A stretch of 64,000 nucleotides of DNA, from positions 14,164,041 through 14,228,040 of the forward strand of contig CM026562.1 in NCBI GenBank assembly GCA_015143295.1. Direction: 5' to 3'. The translations under genes were made by a program, and so were the position numbers. This DNA comes from Tetracentron sinense (taxonomy: Eukaryota > Streptophyta > Magnoliopsida > Trochodendrales > Trochodendraceae). This document shows, piece by piece, positions 1 through 64,000 of this stretch (position 1 is its first letter; the number at the start of each line of letters is the position of its first letter). The notes beneath the pieces are model-generated. The model had not been told where the DNA came from, ran no database searches, and saw only the letters and a list, made by a program, of their open reading frames with translations.

Positions 1-116
1 TTGACTTGCTTGTTTCTTGTGAGCCAGAGGTTAGTGCCCTTGAAGCGACTTATGAGCCGGGAATGTAAATTCCCTTCAGTGAAAATATATATTTATAGAA
101 AAGGGAACACCAACCT

Positions 117-284
117 CTTTGACTTATTTTCTTGTGAGCCAGGTATGACATATCTTGCGATATGCCCTACCCTTGACCGGCCCGATGTCTGGCTTTATCA
201 ACTTGCTTGTTTTCTTGTAAGCCAGGTGTGACATATCCTGGGGATATGCCCTACCTTTGACCGGCCCGATGTCCAGCTTTATCA
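117..284. repeat. 84-bp tandem duplication inside D's 3' LTR
   Basis: Two copies of a unit containing CTTGTGAGCCAGG, CATATC...GATATG, CCTTGACCGGCCCGATG and GGCTTTATCA lie head to tail (117-200 and 201-284). The 5' LTR of D has only one copy at about 22890-22975, so the duplication arose after insertion or was not copied to both LTRs. Confidence 0.8.
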
Positions 285-1204
285 TTCGTTTCGTGAATCA
301 CTATTATTGTTCTTGTTTGGTTTATCATATAACATATACTTTAGAAAACCGGTTCATGTATGCATGCGTGAGTGGTTGTGGCATTGTAGCGATCTTGATG
401 ACATGCACAACTAAAAGGAATCATGTGTGAGTGGCACTTGTGGTGATCATGATAGCATGTGCAACAAAAAGCATTATGCATAGCATTTTTATTCTTAATA
501 CAATCATGCAAGAATTTAGACAATATATAATCATTTGATCAATTTATCATTTTTTAGGAAAAATTACATAAAGCCTACTTTCATATTCTTCATTAATTCC
601 TTTTAGTTCCCGTTTAGGTATTTTATCAAACACATGGCGTGCACAATTCATAATCATTCTTCTTAAGTTCTTAGTTCATACGTTTGATCAAACCACATAG
701 GGTGTATTCGTTATATATGAAATGCCCTTCCATCATTTTTCATCACACGCATCACACCACATCCACACGGCATCTAATCGCCCCAACTCCTCATCTACTC
801 ATACATCCCACCATTCATTCCATTTATCTTGTTCATATTTGGGGTAATTAGCATATTTCAGAGGAAATGGAAGAACACAAGATTAACATCATCATTTTCA
901 AGAGAAACCCTAGTTATTGCTAAGCTAGTTAGTAAGGGTGTACTAACCTTGAGGAGTTACTCCTCTTTGAGGAAAATCTCACTTGATGGAGGAAGATCTT
1001 TGCTTGAAGTGTAATCCCAAACTTGACTTGAGTTTCATTCCTTCAATCCGAACCCTTCTTAAGTAAACCCTATCACTTCCCTTCCTCTCTTTCTTTTCTC
1101 TCTCTAATACAAGCTTGAGGGTTTATGAAACCCTCAACCCACGGATTTGGGTTATATAGAAAAAGGGGTGGTCAAATGACAATCCTACCCTTAATGAAAA
1201 TCTG

Positions 1205-1375
1205 CAAAACGGGAAAGACCGATCGATCGGTGCTTATGACCGAGCGATCGATATTTTTGACCAAGCGATCGGTTGAAAACACCCTCTCTGGAATTTTTTC
1301 CCATACAAATTTTTGGACCAGTCAATAGAAACTGATCGCTCAGTTTTGGACCCAGCGATCAGTGCTCTGCAAATT
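1205..1375 (-). repeat. GATCG palindrome cassette in D's 3' LTR
   Basis: Repeated GC-rich motifs such as GACCGATCGATCGGT, GACCGAGCGATCGAT and CCAAGCGATCGGTTG sit in otherwise AT-rich LTR DNA. The same block occurs in D's 5' LTR at about 30975-31140 and, homologously, in element A's LTRs (about 8507-8697 and 15909-16098). Confidence 0.75.
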
Positions 1376-1597
1376 TTGACACTGAGTCCATTCTAACCAT
1401 TTGTTCCTTTTGTTTTTCACCCTCATAATTTAGGGAAAACATCCCTACGGGATTTACTATTCTAATACATCATCTTAATCATTAATTAAGGCTACACAAG
1501 ATTTCAAATTTCTTATTTCATAGAAAATGGAAGATTACAAAGGCTTAAAGCCTTGGTACTAGTTCCACTACATGGACGAAAGTTCTAGGGCTCTACA

Positions 1598-1612
1598 TTC
1601 TCCCCCCTTAAA
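1598..1612 (-). promoter_or_regulatory. Polypurine tract of element D
   Basis: The minus strand reads AAGGGGGGAGAA immediately upstream of the 3' LTR start TGTAGAGCC. This is the expected primer site for plus-strand DNA synthesis. Confidence 0.8.
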
Positions 1613-1681
1613 AAAAAATTCGTCATCGAAATTGGACGATACTTGCATTACAAAAAGAATTACATTACACAACCCAAAAAC

Positions 1682-4600
1682 CTATTCAAACAACTCTGGG
1701 TACTTCGCTTTGACTTCGGCCTTGCACTCCCATGTGGCCTATTCTCGAGCATGATGTTACCATTGCACGAGAACTAACAGGATAGTCTTGTTGCGAAGCA
1801 CTTGATCTTTCCGATCCAAAATCTGAACCAGTTTCTCCACAAGTGTGAGGTCCTCCCTGATTTCAATCAGATCAAGTTCGATGACATGGGATGGGTCCGA
1901 GATATATTTCCAGAACATGAAAATGTGGAACACATTGTGGACCCCCGCCATATGAGTTGGAAGAGCTACCTGGTAAGCAACTTCGCCGACTTACATGATA
2001 ATCTCAATGGGACCCACATATCTCAGGCTGAGCTTTCCTCTTTTGCCAAATCTTATAGTGCCCTTAGTCGGTGAAACCTTCACGAATACCATGTCGCCAA
2101 CCCAGAATTCAAGAGCTCTCCTACGGGTATCGGCATAGCTCTTTTATCGATCTTGTGCAGTCTTTAATCTTTCCTAAATAAGTTTGACACTGTCTGCGGT
2201 CTACTCAATCAATTCTGGGCCCAAAACCTTTCTTTCCCGGACTTCATCCCAATATAAAGGGGATCTACAAATTCTCCCGTACAAGGTCTCAAAAGGTGCC
2301 ATTTGGATGCTCGCTTAATAACTGTTATTGTAGGCGAATTCCACCAAAGGTAGGTGATCTTCCCAACTACCTTTAAAATCTAGCATACAAGCTTGGAGCA
2401 TGTATTCTATCACCTGATTCACTCTCTCGGTTTGCCCATTGGTCTGTGGATGGAAAGTCATGCTAAAGTCTAGTCGGGAACCCATGACACTCGAAAGCTC
2501 TTCCAAAACCTGGATGTAAATCTAGGATCCCGATTCGACACTATACTTACTAGTACCCCGTGCAACTACACTATTTCATTGATGTACAGTGCAGCTAACT
2601 GGTTCGAGTTGAATGTAGTTTGGTATGAAAAGAAATGGGCGGACGTTGTTAATCTGTCAATCACCACCCAAATAGCATAAGAGTTTCTAACCGTCCATGG
2701 CAATCCCATAATGAAGTCCATGGATATGTGCTCCCATTTCCATTCGGGGAATAGGGAGGGACCGTAATAGACCTGTAGGCCTCATGTGTTTTGCCTTCAC
2801 TTGCTGATACACCAAGCACCAAGACACATACTCCACTATTTCTCGCTTCATGTTTTGCCACCAGAAGAATCCCTTGAGGTTCCGATACATCTTGGTTCCT
2901 CCTGGGTGTACTATGTATTTGGACCTGTGGGCTTCATCCAAAATTCCCTTTTTAGCTCTTCATTGGCGGGGATACATGTTCTCTCCTTGAATTTGATAGT
3001 TCCATCTCCATTTGTAGCGAAGTCATCACTTCCTTTGCTAACCGCCTTGTCACGGAAAGCAATCAACTCGGCATCCGCTACTTGCAACTCCTGGATCCGA
3101 TCTATGATGCACAGTTTCACCATGATATTTTCCATCATTAGCCCATGAGTAGGAGGACTGAAGCTAATGTCGAGGTTGGAGGCATCCTCCAACAACTTCC
3201 ATTCTCGAATCATCATGTATGCAACAAGCCTTTATGACTTCCTACTCAATCATCCGCCATCACATTTGCCTTACCTGGATGATATTGAATGGAGCATTCA
3301 TAATCTTTCAAGAATTCCATCCATCGCCGTTGCCTTAAATTCAACTCCTTCTAGGAGAACAGGTACTTCAAGCTTTTATGGTCCGTGAATACTTCAAATT
3401 GTTCCCCATAGAGATAGTGTCGCCAAATCTTTAAGGCAAAAACGACCGCGGTGAGTTCCAAATTGTGAGTTGGATAATTTCTTTCGTGCTCCTTCAATTG
3501 CCTTGAGGCGTAGGCAATGACTCTAACGTGCTGCATGAGCACACATCCCAATCCTACGTGGGAGGTGTCACTGTAAATGACAAAACCACCGCTCCCGGAT
3601 GGCACTATGAGTACGGGAGCCGTAGTAAGGCATTTTTTCAACTCCTGGAAGCTAACTTCACAATTGTCGCTTCAACTAAACTTGGCATTTTTCCTCATGA
3701 GATAAGTGAGCAGTGCAGCTAAACTGGAGAATCCCTCCACAAATCTCCAGTAGTAGCCTGCCAACCCGAGGAAACTCCAAATCTCAGTGATGCTTCTAGG
3801 TCTTTCCCAATTCAATACGGCCTCTACCTTAGCTGGATCTACTGAAATGCCTTCTGTAGACACCACATGGCCAAGGAAAGCCACATTCTCCAACCAAAAT
3901 TCGCACTTACTTAGCTTGGCATACAACTTGTGCTCTCGAAGTGTCTCAAGAGTAAGGCGAACATCTCGATCATGATCCTTCTGTGTCGGGAAGTACACCA
4001 AAATGTCGTCTACGAACACCACGACACATTTATCAAGATACGGTCTGAACACCCGGTTCATCAAATCCATGAACGCCGCCGGTGCATTCGTTAAACCAAA
4101 AGGCATAACAAAGAACTCATAGTGCCCATACCGAGTCCTGAAAGCCGTCTTCAGAATATCCTTCTCCTTGATCTTCAATTGATGATACCCCGACTTTAGA
4201 TCAATTTTAGAGAAGAATCTCGCTCCCTTCAACTGGTCAAATAAATCGTCTATCCGTGGTAAAGGATAACGGTTCTTAATAGTGACCTTATTTAACTGTT
4301 GGTAATCAATACACATACGCATTGAACCGTCTTTCTTCTTCACGAATAACATTGGGGCACCCCACGGTGAGACACTTGGTCTAATGAATCCCAGGCTTTG
4401 CAGTTCTTCTAATTACACCTTGAACTCATTGAGTTCAATCGGAGCCATTCTATATGGAGATCTTGAAATTGGAGCCATGCCCGGTGTAAGATCTATAGCG
4501 AACTCGATCTCTCTATCAGGAGGCAATCCTGGAAGTTCTTCCAGAAATACATCCAAGAACTCACTCACAACCAGAATGGCTGAGGAGTTTAATGCCTCTA

Positions 4601-5011
4601 GGTTTGCTATGCTCAAAGTTGCGAGGCAGGCAATATCCCTTTCTCTCAATCCTCGAAAGTGAAATGGCTTAACTCCTTCCAGCCTGAAGTTCACCATCTT
4701 TTCAAAGCATGCAACATGGCTGTGGTGGTTTGACAACCAATCCATCCCTAGGATGACGTCGAAATCCAAGTCTTGGAAATTTAGGATGATGAGATCGGCT
4801 AATAGTTCATTCTGCCCCACTTGCACCATACTATCCTTGTATATTCTATCCGTATCAACCGACTTGCCTAGTGGAGTCGCAATGGTTAACTCCTGCTCTA
4901 ACGGACTAGACTCGGACGCAAAACCCTTCGCAAAATTAGATGAGACGAAGGAGTGAGTGGATCCCATGTCAATCAACACTCGGGCTAGGCATTCGTTCAC
5001 TAATAAAGCGC
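1682..5011 (-). pseudogene. pol: Element D pol (protease-RT-RNase H-integrase-chromodomain), broken
   Basis: Reading from 5011 leftward the domains are protease (about 4700-4990), RT (about 3700-4450, with FVDDILVY), RNase H (about 3340-3660, [10 protein letters not shown]), integrase (about 2250-3200, HHCC finger near 2810-2940), and a chromodomain-type tail ending at TAG 1682-1684. The coding sequence is split across frames and stops. The protease active site reads LIDMGSTHS instead of D-T/S-G. The integrase catalytic Asp in the SDRDPRF motif is Asn (SNRD, near 2525-2540). The chromodomain has TAA at 1757-1759 after QW and a further stop a few codons on. Its first codon is shared across the intron-like gap at 5012-5149. 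Family assignment to Tekay-like chromoviruses is from motif recognition; I could not run a phylogeny. Confidence 0.88.
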
Positions 5012-5149
5012 CTGTGCGATTAAATAACTAATATTAATAGATTTCAAACAAGACTCACAGAGTGCATAGGTAACATATAGTACACACAAGTAATCGCCTC
5101 ATATAACCATAGGTATTCACAACTTGCAAGCTTTCGCATTCTTGCGTAC
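5012..5149 (-). other. Putative intron between gag and protease of element D
   Basis: On the minus strand, GT (plus 5148-5149, in context CAAG|GTACGC) opens and AG (plus 5012-5013, TCGCACAG) closes a 138-bp segment. It contains in-frame stops. Removing it joins the gag end ...DVVQ directly to ALLVNECLAR of the protease through a GGC glycine codon. Element A has an equivalent segment at the same codon. Only the first six bases, GTACGC, are obviously shared. No RNA evidence is available, so splicing is inferred. Confidence 0.6.
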
Positions 5150-6322
5150 CTTGCACAACATCGTCGGATGCACGTACATCCCTTTCTGACAATGCAAAAC
5201 TCATCCTTGAGTTGCTTGACGAGGCGGCCGGGTAGACGGTGAGGGCCTCAATGCCTGAGAAGAGCTCTGCTGAGATGACTGCCTAACAAGGGGCCTACTC
5301 CCTTGAAAATGAGTTGGCAAGCGTCGACGGGGATTCCCCTGCTGGATGCCTCCTTCCACAAAGGGTGCAGATATCATAAGAATAGGCGGAGGGTGCATAT
5401 TCTATCGCCTGCATCACTACGGGGCTAGGAGCCAGAGTGGGAGCCGGGCGAAAAGCCGGTGGAGCAAAAGGGCGAAGGGACTGAGGTACAGAGTACAATC
5501 TCTGTGACGGTGCCGACCCTGAAGACTGATAAGAATTAGCCCTTGCTCTTTTCTCCCCTGAACTACTGGACTAGCCTTTCTCCATTCCTCTTCTCTTGAA
5601 GAATTCCTCAGAATTTGACTATACCAAAAGTGTCTTGTCCACTACCTCGGCATATGTCTCATGCCGGAACATCGAAACTCGATCCTTGAGGTAGGCTTTC
5701 AACCCCCTCTCAAATTTTTGGGCCTTCATCGCCTCGGTAGCTATCATGTGAGGAGAAAATCTTGATAACTCCGATAACTTAGCTTCATAAGCGGCTACAG
5801 ATAAGTTACCTTGCTCCAAGGTAATGAACTTGACCTCCTTCTTTTCTTTTATTCCAATAGGGAAGTACTTCTTGTAAAAGACGTCCAAGAATTCACCCCA
5901 TGTCCATTCTTGACCCTGTTGGGTCAAATCTCGGGTCCTAAGTGCAGACCTCCACTAATGATCGGCTTAACCTTCAAGCATAAAGGCGGCACAAGTGACC
6001 CTTTCCGCTTCAGTAGGCATCAACACAGAGGAGATCTTTTCCAATTACCGGATCCATCCTTCGGCGACTAATGGGTCAATACTTCCACAAAAGACCGGAG
6101 GCCTCATCCTCGGAAAAGCTTCTATTCCAGCTTGTGCTCAATTTGGAGGAGTAGTTATAAGTGTGGCATTAGGAGAAGTAGCCGGTTGCCCCGTCACTAG
6201 CATAGCCAAAGTCTCAGCTATTGATGCAAAAGCTTGGGCGAATTCGGGTTGTTCATCACCCAATGGAGCATCACCTCCATTGCCCCTCGTGTTCTATCCG
6301 CGACCCTGAGCATTGAGTCTTA
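5150..6322 (-). pseudogene. gag: Element D gag, degenerate
   Basis: The retrotransposon capsid domain is clear at 5619-5927 (EWTWGEFLDVFYKKYFP, LSELSRF). The N-terminal part, up to about 6322, aligns with A's Gag by eye (GDEQPEFAQAFASIAETLA) but contains stops. After TAG following DKTLLV, the same frame continues to the proline-rich linker and the CTLCGRRHPAG motif near 5330-5370. The CCHC knuckle that element A keeps is missing, apparently by deletion, and the frame shifts near 5300-5400. No convincing ATG is found at the position of A's start. Gag would form the cytoplasmic virus-like particle; this copy cannot. Confidence 0.8.
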
Positions 6323-6635
6323 TGATTAGATCCTAAGAACAATACAAATGAGGCTAACTTGGATATCTAGTTACTAATCATTTCACCATTACTAAATATC
6401 CAATAAGCACATAACAATACACTCAAGGGAAACATAGCAATGACATCATATACAATCCATGTTCCTAGCGTAGGACTCTAAGTTCGGTTGAGCCTCAACC
6501 GGTTTTGACTAAAACTAACTTGTTAGTCTATACTTGGAATACAACTCTTTCATAACACCTATTGCCTTGTTTAATCATGGTATCAGTTCTAAGTGACCCT
6601 AGATACTCTAATGCCTGGAGCTCTGATACCACTTC
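6323..6635 (-). promoter_or_regulatory. Leader and primer binding site of element D
   Basis: The minus strand reads TGGTATCAGAGCTCC at 6617-6631, complementary to the 3' end of initiator-methionine tRNA, separated by a few bases from the LTR end at 6636. The roughly 290-bp untranslated leader between it and gag has no other recognisable element. Confidence 0.85.
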
Positions 6636-6668
6636 TGTCGTGCCCCTAAATACCCCCTAGGAGTTAAG
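6636..6668 (-). repeat. Terminal 33 bp of D's 5' LTR (piece 1 of 3)
   Basis: The piece starts TGTCGTGCCCC at 6636 (LTR end CA on the minus strand) and breaks off at the TTAAG target-site duplication (6664-6668) of solo LTR C. It continues at 21996 with GGATACTTTAGAGG. The uninterrupted order is visible in a related LTR at 41948-42025. Confidence 0.9.
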
Positions 6669-8506
6669 TGTTAGACATGATGCCCAGAAAGTCATTTAGA
6701 TTGTTAGATTCTTATTAATTTGATTAATAAAGACTTCTTCTTAATCTATTGTGTATTCATTATGGGTAATTGACCATGATCATGAGATGATCTATAGGAT
6801 ATGACATATTGATAAAGGTCCATAGGATATATTGTAAGAAAGTTATGTGATTGGATTATCACAGGCAGATATAAATTTCCAGTTCCTTATACCTTAAATA
6901 GTCACAGCTGTGGGTGAAGTTGGGCATCTCACTTATATGGCTGCCAGAATGCTAAGATGTTCTCAATAGTTGAGATGTAGTTCTATCTCGAACTATTGTA
7001 GTAGAGACTACACATCAGCATATGGGTGCTTCAATGTACACTGACTGATTGCATTCAATGAGAGACCTCTTGCATAAACATACTATCAGATAGTTGGTCT
7101 CTCATTCACGTTGAACAGTTTCGATGATCCTTAGATCGGATGAGTTCATCTATGACTGAGCAGTGATTTGATTGTTTTGATTCCACCAAAGTATTTTCCA
7201 ACTTAGGGAATACGATACAGTGACAGTTGGATAGTCAGAAAGTTGTTCGAGTCATGATGAATTTCAAACAAGAAATCCATACTCATTAATTTGAGAGATT
7301 ATCCAAGTTCAGGGTAAGACAGTTGATAAGTTCAAATCTTGCGTAGGTGATTTTGAAATCAAAATAATTTTTGAAATATACTTTTATTAAAAGATATTAT
7401 ACTTATAAAAGGATTTTCTCAAATTGTTTTTCATGAGAAATTGTTTCTCATGGCTTAATCATAAGTCTTGGAAACCCGGATGATGTGCAATGGCTACGGG
7501 TTAGATGGTATGTCAATCTCGAAGGCCCATTAGGGATAATGTATTTGGAAGGATAAATCGAAAGTTCATGTGGTAGAATCCGTATTGGTTAAATGTTCAT
7601 ACACTGGGATTCAATTGCAACATGGATGTCTCACGTCACTTGCAATTCCGATGTAATTTCCGTTTAGAGTCAATGGGATAACATTGGGTAAGCCAAGGAA
7701 AGAATGTCCTAGAGCAATCTGTGGAGATGCTCACATAAGAAATACAAGCTCAATAATTGATTAAATGTTAATCAATTATTTAAGTGATTAAAAGTTAATC
7801 ATTTAATTAAATAGATTAAAAGTTAATATATGGTTTAAATTAATTGTTAATTTAAATCTAGGGATTATTTTAGCAATTATTTAATTAACATAATTAAAGG
7901 GGAAATGGGTTTGACCCATATCCGTAAACCCATCCATATGGACCTTTAATATGGGCCTAAGCCCATGGGTTTAAACCCTAGGGTGGGGCACCCACTTTGG
8001 TAATCCTAATTGGATTATGATTTATTTAATTGAATAATTGTTGAATAATATCTCTTTTAACTATGGAATTAAAATCCAATGGTTGGATTGTAACAAATAT
8101 GAAGATAAGTTGTAATTGGATTACAACATGGAGTGTTTAACTCCCCAAAGCTTACTCCGCATCATACCTCACGCCCCCCTTGGTTGTTTAGGTTTCCTAG
8201 TCTGACTAGGATTCCTCCATGTGTTGGTTGTTGACTTATCCCTATTAATTAAGGAATCCTCATTTAATAAAGACTCTTTAATTAGTAGGATTACTATATG
8301 TAGAGCCCCAGACTTTTTCATGCTTAATATATAACACTTTCATAGCCAATTTGCCTTTAAAGTAGTACAATTAATAAATAAGGAAGAAATTGGAAATTCT
8401 GAAACGTCAGAAATGTTCCTTTTCGAAGTACGAACCCAACGCAAGTTGAATCGTCAAAATCCGACGAACGAGTCAAAAGATATGGCCAAAACAGTTTGGA
8501 CCTGCA

Positions 8507-8697
8507 GACCACCGATCGCTCGGTCCATGGAGCGATCGATCGGTCCAAAACCGATCGATTGGAGGCTATCGACTGGTCAAGATTTTTGTATGGGGAAATT
8601 TTTCAGAGAGTTGATTTTTGGTCGAGAGCTCGGTCAACACACCGATCGCTCGATAGGCAACCGATCGACCGGTCATAACCACCGATCGCTCGGTCTT
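8507..8697 (+). repeat. GATCG palindrome cassette in A's 5' LTR
   Basis: Multiple copies of ACCGATCGCTCGGT, GAGCGATCGATCGGTCC, CCGATCGACCGGT and relatives occur here. Each is a near-perfect palindrome or half of one, within AT-rich LTR. The second copy in the 3' LTR is at about 15909-16098. In the related B LTR the same position holds a completely different repeat array. Confidence 0.8.
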
Positions 8698-9599
8698 CGT
8701 CTTTTTGCAGAATTTCATTAAGGGTGTTTTCGTCTTTAGGGCGTTTCACTCTTTCCTCTTAAGGGTTACCCGAGCCTTTAGGGCTCATTCTCAACACTTA
8801 GAGACATTTGAGAGTTAGGGAAAGAGGAGAGGGTTTTCCTAACCTAGGGTTTGCTTTTGGGGAGAAATCAAAGGGTTTCAAGACCCACAATCATCTCAAG
8901 CTTGGATTGCTTCAAGATTCCGATTCAAGCACGCGAGGAGGAGTTTCTCCAAGCTAGGGCAGCGCCTCACGAACATTTTTGGAGGAGTTTTCTTCCTCAT
9001 TGATCAAGGTCGGTACTTCTTGCTACCCTCCTAGTCATAGTTCCTCTTTTCCTCCATGTTTCTTTGTTTTCCTTCATCTATACTTGTGCTAGGAGTTGGG
9101 ATGTGTGGATGTTGTGAATGGAGATGGAATGGGCGATTGGATGCCAATGGTTGTGGATGATGTGATGAATAAAATGGGGAAGGGCATTGCACCAATAATA
9201 AACATACAAACATGTTGTGAATATGAACCCATCTAAAGAAGCTAGTGATAGGCTTAACAAATAATGTACTCACTATGTTTGATGAAATGCCAAAGTGAAA
9301 GACTTGAATTGTAAATTAAAGAAATGCATGCTTAATTAATTGCGGAAATTGCTAGGACCTATGATAGTGTGTCTTCTTGTTTTCCCTAAATTACATGAAT
9401 ATTGAATTGCTCAAATGATTGATGTCCTATGTACTGTTAACTCTCCAAATGTCATATTTAAATTTAAATGCAAGTATGTACAAGCTTCCACGAGCACGAC
9501 ATGCATGATATGAATTTACCGAGGTCTTCAAGAACGGGAATTTGAGGTGGGACATATCCTACGATATGTTTTACCTCGCTTTTCACAAGAAAACAAGAA

Positions 9600-9815
9600 C
9601 AAACATTCCACGAGGGTTCTCCCCTCACTCACAAGTGCATAGCATAAAGAAGGGTCTCCCTTCCCTCGCAAGTACATACATATCATGAAGAAGGGTCTCC
9701 CTTCCCTCTCAAGTGCAGTGCATAAAGAAGGGTCTCCCTTCCCTCTCAAGGCATCTCACAAGCGCATCTCACAAGTACATCTTACAAGTGTATCTCACGA
9801 GTTACATGATAACAA
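9600..9815 (+). repeat. Short tandem arrays in A's 5' LTR
   Basis: Three units containing AAGAAGGGTCTCCCTTCCCTC begin at about 9647, 9688 and 9725 (period 37-41 bp). They are followed by several CATCTCACAAG-type units of about 14 bp. GGGTCTCCCTTCCC is itself imperfectly self-complementary. B's LTR has the same array at 18840-19015. Confidence 0.8.
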
Positions 9816-10121
9816 GAAAGCATGCATGACATGCATGACATGACACGATATACAAGAATCAAGCATGATAAACAAGACGAGTTTTCAAGCACGAAAAATG
9901 GTACCTTAAGTCAAGTCAAGTGCACGATATTTTCAAGGGTTTTATCGGCTTTTATGAATGTAAGCATGATTATATACTGCTTTACTTTATTGTTATGATA
10001 TGAATTATTCCTGCTTTATTTGTGTGAATTGTTTCCTGCTCTATGTATCGCTATCTGTATACTATGACTGTTGGTTAGTATTTGCTACCTGCTGAGTATT
10101 CCATGCTCAGCCGTACTTCTT

Positions 10122-10241
10122 ATGTCGGCAAGTGATAGCGAAGCGGCTGCTCCATTCGATGTCTATGCTCCTGGCCCATGGGTGGAGGAGGAGTATGTCG
10201 AGGAACCTTTGGAGGAACCTCCGGTCGAGGGTTACTATTAG
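10122..10241 (+). CDS. Conserved 39-codon ORF inside A's LTR
   Basis: ATG at 10122 begins an acidic, proline-rich reading frame of 39 codons ending TAG at 10239-10241, with core PWVEEEYVEE followed by PLEEPP. B's LTR has an ORF of the same length at 19317-19436. From the codon for the first shared Pro onward the two differ by nine synonymous third-position changes but only Tyr/Cys internally and Tyr/Gln at the last codon. D's LTR keeps the ten-codon core with five synonymous and no replacement differences. That pattern indicates selection on a peptide. It lies about 300 bp upstream of the LTR end, so it would be in the transcript leader (U5 or R) and could act as an upstream ORF. No known domain recognised; function unknown. 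It is distinct from gag, which starts 660 bp further on. Confidence 0.55.
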   Translation: MSASDSEAAAPFDVYAPGPWVEEEYVEEPLEEPPVEGYY

Positions 10242-10547
10242 ATGGTAGTAAATTCTGAGTGATATAGCTGTGGGTGAGTTGAGAGAGATATATCCATGTA
10301 TTTTGGCGGGCATGTCCGCACTTTCTTTTGTTTTCCTTTTTGTATAAACTTGGGTTAGATGTATATACATAGAGGTTTGTTAGACTTTCGCTGTGCTTTA
10401 TAATTTATGTTTCCGCTATTATTGTCCCCTATTATGTATGCTCTGTGGGTTTGCAGGTTATTTTGGTCAAGCAAGTCATGTAAGTCATGATTAGTCGTCC
10501 AAAGTTCACTCTAACTCTTAGGGTGGGTTTTGGGTTGCGACAAGAAG

Positions 10548-10560
10548 TGGTATCAGAGCT
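10548..10560 (+). promoter_or_regulatory. Primer binding site of element A
   Basis: TGGTATCAGAGCT lies five bases after the LTR end and matches the complement of the initiator-methionine tRNA 3' end. The following leader (10561-10898) has no recognisable gene. Confidence 0.92.
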
Positions 10561-10898
10561 TAGGCTTTAGGTCTCTAGGGTCACTTAGAATCTAATACCA
10601 CGGCTTGACAAGAGCATATGTTAGGAAACAAGTTAGGAAGGAGGTAAGTCGGAAGCGAGTCTTGATCCAAGTGAAAGACTAAACTTTAGTCTTAGTCAAA
10701 ATGGTTGTTTCAACCAAGTACGAGTCTTAGGAACGCTAGAACACCAAGGTATAATATTATAAATACACCGATGGTTGTGATGCGATGTATATTAGTATTA
10801 TACAACTAATACAAATTGAATTATTGTGCAATGGAACTGTGATAAATTATGGTTTCAAGTGAGACTCATGTGGTGCTATTGTTCTCAGGACTTTAGTC

Positions 10899-12147
10899 AT
10901 GAGACGGGGCACACGGGGTCATGGACCACACACCAGAGCTTCTTCTTCTTCACGAGATGAGGATGAGCAGCCGGACCTCTCTCAGGTCTTAGGCTCTATT
11001 GCTCAGACTCTTGCCATTCTGGCGGCTCGGCAGGTTATACCTTCTTCGGCAGCACCTACTCCATCGCCAGCGGCTCCAGTACATCGTACAGCTGGGGTTG
11101 AGGCATTCAGGAGATTGAGGCCTCCATCATTCCATGGGAGTGTGGACCCTCTTGCTGCGGAGGCGTGGATCCTCCAAATGGAGAAGATCTTTGCGGTCCT
11201 CTCGCCTACAGAGGAGGATAGAGTAGCATGGGCAGTTTTCATGCTAGAGGAGGAGGCACATCACTGGTGGTTGTCCGCATTGAGGACGCGAGATTTGACT
11301 ATGCAAGGTCAACCTTGGACTTGGGAGGAGTTCAAGGATACTTTTTATAAGAAGTACTTTCCGATCGGAGCACGAGAAAAGAAAGAGAGAGAATTCATCA
11401 ACCTTGAACAAGGTTCGATGTCAGTAGCACAATATGAGGCTAAGTTCTCGGAACTCTCTAGATTCGCTACTCACATGGTTGCCACTGAGGCAATGAAGGC
11501 GAGAAGGTTTGAGCAATGGCTCAAAGATGTTATCATGGAGAAGGTTTCAGTTTTCAGACATGCTACCTACCCTGAGGTAGTAGACAAAGCCTTATTGGTC
11601 GAGGCGAATTCTGAGGCCGTGTCCAAGAAGAGGGAATTGGCGAGAGGCCAAGCCAGTAGTTCAGCACCTCCAGAGAGGTGGGCTCGTACCGGCCCTTATT
11701 AGTACACGTGGCCAGCACCACCGATGAGGCCATCTTATGCGCCTCCAGCTCCACGGCAGTATGTGCCTCAGGCACCGCGACCTCAGGCTCTTCCAGCTCC
11801 ACGGCCAGTTGTACCTCAAACGGTGAGGTATGCTCCACCTCCGGCCCCTCCGACCTATACACACGAGGTCTGCACTTCGTGCGGTCGAAAGCACCCGGCA
11901 GGAGATTACCGAAGGGCATCGGGGGGATGTTTTCATTGTGGTCGTCAGGGCCATGTGATCAAGGATTGCCCCAGTCGGCATTTACCAGGTCAGTCTCAGG
12001 GGATTAGGCCCCCAGCACGCCCAGCAGGATCATACCTGGCGTCATCCCAGACTACCCAGTCTACACCTCAGGCTCGCCAGGCGAACCAGGGGCGAGTTTT
12101 TGCCTTGATAGAGGGTGATGCACTTGCATCTGATGATGTGGTGCAAG
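10899..12147 (+). pseudogene. gag: Element A gag
   Basis: ATG at 10899 follows a leader of about 340 bp and opens a frame with an Arg/Ser-rich start, a capsid domain (about residues 65-245; WILQMEKIF, HHWW, FKDTFYKKYFP) and a linker rich in Pro, Ala and Gln. There is one in-frame TAG (11700-11702) after ERWARTGPY. Beyond it the frame continues with a CTSCGRKHPAGD motif and a good CCHC knuckle (CFHCGRQGHVIKDC, about 11928-11969) that binds RNA during packaging. The coding sequence ends at 12147, where a GT...AG gap begins. Apart from the TAG the protein looks intact, unlike D's. Confidence 0.88.
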
Positions 12148-12289
12148 GTACGCGTTTAGAGTTATTCTTTTATCCACGATTGTCATGTTATGCTTTACTC
12201 CTTGTGTACGTATGTGGCGTGCTATATATCTATCTACCTATATATATATGATGTGATGCATGGATTGACGTAGCTAGTTGAAATTTCAG
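12148..12289 (+). other. Putative GT-AG intron between gag and protease of element A
   Basis: Gag's frame runs to ...DVVQ and the first base of a Gly codon at 12147. GT at 12148-12149 (CAAG|GTACGCG) and AG at 12288-12289 (GAAATTTCAG) bound 142 bp. This is not a multiple of three, and excision moves gag into exactly the protease frame, reading G-TLLVNECLARV. The segment is AT-rich with ATATAT runs. Element D carries a 138-bp segment with identical boundaries and the same flanking codons. Introns are established for Ogre-type Tat elements near the protease-RT junction; I do not know of one at this site in Tekay-type elements. Splicing is inferred, not observed. Confidence 0.65.
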
Positions 12290-12681
12290 GAACCCTACTA
12301 GTCAACGAATGTTTGGCTAGAGTGTTGATTGATACCGGGTCTACTCATTCGTTTGTCTCGCCGAGCTTTTCAGATGGCTTTTCTGTGGAGCCTAGTCAGC
12401 TAGAACCAGAGTTAGCCATTTTGACTCCTCTCGGCAAGACAGTAGTGGCAGATAAAGTGTGTAGAAATAGTGTGGTTCAAGTGGGAAGCCACGAGTTGGT
12501 GGTTGATCTAATAGTTCTTGGATTCCAAGAATTTGACGTGATATTGGGAATGGATTGGTTAGCGGCACATCACAGGCATGTAGCTTGCTTTGAGAAAATG
12601 GTACTCTTCAAGCCAGTAGAAGGAAAACCATTCCACTTTCGCAGGTTAAAAAGTAGAGATATTGTTCGTTTTACAGCTTGA
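12290..12681 (+). pseudogene. Element A protease
   Basis: Aspartic protease with intact active-site LIDTGSTHSF (Asp at 12331) and the downstream flap/hydrophobic region ending LGMDWLAAHH, a pattern usual for gypsy proteases. The frame runs into TGA at 12679-12681. One base appears missing near 12677, since RT-linker sequence (SLANPE) continues in the next frame and D is continuous here. The protease would mature Gag-Pol in the particle. Confidence 0.85.
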
Positions 12682-15596
12682 GCTTAGCTAATCCCGAGGT
12701 AAAGGACTCATCAACTATTCCGGTTGTGAGTGAATTCCTGGATGTATTTCCAGAGGAGTTGTCAGGATTGCCTCCAGACAGGGAGATTGAGTTTGTGATT
12801 GAGCTTGCACCAGGCACAACTCCTATTTTCAGAGCTCCGTATAGAATGGCCCCTATTGAACTCAAGGAGTTGAAGACTCAGTTGGAGGAATGGCAAGGCC
12901 TTGGTTTCATTCGACCAAGTGTCTCACCGTGGGGTGCCCCAGTGTTATTTGTTAAGAAGAAGGATGGCTCGATGCGGATGTGCGTCGATTACCGGCAGTT
13001 GAATAGGTATCCATTGCCTAGGATTGATGACTTATTTGATCAGTTGAAATGAGCGAGATTTTTCTCGAAGATAGATCTTCGGTCGGGTTATCACCAGTTG
13101 AAGATCAAGGCCGAGGATGTGCCTAAAACTACTTTCCGGACTTGGTACGGACACTACGAGTTCTTGGTGATGCCGTTTGGTCTCACAAATGCGCCGGCAG
13201 CCTTTATGGATTTAATGAACCGGGTGTTCCGGCCATATCTAGATCGATGCGTGATCGTGTTTGTTGACGATATCTTGGTGTATTCCCAGACACGGGAAGA
13301 TCACATGCGAGACCTTCGAGTTGCTTTAGAAATGCTGAGAGAGCACAAGCTGTACGCCAAACTTAGCAAGTGTGAGTTTTGGTTGGAAGAGGTGGCATTC
13401 CTAGGCCACGTTGTATCTGCGGAAGGCATTTCGGTGGATCCGAAGAAGATAGAGGCAATCATGAGTTGGGCGAGGCCCAAGAGTATCACAGAGATGCGCA
13501 GCTTTCTTGGGTTGGTAGGCTACTATAGGAGATTCGTAGAGGGTTTCTCCAGCCTTGCAGCACCGCTCACTTACCTGACAGGGAAGAACGCCAAGTTTGT
13601 ATAGAGTGATAAGTGCGAGATCAGTTTCACGGAACTGAAGAAGAGGCTTACTACAGCCCCTGTCCTTACTGTGCCATCCGGACCTTATGGGTATGAGGTG
13701 TATAGTGATGCCTCGCACGTTGGACTTGGGTGTGTACTCATGCAGCACAAGAAAGTCATTGCCTATGCATCAAGGCAATTGAAGGAGCATAAGAAGAATT
13801 ACCCCACGCACGACTTGGAGCTTGCCGCAGTCGTGTTTGCACTCAAGATTTGGCAACACTACCTTTACGGGGTAGAATTCTATGTGTATACGGATCACAA
13901 GAGCCTCAAGTATCTCTTTTCCCAAAAAGAGTTAAATCTAAGGCAACGGCGTTGGATGGAATTTTTGAAAGATTATGATTGTACCATTCAATACCACCCG
14001 GGTAAAGCAAACGTAGTGGCTGATGCTTTGAGTAGAAGACCTCCGGGGTTATTAGCACACATGTTGGTACAGGAATGGAAGCTACTTGAAGATTTGGTAA
14101 ATCTGGACATCAGTGTGAATGACTCTGTCCATAGTCCTATCTTGGCAAATGTCACGGTTCGGCCATACATTATAGATTTGATCCAAGAATATCAAGCCAC
14201 GGATGCTAAATTGTTGGCTTATCGGGACAAGGAAGTTGCCAAGGGTAGTGAAGACTTCTCTCTCACTAGCCGGGGTGCTATTACGTTCAAAGGAAGGTTG
14301 TGTGTTCCAGCCAATGTAGATCTTCGAAGGGAGATTATGGATGAAGCACACCGATCAAAGTACACTGTGCATCCAGGGGGTACGAAGATGTACCAGAACC
14401 TCAAGAGTCACTTTTGGTGGTGGAATATGAAGAGGGATGTTGCTGAGTATGTGGCACGGTGCTTGGTGTGCCAACAGGCGAAGGCAGAGCACTTGCGACC
14501 CGCTGGTCTATTGCAGTCTCTTCCTATTCCCGAGTGGAAATGGGAGAACATATCTATGGATTTCATAGTTGGCATGCCAAAGACGATAAGGGGCTCAGAT
14601 GTGATATGGGTAGTAATGGATCGTTTGACTAAGTCCGCTCATTTCTTACCCTACCGAACCACCTTCAACTCTAGTCAGTTGGCCGCACTATACATCAAGG
14701 TAGTGGTTCGACTACACGGAGTGCCAGTCAGTATTGTGTCAGATCGGGATCCAAGATTCACATCAAGATTCTGGAAAAGTTTTCAGGAAGCTATGGGTTC
14801 CCAACTTAATTTCAGCACTACTTTTCATCGACAGACGGATGGACAAACCGAGAGGGTGAACCAAGTTATAGAAGACATGCTTCGGGCTTGTATGCTGGAT
14901 TTCAAAGGCAGTTGGGAAGAGCACTTGCCTTTGGTAGAGTTCGCCTACAACAATAGCTATCAGGCGAGTATCCAAATGGCTCCATTTGAGGTCTTATATG
15001 GGCTAAGTTGCAGGTCTCCTCTCTACTGGGATGAGGTAGGAGAAAGGAAAGTACTTGGTCTGGAGTTGATCGAGCAAACTGAAAGTATAGTTAAGATCAT
15101 CCGGGATCGGTTGAAAGCCGCTCAAGATTGCCAAAAGAGCTATATGGACACACGCCGCAGGGACTTGGAATTCCAGGTTGGGGATCGAGTCTTTGTGAAA
15201 GTATCTCCTAGCAAAGGGATTATGAGATTCGGCAAAAGAGGCAAGCTTAGTCCTCGCTATGTTGGACCGTTTGAGATTATCACGCGGGTTAGTGAAGTTG
15301 CTTATCGAGTGGCTCTTCCACCTTACATGGCCGCGGTTCACAACGTTTTCCATGTGTTTATGCTTCGAAAGTACATTACGGATCCTTCGCATGTTATAGA
15401 CTTAGAACCGTTGGAAATTCGAGAGGATCTCACCTTAGTTGAGAGGCCGGTTTATGTATTGGATCGGAGAGATCAAGTCCTTCGCAACAAAATGATTCCG
15501 TTGGTTCTCGTGCAGTGGCAACATCATGCTCGGGAAGAAGCTACATGGGAGCGTGAAGCCAAAGTCAAAGCGAAGTATCCGGAATTGTTCGAATGA
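12678..15596 (+). pseudogene. pol: Element A RT-RNase H-integrase-chromodomain
   Basis: A single frame runs from 12678 to TGA at 15594-15596 with two internal stops: TGA at 13050-13052 in the RT (DQLK*ARFFSK) and TAG at 13602-13604 (a TGG-to-TAG type change). RT shows [13 protein letters not shown] and FVDDILVYS. An 18-bp in-frame deletion near 13002 removes six residues that D keeps before YPLPRIDD. RNase H (about 13671-14030) has [10 protein letters not shown] and TDHKSLKY. Integrase (about 14150-15200) has the HHCC finger (H..H...CLVCQQ) and intact DDE (SMDF, SDRDPRF, QTERVNQ). The tail from about 15330 is a chromodomain of Tekay type, which in this lineage is thought to target chromatin. 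From 13671 onward it is open for 641 codons. Confidence 0.93.
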
Positions 15597-15700
15597 GTTT
15601 TATATAGGTTTTATATATGTGGCTTGTAATTTTGTTTTGATTCTGTAATGCATGTCCCGTCCAAATTTCGAAGACGAAATTTTTTGTAAGGGGGAGAGGA
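15597..15700 (+). promoter_or_regulatory. 3' untranslated segment and polypurine tract of element A
   Basis: A short noncoding stretch ends in AAGGGGGAGAGGA (15688-15700), directly before the 3' LTR. The preceding TTTCGAAGACGAAATTTTTT is shared with B, and related sequence lies before D's polypurine tract. Confidence 0.85.
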
Positions 15701-16975
15701 AGTAGAGCCCCAGACTTTTTCATGCTTAATACATGACACTTTCGTAGCCAATTTGCCTTTAAAGTAGTACAATTAATAAATAAGGAAGAAATTGGAAATT
15801 TTGAACGTCAGAAATGTTCCTTTTCGAAGTACGAACCCAACGCAAGTTGAATAATCAAAATCCGACGAATGAGTCAAAAGATATGGCCAAAACAGTTTGG
15901 ACCTGCAGACCACCGATCGCTCAGTTCATGGAGCGATCGATCGGTCCAAAAAAGATCGATCGGAGGCTATCGACTGGTCAAGATTTTTGTATAGGGAAAT
16001 TTTCCAGAGAGTTGATTTTTGGTCAAGAGCTCGGTCAACACACCGATCACTCGGTAGGCAACCGATTGATCGGTCATAACCACCGATCGCTCGGTCTTCG
16101 TGTTTTGCAGAAATTTCATTAAGGGTGTTTTCGCCTTTTGGGTGTTTCACTCTTTCCTCTTAAGGGTTGCCCAAGCCTTTAGGGCTCATTCTCAACACTT
16201 AGAGACATTTGAGAGTTAGAGAAAGAGGAGAGGGTTTTCCTAACCTAGGGTTTGCTTTTGGGGAGAAATCAAAGGGGTTTCAAGACCCACAATCACCTCA
16301 AGCTTGGATTGCTTCAAGATTCCGATTCAAGCACGCGAGGAGGAGTTTCTCCAAGCTAGGGCAGCGCCTCACGAACGTTTTTGGAGGATTTTTCTTCCTC
16401 ATTGATCAAGGTCGGTACTTCTTGCTACCCTCCTAGTCATAGTTCCTCTTTTCCTCCATGTTTCTTTGTTTTCCTTCATCTATACTTGTGCTAGGAGTTG
16501 GGATGTGTGGATGTTGTGAATGGAGATGGAATGGGCGATTGGATGCCAATGGTTGTGGATGATGTGATGAATGAAATGGGGAAGGGCATTGCACCAATAA
16601 TAAACATACAAGCATGTTGTGAATATGAACCCACCTAGAGAAGCAAGTGATAGGCTTAACAAATAATGTACTCACCATGTTTGATGAAATGCCAAGGTGA
16701 AAGACTTGAATTGTAAATTAAAGAAATGCATGCTTAATTAATTGCGGAAATTGCTAGGACCTATGATATTGTGTCTTCTTGTTTTCCCTAAATTACATGA
16801 ATATTGAATTGCTCAAATGATTGATGTCCTATGTATTGTTAACTCTCCAAATGTCATATTTAAATTTAAATGCAAGTATGTACAAGCTTCCACGAGCACG
16901 ACAAGCATGATATGCATTTACCGAGGTTTTCAAGAACGGGAATTTGAGGTGGGACATATCCTACGATATGTTTTG
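15701..16975 (+). repeat. 3' LTR of element A, first 1.27 kb
   Basis: This is colinear with 8299-9579 of the 5' LTR, with few differences; the terminal TG reads AG. It contains the second GATCG cassette (about 15909-16098). It stops four bases after the ACATATC-CTAC-GATATGT hairpin and jumps into pol-end sequence of element B. The junction has about 7 bp of near-identity (TATGTWTTGGAT), which suggests a deletion by illegitimate recombination. Confidence 0.92.
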
Positions 16976-17110
16976 GATTGAAGAGATCAGGTGCTTCGCA
17001 ACAAGACAATCCCTTTGGTTCTTGTGCAATGGTAACATCATGCTCGGGAAGAAGCTACATGGGAGCGTGAAGCCGAAGTCAAAGCAAAGTACCCAGAATT
17101 AATTGAATGA
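16976..17110 (+). pseudogene. pol: 3' end of element B pol (chromodomain tail)
   Basis: About 45 codons align with the last codons of A's pol ([16 protein letters not shown], then [22 protein letters not shown]). TAA at 17033-17035 replaces the Gln after QW, exactly the codon that is also TAA in element D. The rest of B's pol is absent. Confidence 0.85.
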
Positions 17111-17211
17111 GTTTTTGGAATGAGTTTGTATATGACTGTAATTTCCTTTTTGATTTGTAATGCAAGTAGTGTTTGAATTTCGAGGACGAAATTTTTGTAA
17201 GGGGGGGAGGA
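17111..17211 (+). promoter_or_regulatory. 3' untranslated segment and polypurine tract of element B
   Basis: The segment ends AAGGGGGGGAGGA (17199-17211) and is followed by TGTAGAGCCCC. It is homologous to the segment before A's 3' LTR. Confidence 0.85.
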
Positions 17212-17423
17212 TGTAGAGCCCCAGACTTTTTCATGCTTAATACATGACACTTTCGTTGTCATTTTGCATTTAAAGAGTTATAATTAATATATAAGGAAGA
17301 AATTGGAAATTCTGAAACATTAGAAATGTTCCTTTTCGAAGTACAAACCCAACGCAAGTTGAATCGTCAAAATCGGACGAACGAGTCAAAAGATATGGCC
17401 AAAACAGTCTGGACCTGTAGGCA

Positions 17424-17930
17424 AGGACGTAGCTCGGTTACGCGCTAAGGACGTAGCTCGGTTATGCGCTAAGGATGTACTCTGATAACGAATACGTTGT
17501 GTATCCGTTGTACAACAGACAACGGGTACGTCGTGCAGCTCACAACGGGTACGTCGTGCAGCTCACCACGGGTACGTTGTACAGCACCACGGGCACGCTG
17601 TACATAAGACAACGGACAACATGTTTGGTACTATTCACAACGGACAACATGGTTGATACTATTCACAACGGACAACGTGTTTGGTACTATTCACAACGGA
17701 CAACGTGTTCAGCACTGTCCACAATGGACAACGTGTTTGGCACTGTTCACAGCTCAACGAGCTCAGCACTATGCGCAACACAACGGACAACGGGTTCGGC
17801 ACCCTTCATAGCACCACGAGTTGACACTGTTCACAGCACCACGAGTTGGCACTGTTCACAGCACAACGAGTTGGCACTGTTCACAGCACCACGAGTTGGC
17901 ACTGTTCACAGCACCACGAGTTTGACACTC
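17424..17930 (+). repeat. Alternative tandem-repeat cassette in B's LTR
   Basis: Four successive sub-arrays occur: about 24-bp units with GGACGTAGCTCGGTTA; units with ACAACGGGTACGTCGTGCAG; about 30-bp units with ACAACGGACAACRTGTT and ACTATTCAC; and 25-bp units with AGCACCACGAGTTGGCACTG (17811-17927). It occupies exactly the place of the GATCG cassette of A. It is open in one frame for 174 codons, but the translation is just the repeat and is not supported as a protein. Confidence 0.85.
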
Positions 17931-18839
17931 GTGTTTTTACAGAAATTTAGTAAGGGTGTTATGGTCTTTTGTCAGTTCACTCTTACCTTAAGAGTTTAAC
18001 CCGAGCCTTTAAGGCATCATTCGACACTTAGAGAGTTTGAGAGAATAGGAGAAAGGGGAGAAGGCGATTCCAACCTAGGGTTTCCATTTTGGAGAGAAAT
18101 CAAAGGGGTTTTGAGACCCTAGATCACCTCCAGTCCGGTTTTCTTCAAGATCTCGGCCCAAGCTTGGGCGAAGCTCGTGTTCCAAGCTAGGGCAGCAACT
18201 CACAGTCGTTTGGAAGAGGGATTTTTTCCTCATCTCTTCAAGGTCGGTACTTCTTGCTACCCTCCTAGTTATAGATCCTCTTTTCCCCTCATTTCTCTTT
18301 ATTTTCTTTCACTTACACATGTACTATGAGATGGATGAATGGTAAATGGTGAATGGTGAATGGAGATGTAAGGGGCGATTGGATGCCAATGGTTGTATGT
18401 GATGAACAAATGGGGAAGGGCATTGTTCCAAAAATGAACGTACATGTATGATCTGAGTAAAACCCATCTAGAAAAGCATGTTATAGGGTAAATCCATAAT
18501 GAACACACCATGTTTGATGAAATGCCAAGGTGAATAAAGTGAGCTGTGAATTAGGAAATGTATACCTAAGAAATTCTGAATATTGCTAGGACCTATGATA
18601 GTGTGTTTTCCTGCTTCCCAAAATGCTATGAATATTGAATTGCTCAACCTTTGATGCTATATTTGTTGTGAAATTACCCAAATGTCATCTTTAAATTGGA
18701 ATGCAAGTATGTACACGGTTCCCACGAGCACGGCATGCATGGCATGATTTATCGAGGTTTTCAAGAACATGGTTAGAGGTGGGACATATCCTACGATATG
18801 TTTTACCTCGCTTTTCACAAGAAGACAAGAACCAACATT

Positions 18840-19015
18840 CCACGAGGGGTCTCCCCTCACTCACAAGTGCATATCATGAAGAAGGGCCTCCCTTCCCTCG
18901 CAAGTACATACATATCATAAAGAAGGGTCTCCCTTACCTCGCAAGTGCATTGCATAAAGAAGGGTCTCCCTTCCCTCTCAAGGCATCTCACAAGTGCATC
19001 TCACAAGTTACATGA
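18840..19015 (+). repeat. Short tandem arrays in B's LTR
   Basis: This is the same array as in A (9600-9815): three units with AAGAAGGG(T/C)CTCCCTTNCCTC followed by CATCTCACAAG units. Confidence 0.8.
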
Positions 19016-19316
19016 TCACAAGCAAGCATGCATGACATGACACGACATACAAGAATCAAGCAAGATAGACAAGACAAGCTTTCAAGTACGAAAAGATATT
19101 TCAAGTCAAGTCAAGTGCACGATGTTTTCAAGAGGATTTATCGGTTTTCTACGAATTACAAGCATGATTATAAACTGCTTTACTTCCTTGTATGATATGA
19201 ATTGTTTCCGTTTGACATATATGAATTGCTCCTGATCATGTATTGCTATTTCTATGCTATAATTGTTGGTTAGTATTTAGTACCTGCTGAGTATTCCATG
19301 CTCAGCCGTACTTCTT

Positions 19317-19436
19317 ATGTCGGCAGGTTCTGAGGGAGCTGTTGCTCCATTTGATGTTTGTGCTCCTGGTCCATGGGTGGAAGAGGAGTACGTCGAGGAG
19401 CCTTTGGAGGAACCTCCCGTAGAGGGTTATCAGTAG
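19317..19436 (+). CDS. Conserved 39-codon ORF inside B's LTR
   Basis: ATG at 19317 to TAG at 19434-19436 has the same length and position as the ORF in A's LTR and the same relation to the upstream CTGAGTATTCCATGCTCAG repeat. The N-terminal seven or so residues vary (AGSEGAV versus ASDSEAA in A). From the following Ala-Pro onward the peptide is nearly identical although many third codon positions differ. Function unknown; acidic, with no signal peptide or membrane segment. Confidence 0.55.
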   Translation: MSAGSEGAVAPFDVCAPGPWVEEEYVEEPLEEPPVEGYQ

Positions 19437-19740
19437 GTGGTGATTAGATTCTGAGTGGATTAGCTGTGGGTGAGATGAGAGTCTGATTTATGTGTTTTTG
19501 GCGGGCATGTCTGCACTTTCTTTTGGATTCTTTTTGTATAAACTTGGATTGCTTATGTATATACATAGAGGTTTGGTAGACTTCCGCTATACCATGTTAG
19601 AGTACGTTTCCGCTATTTATGTCCTCTTTTGTATATGCTCTGTGGGTTTTTGCAGGTTGATTTGTCAAGCAAGTCATGAAATCCATGATTAGTTGTCCAA
19701 AGTTCACTCTAACTCCTAGGGTGGGTTTTGGGTCGCGACA

Positions 19741-21136
19741 CCAATGGACCCTACCATTGCCTTACAATGTCAAAATCACACCATATCACACATATAGAAG
19801 CCCAGTCGGGCTCTCATAACTTCCTGCAGTCGATCACACTTCCCCTGCGATCTATCGCAAATCACACTGAGCCTAAATTCCGAGCTAGGCACAGCCCGAA
19901 ACCGAGGGCTCCATCCCTCTGCTCCATTTTCACTCTCATTCATCCCATCCATACATCATTCATAAGGTCTTTGACCTTTTTTTCATCCACACATAATATT
20001 ACCTAACCATTCCATGTAATTAAAGTAGCTTAAATAAGGGAAAAGAGAAGAGATGGAGAGGGATTTTACCTACTACACGACTTTCGAGGCTCCAGATGTT
20101 GAAATGGTCGTCGCCAATGCGATCAAAACGCTGGAAAACCTCTAGGTGACCCGCTTCTCTCTCTAACCTCCCCTTTCTCTCTCTAGAATTCTCTCTTTCT
20201 CTCTCTACACGCCAATCGAGACACCGGGGAGAAAATCGAACGTCCCCAATGCGTCGGGAACGTCGAAAAACCCCGGGGTAGGGTACATGCAATGCGCGGC
20301 CACCCTTCTCTCTCTTCCTTTCTCTCTCTCTCTCTCTCTAGAATCTCTCTCTCTCTAAAAAAACCCATTCGGTGGCTACTGTGTCCGAATGTGGGAAATA
20401 AAGGATTAAGGCTTTGCCTTAATATAGAATATGAGGTTAAATCGTGTGCAACGGCCCGTACAATGTTTGGTGTGGCATTGCCTTTTTGACCATTGACTTA
20501 GTTTGACCAAGGTTTGACCGATTCTGATTTTTATGGAAATGCCCCGTGTAACCATACCAAACGACGTCCGTTTTCAATGAAACTTCAGGTAACCAACCAT
20601 GAGGTAGTCCGACACCTGCTATAAAAATTTCAGGGAAAATTACTGAGTTTTGTCAGTTACACTTTTGTCCGCAAGAAAACTGTAAAACCCACTAATTTCC
20701 TGCTTTCGGACACAAAACAGGCTGCCGTTTCTTCGTTTGAGATCACTAACTGCCGAAACGACAGACGTTAGTTACTACGGCCGACCGGCACGTGCTGGTA
20801 TCAACCGCACGGATTTCTATTAGGATCCCCAAGAAATATTGAGTCCCACTTAATTTCTGGAAATCTGGAAATTTCTCATTTTCTTGATTTTCTTACATGA
20901 TATGACCCTGTGGTCCTGCGAAACGATACCTGACGGAACTAATACAAGTGAAGGTTCCGGTAGTCGACTAACACACTGTGCACGGTTTTCGAGAAGAAAT
21001 ACTGAGATTTTGTCGGTACAACTCAATCCCGAGTAAAACTCCCTTTTCATAATTTAATTAAAAACTTAACCTATTAACCCCAATTAAGGACCAATAAACC
21101 CATAATTTTATTATATTAAAATTCTGGGGCGTTACA
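19741..21136 (-). repeat. Element N: gypsy-type LTR fragment
   Basis: On the minus strand it begins TGTAACGCCCCAGAA at 21136, a start typical of plant gypsy LTRs. It runs left to 19741, where it abuts the exact end of B's LTR, as if B had inserted into it. TATCC at 21137-21141 would be one half of its target-site duplication in A's LTR. It contains a CT-rich microsatellite at 20300-20362 and no coding sequence. Confidence 0.7.
20300..20362 (+). repeat. CT microsatellite
   Basis: (TC)n tracts interrupted by TTCC and TAGAA lie within LTR N. Confidence 0.85.
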
Positions 21137-21388
21137 TATCCATGTATTTTGGCAGGCATGTCCGCACTTTCTTTTGTTTTCCTTTTTGTATAAACTTGGG
21201 TTAGATGTATATACATAGAGGTTTGTTAGACTTCCGCTGTGCTTTATAGTTTATGTTTCCGCTATTATTGTCTCATATTGTGTATGCTCTGTGGATTTGC
21301 AGGTTATTTTGGTCAAGCAAGTCATGTAAGTCATGATTAGTCGTCCAAAGTTCACTCTAACTCCTAGGGTGGGTTTTAGGTCGCGACA
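21137..21388 (+). repeat. Terminal 252 bp of A's 3' LTR
   Basis: Colinear with 10287-10542 of A's 5' LTR, ending TCGCGACA and followed by the CTATA duplication. It closes element A after the N and B insertions. The LTR segment equivalent to 9580-10286 is missing from this copy. Confidence 0.92.
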
Positions 21389-21995
21389 CTATAACTAAAG
21401 TAGTTATAGTTAAAATAGGATTTTATTTAATTAATAATAAGAGTTATTATTAATAAATAACTACTTAAGGGATAAGATCTAGTTGGAGTAGGATTAGGAT
21501 TGGATCATAGTCTATAAATACACCAAGACCAAAACGTAGGGAGATAATATTATCACAATTCTCCCAAAAATTTTCTCTCTCCCTCTCCTCTCTCTCCAAA
21601 CCGTGGGCACCTAGGGATTTTCCCTAGGATTTTCCTGAGCTACAAGGGTGGTCAAAGTTGGGTTTTGCTTTTCTAGGGTTTTGAACCTTAGTATTTTTGG
21701 TGATAGAAGGTCTACACCATTGATCCATCTTCTTCCTCTTGCTTCAATAATTCCAAAGGAGATTCTAAAGCTTCGTGGAGATAGCGAAGAACAAGGGTCG
21801 AGCTTCTAGTATTTTTTCGGAAAAATCTCTACAAAGAGTTCTGACGGTTCGAGTGGATTAAGTTTCACTGGTGAACATCATTCACCGAGGTGATATGACT
21901 AAAACTCTTAGATAGTTTTTTATGCTTTCTATAGTGTTAAGATCTAGGGGATCCAATTTCCGTATAAATTTTTATCCGGATGCCCCTTCATTAAG

Positions 21996-23627
21996 GGATA
22001 CTTTAGAGGTGACTATTCTTGCCTGCCAAACCATCCAGTAATGAACAAGGTAAACATCATGCTATAACAACAATAATCAGAGTGCGGAAACTATAACATA
22101 ATGCAGAAGTGTAAATCAACCTTTTCTTTTCTATATAAGGTAGTCTGTATTTCTAGTTAACATATATACATAACATATCAAGTCAAAGGTGGACATGCCC
22201 ACCCATCAAAATACAAAAGGGAATCTCACAACCACTCCTCTCAATAGTAATCTAGCTATGGCCAAACATCCAGATCCCTATCTTCCTGCGACTGCATAGG
22301 GATAGGTGGCTCCCTCTCCTCTACATACTCTTCCTCAACCCAAGGCTCAGGGTTGAGGGCATCCACGGCACCTACCAATATAAAAGTACGGTTGAGTATG
22401 GAATACTCAGCGAGTACAAGCTACTAGCTAACCACAATAGTAACAATCACACAAAGGCAATAGGATATAATTCTTCACATCAATTTAACAATAATAGATA
22501 TATATATATATATATGACATTCATAGCATTGAAAGTAAAGCAATGTAATAATCTTGACATGCTTGGATGAATGCAAAACCCCGGTAAAACTCGTATTTTG
22601 AAAGTCATGTCTTATTCTTGAAAATAGCATCTCGTACTTCTTTCAAAACTTGTTTGTGAATGTTTGAAACATGTTCTTGTCTTGGTCTTGTTCGTAAGAA
22701 TCACACATGATTGTCTGGTCTTGCTTAGAATCACTTGTCTTGCTTGTTCTTGTCATGTTCTTGACTTGACTTGCTTGTTTCTTGTGAGTCAGAGGTTAGT
22801 ACCCTTAGAGCGACTTGAAAGTCGAGAATGTAAATTCTCTTCAATGAAAATATATACATATAGAAAGGGTACACCAACCTCCTTGACTTGTTTTCTTGTG
22901 AACCAAGTATGACATATCTTGCGATATGCCCTACCCTTGACCGGCCCGATGTCCGGCTTTATCATTCGTTTCGTGAATCACAATTTTTTTTTCATTTATG
23001 GTTTATCATATACATATACTTTAGAAAACCGGTTCATGTATGCATGTGTGAGTGGGTGTGGCATTGTAGCGATCTTGATGACATGCACAACTAAAAGGAA
23101 TCATGTGTCAGTGGCACTTGTGGTGATCATGATAGCATGCGCAACAAAAAGGATTATGCATAGCATTTTCATTCTTAATACAATCTTGCAAGAATTTAGA
23201 CAATATATAAACATTTGATCAATTTATCATTTTTTAAGGAAAATTACATAAAGTCTACTTTCATATTCTTCATTAATTCCATTTAGTTCTCATTTAGGTA
23301 TTTTATCAAACACATGGCGTGCACATTTCATAATCATTCTTCTTAAGTTCTTAGTGCATACGTTTCATCAAACCACATAGGGTGTATTCATTATGTAAGA
23401 AATACCCTTCCATCATTTTCCATCACACACATCACACCACATCCACACGGCATCCAATCGCCCCAACTCCTCGTCCACTCATACATCCCACCATTCATTC
23501 CATTTATTTTGTTCATATTTGGGGAAATTATCATATTTCAAAGGAAATGGAAGAACACAAGATTAACATTATCATTTTCAAGAGAAACCCTAGTTATTGC
23601 TAAGCTAGTTAGTAAGGGTGTACTAAC
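21996..23627 (-). repeat. D 5' LTR, piece 2 of 3
   Basis: From about 22766 it aligns with 1-940 of D's 3' LTR. The left part, absent from the truncated 3' LTR, contains GAGTATGGAATACTC (22395-22409), the homologue of the inverted repeat in A and B, and the decayed small ORF. It is broken at 23623-23627 (CTAAC) by element G. Confidence 0.92.
22256..22378 (-). pseudogene. D-LTR counterpart of the LTR small ORF
   Basis: Read on the minus strand from about 22378 to TAG at 22256-22258. It shares PEPWVEEEYVEEREPP with the A and B ORFs; over the ten-codon core all five codon differences from A are silent. The C-terminal part differs and is longer. The ATG of A and B is lost through a one-base deletion (TTATATTGG in place of TTATGTCGG), so it is either decayed or starts elsewhere. 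Confidence 0.5.
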
Positions 23628-25126
23628 TGAAAAATCAATTCGGTGAACCTCAAATCTAAGGTTTGAGTTGAGAACTCACAAACTCAAGGAGATGGTTAGG
23701 GCTTCCTATAAGTCTATCTACCATTTTTGATGTTTTAACAATTAAGTTACGGGATGATGTACTTTAAGTGCGAAAAATACAAAACCAAGCAAACCACAAC
23801 ACAAGGATTTTTACGTGGAAACCCTTCTGGGAAAAACCACGGGACCTAGTCCAGCCATGAGAATCCACTAAGAAAAAAAAAAGTAAACAAGAACTTACAA
23901 GTCTCGAACTTGACTCCTTAGGACTCGACACTACGATCCTTCAGTTCTTAGTCCTCCACGTCTCGAAAATTCATCATGTACTCACAAGTCCCGTGATCAA
24001 CCGCAGCCGCTCGTACTTCACTTTGTGTCTCGAAAACAGTTCACGATCTTTCGATCGATCTCCGTCAATGACGGCTTCGGATTCCACCGACCAAATCACT
24101 TTACCACGATCCTTCTCGGATCGATCTCCTTTACAAAGGCTCTGGAACACTCCAGCCAGGATGTTCTATCCAGAATGAGTTGATGGTTTTATAAAAATCA
24201 ACACCTAGATGGACTCCTTCAAAGGGCAAGTCCAAACAAGCAAAATTTAAACTTTGGGCTTGCAAACTCTAGGTTGAATGCACTAACAAAGGGAAGGAGA
24301 ACAATAAGATTCCAGAGTTTTTATGAACTCTAGAAGGAGTTAAAAACTCTATCTATACTCTCCCAAAATTGTGCTCCACAAACTAGAAGGGTTCTTACTT
24401 TATAGGGAATCAAAATAGTGTTTTATAAGTTGCTAAAGTTGATTAAAAGAACCAAAATAGGCAAAAAAAGGGATTTGGCAAAATTCCCAAATCAGGGTCG
24501 ACCCTGGGGGTTACTTGGGTCAACCCAACTACCCCACTTGGGTCGACCCAAGTATCCTCCAGGGTCAACCCTCAAATTTTCAAGGTTCTGTTGAATTTTG
24601 CCATACATTTTTTTTGCTCTTCAGGGTCGACCCAAAACGCCCAGGGTCAACCTTGAGGTGAAAAACAATTTTTAAACTTCATTTTTAGCTCTTGCTTCCT
24701 TCACAATATCTGTAGTTCTTTTTGACATGATCGATTTGATATATTATAGAGTAAAATCTGAGCTACGGTTTGGGAGATATGCCACCTACAAGAAACCTTG
24801 GGTTTTTGAAAAATTTCAGATTTTTAACTTGTTTTGCACTGCTTATCTCATCACCTAGGGTCCGTATGGTTAGTGTAGGACACTTACCACCTAAGGCATC
24901 ATATTAGGATTATCCTAAGTCAATTCCCACCTATGGTAGCATGGTATCTAGGTCACTTACTATCCTATGAAGGAAATGATCAATCGAGTCTTTAACGGTC
25001 TTCTTCGGCCGTCAACTTCAATTGTCGTGGATGCTTGAAGGCAGTGACACATTGCACACACCTAGAGACCTAGACTTACTTGTTTTGATACCGGAATAAG
25101 CCGACACAAAAAACATGGACTTTACA
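23628..25126 (-). repeat. 3' LTR of element G
   Basis: On the minus strand it starts TGTAAAGTCC at 25126 and ends ...TTGATTTTTCA at 23628. A TATA-like CCTATAAAG lies near 24398-24412. It contains the GGGTCGACCC cassette. A weak inverted relative of the AAGTTGTAG...TATGGCC block is at 24703-24783 on the plus strand. Confidence 0.92.
24490..24655. repeat. GGGTCGACCC palindrome cassette in G's LTR
   Basis: Repeated CAGGGTCGACCCT, TTGGGTCAACCCAA, TTGGGTCGACCCAA and CAGGGTCAACCCT occur. The second LTR has the same block at about 30085-30235, partly shortened. Multi-copy palindromic CG motifs are, to my knowledge, described for Sirevirus LTRs. Confidence 0.8.
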
Positions 25127-25145
25127 ATCTCCCTCTTTGGCAATT
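25127..25145 (-). promoter_or_regulatory. Polypurine tract of element G
   Basis: The minus strand reads AAAGAGGGAGAT just before the LTR start TGTAAAGTCC. Confidence 0.8.
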
Positions 25146-26895
25146 CCGTGGCAAAACTAAACTGAAGTACATGACTTGACACAAACTCACCCAAACACAT
25201 CAAAATGGTGAATTAGGCATTACATGACTCCAACACTATTACATGACATCAATTGACTCTTCTTAAATTAAGACACTTAAGCTCTTATCAAGTAAAATCA
25301 GTCTGCTGCAACCCTGCACCTGTACATGCTCATAAACAAAACACCCAGTAAAGCATGTATGTAATATAAAGATAAATAGGCATAGGTAATGCAAGGAATG
25401 TACTGAACTTGGGAAAAATAGTACCTTACATTCTCCCCCTTTTTGGCACAATTTCCAAAGGCACTCATGAAGCCAATATCATAAAGTATATACAAATTCA
25501 ACACATATGCAATATCAAGGCAAACACAATATAACCAAGTACATGCAGACATTACGGGGACTAAAGAGCAGGGAACAAAAAAGAATATAAAGCACAAACT
25601 CCCCTCAACTATTCAAGCACAGAACTCTCCCTCAACAACTCAACTTGATCTTCTCCCCCCTAAGATCAAGGACACCACCAAAATCAGGGCACTTAAGCTA
25701 GAAAGGCCCATGACAACCAAAAAGAAAACACATAATAATATTATAAAAAAAATATCATGTGCCACACAAAAATGCATCAAAAGCATTCCAAGCATTAGTA
25801 ATTTAAGATTACAAATCCAATGAAGAACATGATTAGTTAGTCCGACTGAGGATACACATCTAACTAAATCTCACGGAATGCTAAATCATAGCCAATTCAC
25901 TTAGACACATTTAGCGAACAGTTAAAAAGTGAAGCAATATGTGTGTAGTGGTGGTCTGACAAGAGACTAGATCAAGGTTTCTTTCCCTTTCCAAGGATAT
26001 GACATTAACCACTAAGGGGACATAAATCTTAGAAGTCAAACATAGTTTAGATCCAAATATACTGATTTTTTACTTTTAGTGCTCCTGTATCCATTTTATT
26101 TGACTCATTATTTTTCTTTTATTTTTGGTTAAATACCTCCAAGCTTTGTAAGATTTTTTTTTTTGATGTTCTTTATCTGAACATATCTTTTCATGCAATG
26201 ATGGCTTTCACACTATCCAGGTAGGTAGTCTTGGCTATTGGCAATAGGGGCTTTAACTCTAGTGACCCAGATAGATACCTACTGTCCACCTAGGTAGCCA
26301 TTTCATACTATTTGCATCCAATAGTGAATTTCACACTATCCCAGTAGGTAGCCCTTTTCATTACAATAATTTTTTTAATCATGGAGGATACACAAAATGT
26401 GGATGACTAACAAATATGGTCATTCTAGATTGGTCATCCAAGGTCACACTATTGGGATAAGTCAAACACCTACAGATTGGAAAATAGACCTCTCAACAGA
26501 ATCAGTCAGAGTGCATGTGAAATTCGTAAAGCATACACACATGAATAAGTCTCTAACTGTCAAGATAAAACTGGTCTAATTTTCAGCCTAACCAAGAGAC
26601 TATAAAGGTGATATATCCTCAATCAACAACAAACTCATGTTCAACCCTAGAAAAGTATAGAAATAAAGATCATACAAGGAATGCAGATCATGCAAGTCAA
26701 ACAAGGGCAACATGACAAAACTCATTTTGGATTTTATGGTTTTTCAATGTTTTTGGATTTTTCAAAATAAGAAAATAGAAAAACATACCGAAGCAAATTA
26801 ACACTAGTAAAAAGAAAAAAAATACTAGTATACACAAATAGCACAACACTAGAAAAAGATAAAACACTAATAGCACACCCTAGGCTATGACAGGC
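25146..26895 (-). other. 3' noncoding region of element G
   Basis: About 1.75 kb without coding sequence. At 26190-26370 a module of the type GATAGTGTGAAAGYCAYTATTGGATG plus GGCTACCTA (minus strand) occurs three times. The same three-copy module is present in K's 3' region (49180-49330). Further matches to K extend on both sides, for example CACATGCACTCTGACT. No second gene such as an env-like ORF could be recognised. Confidence 0.75.
26190..26370 (-). repeat. Triplicated 3'-region module of G
   Basis: Three degenerate copies of a unit reading (minus strand) ATAGTGTGAAA followed by TCACTATTGG or CATCATTGC, alternating with GGCTACCTA. Kept in the divergent element K. Confidence 0.65.
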
Positions 26896-26899
26896 ACGG

Positions 26900-29165
26900 G
26901 CTAAGTAAAGCTTTTCAGGTCTTCCTTTCTCACCCAAACGGTTTTAGAAGTTTGATTGACCCTTTGGTCTCTAACTGTTTCAGTTGAGATAGGTATGACC
27001 TTTTGCCTCTTCCTCCTATTCCTTCTTTTCCAGGATTGAGTCCTAAAATTATGGCGGGCATTATGGTTCCCCCGGTTACCTCCTCTATATCTGGCATGAG
27101 GAGTGTCATAACCATGCCACTGTCTAGAGTTGTGAGTAATTTTCATCACATCTTCACACAAACTCCTAGACTTCTCCACTAGGACCATAACTCTCTTTTG
27201 AAGATTCCCATTAAAGTTGTTGTGGTTCTCAAAATCATGATTAGACATTCTTCGAAGTTTAGGACATTGAGACTTAATATGACCCTTCACTCTACATCTA
27301 TGACATGTAGGAATGAATTTCTAAGTAGAAGGGTTTTTCCCTTTAGTAGGAGGGTGCCTTTTAGCACTGGCTCAGTGTTCAAGGTGGATGGAGTTTCCTT
27401 CACATCTCCACACCTCTGATTTTACTCAAGATCAACCAACTTGATTTCAAGACTTGTCTTTTCATCAAGACAAGCATGTAAATTAGATTCAAGTAGCTGA
27501 GTCTTGGCAAGGAGGGAAGCCTTCTCTTCCTCAAGTTGTGACACAAGAGCTTTCAACCCTGAAGCCACTTGGTCTAAGGCATCTTTTTCAATTTCAATAG
27601 ATTTGATCTTTTTGGACATGGAAAATTGAACCTTTTTCAACTTTAGGCATTCCTGAAATAGTTTATCATAGGCTACCTCAAGGTCTCCCTCATAATCTGA
27701 GTCATTCTGACTCTCATCATCCTCCTCACCATCACTACGGTGTTGGTTACTCACAGTATTTGAAGAAGATTTCTCAATCCTAGATAAGGATGCAGTGAAG
27801 GTCACATAACCCCTAGTCTCCTCACAAGAAGAACTATCTGATTCCTCAAATTCAGATTCATTGTCATCTCTTGCCTTGCCCTTAAATCTTTTCTTATTAG
27901 AGCATTTAGCGGCAATATGGTCATAGTCTTGGCATTCATAGCATTCAACACCTTGTACCCTGCCTGCTCAATTTCACCTCCCCTTATTATCCTGTCTTTT
28001 GGCTAGTAAAGACAAATGTGGGTTGAAAGAAAATCAAAGCTTCATCCTTTCATTCGGAAAGAAGCGGCAAGAGAAGGACCAGTCCTTCACTCTATTAAAT
28101 AAAGTGAAAAAGCCGATTAGGTTACCACTTGAGGGCTTGCTATTCCTGGCCTTTCGAGCTGTCTTGACTTACGTGGCAAGCAAGGGTTAGAGCCTAGCTT
28201 TCAACTCAGACTAGCTTTCCCAAGTGCACAACAAGGCTAGCGGCCCCAAAGAAGAGCTAAACTAAACAACTTGTATGCCCCCGTCGAATCGCTGATTTCT
28301 TATCCACACTTTTAAAATGTTTCTTATTTTCAAAGTGCTTGGACTTGGGCTTTTCAAAAGATTTTTGTCCTTTCAGATTAAATCTCTTATTAAGTTTCAA
28401 AAATTTTCTGAATTTTTTTTGCAAATAAAGCCAACTCTTCTTCTTCATCCTTAGAGTCACTATCTGAACCATCTATGGATTCCTTGACGGATTTCAAGGC
28501 AATAGATTTTGGTTTCTTAGATGGGTTCAAATTTAACTCATAGGTTTGGAGTGAACCAACCAACTCTTCGATTTTGAGAGTATTAACATTTTTGCTCTCT
28601 TCGATGATGGTAACCTTTGATCGAAATCTCTCAGGTAGAGATCTCAAATTTTTTTTAATAATTTTGGACTCAGGAATTCTTTCCCCTAGATTGAAACTGG
28701 AATTGAATTTGTCACTCAGATTAACATCAAAACTGTCAAAAGTTTCATTATCATCCATCATCAACTTTTCAAACTTAGATGTCAGCAATTGAAGTTTGGA
28801 GATCTTAATAGTTGTAGTCCCTTCATGGGTAATTTGAAGAATGTCCCATGCCTCCTTTGAAATGTCACACTTAGAAATACATTGAAATTCTTCGAGTGTG
28901 ACAGCGGCGAAGATTGCATTTAGATCCTCCATCTGCAACTTTCAAGTTCTACATTGGTCAATTTAGAAGAAGATTTAGGAATGGTCTGGTCATTTATGGT
29001 CTTTGTTGGATGGGTCCAACTTTGTTCAATGGAGAACCATACTCTCTCATCTAATGATTTTAGAAATGCTCTCATTCGAGCTTTCCAATAGGCATAATTA
29101 TTCCCATCAAATAATGAGAGGACAAGAGATGAATCCTCCCTCTCTTTGGAGATTAATATTCACCG
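26900..29165 (-). pseudogene. gag: Element G gag (Sirevirus type)
   Basis: The N-terminal part (about 29150-28940; SLFDGNNYAYWKARMRAF) is in a different frame from the main UBN2-type capsid segment (28938-28390; CDISKEAWDILQITHEG, RSLPERFRSKV, ELVGSLQTYELNL), so a frameshift lies near 28935. Then come a Lys-rich stretch, a first knuckle-like segment near 27910-27945 (CYECQDYDHIAAKC), a coiled-coil-like acidic region (27422-27805) and a second knuckle remnant (GHIKSQCPKLRR, near 27260-27290). The last part ends KTVWVRKEDLKSF and stops at about 26900. A foreign piece of about 280 bp interrupts it at 28003-28283. Gag would form the particle; this copy is broken. Confidence 0.82.
28003..28283. 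other. Foreign segment of about 280 bp inside G's gag
   Basis: Gag sequence on both sides is recognisable (KSVDKKS before, knuckle after), but this stretch does not translate as Gag on either strand and its base composition is more even than its surroundings. On the plus strand it is open over 63 codons (27999-28190). The style resembles plant organellar intergenic DNA, but I cannot confirm a source. Edges are approximate. Confidence 0.45.
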
Positions 29166-29204
29166 AATATAGAATGAGATCGCACTAAGAAATTAGTTAA
29201 CCTA

Positions 29205-29216
29205 GCTCTGATACCA
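29205..29216 (-). promoter_or_regulatory. Primer binding site of element G
   Basis: The minus strand reads TGGTATCAGAGC, two bases inside the 5' LTR end; complementary to initiator-methionine tRNA. Confidence 0.9.
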
Positions 29217-29218
29217 AT

Positions 29219-30700
29219 TAAAAAATCAATTTGATGAACCTCAAATCTAAGGTTTGAGTTGAGAACTCACAAAGTCAAGGGGATGGTTAGGGCTTCCTAT
29301 AAGTCTATCTACCATTTTTGATATTTTAACAATTACGTTATAAATTACAGGATGATGTACTTTAAGTGCAGAAAATAGAAAACCAAACAAACCACAACAC
29401 AAAGATTTTTACGTAGAAACCCTTCCAGGAAAAACCACGGGACCTAGTCCAACCATGAGAATCCACTAAGAAAAAGTAAACAAGAACTTACAAGACTCGA
29501 ACTTGAGTCCTTCGGACTCGACACTACGATCCTTCAGTTCTTAGTCCTCCACGCCTCAAAAATTCATCACATACTCACAAGTCCTGTGATCAACCACAGC
29601 TACTTGTACTTCTCTTTGTGTCTCGAAAACAGTCCACGATCTTCCGATCGATCTCCGTCAATGACGACATCGGATTCCACCGATCAAATCACTTTACCAC
29701 GATCCTTCTCAGATCGATCTCCTTCACAAAGGCTCTAGAACACTCCGACCAGGATGTTCTATCCAGAATGGGTTGATGGTTTTATAAAAATCAACACCTA
29801 GATGGACTTCTTCAAAGGACAAGTTCAAACAAGCAAAATTGGAACTTTGGGCTTGCAAACTCTAGGTTGAATGCACTAACAAAGGGAAGGAGAACAATAA
29901 GATTCTAGAGTTTTTATGAACTCTAGAAGGTGTTAAAAACCCTCTCTATACTCCTCCAAAGTTGTGCTCCACGAACTATAAGGGTTCTTACTTTATAGGG
30001 AATCAAAACAGTGTTTTAGAAGTTGCTAAAGTTGATTAAAAGAACCAAAATAGGCAAAAAAAAGGGATTTGGAAAAATTCCCATATCAGGGTCGACCCTA
30101 GGGGTTACTTGGGTTGACCCAACTACCCCACTTGGGTCAACTCAAGTACCCTTCAGGGTCGACCCTCAAATTTTCAAGGTTTTGTTGAATTTTGCCATAC
30201 ATTTTTTTGGCTCTTCAGGGTCGACCCTGAGGTGAAAAAAAAATTTAAAACTTCATTTTTAGCTCTTGCTCCCTTCACAAAAGTTATAGCTCTTTTCGAC
30301 ACAATCGATTTGATATATTATAGAGCAAAATCTGAGCTATGGTTTGGGTGATAAGCCACCTACAAGCAACCTTGGTTTTTTAAAAAATTTCAGATTTTTA
30401 ATTTGTTTTGCACTGCTTATCTCATCACCTAGGGTCCGTATTGTTAGTGTAGGACACTTATCACCTAAGGCATCATATTAGGATTATTCTAAGTCAATTC
30501 CCACCTATGGTAGCATGGTATCTAGGTCACTTACCATCCTATGAAGGAAATGATCAACCGAGTCTTCAACGGTCTTCTTCGGTCTTCAACTTCACTTGTC
30601 GTGGATGCTTGAAGGCAATAACAGACGACACACACCTAGACACCTAGACTTACTTGTTTTGATACCGGAATAAACCAAGACAAAAAACATAGACTTTACA
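29219..30700 (-). repeat. 5' LTR of element G
   Basis: Colinear with 23628-25126. The end base pair at 29219 reads TA instead of TG. It contains the shortened GGGTCGACCC cassette and the same weak TATAG...GGTTTGGG block at 30281-30360. Confidence 0.92.
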
Positions 30701-30705
30701 CTAAC

Positions 30706-31412
30706 CATGAGGAGTTACTCCTCTTTGAGGAAAATCTTACTTGATGGAGGAAGATCTTTGTTTGAAGTGTAATCCCAAACTTAACTTGAGTTTCACTCCT
30801 TCAATCCAAACCCTTCTTGAGTAAACCCTAACACTTTCCTTCCTCTCTTTCTTCTCTCTCTAATACAAGCTTGAGGGTTTATGAAACCCTCAACCCATGG
30901 ATTTGGGTTATATAGAAAAAGGGGTAGTCAAATGACCATCCTACCCTTAATGAAAATATGCAAAACGCGAAAGACCAATCGATCGGCGGCCTACCGAGCA
31001 ATCGGTGTTTTTGACCGAGCGATTGGTTGAAAACACTCTCTTTGAAATTTTTTCCCATACAAATTTTTTGACCAATCAATAGATACCAATTGCTCAGTTT
31101 TGGACCGAGCGATTGCTACTGGGACCGAGCGATCAGTGCTCTGCAAATTTTGACACTGAGTCCATTTTTCACTCATTTCCACTACTTGGACTTATCTCAC
31201 TTCTATTCTAACTCTTTTTCCCTTTTTTTTTTCACCCTCATAATTTAGGGAAAACATCCCTAAGAGATTTACTACTCTAATACATCATCTTAATCATTAA
31301 TTAATGCTACACAAGATTTCAAACTTCTCATTTCATAGAAAAGGGAAGATTACAAAGGTCTAAAGCCTTGATACTAGTTCCAATACATGGACGAAAGTTT
31401 CGGGGCTCTACA
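30706..31412 (-). repeat. D 5' LTR, piece 3 of 3 (LTR start)
   Basis: Colinear with 945-1597 of the 3' LTR, ending ...GGGGCTCTACA on the plus strand. It contains the GATCG cassette (about 30975-31140) and a TATATAG motif near 30910. Confidence 0.93.
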
Positions 31413-32016
31413 AGTGGAATCCTTGTTGAGCATACACACACTTCTTCTAATATAGCATACATAACCCAACGAGCCCGTACTTAGTCCGGTGTGTTGGACA
31501 TTGACGATTGGCTACATCAAAGCTATATAGGCAAATACTAGAGAAGATGTCGACCTCTCAAGTTAAGGACAATTTGTCAAATGGACTACCCTAAATATAA
31601 AAACAATATATTTCTAAGGGTATCCACTGAGCGATCCAGTTGCAATATAAGTACTTATTACTTATATCCACATCTTAGTCAAGAGACCCTTCTCTCAGTG
31701 ATTGAGATTCATCATTCCATCATATGGAACTAATAATGTGTAAGTTAGTAGAAATACATTGTCCAGATGTATCCTGAATAACTTAGAACAATATTAGGTT
31801 TACAAGGAACCGGAAAACCATATCACTTTAACAATTAGTCGATAACTAATTAGATGGTTTTCCTACAATGTTACCTAAGGGACAAAGTAGTCTCATCCAA
31901 TGAGATACTTTTAATAACCCAATGTAGAAGACAATGTGTGAATGTAAAATATTCTTTTATTGATTATGTAGATTAATACAATTTGGAATGGCTTTTGTGG
32001 GCATTTATGTCTAACA
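31413..32016 (-). repeat. 3' LTR of element E, 604-bp part
   Basis: Colinear with 38870-39477; starts TGTTAGAC on the minus strand at 32016. It stops exactly at the end of element D. Confidence 0.93.
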
Positions 32017-32031
32017 ATCTCCCACTTGCAC
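32017..32031 (-). promoter_or_regulatory. Polypurine tract of element E
   Basis: The minus strand reads GTGGGAGAT before the LTR start. It is immediately downstream of the pol stop codon at 32032-32034. Confidence 0.75.
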
Positions 32032-34732
32032 TCAAAACCAATCTTCTATGTATCTAATACCCATCGACTCTAGATGTTTCTCAAACACCTTCTGAGGAAG
32101 TGATTTAGTAAATGCGACTCCCATGTTATCTACTACGCACTCTTGGATAACTCGATGTTTCCACTCTTGACAATCTAATTGTCTCGAATTAGATGAAATC
32201 TACTTTCATTGTGCTTAGTCCTCTGATTTGCTCTAGGCTTGAGCAATAGCACTACTATTCTCACTATAAAGTATGATAGGAGATTCTATCAAGGAAACAA
32301 CACCAAGCATGGATAAACTATTTTTCCATATTGTGCTTGGATAAATTCTTTTATCCATACTATAAGCTAAACAATTTAATCCACCTCAAATACTTGGAAA
32401 AAAAATGTGCTTAATCGCTGTCCAATGCTCAAGATCAAGGTTAGATTGATATCTAATAATGAAATTCACCACATGACATATATCAATTCTTGTCAATCTA
32501 ATTGACTTGGGACAATCCCAACATCCTTTTCTTTCGATCGCCAAATAATTTAAGACCAAGAATATAGGAGGCTTCACCAAGGTCCTTCATAGCAAAGTTA
32601 CATGACAACTAGATTTTAACAGTTGATAACATTCTTATATCACTCCCAATGAATAGAATATCATCTATATAAAGAACTAGGAAAGTTATTGCACTCCCAC
32701 TGACCTTCTTGTACACATGTCTCATCCATGTTTTCTTGAAAACCAAACGATTTGATTGATTCATCAAAACAGATGTTCCAACTCCGAGGAGCTTGCTTAA
32801 GACCATAAATGGATTTGATCAATTTGCATACTTTATTATTTTGGCTATAGAGTTCAAAACCTTCGGGCTGGTCCAAATAAATATCCTCTTGAATGTTTCC
32901 ATTCAAGAAAGTGGTTTTGACATCCATCTGCCAAATTTCATAATCATAGTAAGCTGTAATTGATAACAAAATTCTGATGGAATTTAGCATTGCTACTGGT
33001 GAAAAGGTTTCCTCATAGTCAATACTAGCTTTTTAACTATACCCTTTCAGCACAAGCCTTGCTTTAAAGGTCTCTACCTTTCCATCGGATCCACATTTTC
33101 TTTTGTAGATTCATTTGCACCCGATGGGTCTAATTCCCTTAGGCTTTTCAACTAGGGTCCAAACACCATTCGAGTGCATGAAGTCCATTTCAGATTCTTG
33201 GCCTTATTCCAATTATTAGAATCAATATCACATATTGCTTCTTGATAAGTGTAAGGATCATCTTCTAAGGAATCTGATTCCATAGAATATACCTAATGCT
33301 GATAAGACAATCTATCTGGAGGACGACTAATCCTTATACTTCTCCAAGGCTGTTGTGTATTTAAAGATTCAGTTAACATGAGTTTAACCATGGTCACTTT
33401 ATCTTGATTTTGCTCCTTAAGATCTATTCTAAATCCATCTTCTCTATTAAGGATCATATCCTCTTCTAGAAAAATGGCATTCCTACTTACAAACACCTTT
33501 TGTTCACTAGGATTATAGAAGTAATATCCATGAGTTTCTTTTTGGGTATCCTATAAATAGGCACTTTTTAGTCCCACTTTCTAACTTGTCAAAGTTCTAC
33601 TTTCGAACATGAACTGGATAACCCCATACTTTGACATGCTTTAGATTAGGCTTTCGCCCCATCCATAGCTCAATTGGAGTTTTGGAAACAGACTTAAAAG
33701 GTACCCTATTCAATAGATAAATTGCAGTCTCTAATGCATATCCCCAAAAGAAAATTGGAAAATCAGTATTATTCATCATTGAACGAACCATATCCAATAG
33801 GGTTCGATTTCTTCTTTCTGAAACACCATTAAGCTGAGGTGTTCCTAGGAGAGTCCATTGGGATAAAATTCCATTATCTCTAAGATAATCCATGAACTCA
33901 TTCGAGAGGTACTCTCCTCCTCGGTCGGATCTGAGAGCTTTAATACATTTACCTTATTGTTTTTCTACTTCACTTCAGAATTCTTTAAACTTTTCAAAAG
34001 ATTCCAACTTATGATTCATTAGATATATGTAACCATATCTTGAAAAATCATCTGTGAATGTAATGAAGTAGACAAAGCCACCTTTGGTTGAATGATTCAT
34101 GGGTTCACATACATCAGTGTGAATTAATTCCAATATACTTGTGGCTCTCATAGGTTTGCCTGCAAATGACCTTTTGGTCAGTTTACCTTGAAAACAAGGT
34201 TCACAAGTTGGATAAGGTTCAACATGTAAATGGTTTAAAGGACCATCTTTTACCAATCTGTTGATCCTATCCAAATTGATATAGCCTAATCTGAGATGCC
34301 ATATAAGTATGTTGGATTCATAGACTCTCTACCTCTTTTCTGAGGTGTCACACTTGTGGACTCTTTATCCTCAATGTTATTTACAGAATTTCTTATAGGA
34401 TCAAGAAAATAAAGACCATTAAACAATGTGCCGGAAACAATAAAACTATTATTGTATTTGATAACTACATTAGTATCAAAATGCACTGAATAACCTTTAA
34501 AGATTAAACTAGAAATAGAAATCAAATTTATGTGCATGTCTGGCACATATAAACAGTCTTTTAAAACCAAAATCCTATCTAAAGAAAATTCTAAAACATA
34601 AGTTCTGATGGCGATCGCAGCAACACTTCCTTCTGTTCCCATCCTTATCTTGACTTCCTCATCACTGATATTTCTGCTCTTTTGAAACCCCTGTAACATA
34701 TTACAAATATGTGAGGTAGATCCACTATCTAC
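32032..34732 (-). pseudogene. pol: Element E pol (protease-integrase-RT-RNase H)
   Basis: Going left from 34732: protease with VDSGSTSHIC (the codon before it is a TGA stop); pre-integrase HHCC zone; integrase core (about 33600-34200) with HTDVCEPM, RSDRGGEY and NGVSERRNRT, so all three DDE residues are present; RT (about 32600-33300) with MDVKTTFLNGN, SIYGLKQAPRSW and YIDDILFIG (Ile in place of the usual Val); and RNase H whose C-terminal end (AFTKSLPQKVFEKHLESMG) reaches the stop at 32032. Several frameshifts and stops are spread throughout, for example after SRYGYIYLMNHK...FKEF. I did not assign a copia lineage. Confidence 0.87.
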
Positions 34733-35573
34733 TCACCAAGAGTTAGAGGAACCAACAATGAAGTTGGATTCAATGATGAAAGATTCTGACATACCTTCCA
34801 AAGGTCTGTCCTTGAGGGATGCAAAGTAAACTTTCCAATTCCTCTTCCAGTGACCTGGTTTCTTGCAATAGAAGCAGACACTCTGATTCTTTTTCTTGTC
34901 CTTCTTCTTAGAAGCTTTCTTGTTCTTACCCTTCTTGCCTTGAAGGTCCAACTCCCTCTGCCATATTTATATAGAGCTTAGTACACTTCATAAGATCCTC
35001 AGCTCATTGCAACATGTTTAGGAGCTCTGGCAGAGTAGTCTCCAATTTGTCCATGTTGTAATTCAACACAAAAGCTGAAAAGGATTCCGGGAGAGAGTTC
35101 AGGATCGCATCTGTTTGACTCTATTGATCAAGATCTGCTCCAAGAGTCAAGAGTTCATCAATGAACCCCATCATCTTGACAACATGCTCCCAAACTGGGC
35201 TACCATTAAACATCCTGGTCCCCATCAGTCCTTTCGTAGCCAACTGCCTAGCAGTTCTGTTCTGTTCCCCAAACATCTTCCTGAGATTAGTCAATATGTC
35301 CTTAGCTGTAGCAAAACCCTCGTGCTGTTACTATAGGACATTTGACATGGATGCAAGCATATAGCATTTGGCCAAACTATTTGATTCATGTCACTTTGAG
35401 GCTTTTTCAACCACCTCAGGGGTCTGAACTACCTCATCAAATTTTGGATAGTTGGAATTAAGAACATAAGTTATCTTCTGAGAGATAAGCACAATGTCAA
35501 GGTTTCTTTTTCAGTCCACAAAATTTGGACCAGTTAATCGATTCTCTTCTAGAATCTTGGAAAGGTGATTCAT
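34733..35573 (-). pseudogene. gag: Element E gag
   Basis: ATG at 35571-35573 opens MNHLSKILEENRLTGPNFVD, after which TGA replaces the usual Trp of DWKRN. The capsid part to about 34975 has stops. A Lys-rich stretch and a CCHC knuckle follow (CFYCKKPGHWKRN, about 34845-34890), with Trp at the place of the last Cys. It would assemble the particle in the cytoplasm; not functional. Confidence 0.8.
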
Positions 35574-37323
35574 GGCTATCTATACAATAAAATAGACATA
35601 AATTATTGCATTAATTTTCATACATATATTCATCGGATTTTGGGGGTTTTTAAATCTGATGATCCTCTCATCTTTCTTCAAATTTCATCATTCCCTTCAG
35701 CATATGAAATTAGGAAATAAACTATTTATTTCAGATGAGTATTAGGATCCTCATAATACACATGCAATCTTTCATTTTAGGATAGTACTACACATGCACT
35801 ACAGGGTGGATAGTAATCATCCATCACTGAGCATCTCATGCATAACTTCTTATGTAAATCAGTGATTCTCAATTTTCTTGCAACCTCCAAGGACAATATG
35901 ATAGTCACTGTTTTAGCCGCCATGTTTCCTTGTTTAAGTAAAACACATTATTCTAGTTCGTCATATGATCAAGTAAAGTTGTATTTCAGTTGACACTCCT
36001 TATCAGGCTATACACAAACTTATCTACAATAGAAATAAGGCTCTAAGATTTTAATTCAGATTGAATTATGTCAATACATTTTGGCAAGATAAGACTCAAA
36101 CTAATTAATTCCTAGTCTTATTGATACTGAAAGGCCTTAGGATTAATAATCTCATTTATTATCATTTAATATTTTTCTTGAATGAAACAATATTAAACAG
36201 GCATGATCATATCAATATTCATCATATGAATTATGAAAATTTTCGATAACAAGATTATTAAAGGAGTGATAAACTCCCACTAGCCCTCACAAGGGGTTTT
36301 GATCATTAGGGTTTTCACCTTATGATAAAAACCTACTCATCCTTATTACCTTAGGGTATTTGGATGTCAGTTTAGTGATCCATCTACCTTTCGTAACAAT
36401 TAATGTCTTTTTAGACACGATTATCCAATAATCTCATATGCAAAGGTTTTACGTAAAAATTTCCACTTAGGTCACAAACTCCACGTCCAAAAGAGTACTA
36501 ATAATGTATTGTGTCTAAATGTAAAAAATTTACAATTAAACACAATCCATTATTCATGGTATAATCCAATTATCCTAAATTATTATAAAAATGATAATCA
36601 CAATTATCTAAACTGTCGGGCTAAAGGAAATACTATTAATCATCACATGAATAATAATATTATAATTATAATCATATTATAATCTCACAATGGGTTCACA
36701 AAAATCATTCGAGCTTATTTAATTACAACAGGGGAATTAAATAAAGCCCTACAACTATTTGCTATCTTGCAATGGTTCTCCGAGCATCTCCTTCGGTTGA
36801 TTAATTCCACCATAAATCAGCAACCCTATTCTAAAAATAAGAAAAAGGGGAGGAGAGGGGAAAGAAAAGGAGGTATGATTTGTGGAACCCATTCAATACA
36901 TAAAATAACAAAATATAATAATCATTTATCATGATAAATATAATATATTTTATTTATGCTAGCCCAGTGCTCTCAGAATAAATTAAACAATTTAATTTAA
37001 TAATCTAAAAAAGATCTTTAAATCCTTTAAGGGCTATAACAAAATTTATATATCTCTAAATATCTATCCCTATTTAAATTTCGAGAGGTTTTGAAATCAT
37101 CGAAAATTGAAATTAGTATCAGACTAATTTCTAAAGGCTTGATTACTCCCTCAATAACTAGAGGGGGATCCCTTAACCCTATTAATGATTATCCAATAAT
37201 CAAGAATCTAGAAGATTGATTAATTAGGGTGCCCGAAATTTATAGGGAAGGCATTCTAGATATAATTAAAATTTGATTATACAATAAAATCAAAGAAGAG
37301 CATATCCAAGACTCTGATACCAC
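35574..37323 (-). promoter_or_regulatory. Leader and primer binding site of element E
   Basis: About 1.7 kb of AT-rich noncoding leader, unusually long, with no ORF that I can support. The primer site TGGTATCAGAGTC (minus) lies at 37310-37322, one base from the LTR end. Confidence 0.8.
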
Positions 37324-39477
37324 TGAAAGTATGCCTCTTTTTAATTTTCGAAAAATAATTCTTGGGGGGGCATACATCGAATCCCAAGATTTGACTAAGA
37401 TTCTAATTGATTTTATTCAATGAAAAATAAAATAACAATCACCTTTGCGACTTTGAAATTGTTAAGTCAACTCCACGATAGAACGATAGACCGACAAAAC
37501 TTTCCAAATGTCAAGTCTCCTTCGCAATCCACACGAACCTTCTTCTTTTTCTTTAAAGCTTTCTCTAATGGAAGCTAATGACCCTTCCAAATTTATAGCT
37601 CTAGGATCTTGAAATAAAGATCATTTCTTGATGATCAAGAACACTTGATCTTCTTCTTCTTGATTTTCAAACTAGAAGGCAAGAGAGAAGAAAAGGGGAG
37701 AGAGTGACCGTACACCTCAAAGGAAAGAGGGGGATGGGCATGAGATTGAGGAAGGAGAGGGGTCCAAAAACGTGGAGAGAATTAATTCTCCCAAGGGTTG
37801 GACGTTCACCCATATATATAGGATTTGCTTGGGTTGCTTGCAACCCAAGTCTCCTAATCCTAATTCAATTAGGTTTCCTCAATTGTTTCCATTCTTGATT
37901 TTTCCCAATTAATTTGGATTAATTTTTAATAGAAACTAACCTTATCCATTAGTAACTAACTAATCATATCCTTATCCAATAAGGAATATTAATTAGTAAC
38001 AAACTAATGGAATCCCTAACAATTAGGGAATCTTTAATTAGTAACTAACTAACTAACCTTATCCAATAAAGAGTCATTAGTTAGAAACTAATTAAAGTAA
38101 GGCTACCTCCTTGAAGTGGGCGTCCCACCCTAGGTGGGCCCCACTTCTACACGCCCCTTAGGGTTCTAAACCCCTTAATGCCACACATTTGATCTTTTAT
38201 CAAAATCCCCAATGGGTCCTATCCATTTGTTTTTTCACATCTAATGGGATTCCACCTTTTAGAGCTTCCCTATACCATATAGTGATTACTTAGATAAATT
38301 AATTAATTTAATTAATAATTAAATTAAGCACTTTAAGAAGGTCCTTGTATGTGAGATCGAAAGGGATCTCCTATTTCCGGTTGTAGGACCAAGTACTCAA
38401 CCTTTTGGTTAAAGCATTGTTACTAGGAAACACCTTTCCTATCACTCTATTAGGATTATAAAATTTCATCTGTATCCCTAGACTTCCACCAATCACAATA
38501 ATGTCCATTAACACAATGTGATTAACCTCTAGAAAATAGAGAATTACTTGTAGGTATTTCTATCTCAAGATTTGTTTACAGATGCGTCCCTCCACTTCCA
38601 ATATTATTATAAGCTTACGGGACAATATCTAATATTGTCTTTAATCCCTGGCTTATATTGAGAACCCATTCTTTTTTATACTTATAGTCAAACTTGGACT
38701 TTCAAAAAAAAATAGAAATTCTTTAAAAGAAATAATAATAATTATTACATTTCTTTTATACAGAAAATAAACTCCTCGATAAAACCATTTCATCGATGAA
38801 TACCAGGGCTGGGTTTTTCAAGTCCGGTTTCGACAAGTATCAACTCAATATTAATTACTCTATAAAAATAGTGGAATCCTTGTTAAGCGTACACACACTT
38901 CTTCTAATATAGCGTACATAACCCAACGAGCCCGTATTTAGTCCGGTGTGTTGGACATTGACGATTGGCTACATCAAAGCTATATAGGCTAATACTAGAG
39001 AAGATTTCGACCTCTCAGGTTAAGGACAGTATGTCAAATGGACTACCCTAAATATAAAGATAGTATATTTCTAAGGGTATTCACTGAGCGATCCAGTTGC
39101 AATAAAAGTACTTCTTATTTATATCCACGTCTTTTTCAAAAGACTCTTCTCTCAGTGATTGAGATTCATCACTCCATCATATGGAACTAACAATGTGTAA
39201 TTAGTAGGAATACATTGTCCAGATGTATCCTGAATAACTTAGAACAATATTAGGTCTACAAGGAACCGGAAAACCATATCACCTTAACAATTAGTCAATA
39301 ACTAATTAGATGGTCTTCCTATAGTGTTACCTAAGGGACAAAGTAGTCTCATCTAATGAGATACTTTTAATGTGTTATCCAATGTAGAAGACAATGTGTG
39401 AATGTAAAATATGCTTTTATTGATTAAGTAGATTAATACAATTCTGGAATGGCTTTTGTGGGCATATATCTCTAATA
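37324..39477 (-). repeat. 5' LTR of element E (2154 bp)
   Basis: Plus strand TGAAAGTATGCC...CTCTAATA; the terminal TG on the minus strand has become TA. A TATA box (CCTATATATATGGG on the minus strand) lies near 37810-37823. A truncated second copy of this LTR family lies inside element H (55416-57235). Confidence 0.9.
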
Positions 39478-40370
39478 GAAAGGACATCCAATCCCTAATT
39501 GGAGTCCAAATAGAGAATGATTTTTTGTGAATGTGCAGAAGGGCAAGTTAACCGAGCAAAGTCAAACAATGAGGGTAAATATCAGCCGATGATTGCCGAC
39601 ACTTCAACAATAAGAAACGGCATGTACGGTTATTCCCAAGTGATACAAAGGGACAAGTACTATTACGGTAGAGGTTTTTTTGGATAAGTACAATAATCTG
39701 GTCCCCTCTCCCAAAAAAAAAACTCTTAAAAACTAATTACGAAAAAAATCTGAAAATTGGTCTAGTGTGTAACCTAATACTATTATGGTAGAGATTTTTT
39801 TGGTTGACCCAACACCACAAGGTGATTACTTAAACCTCTATTATGGTAGAGGTTTAAGTTGGTACAAATTATGTGTATATACATGCTCAAAATCTATTTT
39901 TCAGTTTTTTGCTCCCGCTCTGAAACCTCGCTTTCCTGGCGTTGAACCTTCTCCAAAACAATATCTCATTACCAAAAAAAACTTTTCCAAACCGCATCCA
40001 AATGGAATCAGATTTGATCTGGTCCTCGCCAGACCAAAACCGTTTCTCCCACTCTACTTCCTTTAATTGTCCTTTTAACCCGGAGTTAAATTGTAACTCC
40101 CATGATCAATTTTTTTTTCTAATAACAAAGATTAGATGGTTGAATCCTAGGATTAGTAAGTCTCATTGATAAAGGGTGTTAAAAGGGGCACATGTCTACT
40201 TGTGGGATGACGGCTAAGCGGTTTTGTTTGGCAAGGGCCAGCCCAAATCCATTCCCCATTCAAATGTAAAGTGAAATTCATCCTTTTTCTTTTTAAAGCA
40301 AAATTAATTTGGTTTGGCAAGAGGAGGAACGTCCGCCCAAATCCATTCTCCATTCATGTCTATCGGTTAA
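39478..40370. other. Unassigned AT-rich stretch with small direct repeats
   Basis: No gene seen. TATTAYGGTAGAGRTTT occurs at about 39661, 39780 and 39840. A segment of about 45 bp (GTTTGGCAAG...CCAAATCCATTC) occurs at about 40218-40268 and again at 40313-40358. It may be host DNA or old element debris. Confidence 0.5.
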
Positions 40371-41465
40371 AAAGGGCTCTCTATGGGTTAAAGCAAGCTC
40401 CTCGAGCTTAATATGAGAGATTAACCACTTATCTCTTGGAAAAATGGATTTTTGAGAGGGGGAGTAGATAACACTTTATTCATTAAAAGTGTCAAGGATG
40501 ATATTGTTATTGCTCAGATCTATGTTGATGACATTTTTAATGGCTCCACATCTGTCTTGCATGCTAATCAATTTGTTGATCTTATGACTAATGAGTTTGA
40601 AATGAGTATGGTTGGTGAATTGAATTTCTTCCTTGGTCTTCAAGTAAAGCAAATGGCAATAGGGATTTCTGTATCCCAAACAAAATGTGCCAAGGATCTT
40701 GTTAAGAAATTTGGTATGAACTCAGCTAAACATGCTCGTACTCCCATGAGCACCACCACAAAGCTTACCAAAGATGCTTCGGGAAAAAGTGTTGATCAAA
40801 CCACTTACAAAAGTATGATTGGTAGTTTACTTTATCTGACTGCCAGTCGTCCTGACATTTCTTTTAGTGTCGGAGCTTGTGGCCGCTATCAAGCGAGCTC
40901 CAAAGAGTCTCACTTACTTGCTATTAAACGTATTATTTGTTATGTGAGTGGAACTTTATCTTTTGGCCTTTGGTATCCCTTTGATACAAATAACATGGTT
41001 GTTGGGTATTCTAATGTCGACTAGGCCAAAAATGCGGATGACAGGAAAAGCACCACTGGAGGGTGTTTCTACATTAGAAACTATTTAGTTGTTTGACTTA
41101 GCAAGAAGCAGAACTCCATATACTTGTCGATTGTCGAGGCTGAATATATTGCAAGTGACAGTTATTGCACCCAACATTTGTGGAGAAAACAGATGTTGCT
41201 GGATTACAGGATATATCAAGGCACCATGACTGTGTATTGTGACAATACAATTGTCATTAATATTTCCAAGAATCTCATTCAACACTCTCGCACAAAGCAC
41301 ATAGACATTAGACATCATTTTATTCGTGAGCTTGTTGAGCAAAATGTTGTGTATATGAAATACGTCCAAACTGAGAACCAATTTGCAGATATTCTAACAA
41401 AACCTCTAGATTCCCTTCGGTTTGAATTCCTTAGGAAATCTATTGGTGTTTGCGAGGTTGATTGA
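40371..41465 (+). pseudogene. pol: Element K RT C-terminus and RNase H
   Basis: It begins in KALYGLKQAPRA (followed by TAA) and continues through the YVDDI active-site region (40521-40535), FGMNSAKHARTPM, the RNase H domain and a C-terminus QFADILTKPLDSLRFEFLR, ending TGA at 41463-41465. Further stops lie at 41022-41024 and about 41095, each in otherwise colinear sequence. Everything N-terminal to this is absent. Confidence 0.88.
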
Positions 41466-41947
41466 TTGTGTGTTGTTTGATAGATTAGGATGTTCTTCAT
41501 GCCTATTTGTCCTAGTGCTATTGATGTGATGTATATTAGTAGGTTATTTGTTTCACTCTTTGTTTTTTTTTTTTTTTTGATTGATTAAAAGAAAAAATCC
41601 AAAAAGATTTTATGTTTCTTTTAGATAGGTTGTTTTTCCTTCAAATATTGAAAAATCTAACAACATTGAAAAAAAAAATCAAAAATTCAAAAGGATGTTG
41701 CTTGGGCAAACTCTCCTATCATATTGTGCATGTTTCAATTTCTTTGTATTCATAATTCTTATTTCATGTCAAGGTAAAAATATTGAATAGGATTAAGTTC
41801 ATAAGGATATCATACCTTTCAAAGTCTTTTGGAAAATTAAAAAATAGACAAAGCTTCTAAATCACAGCTAGAATTGGTTAAACAATGTTGCTAAAGTTTC
41901 ATGCACATGCACTCTGACTTACTCTAGAAGATGGTCTAAATTCCTAA
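41466..41947 (+). other. 3' noncoding region of element K, first part
   Basis: AT-rich, no ORF of note. The last about 60 bp (CACATGCACTCTGACT and following) match element G's 3' region. It ends with CCTAA, the target-site duplication of L. Confidence 0.75.
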
Positions 41948-42025
41948 TGTAGCATCCCAAAATACCCCCTAAGAGTTAAGTGGTACTTTAGGAGTGACTA
42001 TTCATACCTACCAAACCATCCTGTA

Positions 42026-44045
42026 AATTCTTTGATCAAAAGATCAAATCTTTGGTTCCAGCTTCTAGAAGCTTGTTTCAAACCATATATCAACTTAATG
42101 AGCTTGCATACCATGTTCTCCTGGTTGCTTCATATAGATGTCTTCATCTAACATTCCATTAAGGAAAGCAGTTTTGACATCCATTTGTCATATCTCATAG
42201 TCATGGTGTGCAGCTATAGCTAGCAATATCCTGATGGATTTGATCATAGCTACTAGAGAAAAGGTATCCTCATAATCAACTCCTTGAATTTGAGTATAAC
42301 CTTTTGCAACAAGTCTAGCTTTATAGGTCTCCACGTTACCATCGGCACCCTTCTTCCTTTTGTAAATCCATTTGCATCCAATTGGCCTTATACCATCTGG
42401 TGGATCTACTAAAGTCCAGACACCGTTGTCATACATAGACTCTATTTCAACATTAATGGCTTTATTCCATTGAGATGCATCTACATCCAATGTAGCTTCC
42501 TGATAAGTATTAGGATCTTTATCCTCATCATCAGGGGTAACTAGATAAACTTCATTATTGTAATACTGAAGTCTATCTGGTGGTCTAGAAACTCTTTCTG
42601 ACCTTCTCAGTGGAACAGAATTAGGAGAAATTAAAGTGGAAGGATTAGGTTCAGGTTGGTTACCGGCTGTTCGTCTTTCATTTCATGAAAATTCAACCTT
42701 CTTTAGGAGATCTATTTCTTCCTCCAAGAAAGTGGCATGAAACCTAACAACTATTATTTGGTCTGCCTTAAAGTAGGAATAGAAACCCTTAGTTTCTTTT
42801 GGATATCGTACAAAGTTCCATTTCTCTGTCCTAGATTCCAACTTAGTGGGTTCGAGTTTGCGAACATGCACATGACAACCCCCCATACCCTTTGATGTTG
42901 TAAACTAGGTTTTCACCCAATCCACAATTCATAGGGTGTAAATGGAATAGACTTAGATGGAACCCGGTTCAGAATATAAATGACTGTTTATATAGCATAT
43001 CCCCAAAGATATGAAGCAACATCGGCATGCTCATCATAGAGCAAACCACATCTAATAAGGTCCAGTTTCTTCTTTCAGAAACTTCATTTTGTTGAGGAGA
43101 GCCAGGACTTGTCCATTGCGAGATAATCCCATTATCCCTTAAGTAATCCATAAACTCGTTGGTGGGATATTCACCACCTCGATCTGATCGAAGTGTCTTT
43201 ATGGATTTGTCAGTTTGATTCTCAACTTCTAATCTGAATTCTTTGAACTTTTCAAAGGTGTCAGATTTTTGTTGCATCAAATAGACATATCCATATCCGG
43301 AATAGTCATCGGTAAATGTGACAAAATATTGGAATTGACCTCGTGCAACAATGTTAAATGGACCACATACATCACTATGTATTAGTCTTAACTTTCTTCA
43401 GCTCTTCCTACCTTTTTAGGGTAAGGCTTCTTGGTCATTTTCCCTTCGAGACAAGACTCACATGTAGGGAGTGGTTCCACCTTGAGGAAGTCAAGGGGAC
43501 CATCTATTACTAACCTCTTAATCCTATCAAGATTTATGTGACCAAGTCTCTTATGCCAAAGATAAGTAGACTCAGTGCAATGTCTCTTCATTCCAGACAT
43601 TCTAGATGATGAGACATTGTCACTTTGCAGACATTCATTATTTACCAATGGAAATATTAAATAAAGACCATTAATGAGATTACTAGTTATCAAGACCATT
43701 TCATCTTTCTTAATTTCAACAATTGAATTAAAATTGATAGAGAATCCATAAAATAAGAGTCTAGATACTGAAATCAAATTACGATGTGCTGAAGGCACAT
43801 AAAAGCAGTCTTCTTAAATTAATGTCTTTCCATTAGGTAAATAAAGAGTAAACAAGCCGATTGACTTCACTGCAACATTTGTACCGGAGCCAACTTTAAG
43901 CTTCTGCTCTTGTTTGGTCGGCTTTCTAGTTTTCCTGAACTCCTGCAAACAATTGCAAACGTGTACAGTGGATCCAGAATCCACGCACCATGAGTTAGGA
44001 GGACTGTCCAGAAAGTTAGACTCAACAGTAATGTACTTCAAAGTA
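42026..44045 (-). pseudogene. pol: Element F pol (protease, integrase, partial RT)
   Basis: Protease SWCVDSGSTVHVCN near 43960-43990; pre-integrase zone with KRHCTESTYLWHKRLGHINL and CESCLEGK; integrase with LRSDRGGEYPTNEF and NEVSERRNWT (two changes from NGVSERRNRT, catalytic Glu retained); RT start with WTLVDPPDGIRPIGCKWIYKRKKG, ARLVAKGYTQIQG and SIRILLAIAAHHDYEI. Frames change at about 43390, 42960 and 42490. The sequence ends before the YVDD motif. Confidence 0.85.
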
Positions 44046-44827
44046 TCTCATACCTTGAGTACTTCCGCTATCCTTCTTAAGAGTTGCGAGGTAAGTCCTG
44101 CAATTCCTCTTCCAGTGGCCTATTTACCACAGTGGAAACACTTTCCATTGCCCTTGTTCCATTTTCTAAACTTTTTAGATTTCTTGGAGGTATCAGGTTT
44201 ATCGACGATTAAAGTTTCACCTTTAGTTGACTTTTTGATCAAATCTTCTGCAGCCACAAGTGAGTTCATAAGCTCACTTAGTGACATTTGACTCTTGTTC
44301 ATGTTATAATTTAACACGAACGAATTGAAGGACAAAGGGAGTGACTGCAGAACAGTGTCAACTTGAGTGATGGCATCCATCTCTCCACCAAGGATTTCCA
44401 GTTCATTCAATAAGCCTATCATCTTTATGAAGTGCTCCCTGAATGGAGTTCCCTCAGCCATCTTGGTGTTAATAAGGGATTTCAACTTTACTTGTCAAGC
44501 TGACCTATTTTGCTCACCAAACATCTCATGAAGGTTTTGCAAAATGTTAGAAGCCTTATCCATGTGTTCATGCTGGCTTTGCAAAATGTTAGACATTGAA
44601 GCCAGTATGTAACACTTGGTCATCTGATTGGACCTCTCCTATTGCTCTAACTCAGCCTTTTGGGCCGATGAAGTATCTGGAGGAATTTCAGACTTAGGTG
44701 TCTTAAGACATAGGTCAAGGTTATCCACGGCAAATACAATTCTAATCTTTCTTTTCCAGTCTACATAGTTAGTTCCTACTAACTTTTCATCATGAAGAAT
44801 TTCAGTCAATGGGTGTAGGCTTGTCAT
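44046..44827 (-). pseudogene. gag: Element F gag
   Basis: ATG at 44825-44827 begins MTSLHPLTEILHDEKLVGTN with DWKRKIRIVF typical of copia Gag. The capsid continues at 44485-44120 (LLNELEILGGEMDAI, SLPLSFNSFV) after a break near 44490-44640. The CCHC knuckle starts CFHCGK and is then cut by a stop and frameshift near 44120. Confidence 0.85.
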
Positions 44828-46384
44828 GATCTAATCAAATGACAAAATAGATAGTATTAGGGATCTATTGTATTCATTAATACCAATTAGATTATGGGTC
44901 TATTTCTAATGGTATTGTCAATTTGGGAAGAATCAATTGGCATTGAAAACCTAGACACTGGCTTAATGTGATCCCGACTTTGGGCATATCATCACATCGC
45001 CTTGAATAGGCAAATAGAAACTATCTTCTCCAATTTCACATATCTCATCTTGTAAATCCTGGATCATTCGATCTTCTGTCTGATCTATAAGGGATGTTAT
45101 ACTCACGCTTTGGCGTTATTGTATAATATCTCTTATTCATGTGCCCACCTATCATGAACGTAATAAACACCTAATGAAAACTCACGCTTTGGCGTTATTG
45201 CTCCCACTATTTGCTTATTCAGTTTTCACCATGTTCACTCACAGGTGAAAACATATAAATAGATATCATCTCATGATAAAATAAACAGTAGTTATCATCT
45301 CATGATAATAAAACATTAGTATACGAGATTAATCGTTATGGGTCAATAAATTAAAATGCATAGATGCAAGGGAATGTGATAAGATTAAAGGTAGCTCGCA
45401 AACTCCTTCGCGATCCCTTCCTTTATCATCTTATCTAGATCACATCGCAACATCCTCCTTCACAGCATCTCTACCAATGCATCAAATAGAATTTAAATGG
45501 CATTAGGAAAACCAGTATTCTATTCGCCCTTTTCAGGGAAACTGAATGAATCTGCCCTTTACAGAATGCCAAAACCTACTACATATTAACCTCTAATATG
45601 AATGTATGAATGATAAACAATTTATCATAAATATGACCCATAACTATAATCTCATATAAAATAGATGCTACATGGTGATGGAGTACTTTTTCTTATTTTT
45701 AAATGGATTTAAAAATTGATAACAATTATCAAATCGCCCGATAAAAATCTATATCTTATATAGATGAAACCCTGGAAAAAATAGAACAATTATATTTTCC
45801 ATAAAACAATTTTCATAAAATTATTTAAAATATACGATAGAATTTTCTTAAAATCTCTACAAAATTTTATTTCTTTCCCGAATACAAGATCCTTTCTCGA
45901 ATGCAAGATCCTTTCGTATAGATTGGTTCTACTATTATCCGAGATTGGTTCTATTTTTATCCAGGATTAAAATAAAAAATAAGAGAATCGAAAATCCTAA
46001 ATATGATCATATCATAAATTAGGGTTTTATAATTTTTCGAATAAAATCTATTTATGGGAAAAATCATTTATTAATTATTTTAAACAATTAATAAGTATAT
46101 ATTAAATGATCAAATCATTTAACAGGAATTTGAAAATAAACTCTTTATTTCAAATTTAATTATATCACATATAATATTAGATTTTAAAATTTATTTAATT
46201 ATCAAATCTCATTCAATAATATAATAAATATTTATTTATTCATCTCATGAACAAATAAAATAATAAAAACTACGAGCAATATTAAATAGATCTAAATTAA
46301 TTCATCTCATGAATTAAATCATCCATTTAATTACCTTATCAAAATAAACAAAAAATACTCCTAACCATTAGCTCTGATACCACT
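44828..46384 (-). promoter_or_regulatory. Leader and primer binding site of element F
   Basis: About 1.5 kb noncoding, with a twice-repeated ACTCACGCTTTGGCGTTATTG (45101-45120, 45181-45200). The primer site TGGTATCAGAGC (minus) is at 46371-46382. The portion at about 45822-46090 is unrelated to the corresponding portion of H although both flanks match. Confidence 0.8.
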
Positions 46385-48558
46385 TATAGAGGGATCCGGA
46401 TAAAAATTTATGCGAAAACTGGATCCCCTAGATCTTAACACCATAGAAAGCATCAAAATTATCTAAGAGTTTTAGTCATATCACCTCGGTGAATGCTTTT
46501 CACCGGTGAAGCTTAATCTACTTGAATCGTCAGAACTCTTTGTAGAGATTTCTCCGAAAAAATACTAGAAGCTCGATCCTTGTTGTTCGCTATCCCCACG
46601 AAGCTTTACAATCTCCTTTGAAATTATAGAAGCAAGAGAAAGAAGATGGATCAATGGTAAAGACCTTCTATCACCAAAAATACTAAGGTTCAAAACCCTA
46701 GATTTGCAAAACCCAACTTTGGACTACCTAGTAGCTCACGAAAATCCCTAGGGGTCTCCCTAAGGTCTCACGGTTTTGAGAGAGAGAGGAGAGAAGAGAA
46801 AAAATTCTGGAGAAAAGTGCTTAATGGTCTAAGGTTTTGGGGTATATATAGACTAGGATCCTATCCTAATCCTACTCCAACTTGATCTTATCTAGTAGGA
46901 TTTATTAATTAACAATAACTCTTATTATTAATTAAATAAAATCCTACTTAATCTATAACAACTTTAGTTATAGTAATCATTCTAATTAAAGAGTCCATAT
47001 TATAAGAGGATTCCTTAATTAAAAGGGATAAGTCAACATCCTAACTCAAAAAAGGAAACCTAGTCAAACTAGGAGACCAACACCAAGGGGGGGGGGGGGC
47101 GTGAGCTTCTATGGGGCGTGGGTTTTGAGGAGTTAAAATTCCTTATTGTAATTCAATTACAATAACATCTTAATCCTAATTGCAATCCAACCATTGGATT
47201 TTAATTCCATTATAAAAGGAATTATATTTCAGCAATTATTCAATTAAACAAATCCTAATCCAATTAGGATTCCTCAAGTGGGCGCCCCACCCTAAGGTTT
47301 AAACCCATGGGCTTTAGCCCATATTAAAGGTCCATTTTAATGGGTTTATGGATATAGGTCAAACCCATTTCCCCTTTAATTATGTTAATTAAATAGTTAT
47401 CAAAATAATCCCTAGATTTAAATTAACAATTAATTTAAACTAGAGATTAAATTTTAATCTATTTAATTAAATGATTAACTTTTAATCACTTAAATAATTG
47501 ATTAACTTTTAATCAATTAATGAGTTTGTATTTCTTATGTGAGCACCTCCACAGATTGCTCTGGGACATTATCACTTAAATAATTAATTAAATGAGTTTG
47601 CAATTGAATCCCAGTGTATGAACATTAACCATTACGGATCCCGCCACATGAACTTTTAAATTCGATTTATCCTTCCAAATACATTATCCCTAATGGGCCT
47701 TCAAGATTAACATACTATCTAACTCATAGCCCATTGCAAATCATCCAGGTTTCCAAGACTTATGATTAAGCCATAAGAAACAATTTCTCATGAAAAGCAT
47801 TTTGAGAAAATCCTTTTATAAGTATAATACTTTTTAATAAAAGTATATTTCAAAACTTATTTTGTTTTCATAATCACCTGCGTAGGATTTGAACTTAATC
47901 AATTGTCTTACCCGAAACTTGGATAGTCTCTCAAATTAATGAGCATGGATTTCTTGTTTGAAATTCATCATGACTCAAACAACTTTCTGACTATCTAACT
48001 GTCACTGTATTGTATTCCCTAAGTTAGAAAATACGTTGGTGGAATCAAAACAGTCAGATCACCGCTCAGTCATAGATGAACTCATCAGATCTAAGGATCA
48101 TCGAAACCGTTCAATATGAATGAGAGACCAACTATCTGATAGTATGTTTATGCAAGAGGTCTCTCATTGAATGCAATCAGTTAGTGTACATTTAAGCACC
48201 CATATGCTGATGTGTAGTCTCCACTACAATAGTTCGAGATAGAACTAACATCTCAACTATTGAGAACATCTTAGCATTCTAGTAGCCATATAAGTGAAGT
48301 GTCTAGCTTCACCCATAGCTATGACTATATAAGGTATAAGGAACTGGAAAGTTATATCCCCCTGTGATAATCTAATCACATAACTTTCCTATAATATATC
48401 CTATGGACTTTTATCAATATCTCATATCGTATAGATCATCTCATGATCATGGTCAATTACCCATAATGAATACACAATAGATTATGAAGAAGCATATATT
48501 AATCAAATTAATAAGGTTCTAACAATCTAAATGACTTTTCTAGACATCATGTCTAACA
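46385..48558 (-). repeat. 5' LTR of element F
   Basis: Minus strand TGTTAGACATGATG... from 48558; same family as solo LTR C and H's LTR. TATA-like CTATATATACC near 46845-46856. A run of ten or more G lies at about 47089-47099. TTCTC (48559-48563) should be half of its target-site duplication. Confidence 0.9.
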
Positions 48559-49052
48559 TTCTCAATCTCCTCTTTCACTCTCTCTAGATTTGGGGTAAGC
48601 CAAAAACCCCCAAATGCATTTCTATTTATAAGCTAACGGTTTTAACCCTTGATTTCGGGTCTAAAAAAAAAACAGAGTTCCTCGATGACGATTGATTGTC
48701 CACACTCTAGTAAACTTGCCTAGATTTCTGTCTCCATATGATCGATCATTATTTTGTGACGATCGATCGTCCATTATCCAGTGAGTTGCCCAGGTTTCTG
48801 GGCTCATGACGATCGATCGTCGATATGTGGTGATCGATCGTCAATCCCAATTTTTCATCCTTTTCACCTGCAGACCCCTTGGGGTGTTTCCAACCTTGCT
48901 CCCATGCTTTTTAGGGTCTTAAACTCCCTTCTTCATGCTACCCATGGGTTATCGACATCCAATTCCTCATAATTTATTAATTGGACTACATGAAAAGCCA
49001 ATTGGTTATGAAAACACTATTCATTATGTACGAAATGTTTCAGGGCACTACA
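48559..49052 (-). repeat. LTR L, start portion, with GACGATCGATCGTC cassette
   Basis: A TATA-like CTTATAAATAG (minus) lies near 48628-48640. Four copies of TGACGATCGATCGTC or near relatives lie between 48685 and 48850, in the same relative place as the cassettes of A and D but with a different core. Confidence 0.75.
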
Positions 49053-50524
49053 CCTAAGTAAAGGTAATGCTATTATTCATGATGATCTTTTTGGTTGACC
49101 AAATCTGGATTGACCGATATGTTAATATCCTATTTGTTTGTGCCCCTGCTTCAAAAAGAATGAGACAATGAAAATGGTTACCTCTGAGATAGTGTGAAAG
49201 TCACTATTGGATGCAAACAGTATGAAAATGGCTACCGATGCGGATAATAATTATCTATTTGAGTTGTTAGTGTGAAAGCCCCTGCTGCCAATAGCTAGGG
49301 CTACCTACTCAATCAGTGTGAAAGTCACCATTGGAAGAAAATTTTGAAAAAGCCAAGAAAAGAACTCCAAAATATAGCTAAGTTTGTCATGAAGAGAAAA
49401 GGAAAGACAAATTGCATAAAAGATGAATACGGGTGAAAATTAGCACGTGTTCTACAAATGTTAAATTCAGGATATAATTGGTTTGACTTCTAGTGTATGA
49501 GTCACCTTGAGTCCCTGAAATGCAATAATGTCATAACCTTAATCATGGGTTGAAACCTCCTAAAGAGTCAAATCAGAAACCTCACTACACACACTATGCT
49601 TCAAAGTAAAACTTTTCACTAAATGTATCTTGGTTGTTGTGTTTGTTATTGATCACCCATGTGATTAGTATAGGTGGATATATCCTCAGTTAGCCAAAAC
49701 TTAATGATATTAAATTTTGGATGAACAATCTTTTGACTCCCTGGAAATTGATGTATATATATGTGATTGTAATGTGGCTAAATAGATGCTTGTTTTCAAG
49801 GGGAGTTTCTGTTTTTGACTGATTTGGAATTGAACTTGATTGTGTTTAGTAAATGAATAATGGTTTCAAAAGTGTTTTGAATTAAGGGGGAGCTTTTGAC
49901 TTTGGCTATGGATTGTTTTTTGTTCTTTCTTACTTTCCTATCATGTTATCTTACTCTATATTTTATGGATAGGGATTGTGTGGATTCTGGTTTCCATGAA
50001 TTATTTTGCGATGTTCAGCTATTTTTGACTTGTGATGAATGACTAGTTCCATGTGTCATTTTTTTTGGATACTACGTCTTGATGCTATCTATCTGTGGTG
50101 AATTTTTCATATCTTGTTTGATAGCATGTCTTGAATGGATGTACTCTTAAAATCTGTTGAGCGATATTGCCATTTTTCCTCGCATATTGTTTGGTTATAT
50201 GATGCTTTGACATTCATGTCAAAAAGTGGGAGAAATATTGAAAAGGTTGAATTACTCCATTGGTTGATTTTGGTTCACTGGTGTTTTCCCACTTTATATT
50301 TCTCATGCTTCACTTGGTTATGTGTTTAAGCATGTGCAGGTGTTCAGATCAAGTTGACATAAAAAGATCAAGCGGTTTGAGTTGAAGTGAAAAAGGTTGT
50401 GCTGATTTTTTGTCAAAGGTTGTAATTCTGAGTCATGTAATTGATTAATCTCCATGTTTGGAAGTGTGTATCGAGTTATGTACTTCAGCTGGTATTTTGT
50501 CACGGAATTGTCAAAGGGGAAGAT
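49053..50524 (+). other. 3' noncoding region and polypurine tract of element K
   Basis: Carries the three-copy GATAGTGTGAAAGTCACTATTGG module (49180-49330) shared with G. Additional purine-rich tracts occur at about 49797 (AAGGGGAG) and 49884 (TTAAGGGGGAGCTTTTG), the kind of repeated polypurine tract known from Sireviruses. The last tract (CAAAGGGGAAGA, 50512-50523) precedes the LTR. A 64-codon ORF at 50135-50329 has no recognisable domain and I do not call it. Confidence 0.75.
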
Positions 50525-51767
50525 TGTAAGGTCATATTTTGTATTGGCTTAATTCCGATGTCAAAATGGTGTCAATGTAAATCTAGTGTCGCTGTTCCTC
50601 TGGTTGATGAAGATTGGTGATGATGAAGCTCCAAAGACTCAAGAGAAGTATATTCTGGTTTCAAGCTTCGCGCACACTCTTAGGACGGTAAGTGACATAG
50701 ATACCTAGTGGTTGCTATAGGTGGAATTGTCTTAAAACATCATAATCATACACCCTAGGTCATTAGAAATTGACCCATGTAATCTTAATAGCCTTCAGAT
50801 GGTCTTTATAAGGTATTGGATGTTGAAATAGGGGTGACAATACAGAATATTCAAAATTTGCATAGGCCGTTTGAACGCCCAGCCTGGCCGTTAGAACGCC
50901 CAAGAACGGCCAGCTGACCGTTCGAATGGGCATGATAAAATCAAAAATAGTAGCTTGTCTGGCCTCCCGTTTTTAACCGTTTTCATTTAATTCCAAGGCC
51001 GTTAGAACGCCCCTCATGGCCGTTCCAATGGACCTCATATTTTTGGTTTCTAAATACATCTGAATTCTATTTTGGCAAGTGCTATTGCTTTGGTTATTTA
51101 TTGGATGATCTCTTAGCTCATTCTAAGGAATTTGAGAGAGAGTTTAGAGACTACTCTGAAGATTTTAGGGTTCTTAAATCCCCACTTGGTGGATTATCTT
51201 AGTTCTCCTCTATCATGATCTAGTTGATGCAAGATCGAATTGTTCTATCTTAAGTTGCATCGGTTGATCTCTATTGTTGTTAGAGATCTCACTAGAGGTG
51301 TATTTCGTTCATTCAAATTTAGTTTGAACTTTATGTGAGTGTTGATTGACGTTACCAAAGCTGTCGAGGACGGAGATCGATCGTTGGATCGTGATTGAAA
51401 CTTTGAGAAAAGTTGGCCGGTGAGGAGCCAAAGCTGCTGTTGCAAAGATCGAATGAGGAGTTCATGGTTGTTCTACAAGACGGAGAATCTGTAACAAGGA
51501 ACAGTGATTGGTGTCCGGTTGGGTAAGATTTGGTCTTGTGTCTGATAAATTATTCTCATAGTGGATTTTGTGCTGGACTAGGTCCTATGGTTTTTCCCGA
51601 AAGGGTTTTCCATATAAAAATCTTGTGTGAGGTGGATTGCTTGTCTTCTTTTCTTTCCACACTTGTTTGCTTTGTTTGTCATAACTATGATTGTTAATCG
51701 ATAAATTAAAATTTGGTTGACATTGTTAGGAAGACCTATTCACCCCCCCCCCCCCCCCTCTAGGTCA
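50525..51767 (+). repeat. 3' LTR of element K (about 1.24 kb)
   Basis: Starts TGTAAGGTC, matching the LTR start of G (TGTAAAGTC). The first about 70 bp and several inner blocks align with G. The right end is set at CA 51766-51767, just after a run of about 16 C; this edge is the least certain. Confidence 0.75.
50865..51035 (+). repeat. GGCCGTTNGAACGCCC cassette in K's LTR
   Basis: GGCCGTTTGAACGCCC, GGCCGTTAGAACGCCC (twice), GCTGACCGTTCGAATGGGC and GGCCGTTCCAATGG occur. It lies about 340-510 bp from the LTR start, near the place where G's LTR has GGGTCGACCC repeats. Confidence 0.75.
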
Positions 51768-52035
51768 AAGGAATCATTGAACAATGGATATTTCAAAGAT
51801 AAATCTTGGGTAATAGTTATGGAAGAAGAACTAAATCAATTTGAAAGAAACAATGTATAAGATTTAGTACCTAGACATAAAGATAAATCCACCATAGATA
51901 CAAAATGGATGTTTAAAACAAAAACGATGAATATGAAAACATTGTAAAGAATAAAGCAAAATTGGTAGCCCAAGGTTACAACCAAGAAGAAGACATAGAT
52001 TATGAAAAAACTTTTGCTCCAGTTATGGGAAGATA
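51768..52035 (+). pseudogene. pol: Element M: N-terminal RT fragment (Sirevirus-like copia)
   Basis: In shifted frames it reads WVIVMEEELNQFERNNV, then a stop, LVPRHKDKSTIDTKWMFK, then a shift to the KARLVAQGYNQEEDIDYEKTFAP-type motif. At most about 80 codons remain. Confidence 0.7.
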
Positions 52036-52370
52036 TATGTGTTTTGAGAAAATGTATGGGGAGATAAAGAGTATCTATGTATGTTGTGTTGTGTGTGTAA
52101 AATGATATATGTATGTTTTGTAGTGTAGTGTTTAGTGCACCTTTGCACTTTTTGTACTTGTTAATATTTGACATATATTGGTAACATGTGCTTATAAATG
52201 ACTTATTTAACTATATACAAATGAATAGAATTTATATCATGATGAACATGTTAAAATTCATTAATGCATATTTAAAGGAGCTTACCTCAAAAATTCATTT
52301 GATTTATATATTGAGGGGGAGCTTATTCACATTTTATTCCATTATTATGTCCTCAGCAAAAATGGGAGAT
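52036..52370 (+). other. Element M 3' noncoding remnant
   Basis: AT-rich with TGTGTTG-type repeats. It includes TTGAGGGGGAGCTT (52311-52324) and AAAATGGGAGAT (52359-52370), polypurine tracts of Sirevirus style, just before the LTR. Confidence 0.6.
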
Positions 52371-53016
52371 TGTTAGCCCTATAGGTTACAACTATAGAGA
52401 CCCTTAATGATTTTGATGACAACACAATAATGAAATGACCATTGTGTTATTAATGTCTCTATTAAGTTTATGTGAAATTCAGTTTATAAAGAACATTAAC
52501 ATACTATCCAAGACGCATAACATGAAATTGAGACAAAGCATTAAAATGGTCCACAATCAAACCATAAAGCAATCCATCCAAACAAGTTGAAGATCATACC
52601 AATCCTTGCAAAAAGACTAGACTCTGTGACATAAAGATGAAGACTCACTTGGAAGCAATCTTGGTCAATAAAGAAGGTCTTGAAGATAAAACCAAAGAAG
52701 ATGAATCAAGATCAAGCTTGAAGGGCATTGAAGACTCTCTCCTAAGAAAGTTAGAGGCTTTTTCATTTCTAGTTGAGATCTTAGGACTTTTGTAAAAAGT
52801 CCTCAAAGGTTAGAAGATTGAAAGCTCAAGTACCTAAAATGAATCTTAGGAACCTTAAAGCATCTTTGCTTATTCATTATAAAGCCCTAGGACATCATTT
52901 GAAGGAGTAAATTCTTGATAAAACCCACGCCATTGCCCAATTGGAAATACAATCATCTAGGTTTGTGTAGACGGCATTTCTGTGAAAAAATAGAAATCAG
53001 TGACTGATTTCCTGCA
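52371..53016 (+). repeat. Element M LTR, truncated
   Basis: Starts TGTTAGCCCTATAGG after the polypurine tract and runs about 645 bp to a junction with element H pol at about 53010-53016. No recognisable end CA with flank. Confidence 0.65.
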
Positions 53017-55415
53017 TGACATATCCGGTTCTATACATAACATGGCATACATTAGGCTCCCAACTGCCGAACTAAGGGCACCTCTTTATCTGCTCGATCT
53101 CATCACTGTGTAAGGGGCATCTTAGACAGTGGGACCACCAATGTCCTAAAAAGGATGAGTTTTGTACTTACAACACTCATACTTAACCTAGCAATTCTTG
53201 TCTATGTAGGAAATTTGGCTCAATCCAACCTTCGGCATTTTCTATCTCTACATCTTTATTCAGAGACTATATGAGGCCTCTCCCAATTCTTTCATGATAT
53301 GTGTGAAAAGACATTCGTAACTTATGACAACACCACTACCTCATTCCCACTGAGTAGGAGGGTCATCTACATAAAGAAGTAAGTATACTACCACTCTCCC
53401 ACTGTCCTTCTTGTATATACAAGATTCTTCCAAATTCTTTTGGATTCCAATTCTTTGATCGAAAGATCAAATCTTTGGTTCCAGCTTCTTGAATTGTTTC
53501 AAATCATATATCAACTTGTTGAGCTTGCATACCATGTTCTCCTGGTTAGGAGCAATGAAGCCCTCTGGTTGCTTCATATAGATGTCTTCATCTAACATTC
53601 ATTAAGGAAAGTAGTTTTGACATCCATTTGCCATATCTCATAGTCATGGTGTGCAGCTATAGCTAGCAATATCCTGATGGATTTAAGCATAGTAACAGGT
53701 GAAAAGGTATCCTCATAATCACCTCCTTGAATTTGAGTATAACCTTTTGCAACAAGTCTAGCTTTATAGGTCTCCAAGTTTCCATCGGCACCCTTCTTCC
53801 TTTTGTAAATCCATTTGCATCCAATTAGCCTTATACCATCTGGTGGATCTACTAAAGTCCAAACACCGTTGTTATACATGGAATCTATTTAAGCATTCAT
53901 AGCCTTATTCCATTGAGATGCATCTACATCCAATGTAGCTTCCTGATAAGTATTAGGATCTTTATCCTCATCATCAGGGGTAACTAGATAAACTTCATTA
54001 TTGTAATACTGAAGTCTATCCGGTGGTCTAGAAACTCTTTCAGACATTCTCAGTGGAACAGAATTAGGAAAAATTAAAGTGGAAGGATTAGGTTCAGGTT
54101 GGATACTGGCTGTGTCGTCTTTCATCTCATGAAATTCAACTTTCTTAAGGAGATCCATTTCTTCCTCCAAGAAGGTGGCATGAAGCCTAACAACTATTGT
54201 TTGGTCCGCCTTGGAGTAGAAATAGAAACCCTTAGTTTATTTTGGATATCCTACAAAATTCCATTTCTCTATCCTAGATTCCAATTGAGTGGGTTCGAGT
54301 TTATGAACATGCGCAGGACATGCAACCCCATACCCTTAGAATTTGTAAACTAGGTTTTCGTCCAGTCCACAATTCATAGGGTGTAAACGGAATAGACTTA
54401 GATGGAACCCGGTTTAAAATATAAATGGCAGTTTGTATAACATATCCCCAAAGATATAAAGGAACATCGGCATGGCTCATCATAGAGTGAACCATATCTA
54501 ATAAGGTCCGGTTTCTTCTTTCAGAAACTCCATTTTGTTGAGGACAGGCAGGACTTGTCCATTGCGAGATAATCCCATTATCCCTTAAGTAATCCATAAA
54601 CTCATTGGTGAGGTATTCACCACCTCGATCTGATCGAAGTGTCTTTATGGTTTTGTCAGTTTGATTCTCAACTTCTAATCTGAATTCTTTGAACTTTTCA
54701 AAGGTGTCAGATTTGTGTTGCATCAAATAGACATATCCATATCTGGAATAGTCATCGGTAAATCTGACAAAATACCGGTATTGACCTCATGCAACAATGT
54801 TAAATGGACCACATACATCACTATGTCTTAGTCTTAACTTTTCTTTGGCTCTTCCTACCTTTTTAGAGTAAGGCTTCTTGGTCATCTTCCCTTTGAGACA
54901 AGACTCGCATGTAGGGAGTGGTTCTACCTTGAGGAAGTCAAGGAGACCATCTTTTACTAACCTCTTGCTCCTATCAAGATTAATGTGACCAAGTCTCTCG
55001 TACCAAAGATAAGTAGACTCAGTGCAATGTCTCTTCATTCCAGATATTCTAGATGATGAGACATTGTCACTTTGCAGACATTCATTATTTACCAATGGAA
55101 ATATCAAATAAAGACCATTAATTTGATTACCAGTTATCAAGGCCATTCCATATTTCTTAATTTCAACAATTGAATTAAAATTGATAGAGAATCCATAAAA
55201 TAAGAGTCTAGATACTGAAATCAAATTTCGATGTGTTGAAGGCACATAAAAGCAGTCTTCTAAAATTAAAGTCTTTCCATTAGGTAAATAAAGAGTAAAT
55301 AAGCCGATTGACTTCACTGCAACATTTGCACCGGAGCCAACTTTAAGCTTTTACTCCTATTTGGTCGGCTTTCTGGTTTCCTTGAACCCCTGCAAAGAAT
55401 TGCAAATGTGTACAG
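53017..55415 (-). pseudogene. pol: Element H pol (pre-integrase, integrase, RT)
   Basis: Pre-integrase region 54787-55317 (KRHCTESTYLWYERLGHINL, CESCLKGKMTKK); integrase 54301-54726 with LRSDRGGEYLTNEF and NGVSERRNRTLLD; linker and RT start 53592-54170 (SRPPDRLQYY, WTLVDPPDGIRLIGCKW, MDVKTTFLN). Beyond the displayed frames the RT can still be read with stops: YVDD near 53355, KELGEAS near 53290, and SAVGSLMYAML to about 53030, where it ends. Many frameshifts occur. The protease is gone. Confidence 0.83.
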
Positions 55416-57235
55416 TGAAAGTATGCCTCTTTTTAATTTTTAGAAAAACAATTCTTGGGAGGCATACATCGAATCCCAAGATCTGATTAAGATTCTAATT
55501 GATTTTATTCAATAAAGGTAGGAATAACATTCACCTTTGCGACTTTGAAATTGTTAAGTCAAATCCACGTTAGAATAGTACTCGCAAAACTTCACAAGTG
55601 TCAAGTCTCCTGTCGATTCACACGAATCTTCTTTTTTCTTTAAAGCTTTCTCTAATGGAAGCTAATGGCCCTTCCAAATTTCCAGCTCTAGGATCTTGAA
55701 ATAAATATTCAATCTTTATTATCAAGAACATTTCTTGATGATCAAGATCCTTGATCTTCTTCTTCTTGATTATTCAAAACTTAGAACACATAAGAGAAGA
55801 AAGGGGAGAGGGGTGATCGTACAACTCTAATAGAGAGAGAGAGGGGGCGTGAGGTATTTGAGGAGAGGGAGAGAAAGATCCAAAAATTCTGGAAAATTAA
55901 TTGTCCACAAGCCTTGGACGTCCACCTCTATTTATAAGGATTTGGGTTGCTTGTAACTCAAGAGTCCACTTTCTAATCCAATTAGAATTCCTCAATTTAT
56001 TTCCTTTTTGATTTCTCCTTAATTAATTAGGATTAATCAAGATAGAAACTAACCTTATCCATTAGTGTCTAACTAATCTTGTTCTTATCCTAATCCAATT
56101 AAGATTCTTTGATTAGCAAGAAACTAATAGAATTCTTGTCTAAGAAGGAATCTTTAATTAGTAACTAACTCTAACTAACTAACTAACCTTATCCAACAAA
56201 TATATTAGTTATTAGAAACTAATTAAATAAATATAACAATTATTATTTCCTCCATGAAGTGGGCGTCCCACCCTAGGTGGGCCCCACTCCACACGCCCCT
56301 AAGGGTTCTAAACCCCTATTGGTCACTTTAATTATTCTTTTAAAATAATCTCCAATGGGTCCTACCCATTTGGTTTTTCACATCTAATGTGATTCACCTT
56401 TTAGAGCTTCACTATACCATATAGTGATTACTTAGAAAAATTAATTAATTTAATTCATAATTAAATTAAATACTTTAAGAAGTTCCTTGTGTGTGGGATC
56501 TAAAGGGGTCTCCTATTTCCGGTTGTGGGATCAAGTACTCAACCTTTTGGTTAAAGCATTATTACTAGGAAACACCTTTCCTAACACTCCATTAGGATCA
56601 TAGAATGTTATCTAAGTCCCTGGACTTCCACCAATCACAATAATGTCCATTAACACAATGTGACTAACCTCCAGAAATTAGAGAATTGCTTGTAAGTACC
56701 ATCTCACAATATATTTACAAATAAATCCTTCCACATTCCGATATCACTTGTAAGCTTCCGGGATTGGAACAATTTCACTGTCTAGTCCCTAGCTTATGAA
56801 TAGAACCCTTTCTCATGATTACTTTTTCATTTAACTGAACCTCCAAAACACTTTTGAAGAAACATTAGAAAAGAACTGAAATATATATTTATATATACTT
56901 TTCCATATTGAAAATATCAACTTCGATAAAGACCATTTTACCGAAAAGCACCAGTACTGGATTTAACAGTTCAGTTCAACAAGTATCACCTTGATATCAT
57001 TATCTCCAATAAAGTAGTTGTGGATTCCTTATTGAGTGTTTACACACTTCTTCAAACACTGTGTACATGAACCAATGTACCCAGAGTTAGTCCTGTGTAT
57101 TGGACATTGCCGATTGACACATCAAAGTCATATAGACAAATATTTGAGAAGATGTTAACCTCTCAGGTCTAAGGACAATTTGTCAAATGGATAACCCTAA
57201 TACAATCTGACAGTGTATTCTATAGGGTATCCACC
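55416..57235 (-). repeat. E-family LTR fragment inside element H
   Basis: TGAAAGTATGCC at 55416 is the exact terminus of this LTR family (compare 37324). The fragment is colinear with about 37324-39080 and then stops at 57235, where H gag resumes in CCACCAAGAATTTCC. F has CCACCAAGGATTTCC at the same place, so the joint has short homology. About 430 bp of H (equivalent to 43966-44394 of F) are missing. A TATA box (CTTATAAATAG, minus) lies near 55928. Confidence 0.85.
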
Positions 57236-57673
57236 AAGAATTTCCAGTTCATTCAATAATCCTATCATCTTTATGATGTGTTTCTTGATTGGAGTTCCCT
57301 CAGTCATCTTGGTGTTAACAAGGGATTTCAACTTTACTTGTCGAGCTGACCTATTTTGCTCACCAAAAATCTCATGAAGGTTTTGCAAAATGTCAGAAGC
57401 CTTATCCATGTGTTCATGCTGGCTTTGCAAAATGTTAGACATCGAAGCCAATATGTAATACTTGATCATTTGATTGAACCTCTCCCATTGCTCTAACTCA
57501 GCCTTTTGGGCCGGTGAAGCATCTGGAGGAATTTCGAGCTTAGGTGTCTTAAGACATAGGTCAAGGTTATCCACGGTAAACACAATTCTAATCTTTCTTT
57601 TCCAGTCTATATAGTTAGTTCCTACTAACTTTTCATCACGAAGAATTTCAGTTAATGGGTGTAGGCCTATCAT
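57236..57673 (-). pseudogene. gag: Element H gag, N-terminal part
   Basis: ATG at 57671-57673 (MIGLHPLTEILRDEKLVGTN) is open for about 145 codons of capsid (DWKRKIRIVF, NILQSQHEHMDKASDIL, GEQNRSARQVKLKSLV, LLNELEILGG). It then runs into the E-family LTR fragment, which adds a few unrelated residues before a stop at 57197. Confidence 0.88.
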
Positions 57674-59450
57674 GATCTAATCAAATGACAAATAAGACAG
57701 TATTAGGGATCTATTGTATTCATTAATACCAATTAGATTATGGGCCTGTTTCTAATGGTATTGCCAATTTGGGAAGAATTAATTGGCATCGAAAACCTAG
57801 ACACTGGCTTAATGTGATCCTGCCTTTGGGCACATCATCACATCGCCTTGAATAGGCAGATAGAAACTATCTTCTCAAATTTCACAGATCTCATCTTGTG
57901 AATTCTGGAGTATTCGATCTACTGTCTGATCTATAAGGGATGTTATACTCACGCTTTGGCGTTATTGTATAATATCTCTTATTTATGTGCCCACCTACCA
58001 TGAACCTAATAAACACCTAATGAGAGCTCACGCTTTGGCGTTATTGCTCCCACTATTTGCTTATTCAGTTTTTACCATGTTCACTCATAGGTGAGAGGGA
58101 TTGGGCCCGGCTTTGGCCTGTCAGCTTACTCACACTCCCCACTATAAGATCACATAGTGTATGGTAGAAGATCATAATACATAGGGACTTGTCCCCAGTC
58201 TTATATACACATGATATATCAAGAGCAATTATTTCAACAGAATAATTAAACATATAAACAGATATCATCTCATGATAAATAAATAGCAGTTATCATCTTA
58301 TGATAATAAAATATTAGTATACAAGATTAATCGTTATGGGTTAATAAATTAAAATGCATGGATGCAAGGGAATGCGATAAGAACAAAGGTAGCTCGTAAA
58401 CTCCTTCACGATCCCTTCCTTTATCATCTTATCTAGATCACATCGCAACATCCTCCTTCACAGCATGTCCACTAATGCATTAAATAGAATTTAAATGGCA
58501 TTAGGGAAACCAGTATTCTATTCGCCCTTTTCAGGGAAACCGAATGAATCTGCCCTTTACAGATTGCGAAAACCTACTACATATTAACCTCTAGTATGAA
58601 TGCATGAATGATAAACAATTTATCATATATTATGACCCATAACTATAATCTCATATAAAAAAGATGCTACATGGTGATGGAATACTTTTTCTTATTTTTA
58701 AAAGGATTTAAAATTTGATAACAATTATCAAATCACCCGAACAAAATCTATATCTTATATAGATGAAACCCCGGAAAAATAAAACAATTATATTTTTCAT
58801 AAAACAATTTTCATAATCAAATAATGCAATTTAGGAAAAATTTGAAAGACTCTTGGAAAATTAATTTAGAAAACTCATTTTCCCGCTTTAGATTTTTGAC
58901 TCAAGTTTTGACCCTCAAAAAGATTGATTCTGGAAAAACTTTCTTCACGAAAGTTGTAGATCTTTTCGACGACTTCGAACATCGAAAACGATATACTAAC
59001 GGACCTAAATCGGACTTACGGTCATAAAGTTATGGCCAAAATACCGAAATTGTATCGATTCTTCTAATCAAATACAAATCCGAAAATCCATGAATCAATT
59101 TAAATCTAAATAAGCTTTAATCTCCAAGAACGCTTAAGCAAGGGTGTCAAACACCATGAGATTTATTAATTAATGATCAAATCATTTAAAAGGAATTTCA
59201 AAATAAACTCTTTGTTTGAATTTAATTATATCACATATAATACTAGTTTTTAAAATTTATTTAATTATCAAATCTCATTCAATAATATAATAAATATTTA
59301 TTTATTCATCTTATGAACAAATAAAATAATAAAAACTACGAGCAATATTAAATAGATCTAAATTAATTCATCTCATGAATTAAAAAATCCATTTAATTAC
59401 TTTATCAAAATAAAATAAAAATACTCCTAACCATGGGCTCTGATACCAAT
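57674..59450 (-). promoter_or_regulatory. Leader and primer binding site of element H
   Basis: Noncoding. It is colinear with F's leader except for two blocks: 58095-58255, and 58815-59165, which is unrelated to F and contains AAGTTGTAGATCTTTTCGA...AAAGTTATGGCC (58951-59038, plus strand). The primer site TGGTATCAGAGC (minus) is at 59437-59448. Confidence 0.8.
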
Positions 59451-61678
59451 TGAAGGGGGATCCGGATAAAAATTTCTCCGAAAACTGGATCCTCTAGATC
59501 TTAATACCATAAAAAGCATCAAAATTATCTAAGAGTTTTAGTCATATCACCTCGGTGAATGTTTTTTCACCGGTGAAGCTTAATCCACTCAAACCGTCAG
59601 AACTCTTTGTAGAGATTTCTTCGAAAAAATACTAGAAGATCGATCCTTGTTCTTCACTATCCCCATGAAGCTTTAGAATCTCCTTTGGAATTATAGAAGC
59701 AAGAGGAAGAAGATGGATCAATGGTGTAGACCTTCTATCACCAATAATACTAAGGTTCAAAACCCGAGATTTGCAAAACCCAACTAGGACCACCAATATA
59801 GCTCACAAAAATCCCTAGGGGTCTCCCCTAGGGTTCACGGTTTGGAGAGAGAGAGGAGAGGAGAGGAGAGGAGAGAAAAAATTCTGGCGAATTCTACTTA
59901 ATGGTCTAGGGTGTTGGGGGTATTTATAGACTAGGATCTTATCCTAATCCTACTCCAACTTGTTCTTATCAAGTAGGATTTATTAATTAACAATAACTCT
60001 TATCATTAATTAAATAAACTCCTAGTTAATCTATAACTACTTTAATTATAGTAATCCTGTTAATTAAAGAGTCCCTATTATAAGAGGATTCCTTAATTAA
60101 AAGAGATAAGTCAACATCCTACACCAAAGTAGGAAACCTAGTCAAACTAGGAATCCACAAGGTGAGCGTGAGCTTCTATGGGGCGTGAGATTTGAGGAGT
60201 TAAAACTCCTTATTGTAATCTAATTACAATAACATCTTAATCCTAATTGCAATCCAACACTTGGATTTTAATTCCATAATAAAAGGAATTATATTTCAAT
60301 AATTATTCAATTAAACAAATCCTAATCCAATTAGGATTCCCCAAGTGGGCGCCCCACCCTAGGGTTTAAACCCATGGGCTTTGGCCCATATTAAAGGTCT
60401 ATTTTAATGGGTTTATGGATGTGGGTCAAACCCATTTCCCCTTTAATTATGTTAATCAAATAATTACTAAAATAATCCCTTAGTTTAAATTAACAATTAA
60501 TTTATACAATTGATTAACTATTAATCTATTTAATTAAATGATTAACTTTTAATCACTTAAAATAATTGATTAAATTTTAATCAATTATTGAGCTTGTATT
60601 TCTTATGTGAGCACCTCCACAGATTGCTCTAAGATATTCTTACCTTGGCTTATCCAATGTTATCCCATTGATCCTAAATGGGAATTATATCGGAATTGCA
60701 AGTGACGTGAGATATCCATGTTGCAATTGAATCCTAGTGTATGAACATTAACCATTACGGATCCCGGCACATGAACTTTTAAATTCGATTTATCCTTCCA
60801 AATACATTATCCCTAATGTGCCTTCGAGATTGACATACTATCTAACCCATAGCCCATTGCAAATTTCGGGTTTCCGAGACTTATGATTAAGTAATGAGAA
60901 ACAATTTCTCATGAAAAATATTTTGAAAAAATCCTTTTATAAATATAATACCTTTTAATAAAAGTATATTTCAAAACTTATTTTGTTTTCAAAATCACCT
61001 GCGTAGGATTTGAACTTAATCAAATGTCTTACCTGGAACTTGGATAATCTCTCAAATTAATGAGTATGGATTTCTTGTTTGAAATTCATCATGACTCGAA
61101 CAACTTTCTAACTATCCAACTGTCACTGTATTGTATTCCCTAAGTTAGAAAATACGTTGGTGGAATCAAAACAGTTAGATCACCGCCCAGTCATAGATGA
61201 ACTCATCAGATCCAAGGATCATCGAAACCGTTCAATGTGAATGAGAGACCAACTATCTGATAATATGTTTATGCAAGAGGTCTCTCATTGAATGCAGTCA
61301 GTCAGTGTACTTTTAAGCACCCATATGCTGATGTGTAGTCTCCACTACAATAGTTCGAGATAGAACTACATCTCAACTATTGAGAATATCTTAGCATTCT
61401 GGTAGCCATATAAGTGAAGTACCCAGCTTCACCCACAGCTGTGACTATATAAGGTATATGGAACCGAAAAGTTATATTTACTTGTGATAATCTAATCACA
61501 TAACTTTGCTACAATATATCCTATGGACCTTTATCGATATCTCATATCGTATAGATCATCTCATGATCATGGTCAATTACTCATAATGAATACACAATAG
61601 ATTAAGAAGAAGCATTTATTAATCAAATTAATAAGGTTCTAACAATCTAAATGACATTTCTGGGCATCATGTCTAATA
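59451..61678 (-). repeat. 5' LTR of element H (2228 bp)
   Basis: TG at 59451 to ...CTAATA at 61678 (TG changed to TA at the LTR start). Colinear with solo LTR C and F's LTR. TATA box (TCTATAAATACC, minus) near 59921-59932. A GGAGA microsatellite lies at about 59845-59875. Confidence 0.92.
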
Positions 61679-61962
61679 GCTAGGACAAGCTTAGGGGTGG
61701 TCTGGTAAGGATACTGGGATGTCTAAGATCACCTCAGTGGGGATGGAAGAGGCTAAGGGGTCTGGTCTTAGACTACCCGAAATTCTACAGGGGTTTAGTA
61801 TGAGTTTTTTGAAATGAGTTTGAACTAAGGATTGAGGTGGTTTAAATAGAGTTGGGGCTAGCCTTGGGGCATTTCTGGGATTAAATCAGGCGTGGGGGAC
61901 AAGCTGGAAGAAGACTGGAGGAGGCCAGGAGGGGAGCTACTGTGTATCTGCAGAGATCAGGT

Positions 61963-62138
61963 AATGGTGGTAATAACATTACCGCCATTCCTGATCAGGG
62001 CAAGATTGGGAGTGGTGGTAATGTTATTACCGCCATTTATTGGTTTTTGCCAAAAATGGCTAAGCCTCAACATACTTGGCCTGATCTACTGTAGCAAAGA
62101 CTGAAAAAGGAAATGGCGGTAATAGTATTATCGCCATT
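61963..62138. repeat. Three 27-bp palindromes
   Basis: AATGGTGGTAAT-AAC-ATTACCGCCATT (61963-61989), AGTGGTGGTAAT-GTT-ATTACCGCCATT (62011-62037) and AATGGCGGTAAT-AGT-ATTATCGCCATT (62112-62138). The 12-bp arms have one or two mismatches and the loop is always 3 nt. Confidence 0.85.
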
Positions 62139-62239
62139 CCTGATTTTTAAAATTTTGGGGGTGTGGGCTCCACTACAACGGCTTCTAAGGGCCTGTGGGT
62201 CCATGTTTGGGCCCATAGAGGGTTCTGGGCCTGATTTTA

Positions 62240-62500
62240 AGATTTTTGGACCCTAGGGCTGAGCCAGGGTTTATCTATGGTTAGACTAGGATTTACCTAG
62301 GGTTAGGCATAGGGTTGACTAGGGTTTGACCTAGGGTATGACTAGGGTTTACCTAGGGTTTGGTTTTGTCCTAGGGTTAGGCCTAGGGCTTGACTAGGGT
62401 TTGACCAGGGTTTACCTAGGGTTAGGATTTGTCCTAAGGTTAAGCCTAGGGCTTGACTAAGGTTTGACCAGGGTTTATTGAGGGTTAGACTAGACTCAGC
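62240..62500 (+). repeat. TAGGGTTTGAC-type imperfect tandem tract
   Basis: Units such as GACTAGGGTTTACCTAGGGTTAGG recur with variation. It resembles but is not the plant telomere repeat TTTAGGG, which never appears in an uninterrupted series here. Confidence 0.75.
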
Positions 62501-62918
62501 TGGAGGATAACTATGGCTAATGGGCTTAACAATAGTTAGGGCAGGGTGTAAGAATTGGGTGCTTACACTGGGGACTAAAGTTTGATTGACCGGGGGTGGT
62601 CCAGTGCATGGTTTTAAGGTTTGGGATCAGAGGCCTAAGGTTGAGTCCAGAGACTAAGGTATGGGCCCAAAGGCCAAAGGTTGGGCCTAGAGGCTTAGGA
62701 TTGGGCCCGATGGCCTAGGGTAAGCCCGAAGGCCTAGGGTTGTTTAACCGGAGTTACATGATGAGTTAACCATGGTTAAAAAGGTCCAAATCATATCTTT
62801 TGGGTCTATTTGTATTTTTTCAGATTAATTGGAATTTCCTGGATTTTTTCAAAGGTTAAATTACTTTAACCATGATTAAAAGTTAACCGTGATTGAGTTA
62901 ACTGGGGTTAAAACTATT

Positions 62919-64000
62919 AATCATGTGCCTCTGGTAGGCCTAAGAGTGGTTGATGGCTTTCAGTCAACGCTCTTCGATCAGATTCAGCAGCTCATACTGA
63001 GTCTGTGCCCATTCTGTTTCTGAGATTTCTGCTTCCATTAACACCTGGAGTAATGAAATTTGTACTTCAATAGGGATGCCTGCTTCCATAACATAGGCCA
63101 GAGAGAATGGTGTTGCCCCAGTTGAAGTTCGGATGGACGTTTTGTAGGCCATGAGTGCGTATGAGAGCATCTCATGCCAGGTAGAATAATTAGTTGTCAT
63201 CTTCTCTATGATTTTCTTCATGTTCTTGTTGGCAGCTTTAACTGCACCATTGGTTTGTGGCCTGTGGCCTATATGGCGTGGAGTTGTGATGCCGTATCTT
63301 AAATTTATGGCAGAGATTAGTCATCTACTTGTTGCAGAAGTTGAGAGCATTGTCTGTTACAACCTCGAACGGGACACCGTACCGGCTGATGATATCATTT
63401 TTCAGAAAACACTGAATCACAGAGGCAATGACGTTGGCATAAGAGGTTGCCTTAACCCATTTTGTGAAGTAATCGATTACAACTAGGATGAATCAATGTC
63501 CGTTTGATGCTTTCGGAGCTATGGGTCCGATGACGTCAATGCCCCAAGCTGAGAATGGCCATAGAGCAGTGGGGTTGTGCAGCCTGATCGACGGTGCATT
63601 GATTCTGTCGGCATAGACTTGGCACTGGTGGTAGTTCGGTAGATGCTTGCAACAGTCAGATTTCATCGTAGACCAATAGTAGCCCAGTCTGAGTATCTTC
63701 TTGGAGAGCATCAACCTATTCATGTGTGGGCCATAAGTTCCTCCGTGAACTTCTTCAACTACCTGTGCAGTTTCACGGGTGTCGAGGCATCTGAGCCAGA
63801 TTAGGTTTGGCGATCTCTTGTACAAGATTCTCCCTGAGAGGACAAACTGAATGGCCAGTCTTCTGATTACCCGATGGTCTGTTCTGGTAGGGTCGAGTTA
63901 GAAAGTCCCGTCCTTGAGATACTGCTTGATATCCATATACCAAGGCTTGTTGTCTGATACCTCTTTGATCTGAAGGCAGTAGGTAGGTTGATCCTATTAC
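62919..64000 (-). pseudogene. pol: Tat-lineage Ty3/gypsy pol fragment (RNase H-integrase linker and integrase)
   Basis: From the right edge: DNKPWYMDIKQYLKDG (then a stop), RVIRRLAIQFVLSGRILYKRS, HHCC region VHGGTYGPHMN...CHQCQVYADR, integrase core WPFSAWGIDVIGPIAPKASNGH, a stop, then FILVVIDYFTKW, TDNALNF, YRPQTNG-type, and the C-terminal part WHEMLSYALMAYKTSIRTSTGATPFSLAY. The catalytic Glu of the NGAVEAANK motif is Lys, and at least four stops interrupt it. The sequence continues with stops to about 62919, then diverges. Motifs are those of Tat/Ogre/Retand-type integrases. The element continues beyond the window. Confidence 0.85.

Follow-up and report, generated by a model that had tools for sequence, protein, structure and literature searches.

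Several retroviruses carry accessory genes in the U3 part of their long terminal repeats (LTRs), among them MMTV sag and lentiviral nef, with products of about 200–320 residues. The LTRs of plant retrotransposons, by comparison, are usually regarded as noncoding. Plants also have conserved-peptide upstream ORFs (uORFs), short frames in which the C-terminal part is conserved. For plant LTR retrotransposons, two studies describe additional ORFs (aORFs), coding sequence beyond gag-pol that persists across many members of a family, and the aORFs described there are in the internal region (PMC7264820, PMC6317226); one survey set its lower limit at 250 codons (PMC6317226). The rice element Retrosat2 has an ORF0 upstream of gag-pol that is divergent and is reported not to have been found outside grasses (PMC3485330).

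Here we describe a much shorter ORF in the LTRs of Ty3/gypsy elements lying in a 64,000-nucleotide stretch of the Tetracentron sinense genome (the window). We think it likely, from comparisons between copies, that this ORF is a short protein-coding gene of chromovirus-type LTRs whose product would be an AUG-started acidic microprotein. The predicted product has 39–48 residues and is strongly acidic, with a pI of about 4. Like sag and nef, the ORF is a sense frame in an LTR, outside gag-pol and upstream of the promoter (here by motif), but its product is much smaller and its host is a plant chromovirus, and the likeness drawn here is one of position. It resembles the aORFs, as far as those accounts describe them, in being kept across many family copies, yet it is tiny and sits inside the LTR. 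With ORF0 of Retrosat2 (PMC3485330) it shares the status of an extra ORF, the long LTRs, and, probably, the broad Del/Tekay group. Its shortness and C-terminal conservation recall the conserved-peptide uORFs, except that this frame lies in the LTR of a mobile element and probably upstream of the promoter.

The Nested Elements of the Window

Element A has a 5' LTR on the plus strand (8300–10542) that begins TGTAGAGCC and finishes GCGACA, with the primer binding site (PBS) TGGTATCAGAGC next to it (10548–10559, plus strand). Its gag-pol occupies interrupted frames at 10899–15593 (plus strand) and includes gag, a zinc knuckle, protease, RT, RNase H, and integrase. Pfam searches with five pieces of A gave matches above the cut-off in the gypsy order gag, protease, RT, RNase H, integrase. 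The integrase was recognised through its zinc-binding domain, rve scoring 21 bits against a cut-off of 32.6, and the match to Chromo is weak (E = 0.00079, 19.7 bits against a cut-off of 25.1, residues 618–662 of 663). A is a Ty3/gypsy element, probably of chromovirus type and probably of the Tekay/Del lineage; neither the long LTR nor the PBS decides membership in that group. Among the viral contigs searched we found no RT relatives.

The 3' LTR of A is split into two pieces (15702–16974 and 21136–21388), each a 96% match to the 5' LTR, and the region holding the ORF is absent from it. Inside this split LTR lies a partial element, B, whose LTR spans 17213–19740 (plus strand). Element D is on the minus strand, and nested insertions have left its 5' LTR in pieces: a central one at 21991–23627 and others at 30700–31412 and about 6636–6668, all minus strand. 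The interrupters are an insert at 23627/30700 and a second repeat (6669–8298 plus 21388–21990), into which A itself was inserted. This second repeat is solo-LTR-like and belongs to the same family as 46388–48558 and 59451–61676; it entered D's LTR near the 3' end and was later split by A.

A 39-Codon ORF Conserved between Elements

The first-pass annotation of the window had pointed to 39-codon ORFs in the A and B LTRs, and our translations agree: A has 39 codons plus TAG at 10122–10241, and B the same at 19317–19436 (both plus strand). It had also reported an excess of silent change over the last 28 codons. Recounting codons 12–39 (10155–10238 in A, plus strand) again gives nine silent and two replaced codons (Y/C and Y/Q), with base changes at codon positions 1/2/3 of 1/1/10. 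Codons 1–11, in contrast, have 3/4/2 and no coding bias. The claim that such a bias exceeds what chance would leave in an LTR is borne out by a Monte Carlo null with the types of substitution preserved, in which the mean is 7.7 replaced codons against the two observed (P = 5.5e-5). It also agrees with a scan of the A/B LTR alignment that covered 2112 gapless windows of 28 codons, both strands included, 1768 of which have at least six changed codons. When these are ranked by silent minus replaced codons, ranks 1–4 are all ORF windows, the exact stretch first singled out being fourth, and every one of the best 25 starts within 10137–10258, some of them antisense. Antisense coding was rejected, as the high-ranking antisense windows over the ORF stretch contain stops.

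The A ORF contains the core PWVEEEYVEE (10176–10205, plus strand), and D encodes the same ten residues (22345–22316, minus strand) with five silent changes and no replacements, as originally described. The D frame is decayed, however, and its limits need correcting: the interval first given, 22256–22378, begins at TTG, and in place of the ATG D has an ATA at 22381–22379, so that the ORF equivalent is 22256–22381 (minus strand), ending in TAG at 22258–22256. This early stop is unusual, most relatives continuing to WPYLDYC or WPYLDYY before they stop. D's own 3' LTR, just outside the window, retains the ATG but is interrupted by a stop further on. The two LTRs of D are broken at different places, as expected after insertion.

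Purifying Selection in Three Families of Copies

Further copies were collected from the same genome (G000, 1.16 Gb). First-look candidates are not confirmed copies, and since the best ones were scored, intact copies are over-represented in what follows. For the A family, the best 40 of 5668 first-look candidates were scored, 40 matched, and 30 loci were taken (L001 being the window's A copy); for the D family, the best 40 of 5407 gave 42 matches, from which 20 loci were taken. The D counts exclude the window's D copy (D5, L032) and L031, which is the same copy as L036 and represents D's 3' LTR. A third family consists of 20 loci taken from the genome search with P0005, a homologue introduced below.

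A dN/dS comparison on more copies, proposed in the first-pass annotation, was run as pairwise pN/pS, in which related copies are non-independent and the figures overstate the sample; in families A, D, and the third alike, the lowest windows fall in the ORF frame. In the A family, the lowest of 600 plus-strand 28-codon windows has a pN/pS of 0.263 (median 0.76), each of the 14 lowest windows is in the ORF frame, and codons 12–39 give 0.295; shared variants by codon position (3/2/7) are weak evidence for this family taken singly. In the D family, pN/pS is 0.27 for codons 1–46 and 0.168 for codons 11–46, with flanks at 0.73 and 0.95, and the best of 627 plus-strand windows of 36 codons reaches 0.159 (median 0.816), the 20 lowest all being in frame. 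Its shared variants are distributed 7/10/22 in the ORF and 4/9/7 and 12/18/15 in the flanks, and four chosen pairs of copies give P = 0.001, 4e-5, 2e-5, and 2e-5. For the third family, pN/pS is 0.269 in the ORF against 0.97 and 0.76 in the flanks, shared variants are 8/3/20, and the best of 697 plus-strand 36-codon windows has 0.253 (median 0.907), the 20 lowest again all in frame. At the level of sequence, these comparisons show purifying selection from about codon 11 to the stop in three families. The first ten or so codons are without constraint (pN/pS of 1.73 for codons 1–10 in the D family), in line with the lack of bias at the start of the A/B comparison.

Most sampled A copies (26/30) have the ORF intact; L014 is without the ATG, L018 and L029 have stops inside, and L019 is without its stop. 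Ten of the 20 distinct D-family copies are intact from the ATG through an end of the WPYLDYC/WPYLDYY kind, as read by eye, and the other ten are broken; the peptide of one member (L044) is MSAGTVDNLNPEPWVEEEYVEEREPPIPMQSQEDRDRDVWPYLDYC, followed by the stop. In the third family, which includes MSAGQFEICDPSPWVEEDYGEEEPAEAQQEEDRNLDKWPYPGYY followed by the stop (L070), eight of 20 copies have a stop inside the ORF. Broken copies, among them ones with stops or lost starts, are common. The layout of the predicted product recurs: the N-terminus varies and is often MSAG, the core is PWVEEEYVEE or PWVEEDYxEE, and the tail is usually aromatic (GYY, WPYLDYC, or WPYPGYY). Comparing majority letters over the core between A (29 copies, L018 being excluded for a gap in the core) and D (20 copies), six of 30 bases differ, all at third codon positions. 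Core residue 8 varies within the A family between V and A, its second base being T in 22 copies and C in seven.

A separate observation concerns silent divergence. Among D-family loci L033–L051, pS is 0.45 inside the ORF (codons 11–46) and exceeds that of the flanks (0.15–0.18). The excess may stem from constraint on the flanks, from recombination, or from CpG decay.

Homologues in Other Sequence

A protein search with the B reading alone returned 0 candidates, and matches needed alignments. With an alignment of A, B, and D, one match was found among four candidates: P0004, 47 residues from a 753-base ENA contig (E = 5.4e-3). An alignment of 11 readings that includes P0004 gave two matches among 525 candidates, namely P0004 itself (E = 2.5e-20) and P0005, 48 residues from a 743-base ENA contig (E = 5.5e-17, the profile containing P0004). 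When P0005 was searched against the genome, the best 150 of 31793 first-look candidates were scored and 150 matched, with E from 4.4e-10 to 1.2e-4; identity to the scored loci is 40–67%, and 102 of the 150 rows are without a stop. The same search with the D peptide (best 150 of 27433 first-look candidates scored, 150 matching) gave 113/150 without a stop. By eye, both P0004 and P0005 have Ile at the ATG position, while MAFFT instead pairs the first M of P0004 with the ATG.

At E <= 1, none of the four ORFs matched a Pfam family, and alignment A2 had no match among PDB sequences. Rfam, searched with 8300–10900 at the same threshold, gave nothing over the hairpin described below or the ORF; its sole match, IRES_APC (8567–8616, minus strand), was set aside as probably chance, at 28.2 bits below a cut-off of 50. 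Among the literature matches listed, judged by titles and abstract beginnings in a coverage that mostly leaves out subscription journals, no comparable LTR ORF was found.

Position Relative to the Promoter

Two TATA-like boxes follow the ORF in A, about 100–120 nt downstream of its stop: TATAAAC (10343–10349, plus strand), a candidate core promoter by motif only, and TGTATATACA (10360–10369, plus strand), likewise by motif only. Both are conserved in A copies, and similar boxes are present in B and D. Because these conserved boxes sit downstream of it, the ORF is probably part of U3 and would come shortly before the core promoter, a placement that follows from motifs only. Near this putative promoter, A has the GC palindrome GCGGGCATGTCCGC (10306–10319, plus strand) where D has GTGGGCATGTCCAC (22202–22189, minus strand); both sides have changed together, and the palindrome is perhaps a protein-binding site. 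A conserved coding exon in R/U5 was considered and rejected, as the lengths of T runs differ among copies.

Were transcription instead to begin far upstream in the LTR, the genomic RNA would carry the ORF within a long 5' leader, as the first-pass annotation had also suggested, and the ORF could act as a conserved-peptide uORF, its nascent peptide stalling ribosomes and so regulating gag-pol translation. We consider this unlikely, although it is the best of the alternatives. A constrained C-terminus behind a free N-terminus is the pattern of plant conserved-peptide uORFs. Rice Retrosat2, which a table in one study groups with Del/Tekay (PMC6317226), has been annotated by motif with a TATA box between LTR nucleotides 212 and 244 and an R region of 2023 bp (PMC3485330). 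Against a uORF, the A 3' LTR and B are without a TATA-like string by the start of the LTR, and the one in the A 5' LTR is specific to that copy, and a TATA there was accordingly rejected; a TATA-like site that A has upstream of the ORF, at about 9973, is not retained in D, and additional AUGs intervene between 9973 and the ORF. The TATA-like boxes that A, B, and D have in common are those downstream of the ORF.

Hairpin, Start Codon, and Frame

A hairpin precedes the ORF in all three elements. In A it is GCTGAGTAT-TCC-ATGCTCAGC (10091–10111, plus strand), ending 10 nt before the ATG and nearly unchanged in the 30 A-family copies; the B hairpin (19286–19306, plus strand) is identical, and that of D (22391–22411, minus strand) differs by two changes. 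It has nine pairs and a 3-nt loop, with a predicted energy of -10.8 kcal/mol. As bare forms, the A and D hairpins have z of -4.6 and -4.9; when 61 nt are folded around it, z becomes -1.64 for A, -3.26 for B, and -0.54 for D, and the fold predicted for D differs. The surrounding block is identical between A and B over more than 40 nt and is also conserved in D, and within the A family the hairpin has few changes, yet not clearly fewer than some neighbouring stretches. The viral contigs searched hold no match to it.

All 30 A copies, the single B copy, and all 20 D copies have the hairpin, the ATG block, and the core together, as do 17 of the 20 third-family copies. In all 68 copies with every landmark (71 were examined; L052, L060, and L067 are without one), the ATG position is in frame with the core, at a distance of 12, 13, or 18 codons. 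The hairpin is separated from the ATG by 10 nt in A and B, by 9 nt in D, and by 9, 10, 11, or 14 nt in the third family. The common hairpin suggests that the third family too lies within LTRs; a PBS-like site is at the expected place in one of its 20 loci (L052). The start context, CTTATGT or TTTATGT, is weak under plant rules. Preservation of the frame from the ATG onward fits translation starting there; an exon that begins after the GGCAG found a few bases later would be consistent with it too.

Under that second reading, splicing would use the block before the ORF (hairpin, T-rich tract, and GGCAG/GT) as its 3' site, and the peptide would form the C-terminal end of a product that takes its first exon from another part of the element. 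We hold this to be rather less probable still than a uORF. The site reads xAGG in 27/30 A, 1/1 B, 15/20 D, and 13/17 third-family copies, selection sets in only past the site, P0004 and P0005 have, by eye, Ile where the ATG would be, and splice-like donors can be found in the A leader or in the U5 of many D copies. The ATG, however, is about equally well kept (29/30, 1/1, 16/20, and 14/17 in the same order), and its presence in D's 3' LTR and in the D family weakens an idea that had looked strong. The A/B LTR scan also has no upstream exon of comparable coding signal, and A has CAAG, with which the junction would shift. In addition, 68 of the 71 copies have hairpin, ATG block, and core in place, and the small deletion in L060 and the lost hairpin arm in L067 are not junction-like; the A and D queries contained upstream flank, and any spliced copies would be under-sampled in this count. 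One candidate source of a first exon, the GTAAGT donor of the A leader, was rejected, being absent from D5 and L041.

It is very improbable that no protein is involved and that the pattern arises as a side effect of constraint acting on the nucleic acid, DNA or RNA (a promoter element or RNA structure): the hairpin block is indeed conserved in nucleotides among A, B, and D, but silent sites in the ORF are free while residues stay constant (pS of 0.45 for D-family codons 11–46, 0.15–0.18 in the flanks), and length differences between families preserve the frame.

A Candidate Accessory Gene of Plant Chromoviruses

The microprotein reading thus remains the one we prefer. An LTR-encoded acidic micropeptide had been suggested at the outset, and selection at the peptide level in three families of this genome, together with homologues in other sequence, now strengthens the case for it. 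Translation would start at the AUG 9–14 nt downstream of the conserved 21-nt hairpin, and the product is probably disordered. With the ORF in U3, upstream of the core promoter, its main way into element RNA would be the copy in the 3' LTR, or else a transcript of its own, as with the U3 accessory genes of complex retroviruses. As a guess held with low confidence, the acidic-aromatic peptide might be a short motif that binds a chromatin or transcription factor of the host; that such binding would help expression of the element or counter its silencing is likewise a low-confidence guess. On balance we lean, by a smaller measure than for the coding gene itself, towards the view that plant chromovirus LTRs have an ancient accessory gene for a U3-encoded, hairpin-preceded acidic microprotein, a gene kept in more than one genome and present in very many copies in this one.

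If this is true, the LTRs of these elements have more than a regulatory role, and a conserved microprotein encoded in them would add a new participant to the expression or silencing of the elements. Its gene would be copied whenever a solo LTR is, and surveys that impose a minimum ORF length would overlook it.

Other Features of the Leader and LTRs

The A leader contains GAG/GTAAGT (10644–10649) and then TTGTTCTCAG/GA (10887–10888) immediately upstream of the first ATG of gag. D retains the acceptor-like string in its leader (about 6332–6340, minus strand), and CAG/GTAAGA occurs in many D-family U5 stretches. A leader intron whose removal would take out the PBS is possible from these motifs. 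Within the LTRs, A/B identity at 9560–9740 is about 95% against roughly 80% around it, and this stretch contains repeated inverted units of the GAAGGGTCTCCCTTC type.
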